Virus record (IMG/VR): IMGVR_UViG_3300046323_000061
Coordinates: 1 to 24,715 of that record
Strand: one strand, 5' to 3'
Source: a virus
Length of the DNA stretch: 24,715 nt
In this document: positions 1 through 24,715 of the stretch, one piece after another
How the letters are laid out: each line of letters opens with the position of its first letter
How positions within the stretch are numbered: the stretch's first letter is position 1
The notes under the pieces: model-generated
Database searches by the model: none
Told to the model about the DNA's origin: nothing
The model's input: the letters and a program-made list of their open reading frames with translations, nothing else
Translations under genes and position numbers: made by a program

Positions 1-1
1 G

Positions 2-751
2 TTCCGTAGCTATTCACAACAACCAAAAACAGAAGTGCCTACAGTTAAAACACAACCTGTAAAAACAGAACCAGGTGTTAAGTCATTAGTAGAAAAACCG
101 GTTGATAAACTAGTAGAAAAACCTGTTGATAAAAAGCCACAGTCTCCGCTACAAAAAGCTACCAATGCTCCTGAGATGCCGGAAACTAAAGTAGACCCGA
201 TTGATGCCTTAATTGCTAGCCTTACTAAAAAACTTGAAGGTGATCCTGAAGCATCTGCTAAAGCTAAAAAAGAAGCTATGTGGAGTCGCCTTGCTGAAGC
301 AGGTCTTGGCATTATGGGCGGTACATCTACTAACTTTGCTGAGAACGTAGGCAAAGGCGCAACTCAAGCTATGAAGGGTTACGCTGAAGATATTAAAGGT
401 ATTCGTGCGGCAGATAATGAAAAGCTTAACCAATTAGTTGGGCTTGGCCTTAAAGGTGCTGGACTTAAACAAGAAGCTCGTAAACTCGGTATTACTGAAC
501 AGCACTACAAAGATTGGCTTAAAGTACAGACCCAGCAAAATTCTATTATGGCTGGAACCCGTACAGATGCTAATCAATTACGTGCAGATACTGCAATGGA
601 AAATCGTATTAAAGGTTTAACTGATACTCTGCTAAAATTACCAAAGTATATGGATAATCCTGAAGCTGCTTACGCTGATGCTAAAAAAATGGTAACAGGA
701 CAGTCAGCACAAAACCCATTTACTGGATTTTCAGGCCGCCCACTTAAATAA
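2..751 (+). CDS. Virion-associated or internal protein, 5' end missing
   Basis: The frame is open to the left edge, so the true start lies outside the window; the GTG at 35 is probably an internal codon. The visible N-terminal part is a Lys/Pro/Val-rich, low-complexity linker with a near-perfect 8-residue tandem repeat (VEKPVDKL). From about residue 90 a helical, Ala/Gly-rich region begins (WSRLAEAGLGIMGG, then TNFAENVGKG), a pattern I associate with small phage proteins that sit next to giant polyvalent virion proteins. The rest is charged and helical with no enzymatic motif, signal peptide or membrane helix. The next gene starts 10 bases later on the same strand, so the two are probably co-transcribed late genes. 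A virion or ejection-associated role is inferred from context only. Confidence 0.7.
   Translation, partial: FRSYSQQPKTEVPTVKTQPVKTEPGVKSLVEKPVDKLVEKPVDKKPQSPLQKATNAPEMPETKVDPIDALIASLTKKLEGDPEASAKAKKEAMWSRLAEAGLGIMGGTSTNFAENVGKGATQAMKGYAEDIKGIRAADNEKLNQLVGLGLKGAGLKQEARKLGITEQHYKDWLKVQTQQNSIMAGTRTDANQLRADTAMENRIKGLTDTLLKLPKYMDNPEAAYADAKKMVTGQSAQNPFTGFSGRPLK
89..133 (+). repeat. 24-base in-frame tandem repeat, about 1.9 copies
   Basis: The unit starting gtagaaaaaccggttgataa occurs at 89-112 and again, truncated and with one substitution, at 113-133. It encodes VEKPVDK twice within the linker of the first gene. In-frame repeats like this usually lengthen a flexible spacer between protein domains. 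Confidence 0.85.
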
Positions 752-761
752 GTAGAAAACT

Positions 762-3700
762 ATGCCACGTTACGAAGTCAATGCACCGGACGGGCAGCGT
801 TTTGAAGTTGATGCTCCAGAGGGGGCTACGCTTGAGGACGCTTTTGCCTATGTACAAAGTAATTTGTGGACACCTCTTGACGTCCAAGCAAAGAAGAAAC
901 GCACTTGGGGCGAAGCCGCTGGAGACATTGGTGGTAGTTTAACTAAAGGTGTTGGACAACTCGCACAACTGCCTGGGCAAGTAGCTGGATTAGTTACAGG
1001 TAATATTGACCCGGATACAGGGTTACAAGGTGTAGGAAAACAAATAGAACAGTTCGGAGAAGAACTTAAATCTCCTACTCTTAAAGCACGTCAAACATTA
1101 GCATCTCAAAAAATTGGTCAGGCAGACGGCTTACTAAATGAATTTGGTACCGCTATTAAAACGTATGCTACTGACCCAATGCTGGCTACCTCGTTTGTAG
1201 CTGAGCAATTACCTAACTTACTCGGTGCTGGTGCTGGCGGTGCTGCTACTAAAGTTGGTGTAAAAGCTGCAATGCGTGGGGCTACTAAAGAGGCTCTTGA
1301 AACTACCTTACCTAAAGCCGCAGTTCGTGGTGCAGTTGGTACAGGTGCTGTAATGCAAGGTGCTGATATTGGTACAGATACATTTGACTCTACGTTTAAA
1401 GGTCTTGTTGATGGTGGTATGTCGGCAATCGAAGCGTACCCAATCGCACTACAAAAAGGTCGTGTAGCCGCTATCGAAGCTGGTGGTCTTAGTGTGGCTA
1501 CTGCGTTCCTACCCGGTGGTACTGCTATTGAGCGTGCGCTAGTTGGTAAGGGTATGCCCGGTGCTGGTGGGTTCCTAAAAGGAGCTTTAGGCGAAGCACT
1601 ATCTGAAGGTATAGAAGAAGGTGGCGGAGCGTTTGCAAAGAACGTAGGTATGCAAGAAGCCTTGCCTGAAACAAGTTTAACTAAAGGTGTTGGTGCGGCA
1701 GCTGGACTTGGTGCATTAGGCGGTGCGTTATTTGGTGGTCCTGCAGGTGCTATTACAGGTATGCAAGACGCTGACAGAAATGCAGCTATTCAAGCAGTTA
1801 GAGACCAACACCAACAAGTTATCAATGCAGAAAATGAGGCAGCAGCAGCCGTAGATCAAGCACGTCGTGATGCCTATGCCGCCGAACAAGCTGCTACTGA
1901 AATGCGTATTATGCAGGAACGTCTTGGCGACCAATTTACACAGTCACAAGCATACGCAGACTTATCTGCACAAGTAGAAGCTGCACAGTTAAAAGCACAA
2001 GCTGCTGCCGACAAAATTCAAGCAGCACAAGCTAAAGTAGATGCTGGTAAAGCGCAGTTATCCGCCTTTGCTGAAGCTCAGCCTGATTTGTTTGGTATGG
2101 TATACCCTAAGATTCAAGAGCAAGCAGCCGCAGAACAACAAGCACGTGCAGAACAAGCGCAAGCTGGGCAAATGGAATTACCACTAGAAGCTCAAGCATC
2201 TTTAGGTTTGGAAGCTCCTGTACAGCCAGCTAGAATACCTGAAGCAGAACAAGAATTAGCTCCTGTGGGGCGCCTTGTTAATGAAGCTGATTTTAAGGCT
2301 ATGGGTGTAGGTAGTACTAATAAGAAGTTACGTGAACAGATTTTAGGTAAAGACTTAGCTGACCCTGCGCAAGCGCAAGAAGTCAAAGATATTTTAGAGA
2401 ACTACGCAAGTGGTGATCGTAGTGAACGGATTATCCAAGGTGTTACTAAGTTTATAGATGGAATTAAAACTCCTCAAGAACAATTAGGCTTGGGTTTACG
2501 CCGTCCATACGGTAGTATGAAGAAACCAGTTCCAGTAACTGAAACACCTATACAAGAGGAGGTAGCAAATGTTGGAGAACCTGTCGAAGCTATCCCCGGA
2601 ATTATTGAGCCAAGCATTCCAGAGCCTGTGGTCAGAAGAAGAGCTGCCCCTACCAAAGCAGTTGTTGAAGCTACAGGACGAGGAGTGGTTCCTACTGGGG
2701 GTATTGCTGGACTACCTGTTGGAAGAGAAGGAAATGTCCCTAGTGCATTAAGTGCGTATGACCAAGGCGCTATTGAAGGAGCAAAGCATAAAGATACTAA
2801 TAAATCAATTGGTGCAGTTCCTGAGCAAGGTTCCGAAGAAGCTAATAAGCAGTATGTAGAAGGCTATCTAGATGCTAAATGGGGCAAAATAAATAGAAAA
2901 ACTAAAGCAGAAACACCCGCACCTAAAGCTAAACCTAAGAAAGCCCCTGTTGCTGTTAATCCATTTGGACAATTAGTAGAAGCCGTTGCGCCTGAAAGCA
3001 AGCCTGACTTAACAGAAGACCAAGCCCGTGCAGTTATACCTGAGACGGCTGAGGAAACTCTTTCTCGGTTAGAAGTACCCCAAGAAACTAGCGCCGAAAC
3101 AGAAGAACTAATGCGTCAGTTGGGTATTCCTCCTAAGCTACAACGAGAAGGTACTCAAGGTGCAAGTAGTGAAAGTCTTACATCCGCAGTAGCTAAAGGT
3201 GACTTACGGAGTGCATTGGGTATTATTGCCCAAGATACATCAGGTACGTTTAACCCGTTAGAAGTTCAGATAGCTAAACGTTTACTAGCAAATAAAGGTT
3301 CACTGCCTAAGATTGAAGTTGTATCTAATTTAGATAGCTCAGGTTTATACAACCCGTTTACAGATACTATTCAGATCAAAGAAGGTGAAGTTGATTCGCA
3401 TACTGTATTGCATGAGGCTACACACGGTTTCTTACACGCTCTTATTGAGAAGTTTGAAAAAGACGGCATTAAGAATAAAGGTATTACAGACCTTAAAGGG
3501 GTCTATGACTTTATAGCTAAAGAACAGCCTAACCTAATGCAGACTTATGGTATGACTAGCCTGTCTGAGTTTGCTTCTGAAGTAATGTCTAACCGTGAGT
3601 TTCAAGCAGAGTTGGCACAGATTCCTTACCGCAGAGAGAACGCATTAACTGCGTTTATCAAGGCTGTACTAAATGCTTTAGGTATTTCTCCTAACGAGAA

Positions 3701-6401
3701 GTTTAGTGCTCTAGCTAGCGCATTAGTTGCAACCGACAGTGCAATGGCTATGGGGCGTAAAGTCCAAGAAGATGTTGTTACAGGCAAAGAAACACTACCT
3801 AAAGCTAGAGTTGAACGCTCTAACCTAGAAGATATTGACCGCCGTGCTGGTTATAGCAACGTTAAGCCTGACCCTAAGCAAGGGATCTTCAAGACTCTTA
3901 AAGGTACGGACAAAAAGCAGATTGAGTCTGGCACTAAGAACTTCCTAAACAAAGCTGAGACTATGTATTTCTCATCTGATGCTGCTTTGCAAAATGCAAT
4001 CCGTAAGGGTATGGAAGATAGTGGTATGAATTGGGAAGACCAAAAGCGTATGATGTTTATGAACGCTACTTCCCAAGCATTACATCCCGATGCAGTGGCT
4101 ATGCAGTTGTTGCAAGAAGGTGGAGTTGAGTATGAGAAAGATACTTACAAGTGGAAAGCCGTTAAGAAAGACGATAGCTGGCAATCTTTGATTAAAGACA
4201 TTAGCACTTTAGGTAAGAAGTATGGAGTTTCTACTGAGGAGATGAGTAACTATGCGCACCGTGCGTTTATCTCTGATCGTCTAAAAGGTTTGACTGGTAG
4301 TAAAGAAGATTTTTATAGTCACAAAACTCCTGAGCAAATTGCCGCTGGTATGGAATATTTTAAGGCTATCCCTGAGTTGCGTAAGCTACAAGAAAGCTGG
4401 AACAAAGTTCGTGCAAACGCTATGGATGCCGCAGTTGAGGGTGGGTTGTATTCTAGAAAGCAAGCGGACGAGTTGCTAGATATTATGGATTACGTGCCAT
4501 TCTTCCGTATGGAGCAGTTAGAAGCTAAACGAGGTCCAAAAGAGTATGGTCGTGGTTTACTAGACTTTGCCAAGGGTTATAAGATTCGTGGTAGTGAAGA
4601 TGAAGTTAATAATATCTTTGATAACATGGAACGTTGGGTTTCATATACCGTATCCCGTGCAGTTAAGAACCGTACTGCTTTGAACCTTTATGAAACTGCT
4701 AAAGAGTATTTACCTGAAGGTGAAGTTGTAGATTTACGTCAAGATGATACTACCCATAAAGAGCAGAATATTATTGACTTATGGGAAAACGGTCAGCGTA
4801 AGAAGGTAGAGTTTAAAGACCCATTATTCGTGCATGCGTTCCAAGGTGTAGAAGGTATATCCATACCGGTTTTTAAAAGTGCAGCTGCCGTTGCGAATAT
4901 CCTACGTAAGAACATTGTGTTGATGCCTTTGTTCTCGGTAAGTCAGTTGTCTCAAGATTCTATTGGTGCAATGTTTACATCGGGGCTACGCAACCCATTC
5001 TCTATTCCTATTGAAGTAGTTAAAGAATTTACTAAGACTTTACGTGGTACTAGCGCTACTCATGCTGAATTATCTAAGTATGGTGCAGTTGGTGTTCGTG
5101 ATTACTCTGCCGCTATTGCTCGTAATGATGCTGAGATTGTAGCTGGACTAGCCGCACCTACTAAGTTCCAAAAGATTCTGTCTCCGTTTGAGAAGTTTGC
5201 AATGGCTTCTGATAACGCAGTGCGTCAGGCTGTATATAACTTGACTATGAAAGAGACTAACGGGGATAAAGCGGCGGCTATTGAAAAGGCATTTGAGATT
5301 ATTAACTTTAAACGTTCTGGCGCTTCTGGTGGTGTGCAAGTTCTCAAACAAGTTGTACCGTTCTTTGGTGCGTACTTACAAGCTCAAAACGTAGCGTATA
5401 AAACTATTATGGGTAAGGGTATTTCCCCATCCCAAAAGAAAGAAGCACAGAGAGTATTGATGAGCACCTCCGCTAAGATTGCGGCGCTTGCTTTTATTTA
5501 TGCGGCAATTTGCGCAGATGATGATGACTATCAGAAGATGGATCCGACTATTCGTGACCGCCATTTGTTGATTCCGGGTACAGGCTTTATGTTGCCATTG
5601 CGACCTGACGTATTTATTCTTCCTAAGTTAGCGGCTGAGTATGCTTACCAAAGTATTACAGATCAAGGCTTTACAGATGGTAAGAAGATGCGTCGTGGTA
5701 TGTTTGATGCAGTGACTAATGCAATTCTTAGCCCAACTATTGTTCCTCAAGCTGTTAAACCATTAGCAGAAGTAATGGTGAACTACAACTTCTTTACAGG
5801 TCGCCCATTAGTAGGTATGGGTATAGAAAATAAAGTTACGGCTGAGCAATTTACTAATACAACTTCTGAACTAGCTAAGTTTTTAGGTAAGGCTGGTATT
5901 GTTGCCCCTGTGAACATTGACCATTTAATTAAAGGGTACTTAGGTACTACTGGTGGAATTGCATTACAGGCTACAAGTGCGGCGGCTAATATAGGTAGCA
6001 ACGTTCCTACACCTGAAAAGTCATTGCAAGATACCTTGGCTTCAACACCCGGCTTGTCGGCATTCTTTGTACGTGAGAACGGTGCGGCTTTGAAGAACGA
6101 TTACTATGAGTTACGTGGGGAAGTAGATAAGGCAGTAGCAACCTACAACAACATGGTTAAGACTGGTCGTGGAGAAGAAGCTAAAGAGTTCTTCGGGGAA
6201 AATAAAGAATTGTTTGCAGTTAAGAGCCAAGTAAACACTATTGAGCGTCAGCTAACTAAACTACGTGACAGAAGTAAAGTAATCTATGCGAGTACCAAAA
6301 TGTCTTCTGAAGAGAAGGGTGCGGAGTTAGACCGTATTAAGCAGATGGAAAACCGTATGCTGGCTAACATTAACGATATTCGTAGACGAGCAGGTTACTA
6401 A
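762..6401 (+). CDS. Giant polyvalent virion protein (LPD38-like), putative ejection protein with Zn-protease-like motif
   Basis: This is an 1879-residue protein. Residues 1-32 match the small N-terminal domain seen on many phage polyvalent proteins (MPRYEVNAPDGQ, then a Val-Asp-Ala-Pro-Glu-Gly turn). Residues about 140-335 are Gly/Ala-rich and hydrophobic. Residues 337-445 are an Ala/Gln/Glu coiled coil. Proline-rich linkers follow. HEATH at 884-888 with a downstream SEFASE glutamate segment resembles a gluzincin-type metallopeptidase site. Residues about 1290-1600 resemble LPD38 (large polyvalent protein domain 38), including PFFGAYLQAQN and a hydrophobic helix ending in DDDDYQ. The C-terminus is a charged coiled coil. 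Such proteins are thought to be packaged and injected with DNA. The ATG follows the upstream stop by 10 bases with no strong ribosome site, so translation may be coupled. Protease activity is an inference. Confidence 0.85.
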   Translation: MPRYEVNAPDGQRFEVDAPEGATLEDAFAYVQSNLWTPLDVQAKKKRTWGEAAGDIGGSLTKGVGQLAQLPGQVAGLVTGNIDPDTGLQGVGKQIEQFGEELKSPTLKARQTLASQKIGQADGLLNEFGTAIKTYATDPMLATSFVAEQLPNLLGAGAGGAATKVGVKAAMRGATKEALETTLPKAAVRGAVGTGAVMQGADIGTDTFDSTFKGLVDGGMSAIEAYPIALQKGRVAAIEAGGLSVATAFLPGGTAIERALVGKGMPGAGGFLKGALGEALSEGIEEGGGAFAKNVGMQEALPETSLTKGVGAAAGLGALGGALFGGPAGAITGMQDADRNAAIQAVRDQHQQVINAENEAAAAVDQARRDAYAAEQAATEMRIMQERLGDQFTQSQAYADLSAQVEAAQLKAQAAADKIQAAQAKVDAGKAQLSAFAEAQPDLFGMVYPKIQEQAAAEQQARAEQAQAGQMELPLEAQASLGLEAPVQPARIPEAEQELAPVGRLVNEADFKAMGVGSTNKKLREQILGKDLADPAQAQEVKDILENYASGDRSERIIQGVTKFIDGIKTPQEQLGLGLRRPYGSMKKPVPVTETPIQEEVANVGEPVEAIPGIIEPSIPEPVVRRRAAPTKAVVEATGRGVVPTGGIAGLPVGREGNVPSALSAYDQGAIEGAKHKDTNKSIGAVPEQGSEEANKQYVEGYLDAKWGKINRKTKAETPAPKAKPKKAPVAVNPFGQLVEAVAPESKPDLTEDQARAVIPETAEETLSRLEVPQETSAETEELMRQLGIPPKLQREGTQGASSESLTSAVAKGDLRSALGIIAQDTSGTFNPLEVQIAKRLLANKGSLPKIEVVSNLDSSGLYNPFTDTIQIKEGEVDSHTVLHEATHGFLHALIEKFEKDGIKNKGITDLKGVYDFIAKEQPNLMQTYGMTSLSEFASEVMSNREFQAELAQIPYRRENALTAFIKAVLNALGISPNEKFSALASALVATDSAMAMGRKVQEDVVTGKETLPKARVERSNLEDIDRRAGYSNVKPDPKQGIFKTLKGTDKKQIESGTKNFLNKAETMYFSSDAALQNAIRKGMEDSGMNWEDQKRMMFMNATSQALHPDAVAMQLLQEGGVEYEKDTYKWKAVKKDDSWQSLIKDISTLGKKYGVSTEEMSNYAHRAFISDRLKGLTGSKEDFYSHKTPEQIAAGMEYFKAIPELRKLQESWNKVRANAMDAAVEGGLYSRKQADELLDIMDYVPFFRMEQLEAKRGPKEYGRGLLDFAKGYKIRGSEDEVNNIFDNMERWVSYTVSRAVKNRTALNLYETAKEYLPEGEVVDLRQDDTTHKEQNIIDLWENGQRKKVEFKDPLFVHAFQGVEGISIPVFKSAAAVANILRKNIVLMPLFSVSQLSQDSIGAMFTSGLRNPFSIPIEVVKEFTKTLRGTSATHAELSKYGAVGVRDYSAAIARNDAEIVAGLAAPTKFQKILSPFEKFAMASDNAVRQAVYNLTMKETNGDKAAAIEKAFEIINFKRSGASGGVQVLKQVVPFFGAYLQAQNVAYKTIMGKGISPSQKKEAQRVLMSTSAKIAALAFIYAAICADDDDYQKMDPTIRDRHLLIPGTGFMLPLRPDVFILPKLAAEYAYQSITDQGFTDGKKMRRGMFDAVTNAILSPTIVPQAVKPLAEVMVNYNFFTGRPLVGMGIENKVTAEQFTNTTSELAKFLGKAGIVAPVNIDHLIKGYLGTTGGIALQATSAAANIGSNVPTPEKSLQDTLASTPGLSAFFVRENGAALKNDYYELRGEVDKAVATYNNMVKTGRGEEAKEFFGENKELFAVKSQVNTIERQLTKLRDRSKVIYASTKMSSEEKGAELDRIKQMENRMLANINDIRRRAGY

Positions 6402-6426
6402 AAGAAACCCCGCACTGGGCGGGGCT
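6400..6426 (-). terminator. Rho-independent terminator for the leftward genes
   Basis: The 6-bp stem ccccgc (6408-6413) pairs with gcgggg (6419-6424) around a 5-base loop. On the minus strand the hairpin is followed by TTTCTTTT; on the plus strand no T tract follows. It therefore ends leftward transcription, right at the stop codon of the rightward giant gene where the two gene sets converge. The hairpin may also slow rightward polymerase. Confidence 0.8.
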
Positions 6427-6465
6427 AAGTCCTCAATGGTAGAGGAGAAGAATGAGGCCACTATA

Positions 6466-6666
6466 TCACTTAAGCCTCCAAACACGCAAGCCATATTTGC
6501 CCTCCTCTACAACTTGTTTAATAACAACCTCAACACCAAGACGGTCTGCTTCTCTTTGCAGGGTCTTGGCATGGGCTTTCCTATCTAGGCACGGGATGAA
6601 AAACGACTGACCCGGCTCAAGCTTCTTCCAAGGTACCAATATCGTTAGATTCATTACCTTCAGCAT
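6466..6666 (-). CDS. Small unknown phage protein, 66 aa
   Basis: I do not recognise a named family. The protein is basic with a beta-alpha-beta look: a hydrophobic start, then PGQSFFIPCLDRK, an alpha helix rich in Lys/Arg (AHAKTLQREADRLG), then beta strands (VEVVIKQVV, GLRVWRL). The ATG at 6666 lies inside the end of the primase-helicase gene (overlap about 50 bases). It is supported by a ribosome site AGGAG 10 bases upstream, so it is probably translated together with that gene. It is the last gene before the leftward terminator. A role in nucleic-acid binding is only a guess from its charge. Confidence 0.7.
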   Translation of the reverse strand: MLKVMNLTILVPWKKLEPGQSFFIPCLDRKAHAKTLQREADRLGVEVVIKQVVEEGKYGLRVWRLK

Positions 6667-9472
6667 GGATTAGTTTCTCCTCTCTGAAGAATCCTAGTTT
6701 GGTTGTATCAAATACTAATGCAGGTGCATTTACATCGGTGTTAATAATAGTACCTGCTGTCATACGCTTACGCTTAATACCATGATAAGCCCCACTCTTG
6801 AGATGCACTGCCAAAGACTCATCAAAGTTTAACTGTACCTTAGCGCACTCAGCACGATACTCCTTAGCAACTACATATAAAAGCTTGGTATCAGGCTCAT
6901 AACGTGCAGTCAATGCGCCCCTTGGTTCACGAATCGGTCCAGTTTCAAGTCCTGTACGTCCGTCTTTCTTGCCGTTAATAACCAAAGTCTCATGGTACTT
7001 ACGTTGTAGAAACCCACCCAAGAAGTCGCTACTCTCAGCCATCATCATCTTATTTTGTAAGCGTGAGTCTCTGATGTGCTTGATAACGTAGGCTTGCACA
7101 GAACGATGGTCAATATCATGCAGGTTTAACTTCCTAGAAATGATGCCCCCAGTAATTGCAATAGCCGCCATAGCAGACCAATACCGTTCGTGGGATTTAA
7201 TATCAGCCTCAGCCTCAATCTTAGTTTGAATCTTTCCTAAGAACTCGATTACCTCGGGTAGATGCCCTACCACATACTGCATGAACGGATAGATAGCGTG
7301 CCCGTAGTTATCGTATAGACGGCTAAAGTGTTGTCTTGCCCATACAGGATCGTCGTTAGCATCGTTAAAGATGTGCAACTCCATAATACGCATTAACTCG
7401 CCTTCAGGGAAAGCCTTAATTGCTAGCAAGTCATCACGTAGTGAACGGTTAGAAGTCGTAATCATTCCTGTTGCCCAGCGTGTGATATTGATACGTTCAG
7501 CGTTCTCTTGGGACTTCATGCGGTTCTTAGCACGACCCTGCGTAATATCATAGGCAAGGTTAGATTTCTGCTCAGGAGGCATATTAGTCATCTCGTCTAG
7601 GAGAATTGGAATATGTTGGAAAGTACCAATCCGTTGCATCTTCTGATTGTATGTATCTTTAACTTGCATGAGCGTGTCTTTAGGATGCCCAAAAATACTA
7701 GATACTGCGTGTAGGATAGTCGTCTTACCTGAACCTGAACCTTGTGACTTCAAGCTAAGCATATAGCCTTCAAGATTAGTAAAGCGGAGTAGTACGTTAC
7801 CAAAGCCCATGAACAATGCAAAAGCCTTAGCTTCCATGTCAGGTCTACCATACGCATTAACTACATCTTTCCAAATATGGAAGTCACCCTTTTCCTTAAA
7901 CCAAGGAACTAGCGGTAGTGTTGCGGCGGTAGGTGGGCTGTATTTAATTTCATCCGCAGTAATCTCTTTATCACCTAGGATAAATGCACTGTCATCAGGC
8001 AACCAACCGAACTGTCTACGTGCAGTCTCAGCTTTAGTACTAGCCTGTAATTCTTCTACCCAACGTGTTATATAAGCCATAAGTAAGTCCTGTTTTTTGC
8101 CCAATACGGCTAAGCCATGCTGAGCGATTGTGTCTCTAAACCTGTCTTTTGCAAGCACTGCGGTTAGTGGAATGATGAACTCCTGTACCCCGTCTTTTGG
8201 TAAGTGCAAACGCATAAGCAATACTTCGCCTTGGTCAGGGTCACGCATACGCTTAACTACATAGAAGTCATAGGGGTAAATCATCTCTACCGATTCCGTA
8301 CCTTCTTCGTCTTTAAGCTTGGTGTAGATACCACCAGCCGCACCCCTAACAAATGGGAATGGGTACTTAGGAATCGTATATTGCACTGGGGCTTCGCCCT
8401 CTTCTTGTGATGGCTCAACTACTTCGTTGTCTTCCTCCGTAGCCTCGTTGAACTCCTTACCTAACTGAATAGGAGAAGTAAATGTATGTGGGCAACCTTC
8501 GCACAGGCTAGGGTTTAGCTTCTTGAATGTGGCGCAGGTATAAGGACCTTTTGTTTCATTAGCCTTACGATCTGTCTCAGATGCAGAATATCCGGGGTGT
8601 TTATTAGAGATTGCGTGAATGGCTTTATCCCTATCCACACACGCTTGGGCAATACTTAGCCCTCCTCTCCAAAGAGGCTCCTCTATTGTGCCTTGATTCT
8701 CATAGATATTCAATATTTGTGGACAGCCCGTACCCTCGGCACTCTTAATAAGAATCGTTTTAAATCGAGAGATGTTGTTGCCCATTAACGCTAGGGTCAT
8801 TGCATCCATCTGACGTGGGATAAACGGCTTACCCACCATGCCAGCAAATACGTCATCTTCTAATTTAAAAAGATCTTTGAATACATCGTTAGCTACCGGG
8901 TCCCCTTTGATGATTACTGTTACATGTAACGGGTCAGTAGGGTCTTTGTAGTTAAATGTCCCTGGAACTCGCAGTATACGTGCGGTATCCGCAGTAACGG
9001 ATGGGTCAGCCTCAAGCTTGTGGCGCTCGCAGAGGAGTTTAAATCCTTCAGCTAAGGGCTTCCATTCATCTCTAGGCATAGGCTCTTCTAGTACCCAGTA
9101 TGCGTGCACACCACGACCTGAATTAACCACCATAGGCTTAGGTAGTTTGGCATCTTTAATGAACTGCTTGAGTGCAGTCATTCCTTCGGCTTGGTCAGCA
9201 TAGGGTTTACCCATACCACAATCAATGTCGATAAAGAAAGACTTAAAGAACTCGGCGTTCTTGGATGTTCTACCCTCTTTAGGGTCTGCAAAGGAAGCTA
9301 GTGCAAAGTACGCATTGTATTCATCTTTAACTAAACTACTGGCAAGTTGCTCTACTTCTTCGATAGAACCAACAAATTTTTGTCTTGGACTTGCATTGTC
9401 TTTTAATCCCACCACACAGTACGCTCCGTTTGGAGGAAGCACTGCCGATAGAAATTCATTTGTTATTAACAT
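6617..9472 (-). CDS. Primase-helicase fusion (AEP-type primase + DUF927-type ATPase)
   Basis: A 951-residue, two-domain replication protein. The N-terminal half carries archaeo-eukaryotic primase signatures: FFIDIDCG with Asp82 and Asp84 (metal binding), SGRGVH at 118-123, and a DTARILRVPGTFN segment near 162-174. A Cys/His cluster near residue 310-335 (CATFKK, then CEGCPH) is likely a zinc site. The C-terminal half looks like a DUF927-type helicase: Walker A GSGSGKTT at 578-585 (Lys583) and Walker B ILLDEM with Asp626/Glu627, followed by a TTSN sensor-like segment. It probably primes and unwinds DNA at the phage fork. Start ATG at 9472 has AAGGCGG upstream. The genes upstream are HTH and ssDNA-binding-like, and the family A polymerase lies further along, which makes a self-sufficient replisome. 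Confidence 0.9.
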   Translation of the reverse strand: MLITNEFLSAVLPPNGAYCVVGLKDNASPRQKFVGSIEEVEQLASSLVKDEYNAYFALASFADPKEGRTSKNAEFFKSFFIDIDCGMGKPYADQAEGMTALKQFIKDAKLPKPMVVNSGRGVHAYWVLEEPMPRDEWKPLAEGFKLLCERHKLEADPSVTADTARILRVPGTFNYKDPTDPLHVTVIIKGDPVANDVFKDLFKLEDDVFAGMVGKPFIPRQMDAMTLALMGNNISRFKTILIKSAEGTGCPQILNIYENQGTIEEPLWRGGLSIAQACVDRDKAIHAISNKHPGYSASETDRKANETKGPYTCATFKKLNPSLCEGCPHTFTSPIQLGKEFNEATEEDNEVVEPSQEEGEAPVQYTIPKYPFPFVRGAAGGIYTKLKDEEGTESVEMIYPYDFYVVKRMRDPDQGEVLLMRLHLPKDGVQEFIIPLTAVLAKDRFRDTIAQHGLAVLGKKQDLLMAYITRWVEELQASTKAETARRQFGWLPDDSAFILGDKEITADEIKYSPPTAATLPLVPWFKEKGDFHIWKDVVNAYGRPDMEAKAFALFMGFGNVLLRFTNLEGYMLSLKSQGSGSGKTTILHAVSSIFGHPKDTLMQVKDTYNQKMQRIGTFQHIPILLDEMTNMPPEQKSNLAYDITQGRAKNRMKSQENAERINITRWATGMITTSNRSLRDDLLAIKAFPEGELMRIMELHIFNDANDDPVWARQHFSRLYDNYGHAIYPFMQYVVGHLPEVIEFLGKIQTKIEAEADIKSHERYWSAMAAIAITGGIISRKLNLHDIDHRSVQAYVIKHIRDSRLQNKMMMAESSDFLGGFLQRKYHETLVINGKKDGRTGLETGPIREPRGALTARYEPDTKLLYVVAKEYRAECAKVQLNFDESLAVHLKSGAYHGIKRKRMTAGTIINTDVNAPALVFDTTKLGFFREEKLIHAEGNESNDIGTLEEA

Positions 9473-9562
9473 ATCCGCCTTAAGCCGTCTGTAAAAAAGG
9501 ATGGGCAGGAGTGTGACGGCGGTAACACTCTCTTCGGTAGCTAACCTAGCCCCCCGGTACTA

Positions 9563-9793
9563 CTATCTCAATTTATCAACAAGTTTTTGCATCTTTTCCC
9601 GATGTTTCTCCGGGGCATTAGTTTTACCACGAAACCAAGAATATACAGTCATTCGGGATACAGAAAAGAATTCTGCCACATCAGTAACAGGAATGTCCTT
9701 CCTAATGCACGCTATTCCTAGCTGTACCCCTATCTTGGTTCTGTCGGCTTCCCTAACGTCTTTTATAAAAACGCTTGAATAGCCTTGAGCCAT
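9563..9793 (-). CDS. Small helix-turn-helix DNA-binding protein, 76 aa
   Basis: A compact Xre/Cro-like or MerR-like helix-turn-helix spans about residues 34-56 (PVTDVAEFFSVSRMTVYSWF). The basic C-terminal tail (APEKHREKMQKLVDKL) suits DNA contact. Start ATG at 9793 has AAGGAG upstream in the 9-base gap after the ssDNA-binding-like gene. A 90-base gap follows before the primase-helicase, holding a near-palindrome (ggtagctaacc, 9536-9546) that might be its operator. It could be an autoregulator of the replication transcript or an origin-binding factor. Neither role is shown by the sequence. Confidence 0.8.
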   Translation of the reverse strand: MAQGYSSVFIKDVREADRTKIGVQLGIACIRKDIPVTDVAEFFSVSRMTVYSWFRGKTNAPEKHREKMQKLVDKLR

Positions 9794-9802
9794 GACTACT
9801 CC

Positions 9803-10693
9803 TTAAGCCTCGTCATCCCAGTCAGATAGAATCTTGCCTAAATCTTTCTTAGGTGCTGGCTCTTCCTTCTTGGATGCACGTTTGGTTGGCTCTGCTGGCT
9901 CTTCTTCGGCTGGCGCTTGTGCTTTAGCTTTTGGGGCTTCAGCAGGGGCAGGGGCTTCTAGTTTAGGCGCATCAGTTTTCTCAGCCGCTACGGTCATCGT
10001 AATTGCTTTGATAGCTTCAGGACTCTTACCTTGCTCAATCGCAGTACCAATTTCATTAGACTCCAAGAAACGTACAGGCTTGAATGTAATCTTAGGTGTA
10101 GAGCTAGCAGTATCAAAACGCATCTCAGTAACCACTGCGGTAATAGGGCAACCCTTAGCACCGATCATCTTAGCGTACATCTGCAAAGGCCATTTACCTG
10201 ATTCACCTTCACCGAAGATTGATGTAGAAGGAAGCACTAATTGGAATACATCACCACCAATATCGTTATCCAAGACTACTGCAATACGTTGGCTGAATCG
10301 GCAAGCACGACCATCACCTTGACCTGAACCTTTTACGTTCTGTGGGCAAGTAGCACAAGACTTAGATTGCGGATGCTTTGCACTAGCGTCAGGGTAGTCA
10401 CCATTTGGAGACCAGCAATCAGGTGTAGATGTAACACCCTTCTTATAAACACCTTCATAGTATGTACGAGATACCTTTGAAGAAGCCGCAACAATAACAA
10501 CATTTAAGTTACGTTCTTCTTTCTGTGCAATCTCTTTACCATTTACTAGCAAGCGCCATACACCACCCTCGATAGAAATACGCTTAGAACCTCCACCACC
10601 ACTACCCATAAGGGCTTTAGTAGTATCGTCCAATTCCATTGTTTTAAGATGGGCTGGTAAACCAATGTCCAACATAGCTAAATCATTACTCAT
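9803..10693 (-). CDS. Putative single-stranded DNA-binding protein with Cys4 cluster and acidic tail
   Basis: The longest frame starts at 10705, but its first codons contain GGAGAAG, an ideal ribosome site for the ATG at 10693 (MSNDLAML), so I start there (296 aa). The core is beta-rich. It carries four cysteines (C93, C113, C116, C131 from this start), spaced as a likely zinc knuckle. The last third is a disordered Ala/Pro/Glu/Lys tail ending in KILSDWDDEA. Acidic tips of this sort recruit replication partners in SSB and T7 gp2.5 proteins. It lies between a conserved coiled-coil protein and the HTH and primase-helicase genes. An ssDNA-binding function fits but is inferred from architecture and neighbours, as no OB-fold can be proved by eye. 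Confidence 0.6.
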   Translation of the reverse strand: MSNDLAMLDIGLPAHLKTMELDDTTKALMGSGGGGSKRISIEGGVWRLLVNGKEIAQKEERNLNVVIVAASSKVSRTYYEGVYKKGVTSTPDCWSPNGDYPDASAKHPQSKSCATCPQNVKGSGQGDGRACRFSQRIAVVLDNDIGGDVFQLVLPSTSIFGEGESGKWPLQMYAKMIGAKGCPITAVVTEMRFDTASSTPKITFKPVRFLESNEIGTAIEQGKSPEAIKAITMTVAAEKTDAPKLEAPAPAEAPKAKAQAPAEEEPAEPTKRASKKEEPAPKKDLGKILSDWDDEA

Positions 10694-10704
10694 TTTCTTC
10701 TCCA

Positions 10705-11085
10705 TTATTTACGACGAATGACAGCCGTGTATCGGCTATCTACTTGTAACCCCGGCGGTACTGCATCCGGGTTTTCTTCAAGAAACGTTGCCATGTTTGC
10801 TTGTGCTACTCTTTTTTCTAGCAACTCAATAGCATTATGCTCCTTAACGAAATCATAGAACGAACTCCAATCGCTCGTCCAAAACCTTTTCTTAACTGAT
10901 CTAGTAACTGTACCGAATTCAGTACGCAAGCCATCTGCACCTGTTTCTTTGCAAATGTTTAATAGCTCAGCTTCGATTACACCTTGTTGCTCTTCTAATT
11001 CACTATCTTGCTTAGATAGCTCTGCTCGTTTTTCACGAATCTTTAGATATATTTTTACCAACTTGTTTGCTGTTGTTTCACTCAT
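10705..11085 (-). CDS. Conserved coiled-coil phage protein, possibly Gam-like, 126 aa
   Basis: First gene after the 11.1 kb promoter, with an AAGGAG ribosome site before ATG at 11085. Residues 1-45 form a Lys/Glu/Gln coiled coil. The C-terminal domain holds GTVTRSVKKRFWTSDW and a conserved-looking ENPDAVPPG segment that ends in a short beta strand (YTAVIRRK). A coiled coil followed by a small alpha/beta domain resembles the host-nuclease inhibitor Gam, and similar genes lie beside phage replication genes. I cannot confirm homology. Its stop overlaps the first possible start of the next gene by one base, so the two are probably co-translated. Confidence 0.75.
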   Translation of the reverse strand: MSETTANKLVKIYLKIREKRAELSKQDSELEEQQGVIEAELLNICKETGADGLRTEFGTVTRSVKKRFWTSDWSSFYDFVKEHNAIELLEKRVAQANMATFLEENPDAVPPGLQVDSRYTAVIRRK

Positions 11086-11109
11086 ATTCTTCTCCTTGTT
11101 TATATCTAT

Positions 11110-11138
11110 AATTTAGTACCATACTTATACAATGTCAA
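11110..11138 (-). promoter_or_regulatory. Sigma70-type promoter for the replication operon
   Basis: On the minus strand, TTGACA (11138-11133, a perfect -35) is followed after exactly 17 bases by TAAATT (11115-11110, 4 of 6 to TATAAT). It points at the 126-residue gene, whose ATG lies 25 bases downstream of the -10. It sits in one of the few gaps in the leftward block, and its -35 overlaps the stop codon of the SNF2 helicase gene. Host RNA polymerase would therefore read the replication operon directly. Confidence 0.65.
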
Positions 11139-12685
11139 GGGGTTTCATCTAAAATATTTTTATACAGGTCTATCATTTTAGTATGAATATCAACTTTTCC
11201 CTGCAACATCTTGTACATTCTTTTTTCTACTGGGGACCCTTCTAGATGCACGACTGTACAGGGGTTGTGTTGTCCTGCTCGGTGTACCCTAGCATTAGCC
11301 TGAAGATATGTTTCAACTGACGTAATAGGGGAAAACCATACTACAACATTCGCCGCAGTTAGAGTAACACCATGCGATGCCGCCTGTGGCTGGATAACTA
11401 AAACCTTTGGCGAGTCTGATGTTTGAAAGCGGTTAAAAATGTCTGTGCGATTGCTAACTGATACTGCACCGTTAATAATTTCTGCATCATAACCACACTT
11501 GTTTAGTTCTTCTGTGATGATGTGTATAGCATGGGTATATGGCACAAACACTAGTACTTTATGTGAGGCTTCATCAATAACTTCTTTGAGGGCAGAGATG
11601 CGGTTGCTTGCATCAAACTCTACAACTTCTCCACTATCCGAATAGACTGCACCACATGACAACTGCAATAGTTTGTTAAGGTTAGCCGCCGCATTTACTG
11701 TGGTAATTTCTTCTCCTGCCGCATGAGCCAGCATATTCTTACGGATGATCTCGTAGTATTTAGTTTGTTGTGCGGTAAGTGGTACATCCCTAGTAGAGTA
11801 GGTCATCTCAGGTAAGTCTAGGCAGTCCTCTTTACTGAAACGTATTGCAGGCTGTAGCACATCAAATACTGTCTGTTCTGATGACTTCTTTGGAACCCAC
11901 TTAAACTGTGTAATCTTTTGCATCACTTGGTCACGGAATGAACCATAAAATCTAGGCACTCCTGCTGGATTAACTAACTTAGCCAAGCCATACGCATCGG
12001 TAGGAGATTGGGAAGCTGGTGTACCTGTAAGCATCCATAACCATGAAGTAGGTTTGATAATTGAGTTAAGTAACTTCCAGCGGGTAGTAGATACAGTCTT
12101 ATATGCGTTTGCTTCGTCTACTACAATCAGGTCAAAATCACCGTTAATTACGGCATCTTTAATAATCCCTAGCCCGTCAAAGTTACAGATAACAAACTCG
12201 GAATCTGCGTTTACTGCATCAATACGCTTCTCTCGGGAATAGCTATGGGCTATCGTACAAGTCCTGTGCATGGCAAATCTAAACAAATCGTTCTGCCAAG
12301 CGGATTGCATAATGGACAATGGGCACAATACTAAAACACGTTTTATAATACCTAGCTTAAGTAAGTAGTCAGCCGCCCAAATTACCGATCCGGTTTTTCC
12401 AGTACCCTGCTCATTAAAACAGAACGCTCGGCGGTGCAGAGTTAGGAATTCAGCAGTAGTACGCTGGTGGTCAAACGGTTTATATAGTCCGGGCCAATCA
12501 TATTGCGAACGAATTGGTGAGGGTACATCTTTAATCTTTAGGTTCTTAAGTACCTGAGCTTCTTCCAGCCCCCATTTAACTAGCACCTCACCTGTATCGA
12601 GAATCTTGCTCTTTGGGATAACCGTAGTGATACGTCCCGGGTCACGCACTTTCAATAGCAGTGCTTTGTTGTCTATGATTTCCAT
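11135..12685 (-). CDS. SNF2/SF2 family DNA helicase or translocase
   Basis: A 516-residue protein with the full superfamily 2 motif set. It has a Q-like FDHQ near 71-74, Walker A NEQGTGKT at 91-98 (Lys97), motif II DEAN at 190-193 in place of the usual DEAH/DEGH, motif III LTGTP at 219-223, and motif VI QANARVHRAGQ near residue 465-475. It lacks extra DNA-recognition domains, as small phage SNF2 proteins do. It probably translocates on double-stranded DNA during replication, recombination or repair. The start overlaps the stop of the upstream small gene by 13 bases and has no clear ribosome site, so coupling is likely. The Cas4-like nuclease lies about 1 kb upstream in the same transcript, a plausible functional partner. 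Confidence 0.9.
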   Translation of the reverse strand: MEIIDNKALLLKVRDPGRITTVIPKSKILDTGEVLVKWGLEEAQVLKNLKIKDVPSPIRSQYDWPGLYKPFDHQRTTAEFLTLHRRAFCFNEQGTGKTGSVIWAADYLLKLGIIKRVLVLCPLSIMQSAWQNDLFRFAMHRTCTIAHSYSREKRIDAVNADSEFVICNFDGLGIIKDAVINGDFDLIVVDEANAYKTVSTTRWKLLNSIIKPTSWLWMLTGTPASQSPTDAYGLAKLVNPAGVPRFYGSFRDQVMQKITQFKWVPKKSSEQTVFDVLQPAIRFSKEDCLDLPEMTYSTRDVPLTAQQTKYYEIIRKNMLAHAAGEEITTVNAAANLNKLLQLSCGAVYSDSGEVVEFDASNRISALKEVIDEASHKVLVFVPYTHAIHIITEELNKCGYDAEIINGAVSVSNRTDIFNRFQTSDSPKVLVIQPQAASHGVTLTAANVVVWFSPITSVETYLQANARVHRAGQHNPCTVVHLEGSPVEKRMYKMLQGKVDIHTKMIDLYKNILDETP

Positions 12686-12927
12686 GTTATATGTTCTTTA
12701 TATAGTTCTGATGCGGCTTGGTGGTTTGTAGTGTGGTAATGGCTAGTAACTATGTATCCCATACTAGTATCTAATTGCCCTATCCAGTAACGAGACCTAC
12801 TACAATACCAATCAAATTTTGCGGGTCTAGTTAATTGACCTCTACTAAGCAATACTGGGCGTAGAAGTAATTCAAAATTATCCCCACATTCCATCTTAAG
12901 CAATGCCTCAACTTCTTGCCTTAACAT
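12673..12927 (-). CDS. Small unknown phage protein, 84 aa
   Basis: A longer frame opens at 12954, but the ribosome site GGAGAAGAAT lies just before the ATG at 12927 (MLRQEVEALL), identical to the site used by the 126-residue gene, so I use the inner start. The N-terminus is an amphipathic helix. The middle is basic and aromatic (KFDWYCSRSRYWIG), and the end holds an HYHTTNH histidine-rich stretch and a helix. No family is recognised. It is the first gene after the 221-base non-coding stretch and is probably co-translated with the SNF2 helicase whose start it overlaps. Confidence 0.65.
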   Translation of the reverse strand: MLRQEVEALLKMECGDNFELLLRPVLLSRGQLTRPAKFDWYCSRSRYWIGQLDTSMGYIVTSHYHTTNHQAASELYKEHITWKS

Positions 12928-13148
12928 ATTCTTCTCCAATAGGAATACGACCAAAACCGTAGTTTTGATTCTTTATTTGTTACACCTTACGGGTGTTATT
13001 CGGTTGTCTCTTTACCCAAGGAAAAAGATGTACCTCACGGAAAGCAAGCCATCTAGTCAGTAACGACAACAGGTGCGGTTTGTTTGGGACAATGAATAAA
13101 CCCTGCTAGCACCACTCACACCTGACGCACTAGCACGTACGACTAAAC
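12928..13148 (-). other. Non-coding stretch with inverted repeats
   Basis: No credible reading frame on either strand. Visible structure: a perfect hairpin caaaac/gttttg with a 4-base loop (12952-12967); ACACC/GGTGT with a 5-base loop near 12985-13000; and an interrupted pair CAGGTG...CACCTG near 13070-13125. No sigma70 promoter was convincing and no T tract follows the hairpins. It is the longest gap in the leftward block, between an HNH-like gene and the helicase operon. A replication origin, a small RNA or a decayed gene are all possible. Confidence 0.4.
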
Positions 13149-13463
13149 TTATTTCTTCTTACGCTCTTTGGTACTTACTTCAGATACTAAGTTACCTTTT
13201 GAATCTCTTTTAAAGCTTCTATTCTTAGCGGCAGATTGGATAGTAACACCGTTCTTGTTTGAACCACCCTTATCGAGGGCTTTTTTGTGCGCAACGTCTT
13301 TACCTTCACGTTTGTCAGCTTTACCGTTTCCATTTTTATCGGCTCCAGTTTTGTCGATAGCCCGTCGTGCACGTTGACGTTCCATACGGTTATCATGTTC
13401 TCCACGTTTCTTCTCCATATCATATTCATGGGCATAGGGTCTAGGTGTTTTTGTATAAGGCAT
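13149..13463 (-). CDS. Highly basic HNH-like phage protein with EF-hand-like loop, 104 aa
   Basis: I start at the ATG at 13463 (MPYTKTPRP), 1 base after the stop of the nuclease gene, with GGAAAG upstream. The protein is very Lys/Arg-rich. The segment DVAHKKALDKGG followed by SAAKNRSFKR resembles the histidine-metal strand and the Asn/Arg end of small phage HNH-type endonucleases (usual form V-D-H-K...G-G...N-R-S). Here the second histidine of a complete HNH finger is not obvious. Before it, DKNGNGKADKRE fits the 12-residue EF-hand calcium loop at positions 1, 3, 5, 6, 9 and 12. It is probably a DNA-binding or nicking protein. The calcium idea is an observation only. Confidence 0.65.
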   Translation of the reverse strand: MPYTKTPRPYAHEYDMEKKRGEHDNRMERQRARRAIDKTGADKNGNGKADKREGKDVAHKKALDKGGSNKNGVTIQSAAKNRSFKRDSKGNLVSEVSTKERKKK

Positions 13464-13464
13464 A

Positions 13465-14133
13465 TTAGTGGTTCTTTCCATTGTGTTCGCAGTCGGTTAT
13501 TGAACACCATGCTCGGCATGAAAAGTTAGGCTTCTTATTCCATACGCTATTCTCGATAGCCGATTCAAGCCGTTGGGTATCTTCCAACCACTTAGTCCAA
13601 TAAACCCCTTCATTATCCTGCACATAGTTAGCTTTAATCAAGTCCTTTACGACCACGAATAGTAAGCCCCCTTTGACTCTTTTGATCTCAGGGAAGTGCT
13701 TAAACAGGGCTAGGGATAGGAGTTCTAACTGCTGGGTGTCTGCATACTTACTAGACTTACCCGTCTTATAATCAATTACATAGGCACTATCACCCTTGAG
13801 GATGATTAGGTCTGCTACTCCTCGCCACCAAACATCCTTATCAAAGAATCCACATGGCTCTAGGTTGGCTGTCAGTCCTAGTCGGTACTCACATAGCTTC
13901 TCCCCTTCTATCTTATTAAGGCTATCTAACTGCTCCTTAATATACATATACTTCTCAGGGATTGGTGTTCCCTTACCGATGTAATCTTCTGCGGCTTTAT
14001 GTACTTCCAGTCCGTAGTTCAAATGCTCGGTAGGGGGTTCTACAATATCTTTTACAACACGTAGCCTGTAATACTTATGTGGGCATTGTTTGAAAAGACT
14101 CAGCGATGAGTACGACCAAGTATATTTAGGCAC
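13465..14133 (-). CDS. PD-(D/E)XK nuclease, Cas4/RecB-like with four-cysteine cluster
   Basis: A 222-residue protein. It starts with the Cas4/PDDEXK_1 opening YSSLSLFKQCPHKYY (Cys17). It has a GLEVH motif (His45), GVADLI (Asp108), VIDYKTGK (Asp121, Lys123) and Gln134, the full nuclease core. The C-terminus carries Cys206, Cys210 and Cys215, which together with Cys17 give the one-plus-three pattern of Cas4/AddB proteins that hold an iron-sulfur cluster. It is likely a DNA exonuclease for end resection or host DNA breakdown. Start is GTG at 14133 with GGGGA upstream. No CRISPR array or cas1/cas2 is present. Its neighbours are the polymerase upstream and the HNH-like gene and helicase downstream. 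Confidence 0.88.
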   Translation of the reverse strand: MPKYTWSYSSLSLFKQCPHKYYRLRVVKDIVEPPTEHLNYGLEVHKAAEDYIGKGTPIPEKYMYIKEQLDSLNKIEGEKLCEYRLGLTANLEPCGFFDKDVWWRGVADLIILKGDSAYVIDYKTGKSSKYADTQQLELLSLALFKHFPEIKRVKGGLLFVVVKDLIKANYVQDNEGVYWTKWLEDTQRLESAIENSVWNKKPNFSCRAWCSITDCEHNGKNH

Positions 14134-14308
14134 TAAGTTCCCCTGTTATATGGGTAAGTAATCGAACGTCTACAAAGGCATTCATCATGTGCTCATGCCC
14201 CTCTTTAAAATGCCTACCATTCATAGCAATCTCAAACTTCTTTAGGTGCTCTCTAGTGCGTATCAATAGGTCTGCGTAATCAAATACTTCTTCTTTAACA
14301 ATCGCCAT
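14126..14308 (-). CDS. Small helical unknown protein, 60 aa
   Basis: A TTG-start frame is slightly longer, but ATG at 14308 (MAIVKEEVFD) has GGAGAGAG just upstream, so I use it. The protein is wholly helical: an acidic N-terminus, a basic middle (RTREHLKKFEIAMNGRHFKEG) and a conserved-looking MNAFVDVRLLTHI. It lacks recognisable motifs. It overlaps the polymerase end by 14 bases and the nuclease start by 8 bases, so it is part of the same translated block. Confidence 0.65.
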   Translation of the reverse strand: MAIVKEEVFDYADLLIRTREHLKKFEIAMNGRHFKEGHEHMMNAFVDVRLLTHITGELSA

Positions 14309-16124
14309 AACTCTCTCCAATTCCTGATTCGCAACTTAACGGCAAGGTCTTAGCCCAATCGGGTCTCCAACTCATGCACTCTTCAATAAAGGCTTGTGCT
14401 TCTTTAGCTTCTTCTTTTGGCACAATACAAGCCACCGCATCATGTACGGTTAATACAGACTTATACCGCTTGTTCATCTTAAGCATCTGCTCAGCAATAA
14501 CACAACGGGCTAGTGCTTGACATAAGTTCTCAACTACTTTACCACCATATATTTTAACAGAACCACGACGAGTTTTATACTCATACTGCTCATTACCTTC
14601 AGGGTCAGTTACTTTAGCTAAACTTTCATAGCGTTGCCATAGCCCACTAGGTAGTAGAAACCCTTTCTTAGAAGCATCAAAAGTTACTACACCTTCTCGT
14701 CCTAAATCGCAAGCATTACCCGATACGATTGCATCTAAGCATCGTCCAGCAGACCTCCATAGCGTTGGGATTTTCGCATAAGTCTTTCTGTAAACGTCGA
14801 TAATATGTTGAGCTTCCCCCTCCGTAATTTCCATACCGAAAGTCTTGAGCTGGATCCCGAATTTCTTAGCCCCCATGCCATAGCCAGCCCCAAGAATTGT
14901 CGTCTTTCCCACGAACCTTTCCTCGGCTGTAATCTCTGACACATCCTTTTCGTAGATAGCCGAAGCCATGATCTTGTAAACATCCTCGCCATTATTAAAT
15001 GCCTCCACTAAGTCATCTTGCCCAGCCAGCCAAGCAACAATCCGTGCCTCAATCTGAGCCGAATCACAGTCAATCATTACATACCCATCAGGAGCACAGA
15101 TAGCTTTCTTTAACTTGCCACCGTTCTGCCCACGACTAGGTAGGTTTTGTAGGTTAATCTTATCATCGCCACCCCATCGCCCTGTATGAGCCGCATAGTA
15201 TTTGATAGGTACAGGTAGCTTTCCACGCTTAGCAATATCAATAAAGCGTTGTGTCCGCGTCTCTTCTAACGTAGACTTGTTGCCCAACCGAGCCGCAACC
15301 AAAGCCTGAACACGTACGTCAGGGTGAGAGATTAGTTCTTTAAGCCCTTCATCAGTCTTGGCAAATGCAAACGTCTCCTTGCCTGTCGTTAGTGAAGTCT
15401 TCATTGGAGGTACAACCCCCAGGGAGGTAAGTAGTTCTGCAAACTTGTTGTTAGACATTAGCGTATCTTTGTCAGCCATGCACGCTTCCATTAGACGTTC
15501 TTTCTTGCGCTTAACATCTTCTAGGTGTTGCTCCAGTAGGGGTAGGTTTAGCACTAAGCTAGGTTCTGTAAACATCTTCAGGGTTACATCAATAACCTTG
15601 AGTTCCTGCTGAGGGAAACCATCCTCAATGAAGATATTAAACAACTTCCAAGTTAAGTCCACGTCGTTCTTGCAGTATTCACCATAGCGATGTAGTTCAT
15701 CAGGTAGAAAGTCTATACGTCTTTGACCCAACGCTTGTAGGACTTCCGTGCCTTTCTCGCCGATTTTGTAACGCTCTGCCAAGACCTTAAGACTACCGCC
15801 CGCCTCAACTCCATGAATCGCACGTGCCATACACAAAGTGTCCAACCAGCCTTTCGGGTGAACCCCATAAAGCCACGAGAGTATTGCCCCATCAAATTGG
15901 GTGTTGTGTGCGAGGACGAGTGAGTTCTTCCAATCGTAGGCTTGTAGTGCTTCCTTAATTTCTTTAAATGTTCCTGTAATCCATGTTGTTTCATTGTCGT
16001 TCTCCTTGACTGCTATACCAATTACTTCAAAGCGATCATCACGCACATACTCCTCGGTGGTCATCTTAGATAGGCTAAATGCTTTGTCGTAATAAGTCTC
16101 AAAGTCAATCGTTAATATTTGCAT
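14295..16124 (-). CDS. Family A DNA polymerase with 3'-5' exonuclease, Leu762 type
   Basis: A 609-residue phage DNA polymerase. Exonuclease motifs: DFET (Asp7, Glu9), LAHNTQFD (Asn74, Asp78), YCKND (Tyr150, Asp154). Polymerase motifs: TGRW at 314-317; motif A D-S-A-Q-I-E-A-R with Asp354, Glu359 and Arg361 (Ser-Ala replacing the usual Tyr-Ser); motif B Arg403, Lys407, Leu411, Tyr415-Gly416; motif C HDA at 561-563. Aligning motif B with E. coli Pol I places Leu411 at Phe762. There is no 5'-nuclease domain, as in T7 gp5-like enzymes. Start ATG at 16124 overlaps the upstream gene by 20 bases; a GGAAG lies 13 bases upstream. It should replicate the phage genome together with the primase-helicase. 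Confidence 0.95.
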   Translation of the reverse strand: MQILTIDFETYYDKAFSLSKMTTEEYVRDDRFEVIGIAVKENDNETTWITGTFKEIKEALQAYDWKNSLVLAHNTQFDGAILSWLYGVHPKGWLDTLCMARAIHGVEAGGSLKVLAERYKIGEKGTEVLQALGQRRIDFLPDELHRYGEYCKNDVDLTWKLFNIFIEDGFPQQELKVIDVTLKMFTEPSLVLNLPLLEQHLEDVKRKKERLMEACMADKDTLMSNNKFAELLTSLGVVPPMKTSLTTGKETFAFAKTDEGLKELISHPDVRVQALVAARLGNKSTLEETRTQRFIDIAKRGKLPVPIKYYAAHTGRWGGDDKINLQNLPSRGQNGGKLKKAICAPDGYVMIDCDSAQIEARIVAWLAGQDDLVEAFNNGEDVYKIMASAIYEKDVSEITAEERFVGKTTILGAGYGMGAKKFGIQLKTFGMEITEGEAQHIIDVYRKTYAKIPTLWRSAGRCLDAIVSGNACDLGREGVVTFDASKKGFLLPSGLWQRYESLAKVTDPEGNEQYEYKTRRGSVKIYGGKVVENLCQALARCVIAEQMLKMNKRYKSVLTVHDAVACIVPKEEAKEAQAFIEECMSWRPDWAKTLPLSCESGIGESYGDC

Positions 16125-16494
16125 GGTTGTACAATCTTCCGTATGTGGTTTGGTATGGTAGTAGTTCTTCTTCTTTTGCGTCGTGTAGGGCTTTAATCAT
16201 TGCTACTTGTTGCGCTACTGTTTGGTTGTGTTGATGGCTTGCCCGTAGGTCTAGTTCCCCTTGTTTATCTTCGTTGGGGTCAAGTAGTTCTTGCATTACT
16301 AATTCAGTAAACCTATCCCGTTCAATATCTCGTATCCCTTCGTCGAGAGCGTTTATTTCTTCTAAAGTAAGACAATGCCTAAAGCTATTCATTAGTCTCG
16401 ACCACTTGTTAGCATCTTCGTGTGGGTTATATATAAACTCTTCAGGGTGCGTCTCCATTCTAGCCAGCAGTATCTTTACCCCATCGTTCATCAT
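16105..16494 (-). CDS. Unknown phage protein, 129 aa
   Basis: I recognise no family. The protein is acidic and helical, with a middle coiled segment (EEINALDEGIRDIERDRF), a Gln/His-rich stretch (ASHQHNQTVAQQ) and a Tyr-rich end. ATG at 16494 lies in an ATGA overlap with the upstream winged-helix gene and follows GGAGG. It ends inside the polymerase start. Its position suggests a replication accessory role, but nothing in the sequence proves it. Confidence 0.65.
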   Translation of the reverse strand: MMNDGVKILLARMETHPEEFIYNPHEDANKWSRLMNSFRHCLTLEEINALDEGIRDIERDRFTELVMQELLDPNEDKQGELDLRASHQHNQTVAQQVAMIKALHDAKEEELLPYQTTYGRLYNHANIND

Positions 16495-16805
16495 GCACCT
16501 CCAAGATACTTATTCATAGCGTCAAACTTACACCCCTTAACTACAAACTTAACTCGTGCATCTTCTTTGCTAGCCTTTAGGCGAACCATCTGCAACTTAA
16601 CCAAGTCCTTAGTCAGTCGGTAGTGGATATTGGCAGGGGAGGCAAAGGCTTTACCAAACTTTAATGTCAGGTCAGTAACCCGAACATCTCGTTCTTCTTC
16701 CCAGCAATCGCTAAGAACCCCAAGCATTAGAATGTCCGTATGGTCTAGCTTAAACTTTGCATAGACTGCGTTCATCTTTGTGGCTAATTTACTTATGTTA
16801 CTCAT
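16491..16805 (-). CDS. Winged-helix (MarR-like) DNA-binding protein, 104 aa
   Basis: The layout is helix, helix (ILMLGVLSDCWEEE), a recognition-like helix near residues 40-65 (VRVTDLTLKFGKAF, then SPANIHYRLTKDLVKL), and a beta wing (MVRLKASKEDARVKFVV). This matches a MarR-like winged helix in size and order. Start at 16805 uses AAGGAAAG and an ATGA overlap with the upstream winged-helix gene. It could regulate middle genes or modify host transcription; the target is unknown. Confidence 0.65.
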   Translation of the reverse strand: MSNISKLATKMNAVYAKFKLDHTDILMLGVLSDCWEEERDVRVTDLTLKFGKAFASPANIHYRLTKDLVKLQMVRLKASKEDARVKFVVKGCKFDAMNKYLGGA

Positions 16806-17005
16806 GTGTCTTTCCTTATGGATACAAAATACTTATATGGCTTTGTTCTTAACTGATTAAGTTTTACTTCACCGTTATCGTAGAGTTCAGCTAAATATCT
16901 ACTTGTTGTGTAATACCCTAACTTCATAGCCCTAGCCACCTCTTTAATGGTCTTGGCATTACGACCACAAAGATACTTAACTATCTCCGACTTCTTGTTC
17001 TTCAT
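16802..17005 (-). CDS. Winged-helix DNA-binding protein, 67 aa
   Basis: A longer frame opens at 17035 but runs deep into the upstream gene. ATG at 17005 (MKNKKSEIVKYL) has GGTGG upstream and begins a clean domain. The segment AKTIKEVARAMKLGYYTTSR is a helix-turn-helix. It is followed by YLAELYDNGEV and a beta wing (KPYKYFVS), typical of small winged-helix or Rrf2/MarR-type modules. It overlaps the 104-residue winged-helix gene by ATGA, so the two may work as a pair. No target is visible. Confidence 0.65.
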   Translation of the reverse strand: MKNKKSEIVKYLCGRNAKTIKEVARAMKLGYYTTSRYLAELYDNGEVKLNQLRTKPYKYFVSIRKDT

Positions 17006-17264
17006 CGCATCGTTCCACCAAAGCGGCATAACCACAAATGTCTACTAGGTTATCTCTATGTGAGGGGTCATTAGCAAATCTAGCTACCTTAACAAGCATC
17101 ATCAAACCTGCAACATCTTTAGCAGATATACCCCCACCCCCTACCCTAGCATCTAGGTAAGCGTTCCACATGGTTGCAATAGTCTTAAGGTTCTTGCTCG
17201 GATGCCCGTAAGTCTTTTCCCTATCACCATAGATGATTAGGTTAGCTTCTTTTAATATGCTCAT
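16977..17264 (-). CDS. DUF6378-like phage protein, 95 aa
   Basis: The pattern ANLIIYGDREKTYGHPSKN, then an Asp-Val-Ala motif (KDVAGLMMLVKVAR) and a DNLVDICGYAAL end, matches my memory of DUF6378 phage proteins. All-helical proteins with a conserved D-R-x-x-x-Y-G-H-P start and a late Asp-x-x-Asp helix look like small MazG-type nucleotide pyrophosphatases, but activity is unproven here. ATG at 17264 is in an ATGA overlap with the upstream gene. A role in nucleotide metabolism would fit the polymerase neighbourhood. Confidence 0.75.
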   Translation of the reverse strand: MSILKEANLIIYGDREKTYGHPSKNLKTIATMWNAYLDARVGGGGISAKDVAGLMMLVKVARFANDPSHRDNLVDICGYAALVERCDEEQEVGDS

Positions 17265-17527
17265 TTCAACCCCTCTAATAATAAAAACGTAGTCATAGCT
17301 TCGTTAAGTGGTATATCTTCAGGCACTAAAAACATACTGTATTGCCAATCATAGCTACCATGTTTATCAGGCACTTTCTTACCAATCTCTAATGCCCTAC
17401 CATTCATTGCTGGAATAATACCAATACGAATGCTTGGGTCTGAACTACGCTCATGCGCTCTAACAGGTACACAAACATCTTTCACTAAACTACCTAACCC
17501 TAGCCACTTACGAATTAAATTCTTCAT
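17261..17527 (-). CDS. Unknown protein, 88 aa
   Basis: No family recognised. A basic N-terminus (NLIRKWLGLGSLV) is followed by a beta-rich middle (IRIGIIPAMNGRALEIG, then YDWQYSMFLVPED) and a helix (LNEAMTTFLLLEG). Start and stop overlap neighbours by ATGA, so it is translated as part of the chain. The hydrophobic start is too short and basic to call a signal peptide. Confidence 0.6.
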   Translation of the reverse strand: MKNLIRKWLGLGSLVKDVCVPVRAHERSSDPSIRIGIIPAMNGRALEIGKKVPDKHGSYDWQYSMFLVPEDIPLNEAMTTFLLLEGLK

Positions 17528-17943
17528 TTCTTCACCGCTTTCTTCTTAGGCTTTACTTCGCTTACTACTTGCATCTCTTTAACCTTTTGGTCTCGGTGAA
17601 TGTCCATGAGGTTCTGCACCTGTTGTTCTATCGTATCCGCCAAGGTTTCTAAGTGATCTCGTGCTGACCACAATGCACCGCTATGTGGGTCTTGAATATC
17701 TGCGGCTACTATCTCTATAACATCTTTTAAGTTACTAACTCTGCACGCTAAACTTTCAATCTCGTTAGCTACTTCCCATAAATCTTTCATTTGTGTTTCT
17801 CCTTTTTGTTGTGCTATGTATTGCTTAAGTATTGACGTTGTTCCTTCTTGGACTAGAAACTCAAGCCCTTCCTCGTCGTAAGTTACTTGTGCATTAGCCG
17901 ACCCATCAGGGTTCTCACTCTTTACCTTGAGGCTTATCGCCAT
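17524..17943 (-). CDS. Two-part unknown protein, 139 aa, with internal start
   Basis: I start at ATG 17943 (MAISLKVKSEN) because AAGGAG lies upstream; the longer frame would run through the zinc-ribbon gene. The N-terminal 50 residues form a small beta/alpha unit (VTYDEEGLEFLVQEG). From residue 52 a separate helical, coiled-coil part begins (MKDLWEVANEIESL), ending in a basic tail (KPKKKAVKK). Inside the frame, an AAGGAG ribosome site precedes ATG 17790. The gene may therefore be a fusion of two small genes or make two proteins. No function is recognised. Confidence 0.6.
   Translation of the reverse strand: MAISLKVKSENPDGSANAQVTYDEEGLEFLVQEGTTSILKQYIAQQKGETQMKDLWEVANEIESLACRVSNLKDVIEIVAADIQDPHSGALWSARDHLETLADTIEQQVQNLMDIHRDQKVKEMQVVSEVKPKKKAVKK
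17788..17805 (-). promoter_or_regulatory. Internal in-frame ribosome site and start
   Basis: On the minus strand AAAGGAG is followed by 8 bases and ATG (17790). It matches the strength and spacing of proven-looking starts in this block. It is in frame with the 139-residue gene, so it would yield a C-terminal 88-residue product. Confidence 0.5.
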
Positions 17944-18103
17944 CTTGCTTCTCCTTACATTGACACCATGTTGGGGACTTACCGCATACCGCACAATGCA
18001 CCTTAACTTCTTTCTTACCAAAGATACTGTCAAACTGAGCGTCGAATTTATCTAGCCCAACACTAAATGGTCTTGGCTTATCGCCTTTTCCTGAGTAACT
18101 CAT
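17915..18103 (-). CDS. Zinc-ribbon-like small protein, 62 aa
   Basis: The segment CAVCGKSPTWCQC (residues about 37-49) holds four cysteines as two Cys-x2-Cys/Cys-x-Cys knuckles, a likely zinc site. The flanks are charged and polar (KGDKPRPFSVGLDKFDAQFD). Start ATG at 18103 has GGGAGG upstream and overlaps the membrane-protein gene by ATGA. Small zinc ribbons in phages often bind nucleic acid or the host RNA polymerase; which applies here is unknown. Confidence 0.65.
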   Translation of the reverse strand: MSYSGKGDKPRPFSVGLDKFDAQFDSIFGKKEVKVHCAVCGKSPTWCQCKEKQDGDKPQGKE

Positions 18104-18279
18104 TTGCCCTCCCAGTAACGACGGCTTTCTTCAGCATCTTTACGGCATTTCTCTTGATACCTACCAATGCTCTGTGCCACTTTCAACCCAACAATAATCC
18201 AGTAGGCAGTCCACCACCAATTATCGGCATTGGATTCATACAAAAAGTAACCTACAAATAACGCTAACATCTCCATCAT
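18100..18279 (-). CDS. Small one-helix membrane protein, 59 aa
   Basis: Read directly from the gap between two larger genes. It starts MMEMLALFVGYFLYE, then has a short polar turn (SNADN) and an aromatic hydrophobic run (WWWTAYWIIVGLKVAQ). A charged tail with Cys and Arg/Glu follows (RYQEKCRKDAEESRRYW). The layout suggests a membrane anchor with a cytoplasmic coiled tail. AAAAGGAGAAG lies before the start, and ATGA overlaps join it to the VRR-NUC gene upstream and the zinc-ribbon gene downstream. It could be a host-takeover or superinfection protein; neither is shown. Confidence 0.65.
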   Translation of the reverse strand: MMEMLALFVGYFLYESNADNWWWTAYWIIVGLKVAQSIGRYQEKCRKDAEESRRYWEGK

Positions 18280-18608
18280 TCTTCTCCTTTTAGGAAATCA
18301 AACAGGACTCCAGCATCGGGAAACCCTGCATCTAATAACACCTTTAACGAACCTATCCCTGTTTCATCAACAAGTATTGAGATACCCCCGACGTTAATAA
18401 TGTCCATCAAGTTCTTCTCTTGTAGTGCTGTTGGCTTACCGCCGTTTGCCTTGCACTCGATACCAATGAACCGCCCTTTGATACAAGCCACAAGATCAGG
18501 CACACCTGACTTACCATACCCACCCGTTGCTGGCATGAAGTAGTAAGCCCCGTGTTCCGTTAATAACTTCTTAACTTTGTCTTTAACTTTCTTTTCGGGG
18601 GTAGTCAT
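18276..18608 (-). CDS. VRR-NUC family nuclease
   Basis: A 110-residue stand-alone VRR-NUC (PD-(D/E)XK) protein. It has Gly-x-Pro-Asp at GVPDL (Asp38), then IECKANGGKPT with Glu51 and Lys53, and Gln63 in ALQ. These give the metal-binding Asp, Glu and Lys of the family. Phage stand-alone members are thought to resolve or nick branched DNA, like Holliday junction resolvases. The length is usual for the type. ATG at 18608 directly follows the stop of the HTH gene. It is linked to the membrane-protein gene by ATGA overlap. Confidence 0.88.
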   Translation of the reverse strand: MTTPEKKVKDKVKKLLTEHGAYYFMPATGGYGKSGVPDLVACIKGRFIGIECKANGGKPTALQEKNLMDIINVGGISILVDETGIGSLKVLLDAGFPDAGVLFDFLKGEE

Positions 18609-18791
18609 CTAGTCCTCTAGTAAATCTTTTACGTTGATACCCATGTCAGCAAACTTCTGCTTGACCTTTTCGATTGCTCGTTTCTCCGTAGATGCAACTG
18701 TGCCAACTGCTAAGAACATCTTTTCAGCAATGTCTGTTTGGCTATACTCGTAGCAGTCGGACAACATCTTTTCTTTGAGGTTGTGATTCAC
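18609..18791 (-). CDS. Sigma region 4-like HTH protein, 60 aa
   Basis: The segment YSQTDIAEKMFLAVGTVAST plus a following basic helix (EKRAIEKVKQKF) matches the helix-turn-helix of sigma70 region 4 (pattern E-I-A-x2-L-x-I-S-x-G-T-V). The protein is little more than that domain, so it may bind -35 elements or the RNA polymerase flap as an anti- or co-sigma factor. The start is GTG at 18791, immediately after the stop of the secreted-peptide gene with only a weak ribosome site, so coupling is likely. An alternative ATG lies 8 codons in. Confidence 0.65.
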   Translation of the reverse strand: MNHNLKEKMLSDCYEYSQTDIAEKMFLAVGTVASTEKRAIEKVKQKFADMGINVKDLLED

Positions 18792-18938
18792 TTAGCATCC
18801 AATAGGTTTGAAGATTCCATCTCGGTCAGTATCCCAACAGCACATACCACCACGACCATCAGGCTGACACTTGGTTGCACCATAAGAGGTGATTGCGATT
18901 GCTGATAACAACATCATTACGAATAGTTTGTTCTTCAT
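18792..18938 (-). CDS. Secreted cysteine-rich peptide, 48 aa
   Basis: Read directly from a gap. Residues 1-21 form a classic signal peptide: MKNK, a hydrophobic core (LFVMMLLSAIAI), then TSYGA with an Ala at the cleavage site. The mature part is about 27 residues with four cysteines (Cys24, Cys33, Cys34, Cys48), the motif RGGMCCWDTDRDG and an end FKPIGC. Two disulfide bonds are likely in the periplasm. The ribosome site is AGGAGA, and an ATGA overlap joins it to the upstream coiled-coil gene. It may be a periplasmic effector, an inhibitor or a lysis accessory; I do not recognise a named family with confidence. Confidence 0.8.
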   Translation of the reverse strand: MKNKLFVMMLLSAIAITSYGATKCQPDGRGGMCCWDTDRDGIFKPIGC

Positions 18939-19108
18939 TGTATTTCTCCTGTTTGTTTGATTAAGGCACTACATTCTTCCTGCAACATCTTTACTTCTGC
19001 TTCTAACTGCGTAATACGATTCTGTTGTATATGTAATTGGTCTCGGAGCATTTGTTCTCTGTCATTTTCGTCTTCCATTAACCAGCCAAAGAATGGTATA
19101 GGTATCAT
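18935..19108 (-). CDS. Small coiled-coil protein, 57 aa
   Basis: Read directly from a gap. A hydrophobic N-terminus (MIPIPFFGWLM) is followed by an acidic then amphipathic coiled coil (RDQLHIQQNRITQLEAEVKM). The layout resembles small phage Rz-type spanin or scaffold-like proteins but is too short to assign. It starts after AAGGAAA in an ATGA overlap with the 65-residue gene and ends in an ATGA overlap with the secreted-peptide gene. The two may form an envelope-associated pair. Confidence 0.65.
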   Translation of the reverse strand: MIPIPFFGWLMEDENDREQMLRDQLHIQQNRITQLEAEVKMLQEECSALIKQTGEIQ

Positions 19109-19302
19109 TTGGGTTTCCTTACAATACGTTTCTTAACAGAGGCAAGACCAGCTTCTTCCTCGGGTTCTTCCATCATTAACTTAGCCATAGCTTTAGCAAG
19201 TGTAGGTATCTCATCAGGGTGGTAATCCCCATTAACTAAATACCCCACCATAGCTAAGCCTCTATATACCGCTTCTAAGTGTTCTTTATCTTGATTGTTC
19301 AC
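19105..19302 (-). CDS. Small unknown helical protein, 65 aa
   Basis: No family recognised. It is helical with an acidic cluster (MEEPEEEAG) and a strongly basic end (KKRIVRKPK). The start is GTG at 19302 in a GTGA overlap with the upstream gene; the ribosome site is weak, so coupling is likely. The charge separation suggests nucleic-acid or partner binding. Confidence 0.55.
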   Translation of the reverse strand: MNNQDKEHLEAVYRGLAMVGYLVNGDYHPDEIPTLAKAMAKLMMEEPEEEAGLASVKKRIVRKPK

Positions 19303-19664
19303 GATTCTTTAATCTTTTCTATTGCGTTAAATTGTTCTACTATTTCGGGGTGCTGGGCTAAGAAAAACCAAAAGATTTCTGCGGCTTTTGATATATCTAC
19401 TTCGTTGCCGTTAGGTTTTTGCCACACTACCCCATGCCCATTTAAATGTAACTTACCCCCCGAGTGAATGGTCTCCGCCATTAGGTTTGTCATCCCTGCA
19501 CTCGTGCTCGTTGTTTGTGAATATGGGTATGATGTTGCAGTCCCAATCCCTTGTGTTATATAACTCATCTTCCTACTCCTTATTCCTTTAACGGCTTCCG
19601 CCAACATGAACCCTGTAACTACCGCTATCCAAATTCCCCCTAGCGTTCCTATCAATATGTCCAT
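19299..19664 (-). CDS. Membrane-anchored protein with C-terminal KES module, 121 aa
   Basis: ATG at 19664 opens a hydrophobic helix (ILIGTLGGIWIAVVTGFMLA) and a basic stop-transfer (KGIRSRK). From there a second, well-supported start (ATG 19568 after AGGAG) opens the rest: a Ser/Thr/Tyr-rich stretch, a GGKLHLNGHGVVWQKPNG part and a C-terminal helix ending HPEIVEQFNAIEKIKES. This C-terminal module recurs in two genes at 23.3-24.1 kb. The first 77 bases are also coded by the end of the 138-residue gene in another frame. One gene with two products, or two fused genes, are both possible. Confidence 0.6.
   Translation of the reverse strand: MDILIGTLGGIWIAVVTGFMLAEAVKGIRSRKMSYITQGIGTATSYPYSQTTSTSAGMTNLMAETIHSGGKLHLNGHGVVWQKPNGNEVDISKAAEIFWFFLAQHPEIVEQFNAIEKIKES
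19566..19580 (-). promoter_or_regulatory. Internal in-frame ribosome site and start
   Basis: On the minus strand AGGAG (19580-19576) is followed by 7 bases and ATG (19568), in frame with the membrane-anchored gene. The expected product MSYITQGIG... lacks the membrane helix, so the site would separate soluble and membrane-bound forms. Confidence 0.55.
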
Positions 19665-20004
19665 CACCTAGCCCTTTTGCATATTCATTCCATTGTTTAG
19701 GTGTTGCCTTAATGTAATACATCTTGTCATCTTGGGCTTCCCTTTTCCATACACCGATACCATCTACAACTACTCCACGCCCAGCAGTTCTAAGCATAGC
19801 TATCTTGTCGGTAATAAAGTCAGGTAGCGTTCCATAAGGGCAGATCAATTGCTTGGGGTCAAACAACCTACCACCCATGACATGAGCATCAGCACTAATG
19901 ACCGCATCGTTATCTCTTAAGTAAACCCTAAGCGTGGCTAACTCATTAGAAAACTTCTCAAACAAATCATCAATAGCCTTAGCAAATCCTTCAGGGTCTT
20001 TCAT
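19588..20004 (-). CDS. Unknown phage protein, 138 aa
   Basis: I recognise no family. The N-terminus is acidic and helical (MKDPEGFAKAIDDLFEKF). A beta-rich middle follows (AVISADAHVMGGRL, then ICPYGTLPD) and then VVVDGIGVWKREAQDD. The last 26 residues lie opposite the membrane helix of the next gene in another frame and look unconstrained (NARGNLDSGSYRVHVGG). It starts in an ATGA overlap with the 120-residue gene after the shared tag AGAAAGGCACAAAA. Confidence 0.6.
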   Translation of the reverse strand: MKDPEGFAKAIDDLFEKFSNELATLRVYLRDNDAVISADAHVMGGRLFDPKQLICPYGTLPDFITDKIAMLRTAGRGVVVDGIGVWKREAQDDKMYYIKATPKQWNEYAKGLGDGHIDRNARGNLDSGSYRVHVGGSR

Positions 20005-20363
20005 TTTTGTGCCTTTCTTAGTATTGCTTCTGCAATCTTGAATCTAATTTCTTCCTCTGTTCCTACCCAAGCAGTTCTATTGATGACTTCCCATATTTCC
20101 TCATCTGTTAGTGTCTTTGCTTTTAAAAGCCTATCTTCAGTTTCAATAATTCCAAGTCGCTTACCATCATCAAATCGTTGGCTTACAAGTTTTTCCAACT
20201 CCGCTATGCGGTCTGCTTGGTCATAAGCAAGTCTAATTTGTGCTTTTAAATTTACATCCAATTCAAGTATGCTGTCTGCTTGTTGGCGAAGCATCCTAGC
20301 TGCATCATCTAACCCGTATGGTGAGCCTCCTTGCAAAGCATCAGCTAATTCATTTGCGTTCAT
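20001..20363 (-). CDS. Coiled-coil protein with C-terminal LRKAQ tag, 120 aa
   Basis: Residues 1-60 form a coiled coil (ADALQGGSPYGLDDAARMLR, then a heptad-like middle). The C-terminus carries LTDEEIWEVINRTAWVG and ends AEAILRKAQK. The same LT(D/N)EEI module and LRKAQEK tail recur in the 76-residue gene two places upstream, so they belong to one family found in several phages. Function is unknown. The ATG at 20363 overlaps the 48-residue gene, and the end of the tag doubles as the next gene's ribosome site. Confidence 0.7.
   Translation of the reverse strand: MNANELADALQGGSPYGLDDAARMLRQQADSILELDVNLKAQIRLAYDQADRIAELEKLVSQRFDDGKRLGIIETEDRLLKAKTLTDEEIWEVINRTAWVGTEEEIRFKIAEAILRKAQK
20002..20028 (-). 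repeat. Third, variant copy of the tag/ribosome-site repeat
   Basis: It matches the copy at 20504-20533 apart from a 3-base deletion (catttttgtgcctttcttag against catttctcttgtgccttt...). It codes the LRKAQK end of the 120-residue protein and abuts the next start. The match shows the three genes share ancestry at this end. Confidence 0.75.
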
Positions 20364-20506
20364 TTCTCTTGTGCCTTTCTTAGTAACTCTTCTAAAACCT
20401 TTTCCAATTCTTCGCTTATGTAAATCAAAAGCGTTTCATTGTCTAAATCATTGATGTTGTCGTATAAAGCAGTTGCTCTAGCCCAAACTCTGTCGTATAA
20501 GTTCAT
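20360..20506 (-). CDS. Small LRKAQEK-tagged protein, 48 aa
   Basis: Read directly from the gap between two larger genes. It starts MNLYDRVWARATALYDN, then has an acidic helix (SEELEKVLEELL) and ends RKAQEK, the same tail as its two neighbours. The ribosome site AAGAGAAA lies inside the repeat that ends the upstream gene, and ATGA overlaps occur on both sides. It is probably a shortened paralogue of the 76-residue and 120-residue proteins, keeping only the tail. Confidence 0.65.
   Translation of the reverse strand: MNLYDRVWARATALYDNINDLDNETLLIYISEELEKVLEELLRKAQEK
20361..20385 (-). repeat. 25-base repeat, copy 1, coding the LRKAQEK tag
   Basis: The 25 bases at 20361-20385 are identical to 20504-20528. 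They encode the C-terminal tag plus the overlapping ATGA start of the next gene. Both copies therefore serve as a protein end and a ribosome site. Confidence 0.85.
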
Positions 20507-20733
20507 TTCTCTTGTGCCTTTCTTAGTATTGCTCTAGCAAATGCCAAAGTGTCGTCTTGTGGAAAAAACCCTGTCTGCACTTCCATAGCTATTTTGTATA
20601 TTTCCTCATTTGTTAGGTCTGCTGGATGGGTGTAGAGTGGAATTGGCTCTTTGCCTTGCATTTGACTAGCCCATTTAACATCAAACCTAACCATTCCATC
20701 TTTTTCTATCCACGCTACTGGTTCATTGTTCAA
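20503..20733 (-). CDS. Small phage protein with PVAW start and LTNEEI/LRKAQEK end, 76 aa
   Basis: The N-terminal half (NEPVAWIEKDG, then PIPLYTHPAD) resembles short proteins widespread in phages of Gram-negative bacteria; their function is unknown. The C-terminal half has LTNEEIYKIAMEV and ends FARAILRKAQEK, shared with the next two genes. The start is TTG at 20733 (MNNEP), inside a TTGA overlap with the 53-residue gene and 8 bases after GAGGAG. A rare TTG start may keep expression low. Confidence 0.7.
   Translation of the reverse strand: MNNEPVAWIEKDGMVRFDVKWASQMQGKEPIPLYTHPADLTNEEIYKIAMEVQTGFFPQDDTLAFARAILRKAQEK
20504..20528 (-). repeat. 25-base repeat, copy 2, coding the LRKAQEK tag
   Basis: Identical to copy 1 at 20361-20385. 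It covers the last codons of the 76-residue gene and the start of the 48-residue gene. Confidence 0.85.
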
Positions 20734-20891
20734 AATGGCGCCTCCTCGAATTGGTATGTAGGTTTAACTTTGGCTTTACGCACGCACTTCATAGTCCAGC
20801 CCTCTCGTTGTTGTATCAGGCTTTTAGCTTCTTCTTGCCTACCTACTACCCGCATAACCTCACCATCTTCGTCACGAATAACGTAACTCAT
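20730..20891 (-). CDS. Small unknown protein, 53 aa
   Basis: A longer frame opens at 20954, but it would include the candidate promoter. ATG at 20891 (MSYVIRDEDGEVMR) has AAGGAAG upstream, so I start there. The protein is beta-strand rich with an acidic turn, then a helix (RQEEAKSLIQQ) and a basic end before EEAPF. No family recognised. It is the first gene after the candidate promoter. Confidence 0.65.
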   Translation of the reverse strand: MSYVIRDEDGEVMRVVGRQEEAKSLIQQREGWTMKCVRKAKVKPTYQFEEAPF

Positions 20892-20925
20892 ACGATTCTT
20901 CCTTGTTTTTATTATGTATCTATCT

Positions 20926-20954
20926 ATTGTAACTACTTTTGTTTTTAACAGCAA
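20926..20954 (-). promoter_or_regulatory. Candidate sigma70-type promoter for the small-gene chain
   Basis: On the minus strand TTGCTG (20954-20949) is followed by exactly 17 bases and TACAAT (20931-20926, 5 of 6 to TATAAT). The -35 is weak (3 of 6). It lies in a 70-base gap before the small genes, one of very few gaps in this block, and points in their direction. Confidence 0.45.
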
Positions 20955-20961
20955 CCCCTAA

Positions 20962-21768
20962 CTACACATATACAAAGTAAGTGTTTTCCCCATGTCGATA
21001 ACCAACATCTGGTAGTAACTTCTCTTTACCAACAAGTTTGAGAAGAGCGATAGCGTTTCTGGTAGCTTCAGGCAGTGGGTCAATAGCACAGAATTCTTCA
21101 GGTTCTAGGGCATGACCATCTTTGATATAGATAACCTTCTCACCACGCTCAATGACTGTATGGAATCTAGCATTTTTGGAACGACGTTCTTGGAATTCTT
21201 CATACGCTGGAATACCTGCTGCCGCTTTTTTAAACTTCTCAGTCTTGAATACCACACCCTGTTCTACAAGATGTTTTATTTCTTCGTATAGAACGTCATA
21301 CCCCATGTGAAACGGGTGAGTTGCCGTGCCAGCTTCGTTTAACCAAGCCTGATGACTTTGCTCTGCATTGCGTCTACCCTTAGCACTAATCTCATGCCAT
21401 TCAAATGGTTGTAACACATCCATCGCAATCTTTACTGCCTTCTTTACATCTTTAGTTCTGCGTGATGAGTGTTCGTTACCCCAATGCCCATACCTATCGT
21501 TCTGAACCTTGCGTGATGTAACCTTATATTCCTTTTCACTACGGTTACCATAAGTCCACTCGACTACACCTGCAAGGTCTACTGTTTCATCATCAGCAAA
21601 ACGAGCATCGTGGAAACGTAACTGCCAATGCTCAGGTCGGTGTGTGCTTTGCACCGCATTTACTACTAAGTAGTAAGGGACTTTAGCGTGTTTAAGTTCA
21701 AGTGCATTTAGGAAAGCCATTACAGGCGCACTCAGTTTAGTTTTATCTATGTCATTAAGTTGTAGCAT
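20962..21768 (-). CDS. Conserved unknown phage protein, 268 aa
   Basis: No family recognised. A helical start is followed by a Trp/His/Arg-rich middle (STHRPEHWQLRFHDARFADD, then GHWGNEHSSRRTKDVKKAV). A second half ends in beta strands (GEKVIYIKDGHAL, then ENTYFVYV). The pattern of many conserved aromatic and charged residues suggests a globular enzyme or a nucleic-acid-binding protein. Its start overlaps the 143-residue gene by 14 bases, so the two are co-translated. It ends before the promoter gap. Confidence 0.65.
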   Translation of the reverse strand: MLQLNDIDKTKLSAPVMAFLNALELKHAKVPYYLVVNAVQSTHRPEHWQLRFHDARFADDETVDLAGVVEWTYGNRSEKEYKVTSRKVQNDRYGHWGNEHSSRRTKDVKKAVKIAMDVLQPFEWHEISAKGRRNAEQSHQAWLNEAGTATHPFHMGYDVLYEEIKHLVEQGVVFKTEKFKKAAAGIPAYEEFQERRSKNARFHTVIERGEKVIYIKDGHALEPEEFCAIDPLPEATRNAIALLKLVGKEKLLPDVGYRHGENTYFVYV

Positions 21769-22186
21769 CTTCTTCCTCTACTTTCTTTAGTTTTGTTAAA
21801 TCAACCCCTGTCTCTACTGCTCTTACTACATAGGGATACTCAAGTTCATACCCATCATCGTTAAACCATTCTTCTTCGGTATCGTCGGACTCCTCACCTG
21901 TCCTCGCAAACTTAGCTTTAAAGTTCTCGTCAAAGTCCTCAGCTAGTTGTAGTAGTTCTGTAAAACCTCTTTGAGAATCCTCATACCACTTCCAATGGTT
22001 GTGAAAGAAATGCACACACCCGACAGGTGCGTCTTCCTCTAGTATTGGTTCCGCATAGTTCTGCACATACATAAACCGCAAGAAGTCTTTGAATATCTCT
22101 CGCCCATCTACTTTCATTAGGGCAATAAACTCGTCGGGGTCTCTTACAAACTCAATACAAAACGCTACTTCGCTTCGGTATCCCAT
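21755..22186 (-). CDS. MGYRSEV-type phage protein, 143 aa
   Basis: The start MGYRSEVAFCI is a signature I associate with a phage protein family of unknown function. The rest has alternating helices and strands, two aromatic stretches (FFHNHWKWYED), an acidic middle (ESDDTEEEWFNDDGYELEY) and an acidic end. ATG at 22186 has TAAGGAG upstream, 10 bases after the DUF3150 stop. It overlaps the 268-residue gene. The acidic surface may mimic DNA, but that is speculation. Confidence 0.7.
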   Translation of the reverse strand: MGYRSEVAFCIEFVRDPDEFIALMKVDGREIFKDFLRFMYVQNYAEPILEEDAPVGCVHFFHNHWKWYEDSQRGFTELLQLAEDFDENFKAKFARTGEESDDTEEEWFNDDGYELEYPYVVRAVETGVDLTKLKKVEEEDATT

Positions 22187-22196
22187 TTCGTTCTCC

Positions 22197-23036
22197 TTAA
22201 AACATACTTAAAATATCATCAACCTTAGACTTGACCGATGAACGAATAGCCTCGGACTCACGAATATCTGACGCATCCACCCCACTCAATGCCTTCTCGA
22301 GTTTCTGTCTTGCTTGCTCCATCTTAGGGTCATCAGTTATGTTGAGGCTTGTTAGCAAAGTGCACAGTTCAGTTGCGTTGGTGATTGTGGAATCCCAAAA
22401 CTTCTTCTTGTTCTCATCGGTGTAGTCAAGCCTCTCACTAATATGGGTCAGCGTTTCATGTAACCGAGTCCACGCATCTGCCATAGCATCAGCTAACTTC
22501 TGCTCGTAGTAAGACTTGTATTGTTGCTCTAACTCCGCCTTGGCTTCATCTTCTACTTGGATACGGAAATCACCTGCATCAGGCACAGGGCTAAACACAA
22601 ACTTAAAGCGGAATTTTTCTTTAAGGGAATCTGCCGTTGGGTATTCGCCTCGGTCAAATAATTCGCCAAGCGTGAACGCTGAACCTGAAACCAGTTGTGG
22701 ATACTCCGCTATAAACTCATCGACAGCTTGGTTAAATTGATTCTCAAAGTTGTTTAGAGTTTCTTTGTAATTAAAAAAGTTCTTCATAGGCAGTAAGCGT
22801 GAGCCACCATCTGACCAAGGCAAAGTCTGTTGATAGTTCCATGACCGCACCGCAGTTACAATCTTTTGCACTTTCTCTAGCTTGTCTGACCCTGCTAATA
22901 ACTTCTTGTGGTAGTTACCTGCACGAGCCTTAGTGCTCTTAGTTGCGTCGATTTCTTCAGATACTTTTTTGTCCATCTTGCGACCTGTCCATACAGAGAT
23001 GTTGAGGTCGATTAACATAGCGTTGCTTCCAATCAT
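22197..23036 (-). CDS. DUF3150 family protein, 279 aa
   Basis: The opening LIDLNISVWTGRKMDKKV, then ARAGNYHKKLLAG, TLPWSDGGSRLLP and a later coiled helical half fit my memory of DUF3150. In phages this family often lies next to a MoxR-type AAA ATPase and a VWA-like (DUF2201) protein, the CobS/CobT-like pairing. The partial VWA-like gene at the right edge supports that link here. I start at ATG 23036, with AAGGAG upstream and an ATGA overlap with the 79-residue gene; the frame is longer by 10 codons. It is probably a chaperone-like remodelling or metal-insertion partner; the exact role is unknown. Confidence 0.8.
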   Translation of the reverse strand: MIGSNAMLIDLNISVWTGRKMDKKVSEEIDATKSTKARAGNYHKKLLAGSDKLEKVQKIVTAVRSWNYQQTLPWSDGGSRLLPMKNFFNYKETLNNFENQFNQAVDEFIAEYPQLVSGSAFTLGELFDRGEYPTADSLKEKFRFKFVFSPVPDAGDFRIQVEDEAKAELEQQYKSYYEQKLADAMADAWTRLHETLTHISERLDYTDENKKKFWDSTITNATELCTLLTSLNITDDPKMEQARQKLEKALSGVDASDIRESEAIRSSVKSKVDDILSMF

Positions 23037-23272
23037 TTTAATTCTCCTTGGTTTAAAAGTTTGCACAATCCTTGTGCTTCGTGTTGCGTTAAATTCTTGT
23101 TGAGTAAGTGTGAACCTCTAGGTAGATTAGTTATATGGCAGGGTTTGTAAATCTCTTTTGTAATTCCCGCCCACATATCAGTTCTATTTACTTTAAACTC
23201 TGTTACCCTAATCACACACCATTGATGACTACCTTCTATTGCTTTCTTTTGCCACCATTGTTTGCGTATCAC
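23033..23272 (-). CDS. Small unknown protein with C-terminal AQ/KLL end, 79 aa
   Basis: The start is GTG at 23272, 1 base after the upstream stop, with AAGGGGG before it. The protein is basic and aromatic (KQWWQKKA), has a beta strand (QWCVIRVTEFKV) and ends NLTQHEAQGLCKLLN. That end is like NLTARQAQAIIKLLEE in the 67-residue gene at 24.1 kb, so they are probably diverged paralogues. Function is unknown. Confidence 0.6.
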   Translation of the reverse strand: MIRKQWWQKKAIEGSHQWCVIRVTEFKVNRTDMWAGITKEIYKPCHITNLPRGSHLLNKNLTQHEAQGLCKLLNQGELK

Positions 23273-23273
23273 A

Positions 23274-23504
23274 TTACCCCCTTACTTTATTTATTGCCCC
23301 GTATTGGTTAGCCATCTCAGGGTAAAACGACTCTGCCCATTCTATGTATTCCTCTAGGCTTTTTATTTCATCTGAAAGGTCTTTTACTTCATCTTGCAAG
23401 TTTTCTATTGTTTCATTACTTATGCCTAATGACTTCTCAAGTTCCTCTATCTCTGCCTCAAGTTGTTCCTCAACATCGGCAATCGCATCGCTAATTCTAC
23501 CCAT
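23274..23504 (-). CDS. Coiled-coil protein with KVRG end, 76 aa
   Basis: Residues 8-57 form a long, regular Glu/Leu/Lys coiled coil (EEQLEAEIEELEKSLG, then NLQDEVKDLSDEIKSLEE). The end YPEMANQYGAINKVRG resembles HPEIVEQFNAIEKIKES and YPEAVVEWDAVNKVKES of two other genes here. ATG at 23504 has GAGGAG upstream. It probably forms a dimer or trimer and carries a shared C-terminal module. Confidence 0.65.
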   Translation of the reverse strand: MGRISDAIADVEEQLEAEIEELEKSLGISNETIENLQDEVKDLSDEIKSLEEYIEWAESFYPEMANQYGAINKVRG

Positions 23505-23514
23505 ATCAATCTCC

Positions 23515-23676
23515 TCACTTACTACTCGGTAGTAACTTGTTACACAACATCTCCATAGCTTGCGAATGGGTCAATTCAAATCCCATCTCTTTCTCTAATA
23601 ACTTCTTAGTCTTTACAAACTTCTTCTTAGCTTCTGTCTTTAACATTAGCGTTTCAAATCCTCTAGCTTGTGCCAT
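23515..23676 (-). CDS. Very small basic helical protein, 53 aa
   Basis: Read directly from a gap. It starts MAQARGFETLMLKTEAKKK, basic, then a helix (KLLEKEMGFEL) and a second helix (HSQAMEMLCNKLLP). The layout suggests a small DNA-binding or RHH-like protein, but no motif settles it. The ribosome site TAAGGAG lies before ATG 23676. It overlaps the end of the 77-residue gene by 14 bases. Confidence 0.6.
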   Translation of the reverse strand: MAQARGFETLMLKTEAKKKFVKTKKLLEKEMGFELTHSQAMEMLCNKLLPSSK

Positions 23677-23893
23677 CTTGGTTCTCCTTAAGTAATTTCA
23701 TTACTGCTAATGCTTCTCGTCTATGTTTAATTCGGTCTGCTACCATCTTCGTGCCTTGCCATACTTGATACCTACCCTGTCTTGGCATCTCGATTCGGTT
23801 GTAGTTAGATAGGTGTTGGGTATATACCTCATCAAAGATAGCGTTAAGTCCGGGCATTAACTCTTTCATTAAATCTCGTCTGCTTATCGCCAT
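23663..23893 (-). CDS. Small unknown phage protein, 76 aa
   Basis: A GTG one codon earlier is possible, but ATG at 23893 follows AAGGAG and overlaps the upstream stop (TGATG). The N-terminus is helical and basic (SRRDLMKELMPGLNAIFDEV), followed by a short strand (GRYQVWQG) and a basic helix (HRREALAVMKLLKENQDG). No family recognised. The charge suits nucleic-acid binding. Confidence 0.6.
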   Translation of the reverse strand: MAISRRDLMKELMPGLNAIFDEVYTQHLSNYNRIEMPRQGRYQVWQGTKMVADRIKHRREALAVMKLLKENQDGTS

Positions 23894-24114
23894 CACGACT
23901 CCTTTACTTTATTAACCGCATCCCATTCAACGACGGCTTCGGGGTAGTGCATCTTTACAAAGTGAATAAAGTCAATGAAGTTTCTATTCTCATACCGCAG
24001 TTGTTCAAATAGTTCTGCCTCATATTTATCAGCACCACTAATAACTTCTTGCCTACCAGCTTCCTTACCCATCTGATATATAAATCGCAGTTCGTCTTGT
24101 GTTATGTCCATCAT
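23893..24114 (-). CDS. Small helical protein with KVKES end, 73 aa
   Basis: An acidic helical start (MMDITQDELRFIYQMGKEAG) is followed by a coiled part and the end NFIDFIHFVKMHYPEAVVEW and DAVNKVKES. The end is shared with the membrane-anchored gene at 19.3 kb (IEKIKES) and the coiled-coil gene at 23.3 kb. The start overlaps the 67-residue gene by ATGA after GGAGG. It is likely a member of one family with variable N-termini. Confidence 0.6.
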   Translation of the reverse strand: MMDITQDELRFIYQMGKEAGRQEVISGADKYEAELFEQLRYENRNFIDFIHFVKMHYPEAVVEWDAVNKVKES

Positions 24115-24308
24115 TCCTCCAATAGTTTTATGATTGCTTGTGCTTGTCGTGCAGTTAGGTTATCCCTAAAGACTTTGTATTTGTCGGTGCTCATCGGAAT
24201 AAACTTAAGCACTTGCCACCTACCTTTAGACTTCATGTGAATGATATGTTCGCTTCGTCTCCACATCTGTTGTCCTGTATACACATCTTCTCCTAAGTTA
24301 TCCCACAT
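24111..24308 (-). CDS. Small unknown protein with C-terminal AQ/KLL end, 65 aa
   Basis: The frame opens with GTG two codons earlier, but AGGAGG lies in position for ATG 24308 (MWDNLGED), so I start there. The protein has an aromatic basic middle (MWRRSEHIIHMKSKGRWQVL) and ends RDNLTARQAQAIIKLLEE, the relative of the 79-residue gene's end. Function is unknown. Confidence 0.6.
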   Translation of the reverse strand: MWDNLGEDVYTGQQMWRRSEHIIHMKSKGRWQVLKFIPMSTDKYKVFRDNLTARQAQAIIKLLEE

Positions 24309-24317
24309 AGGCACCTC

Positions 24318-24452
24318 CTAAAATATTTTGACCATGACTTCTGCTACTTCTTTTGAAAGCCCCTCTACTAGGCGATACTTCTTTTTTACATCTTTCGCCC
24401 TAGCAAAGAGATACTTATCCATCACCCTCAAAATGCAATAGTCGTTCTCCAT
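24318..24452 (-). CDS. Very small basic protein, 44 aa
   Basis: Read directly from the gap after the VWA-like gene. MENDYCILRVMDKYLFARAK is followed by a basic stretch (DVKKKYRLVEG) and a helix (SKEVAEVMVKIF). The start is ATG 24452 in a TGATG overlap with the VWA-like stop, with AAGGGAG upstream. No family recognised. Confidence 0.55.
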   Translation of the reverse strand: MENDYCILRVMDKYLFARAKDVKKKYRLVEGLSKEVAEVMVKIF

Positions 24453-24715
24453 CACTCATCTCCCTTAACATGGACTGATACTCCGCATGGTGCTACTTGA
24501 TTAGTTGTGATACCCCAAAACACAGGGTGCTTCCAATCGCCCCACCCATCTATATAGCCGTCAGTCAGCACGATTACACATTCAGGGTTTAACTTGTTAG
24601 CCTCGATATACTTAGGAATACATTTAGCTGAAGTGCCACCACCGCCCGCAGGTTTAGTTGATGACATGATTGCCTCGTAATCGCCTCGGTCATACTTCTC
24701 GTGAGCACATACCGC
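24452..24715 (-). CDS. VWA-like metallopeptidase-type (DUF2201-like) protein, C-terminal part
   Basis: The frame is open to the right edge, so this is only the last 87 residues; the Met at 24667 is internal. It holds HEKYDRGDYEAI, then a KPAGGGGTS turn, then CVIVLTDGYIDGWG, which fit the second half of a VWA-like domain (metal-site Thr after the glycine run and Asp in L-T-D-G). This pattern is known from DUF2201 VWA-like proteins next to DUF3150 and MoxR-type ATPases in phages. The lost N-terminal part should hold the metallopeptidase-like domain. It probably acts with an AAA+ ATPase encoded to the right of the window. Confidence 0.75.
   Translation of the reverse strand, partial: AVCAHEKYDRGDYEAIMSSTKPAGGGGTSAKCIPKYIEANKLNPECVIVLTDGYIDGWGDWKHPVFWGITTNQVAPCGVSVHVKGDE

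What the first reader, a model, noticed from the sequence alone, without database searches (positions are those of the whole stretch)
14295..16124. Family A polymerase with Leu at the Phe762 position
Motif B reads R-F-V-G-K-T-T-I-L, which places Leu411 where E. coli Pol I has Phe762 and T7 has Tyr. In viral metagenome studies Leu762 polymerases form a distinct group, proposed to be slower, more accurate and linked to temperate or slow-lytic phages. No integrase or repressor is visible here, so lifestyle is open. Motif A also has Ser-Ala in place of Tyr-Ser.
Basis: partly seen in the sequence, partly recalled or inferred. Interest (0 to 1): 0.6.

Follow-up and report, generated by a model that had tools for sequence, protein, structure and literature searches.

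The report
Phage polymerase with swapped nucleotide pocket
A phage DNA-copying enzyme really does carry leucine where most relatives carry an aromatic residue, and every such enzyme examined also has tyrosine in place of a nearby nucleotide-binding histidine, so the leucine looks like half of a paired swap rather than a sign that the phage is dormant or slow.

Summary
The gene is on the minus strand (16124..14295, 609 aa), and Leu411 aligns with E. coli Phe762; motif A reads D-S-A-Q-I-E-A-R. The enzyme belongs to the known Leu762 group, next to a conserved PD-(D/E)XK nuclease, SNF2 helicase and a PrimPol fused to an MCM-like (DUF927) helicase.

The lifestyle inference is not supported for this clade. 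Tyrosine and large serine integrases: 0 of 50 relatives examined, against 32 of 50 in a second Leu762 clade. Cultured relatives (KPP25, RHph_TM3_14A, Rollin) lack both. Two Phe/Tyr762 phages have integrases.

New here: Leu762 was never seen without Tyr at E. coli position 734, where Phe/Tyr762 enzymes have the His that holds the dNTP triphosphate (T7 His506). In 211 sequences: L/Y 128, F/H 66, Y/H 15, I/Y 1, H/H 1. Five Leu762 polymerases outside the main clade keep both. Published single changes of either residue alone are harmful (T7 Y526L; Pol gamma H932Y). I propose a two-residue pocket swap. Independent origins are not shown (AU test p about 0.6), so shared ancestry remains a live rival.

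The parts
14295..16124 (-). Family A DNA polymerase, 609 aa, 3'-5' exonuclease plus polymerase domains, no 5' nuclease domain
   Evidence: PF00476 139.7 bits (cut-off 34.3), PF01612 26 bits (cut-off 23.6); phrog_17 1.3e-95; AlphaFold2 pLDDT 91.2, Z 29.2 to Bacillus Pol I, 531 residues, rmsd 3.5
14892..14894 (-). Codon of Leu411 = E. coli 762 / T7 526
14976..14978 (-). Codon of Tyr383 = E. coli 734 / T7 His506 (His in every Phe/Tyr762 polymerase examined)
14871..14918 (-). Motif B RFVGKTTILGAGYGMG
15042..15065 (-). Motif A DSAQIEAR (Asp354 = catalytic Asp705, Glu359 = steric gate Glu710)
14427..14447 (-). Motif C VHDAVAC (Asp562 = Asp882; Glu883 position is Ala)
13465..14133 (-). PD-(D/E)XK (Cas4/RecB-like) nuclease next to the polymerase
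   Evidence: PF12705 8.6e-14; present in 70 of 71 clade loci with 1 kb downstream sequence
11135..12685 (-). SNF2-family helicase
   Evidence: PF00176 1.2e-20 and PF00271; 55 of 55 clade loci with 4.5 kb downstream
10705..11085 (-). 126-aa Mu Gam/Gp157-like protein
   Evidence: PF22709 below cut-off; phrog_13900; 51 of 52 clade loci
9803..10705 (-). 300-aa protein, acidic tail and Cys pairs; candidate single-strand binding protein (inference from sequence)
   Evidence: phrog_27714, unknown function; 41 of 43 clade loci
6617..9472 (-). 951-aa PrimPol (AEP) fused to DUF927 MCM-like helicase
   Evidence: PF06048 8.6e-27; model pLDDT 85.5; residues 367-935 match SCCmec Cch helicase Z 30.6 (490 aligned, rmsd 8.3), residues 1-203 match cyanophage S-2L PrimPol Z 19.1 (175 aligned, rmsd 2.6); 30 of 31 clade loci

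Best explanation
The gene encodes the replicative family A polymerase of a phage from the Leu762 group (the part that contains KPP25, RHph_TM3_14A and Rollin), working with a PrimPol fused to an MCM-like helicase, an SNF2 helicase and a PD-(D/E)XK nuclease. Leu762 is one half of a coupled change in the dNTP pocket: Phe/Tyr762 with His734 on one side, Leu762 with Tyr734 on the other. Proposed mechanism: in the common form the aromatic 762 packs on the incoming nucleotide (and Tyr762 touches the beta-phosphate) while His734 binds the triphosphate; in the Leu form Tyr734, near the start of the model's helix 382-391, supplies ring and hydroxyl from the other side and Leu762 makes room. Shown here: the residues, their complete co-occurrence in all sequences examined, the gene neighbourhood, absence of integrase genes in the clade records searched. 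From papers: the single changes are harmful in T7 pol and Pol gamma. Inferred: that Tyr734 compensates for Leu762, and the geometry. Nothing here measures speed or fidelity.
For: 762/734 pairs: 179 sequences L/Y 118, F/H 44, Y/H 15, I/Y 1, H/H 1; 208: 125/66/15/1/1; 211: 128/66/15/1/1; all 505 copies fetched, not dereplicated: L/Y 271, Y/H 161, F/H 70, I/Y 1, H/H 1, gap/H 1. No L/H and no F/Y or Y/Y. Of 18 polymerase-domain columns that separate the main Leu clade (123 rows) from Phe/Tyr762 (81 rows), BC611 and Trine share exactly two with the Leu clade: 762 and 734; Oline, LP-110 and G21-7 are also L762/Y734 while their 711, 757, 765, 845 and 846 are not Leu-clade-like. T7 His506 and Taq His639 bind the dNTP triphosphate (PMC5984650, PMC7155079, PMC10487964, passages). 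T7 Y526L alone: 97% loss of activity, no viable phage, authors call for unknown compensatory residues (PMC13228545, passages). Pol gamma H932Y alone: about 200-fold weaker dNTP affinity (PMC4362329, passage).
Against: One origin of all Leu762 polymerases is not rejected (AU p 0.603; 0.596; the held tree even scores 5.5 log units higher), so the pair may be inherited from one ancestor and co-occurrence then proves no interaction. 734 and 762 are both active-site positions, each nearly invariant within a group. Sixteen other columns also separate the main clade. No coordinates were available, so the contact between Tyr734, Leu762 and dNTP was not measured. The identity of Pol gamma His932 with E. 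coli His734 is recalled, not aligned here. The apparent separate origins rest on quick trees with long branches.
Confidence: 0.6

Rival explanations
1. Leu762 and Tyr734 are two of many changes fixed in one ancient Leu762 ancestor; they persist because active-site residues change rarely, without depending on each other.
For: AU tests do not reject one origin; 18 columns, not 2, distinguish the main clade.
Against: In BC611 and Trine the other 16 columns are not Leu-clade-like, yet both 762 and 734 are, and their relatives agree at the columns read; each change alone is harmful in tested enzymes; the one I762 sequence also has Tyr734 (L097).
Confidence: 0.3
2. One reading: Leu762 marks a slower, more accurate polymerase of a temperate or slow-lytic phage.
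For: Literature summary in Nasko 2018 (PMC6302109, passages); a second Leu762 clade does carry integrases in 32 of 50 records; a related polymerase sits in an IMG/VR provirus of Vreelandella beside a CI-like gene.
Against: 0 of 50 for PF00589, PF07508 and PF00717 in this clade; cultured relatives without integrase; reported lytic growth of CRPAP1904; integrases in F762 and Y762 phages; virulent B. elkanii phages with Leu762 (PMC12632393, passages).
Confidence: 0.07
3. The polymerase is degenerate or an accessory repair enzyme.
For: Motif C Glu883 is Ala or Ser in all 81 clade members.
Against: Asp705, Lys758, Tyr766, Asp882 and the DEDD exonuclease residues are conserved in the clade; Ala/Ser883 also occurs in other phage polymerases such as VpV262 and Quartz; conserved replication neighbourhood.
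Confidence: 0.03

Closest known systems
Pol A of Rhizobium phage RHph_TM3_14A (MN988472), KPP25/Kochitakasuvirus, Pseudomonas phage Rollin
   Same: Leu762, Tyr734, Gly757, same general layout; RHph shares the whole module down to the PrimPol-helicase
   Different: only 32-36% protein identity; Rollin keeps Leu711; KPP25 and RHph keep Glu883
Leu762 Group I viral PolA of Nasko et al. 2018
   Same: Leu762, RecB-like nuclease and SNF2 neighbours
   Different: that paper links Leu762 to non-ring helicases; here a PrimPol-MCM-like helicase is also in the module; not placed in their tree (no sequences held)
T7 gp5 / E. coli Pol I Klenow
   Same: family A fold and catalytic residues; Z 29.2 to Bacillus Pol I
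   Different: Phe/Tyr762 with His734
SCCmec Cch and SaPIBov1 Rep (DUF927 helicases)
   Same: fold of residues 367-935 of the neighbouring protein (Z 30.6 and 26.4); Cch described as containing DUF927 and MCM-like (PMC7581432, passages)
   Different: here fused to an AEP primase domain

Membership tests
Family A DNA polymerase | PF00476 above curated cut-off and catalytic residues D705, K758, D882 | tested here: met
   139.7 bits vs 34.3; aligned
Family A DNA polymerase | Fold of Pol I Klenow | tested here: met
   Z 29.2, 531 aligned, rmsd 3.5 to 3ht3
Proofreading 3'-5' exonuclease (DEDD) | PF01612 and residues D7, E9, D78, D154 | tested here: met
   26 bits vs 23.6; invariant in 81 of 81; activity not tested
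Leu762 viral PolA group | Leu at E. coli 762 | tested here: met
Leu762 viral PolA group | SNF2 and RecB-like neighbours (Group I) | tested here: met
   definition from PMC6302109 passages
Leu762 viral PolA group | no ribonucleotide reductase | tested here: inconclusive
   none among the 10 window proteins scanned, but the window is a fragment
Leu762 viral PolA group | only non-ring helicases | tested here: inconclusive
   a DUF927 MCM-like helicase is in the module, but ring assembly of this protein was not tested
Temperate phage | integrase gene | tested here: inconclusive
   none in the 24.7-kb window; 0 of 50 relatives for PF00589 and PF07508; the genome is incomplete
Temperate phage | CI/LexA-type repressor (PF00717) | tested here: inconclusive
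   none in window, 0 of 50 relatives; other repressor types not searched
T7-like (Tyr762) polymerase | Tyr at 762 with His734 | tested here: not met

The most novel reading that the evidence does not exclude
Family A polymerases have two natural dNTP pockets: aromatic-762/His734 and aliphatic-762/Tyr734. The two residues depend on each other, so neither half works well alone; that explains why Leu762 clades rarely revert and why single Leu mutants of T7 fail, and it removes the basis for reading Leu762 as a slow-polymerase or lysogeny marker. The single I762 polymerase (L097) with Tyr734 suggests that the rule is aliphatic, not leucine alone.
Probability: 0.55. Interest if true: 0.75.

Novelty: new member of a known kind. 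Interest (0 to 1): 0.6.

Why it matters
Residue 762 is used to predict phage lifestyle from metagenomes. A 2026 preprint says that compensatory residues in Leu762 polymerases must exist and that looking for them is a key next step (PMC13228545, passages). Position 734 is a specific candidate that a simple double-mutant cycle in a laboratory enzyme can test, and the clade contrast (0 of 50 against 32 of 50 with integrases) warns against using Leu762 alone as a lysogeny marker. It would also give a natural counterpart to the Pol gamma H932Y disease mutation.

Tried and rejected
Position 711 Ala, 757 Gly, 765 Gly, 845 Glu and 846 Asn looked like partners of Leu762 at first, but the Leu762 polymerases outside the main clade lack them, so only 734 was kept. 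Glu883 to Ala/Ser was dropped as a Leu-linked feature because Phe762 phages show it too. The 'putative integrase' annotated in RHph_TM3_14A was rejected as evidence of lysogeny: it is 25% identical over 897 aa to the window's primase-helicase. The genome-contig hits L088-L092 are short MAG contigs or pieces and were not used as evidence of integration. A vRNAP-like hit of the polyvalent protein (phrog_2206, 1.8e-16) was not followed. Independent origins of L762/Y734 were tested and not established (the third AU test did not finish and was not repeated). The independent-pairs test on supported branches had one pair only, so no statistic. Two viral scans gave little: the VpV262 query 5 loci, the phiM5 query none. 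Schmidt 2014 and Batabyal 2010 are not held; what they report is cited only through other papers.

Rows dropped: 3 of 10 MAG loci gave no polymerase of 400 aa or more, and L098 was not tried; phi12-like relatives collapsed at 80% identity; L497 (insert) and L509 (fragment) left out of trees; one search left out 20 rows to thin the tree, among them the long branches L097, phiAsp2 and VpV262. Sequences added after the 80% dereplication were not dereplicated: the cellular and extra phage rows, the rows and 3. In the second Leu762 clade and in the window clade 50 of 80 records each were searched, the longer ones by choice. That second set is rich in proviruses of isolates; among its metagenome records of 30 kb or more 14 of 23 have an integrase, against 0 of 13 in the window clade.

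A claim that the 762/734 pairing is not in print rests and on word searches inside PMC13228545, PMC9069017 and PMC6302109; subscription papers are mostly not held.

Full report
What is in the window. The record is an IMG/VR virus fragment of 24,715 bases. The named interval holds a 609-aa ORF on the minus strand. It is a family A polymerase with a DEDD 3'-5' exonuclease domain, predicted with mean pLDDT 91.2 and matching Bacillus Pol I over 531 residues (Z 29.2, rmsd 3.5).

The residue. Leu411 is E. coli 762. The register is fixed by Lys758, Asp705 and Asp882, aligned in 179 of 179 sequences, by E. coli numbering of the column and by an independent phmmer alignment to Klenow. It is Leu in the query and 80 of 80 close relatives. 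Motif A is D-S-[SA]-Q-I-E-A-R, with Ser at 706 in 81 of 81.

Neighbourhood. Downstream on the same strand lie a PD-(D/E)XK nuclease, an SNF2 helicase, a small Gam/Gp157-like protein, a 300-aa protein and a 951-aa protein. Relatives of these are found in 70 of 71, 55 of 55, 51 of 52, 41 of 43 and 30 of 31 clade loci with enough downstream sequence. The 951-aa protein is modelled at pLDDT 85.5: its N-terminus matches the cyanophage S-2L PrimPol (Z 19.1, 175 aligned, rmsd 2.6) and residues 367-935 match the SCCmec Cch helicase (Z 30.6, 490 aligned, rmsd 8.3) and SaPIBov1 Rep (Z 26.4). Cch contains DUF927 and resembles MCM (PMC7581432, passages); DUF927 was predicted as a helicase fused to primases (PMC5862659, passages). 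Nasko et al. describe Leu762 modules as having non-ring helicases (PMC6302109, passages); this module has an MCM-like one, though ring assembly was not tested.

Nearest cultured relatives are RHph_TM3_14A (36%), KPP25 and its kin (35-36%) and Rollin (32%), with Leu762 in the three whose sequence was read. The RHph gene called 'putative integrase' is the primase-helicase homologue (25% over 897 aa), and no PF00589 is found in that record.

Lifestyle. PF00589 was found in 0 of 50 clade records (50 searched of 80 found) and in 0 of 3 of KPP25, RHph and Rollin; PF07508 in 0 of 54 records, namely the 50, the window and those three; PF00717 in 0 of those 54, while the two added controls, phi12 and the Vreelandella provirus, rang, the latter below cut-off. 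Positive control: phi12 and 16 phi12-like records gave PF00589 in 9 of 17; 10 T7-like gave 0. In a broader second Leu762 clade PF00589 was in 12 of 50 (11 over cut-off) and PF07508 in 24 of 50 (the 51st record, the Vreelandella provirus, had none), together 32 of 50. Restricted to metagenome records of 30 kb or more it is 14 of 23 against 0 of 13 (Fisher p 0.00025). Among named phages searched for both families, L762: 1 of 12 (phiM5); phi12, searched for PF00589 only, also has one; F or Y762: 2 of 14 (Twister F762, HTVC131P Y762). So Leu762 alone does not predict an integrase; the clade does. Limits: most records are fragments, and absence of integrase is not proof of a virulent life. A related polymerase (35%) sits in a Vreelandella chromosome next to a CI-like gene, in a region IMG/VR holds as a separate 52-kb virus record, with no tyrosine or serine integrase in that record, so the wider lineage may include temperate members.

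The coupled residue. Comparing 118 Leu762 with 59 Phe/Tyr762 sequences, two columns separated the groups completely with one letter or letter pair on each side: 762 itself and 734. Leu762 enzymes have Tyr734, Phe/Tyr762 enzymes have His734. Counts: 179 sequences L/Y 118, F/H 44, Y/H 15, I/Y 1, H/H 1; 208 sequences 125, 66, 15, 1, 1; 211 sequences 128, 66, 15, 1, 1; all 505 fetched copies 271 L/Y, 161 Y/H, 70 F/H, one I/Y, one H/H and one gap/H. The T7 residue is His506 (numbering checked). Papers describe His506 (T7) and His639 (Taq) as triphosphate-binding (PMC5984650, PMC7155079, PMC10487964; passages).

Is it more than ancestry? In the polymerase domain 18 columns distinguish 123 main-clade Leu762 rows from 81 Phe/Tyr762 rows. 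BC611 (Enterococcus) and Trine (Gordonia), which also have Leu762, share with the main clade only 762 and 734 of the 18. Oline (Mycobacterium), LP-110 (Listeria) and G21-7 do likewise at the columns read. In trees the main Leu clade is supported (SH-aLRT 97, 100) and these fall in two further places among Phe/Tyr762 rows, three changes for each residue. But the AU test does not reject a single Leu origin (p 0.603; 0.596), so I do not claim several origins. With one origin the statement is weaker: of the 18 features these two alone have stayed together.

Published single changes fit dependence. T7 Y526L lost 97% of activity and gave no phage (PMC13228545, passages), and the authors say that compensatory residues must exist; the text has no mention of histidine or H506. 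Pol gamma H932Y, which I recall to be the same position as 734, lowers dNTP affinity about 200-fold, and the change makes yeast lose its mitochondrial genome (PMC4362329, passages). Natural Leu762 polymerases were active in 5 of 8 cases tested (PMC9069017, passages).

Mechanism. Most likely Tyr734 provides an aromatic ring and hydroxyl towards the incoming nucleotide in place of the lost aromatic 762 and His734. This is inference: the models gave no coordinates to measure, and among the 60 solved sequences listed none is named as a Leu762 phage enzyme. Speed and fidelity of the window enzyme are unknown.

Verdict. Observation confirmed; group membership known; lifestyle reading not supported for this clade; the 734 partner is the new and testable point.

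Noticed in passing
L081:30610-33693 (MN988472.1 42239-45322): Gene annotated 'putative integrase' in Rhizobium phage RHph_TM3_14A is a homologue of the window's PrimPol-DUF927 protein; likely misannotation that could mislead lifestyle calls.
   Followed up: yes
   Followed up: no
window 14427-14447: Glu883 of motif C (HDE) is Ala or Ser in all 81 clade members; also lost in some Phe762 phage polymerases.
   Followed up: partly
L093; G078: Vreelandella massiliensis chromosome carries a provirus-like region (52-kb IMG/VR record) with a Leu762 polymerase, SNF2 and a CI-like HTH/S24 gene but no PF00589 or PF07508; its way of integration is unexplained.
   Followed up: partly
window 762-6401 (+): 1879-aa large polyvalent protein with LPD38 and a HEATH motif; also a phrog_2206 (virion RNA polymerase) hit over residues 116-537.
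   Followed up: no
G035 (L453-L456): 65,090-b relative whose polyvalent-protein ORF seems split over the two record ends, which suggests a circularly permuted, near-complete genome of about 65 kb.
   Followed up: partly
L264 and L262 (HTVC131P, Twister): Y762 and F762 phages with a tyrosine and a serine integrase, against the rule that Tyr/Phe762 means virulent.
   Followed up: yes
window 18276-18608 (-): Relative of the RHph_TM3_14A gene annotated VRR-NUC endonuclease (41% identity by tblastn).
   Followed up: no
L461 (phiAsp2) and L097: Two polymerases with neither Leu nor Phe/Tyr at 762: His762 with His734, and Ile762 with Tyr734.
   Followed up: partly
window 10705-11085 (-): PHROG family named 'minor head protein' sits inside the replication module and is conserved there; the family name is probably wrong.
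   Followed up: no

Follow-up and report, generated by a model that had tools for sequence, protein, structure and literature searches.

A DUF3150 gene accompanies MoxR-like ATPase and metallopeptidase-VWA genes in uncultured phages and on plasmids

The window, that is, the whole stretch of DNA analysed, is IMG/VR record IMGVR_UViG_3300046323_000061 (24,715 nt), a fragment of the genome of an uncultured phage. The genes at its right end are listed in Table 1, where V denotes a metallopeptidase-VWA protein and D a DUF3150 protein; A is used for a MoxR/midasin-like AAA+ ATPase, and U and F for neighbouring genes. The stop codon of V and the start of D are 1,415 nt apart, in agreement with the sequence-only reading, which had placed a DUF3150-like gene about 1.4 kb downstream of the end of a VWA-like DUF2201-type gene. 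That reading had also counted six very small genes between the two; six ORFs of 53–79 aa are present, and the count is possibly one short given the additional 45-aa ORF (s7). All ORFs from V to D are carried on a single strand, and adjacent ORFs overlap by 4–14 nt or sit 1–10 nt apart, a spacing as in an operon. An Hjc-like gene, an exonuclease, a DNA polymerase, a SNF2-type helicase and a primase/helicase-like gene are co-oriented with the module, and in the window's lineage the module is located upstream of the replication genes in the same orientation. The ATPase gene is absent from the window because the record stops at position 24715; an exact 29-nt match to the window end was sought for contig extension, and none was found.

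Table 1. Genes at the right end of the window, from V to D
Feature	Length	Position	Strand	Remarks
V	C-terminal 87 residues	24452..24715	(-)	DUF2201_N + DUF2201 metallopeptidase-VWA protein; open at right edge
s7	45 aa	24318..24455	(-)	small ORF; 4-nt overlap with V stop; no copy found in relatives
s6	67 aa	24111..24314	(-)	small ORF; 10 loci; variable cargo
s5	73 aa	23893..24114	(-)	small ORF; no copy found in relatives
s4	77 aa	23663..23896	(-)	small ORF; 10 loci
s3	53 aa	23515..23676	(-)	small ORF; 58 loci, overlapping copies of one contig among them
s2	76 aa	23274..23504	(-)	small ORF; predicted coiled coil; 5 loci
s1	79 aa	23033..23272	(-)	small ORF; 4-nt overlap with D start; 9 loci
D	279 aa	22197..23036	(-)	DUF3150 protein; ATG at 23036; mostly helical

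D matches Pfam PF11348 (DUF3150) above the gathering cut-off (E 1.6e-6, 28.1 bits vs 24.9), and a GTG at 23066 is an alternative start. Relatives of D are encoded in at least 101 IMG/VR stretches according to a first scan, with identities of up to 86% for full-length relatives and 99% for one partial relative, and in 169 according to a second, broader scan; the D-bearing loci that were kept collapse to 96 distinct D loci. The structure of D was predicted with medium confidence (pLDDT 73, pTM 0.45) to be mostly helical, a fold search for D returned no match at E ≤ 0.001, and no relative of solved structure was found. D was matched by 3 of 50,697 phage records and by 44 plasmid records, and scans of genome contigs confirmed no relative in bacterial chromosomes.

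The V fragment of the window (87 aa), taken alone, falls below the Pfam threshold for DUF2201 (E 0.011, 16.3 of 26.4 bits), clearly matches PHROG phrog_1314 (E 2.6e-12) and shares as much as 87% identity with full-length homologues. These homologues carry both DUF2201_N, at E 5e-31 to 9e-28, and DUF2201, at E 4e-13 to 1e-10. The MIDAS elements GGGGT and LTDG are present in the fragment, and approximately 310 N-terminal residues, HExxH included, lie past the right edge. Among 72 complete copies of V, HExxHxxxxH was found in 69, and DxSGS together with GGT in all; across 31 aligned phage copies HExxH is invariant and the MIDAS residues DxSxS, T and D are retained. Of 20 V proteins taken from other phages and from plasmids, 19 have HExxH as well; the exception is V of a Variovorax plasmid, which counts against the reading developed below. 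A structural model of V (pLDDT 76) matches VWA folds, the MIDAS domain of midasin among them, and the best fold matches listed include no zincin. The metallopeptidase assignment of V is putative, resting on the Pfam name and the HExxH motif, and for want of a solved zincin among those listed matches the activity of this half of V is a prediction. V was found in 773 of 50,697 phage records. The HNH endonuclease label of phrog_1314 was rejected for V, as Pfam gives DUF2201_N and DUF2201 only.

The sequence-only reading had proposed a MoxR-ATPase/VWA/DUF3150 module with its ATPase beyond the right edge, and had suggested examining the conservation of the gene neighbourhood. Among the 96 distinct D loci, A and then V precede D in all 48 that have at least 4.5 kb of upstream sequence, and A lies past V in every relative with enough flank, in the order A-V-[small ORFs]-D; these related contigs all fall within one broad phage lineage. 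The predicted ATPase is thus supported by its position in 48/48 sufficiently long loci, and the presence of A counts as an independent finding, since the loci were gathered via D or V alone. Walker A and Walker B motifs are present in 58/58 complete A copies, and A matches Pfam AAA_5 and AAA above cut-off and phrog_1297 ('ATPase'); against solved structures, the A profile matched midasin best (E 3e-31), followed by Clp-type proteins, with NorQ lower. Two outcomes had been named as counting against the module, namely the lack of an AAA+ gene nearby and the placement of the 279-residue protein in another family, and neither came true. A gene of about 300 aa, U, stands ahead of A in 37/37 loci having at least 6 kb upstream. 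U was not found near A-V pairs outside the window's phage lineage and was rejected as a general module partner, being confined to that lineage in the search.

Averaged over all pairs of the 21 loci in which A, V, D and U are all present, identity was 73% (A), 65% (V), 63% (D) and 32% (U). Measured against the proteins encoded in the window, the DNA polymerase of these loci was 64–76% identical and the downstream neighbour F (268 aa) 22–68%, and several small genes were missing. A, V and D are about as invariant as the linked DNA polymerase, whereas the neighbours diverge strongly, and the three therefore behave as one constrained unit. The V-D gap ranges from 12 to 1,182 nt across 69 distinct relatives, and s3 is the only small gene of this gap that recurs widely. 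Because the gap length varies and only s3 is widely retained, the suggestion that the six small genes might be partners of the module is unsupported; they were rejected as such, s3 perhaps excepted, and are mostly variable cargo.

The A-V pair also occurs without D, and such pairs are widespread: N4-like phages LIT1 and EcP1, PA5oct, phage G, rv5-like LL12, Asteriusvirus, Eneladusvirus, S-TIM66, Sulfitobacter and Rhizobium phages, and plasmids including Synechocystis pSYSA. Sensitive comparisons (hmmsearch --max, hhalign) gave no convincing match to D near the N4-like, PA5oct, phage G, rv5-like, TM27A and Rhodococcus A-V pairs, and for ten phage pairs without D the flanking sequence that was read contained no detected DUF3150-like gene. 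In an Arcobacter A-x-V plasmid set, the gene in the middle was considered as D and rejected (hhalign probability 0.7). By profile (LIT1, PA5oct), A and V belong to the same families as the MoxR-vWA pair described in jumbo phages (PMC7824862) and N4 gp24/gp25, which share the order A then V and the fusion of vWA to an N-terminal metallopeptidase; the module here differs in adding a DUF3150 gene after V. The window's relatives show the features of such a phage MoxR-vWA-metallopeptidase pair, with an AAA+ gene next to V, HExxH and a complete MIDAS; the window itself includes the C-terminal part of V. N4 gp24/gp25 are listed without function (PMC7650795, PMC2784036). The sequence-only reading had considered the role in phages not established; a role as virion-assembly chaperone/protease has already been proposed for the A-V pair (PMC7824862). 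That reading had missed this proposal, the metallopeptidase domain of V and the fact that plasmids carry the same trio.

D recurs with AAA+ and VWA genes in other settings. In Synechococcus phage MinM2 the order is A-x-D-xxx-V, and D is also matched by two Planktothrix phage records whose length equals that of the MinM2 record. Neighbourhoods were read for six of the 44 D-matching plasmid records: A-D-V are directly adjacent on Burkholderia, Cupriavidus, Variovorax and Rhodovastum plasmids, a Simplicispira plasmid carries A, several genes and then D-V, and a Manganitrophus plasmid carries a DUF3150 gene, a different AAA gene and DUF1257 and DUF2997 genes, with no V. In the Burkholderiales and Rhodovastum modules all three proteins are homologous to those of the phages (identity 29–31% for D, 22–30% for V and 21–26% for A); they differ in their order (A-D-V vs A-V-D in the phages) and in their plasmid setting, with PRTRC or type IV secretion genes close by in some. 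IncP-7 plasmid pCAR1 (ORF101-103) likewise brings an AAA+ gene, a DUF3150 gene (307.6 bits) and a VWA gene side by side on a conjugative element, but its AAA protein has a CbbQ_C domain and its VWA protein is NorD/CoxE-like and without DUF2201_N. The D proteins of pCAR1 and the window are remote (hmmsearch E 5e-4, hhalign probability 72), and because of this weak similarity it is mainly their common Pfam family and the like neighbourhood that link the two. ORF100-103 of pCAR1 have been reported as conserved in R478, Rts1, SXT and R391, where only the MoxR and VWA genes were discussed (PMC2642839).

These distributions bear on whether D is a partner of A-V or simply a co-inherited neighbour. 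That most A-V pairs are without D, that up to 1.2 kb separates D from V in the window's lineage, and that on Manganitrophus plasmids V is missing and D stands with another kind of AAA gene would all suit a mere neighbour; this explanation nevertheless seems improbable to us, as D recurs beside A-V in unlike lineages, in two gene orders and in both phages and plasmids, and on pCAR1 a DUF3150 gene is flanked by an AAA and a VWA gene of another family. Its recurrence beside A-V in varied orders and hosts, and its equal degree of constraint, make a third subunit or adaptor the best reading of D. Counting against this reading, D is dispensable for the basic function, since most A-V pairs are without it. 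On the A and V trees, which include several long branches, the D label needs 2–3 changes, and a single origin of the D-bearing A and V remains compatible with these trees.

The sequence-only reading had likened the pair to CobS/CobT, and a metal chelatase or cofactor-insertion pair of the CobS/CobT, magnesium-chelatase or NorQ/NorD type shares the broad AAA+/VWA architecture. NorQ is among the matches of the A profile, and the divergent pCAR1 AAA-DUF3150-VWA set includes a CbbQ_C domain and bears a NorD-like name. However, phage A, V and D gave no CobS, CobT or chelatase Pfam match (E limits 0.05 to 1), no cofactor biosynthesis gene was identified near the module in the window's lineage, no third subunit CobN was noted in those flanks of the fragmentary contigs that were read, and V bears an N-terminal metallopeptidase domain, a domain not known from VWA proteins of the chelatase/NorD type. 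Membership of the CobS/CobT cobaltochelatases was accordingly rejected, and a chelatase-type role is very improbable.

We propose instead that A, V and D constitute one ATP-driven protein-remodelling machine. A would form a MoxR/midasin-like AAA+ ring, and V would act as its co-chaperone, the VWA domain binding a target via the MIDAS metal and coupling it to the ring, while the N-terminal zincin-like domain of V might cut that target. D would be a helical third subunit, an adaptor or scaffold narrowing the choice of target and present in only a subset of these systems. RavA-ViaA and midasin (Rea1/MDN1), the latter being the closest sequence match of A with a solved structure, are alike in that an AAA+ ring works with a MIDAS VWA partner to remodel a complex. 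The cellular targets of RavA-ViaA and midasin are known; neither machine is known to include a metallopeptidase or a DUF3150 protein. The general understanding of MoxR/vWA pairs is that they remodel targets at the expense of ATP, with the VWA protein capturing the target (PMC7159879). We infer a physical complex, its activity, target and timing from the genes and their order, their conservation and intact motifs, the co-occurrence on plasmids and the placement by co-oriented replication genes.

In this phage, the target would most likely be a host or phage complex of the replication or takeover phase and not the capsid. The competing proposal, a virion-assembly chaperone and processing protease in which A-V(-D) remodels and cleaves structural proteins, was made for jumbo-phage MoxR-vWA pairs (PMC7824862) and also draws on analogy with Acidianus two-tailed virus. 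It agrees with the PA5oct ATPase, which carries an 'ESI-MS/MS' note as do the PA5oct structural proteins, and with the Eneladusvirus pair, which sits amid structural genes; both observations count against replication/takeover timing. On the other hand, the pair is found with replication or nucleotide-metabolism genes in the window's lineage, in N4-like phages, where it adjoins helicase and polymerase, and in Rhizobium phage TM27A. In phage KP8 the ATPase and metallopeptidase genes lie within the RNA/DNA-synthesis gene cluster, and both proteins are absent from the few virion proteins identified by MALDI (PMC6950046). Plasmids, which have no virion, retain A-D-V. A role in replication or takeover is favoured over virion assembly because the module lies by replication genes, the N4-like pairs adjoin helicase and polymerase, and virion-less plasmids retain the module; virion assembly is consequently rather unlikely in our view. 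A remodelling/proteolytic A-V-D machine, with D as third subunit or adaptor and a role in replication or takeover, is our leading though tentative reading, held at a little under an even chance.

A conflict module that disables host defence or rival elements, serving counter-defence in phages and establishment or exclusion in plasmids, would account for the sharing of these genes by phages and conjugative plasmids and for the small variable genes close by, and conflict systems with MoxR-vWA proteins at their core have been described (PMC7159879). Yet none of the phage proteins U, A, V and D was matched by PADLOC, one plasmid A gave a marginal match to IetA, and A, V and D are slow-evolving and always present in the window's lineage, unlike typical accessory anti-defence genes. 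With regard to the VMAP systems of the same paper, general rather than VMAP-specific profiles gave no Pfam or PADLOC match to third-component or effector parts for D or U, and no effector domain on V. We regard a conflict role as unlikely.

DUF3150 is likely the overlooked third part of a machine so far known as a two-gene pair. More broadly, DUF3150 may be a general third subunit of mobile-element AAA+/VWA machines, adapting an unfoldase/protease to targets that foreign DNA remodels on arrival or during replication; its partners would be a metallopeptidase-VWA protein in phages and Burkholderiales plasmids, a NorD-like VWA protein in pCAR1-type and reported SXT/R391-type elements, and another AAA protein in Manganitrophus. 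We put this wider proposal forward as plausible, and with some reserve. The A-V pair is already known, and DUF3150 as a recurrent third gene of phage and plasmid AAA+/VWA modules appears undescribed: a literature search for the term DUF3150 found no description, and one might be hidden under other names. Linking A-V with DUF3150 and the plasmid modules would yield the first functional hypothesis for DUF3150. Few uncharacterised phage genes are as widespread as the homologues of N4 gp24/gp25, many of which are labelled 'HNH endonuclease', and relatives of some parts of the module are carried by tractable systems, namely N4 (E. coli K-12), pSYSA (Synechocystis PCC 6803) and pCAR1 (P. putida KT2440).

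The metallopeptidase-VWA protein of the proposed protein-remodelling module (V) belongs to a family that is commonly labelled 'HNH endonuclease', both in phrog_1314 and in many RefSeq phage records. Pfam assigned metallopeptidase and VWA-like domains to this family and no others, and the label is probably a propagated misannotation.

In all related loci with enough flanking sequence, the fast-evolving gene U was located directly upstream of the gene for the MoxR/midasin-like AAA+ ATPase (A). The N-terminus of its product carries a conserved KPIRGR...RP..RRRDWE stretch, and a search for family matches to U returned none of note. Among the small genes in the gap between V and the DUF3150 gene (D), wide conservation was seen for s3 only, which is conserved in many relatives (58 loci).

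Features of the window and of a related contig
Feature	Location	Strand	Remarks
Large protein	window 762-6401	+	1879 aa; LPD38 polyvalent-protein domain, E 4e-23
Hjc-like Holliday junction resolvase gene	window 18276-18608	-	
Sigma-70 region 4-like ORF	window 18609-18791	-	60 aa
s3	window 23515-23676	-	53 aa
Gene U	related contig L005:6359-7321 and equivalents		~300 aa

Sigma-70-like promoter matches were fewer than in shuffled sequence, both at window positions 20900-24715 (0 vs 8.1) and at positions 1-20000 (23 vs 38.8), and this deficit might fit a region in which transcription largely depends on a different polymerase or proceeds in long operons. The sigma-70 region 4-like ORF adjoins the Hjc-like gene, which is kept by most relatives. 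The large protein partially matched phrog_2206, the family of the N4-type virion RNA polymerase, at E 2e-16.

Parts of the module were also observed on plasmids. In a Candidatus Manganitrophus plasmid (L169), a DUF3150 gene adjoins AAA, DUF1257 and DUF2997 genes, and this neighbourhood contains no VWA gene. A and V are adjacent, without D, on pSYSA of the laboratory strain Synechocystis PCC 6803 (L180), where the pair is close to toxin-antitoxin-like genes.
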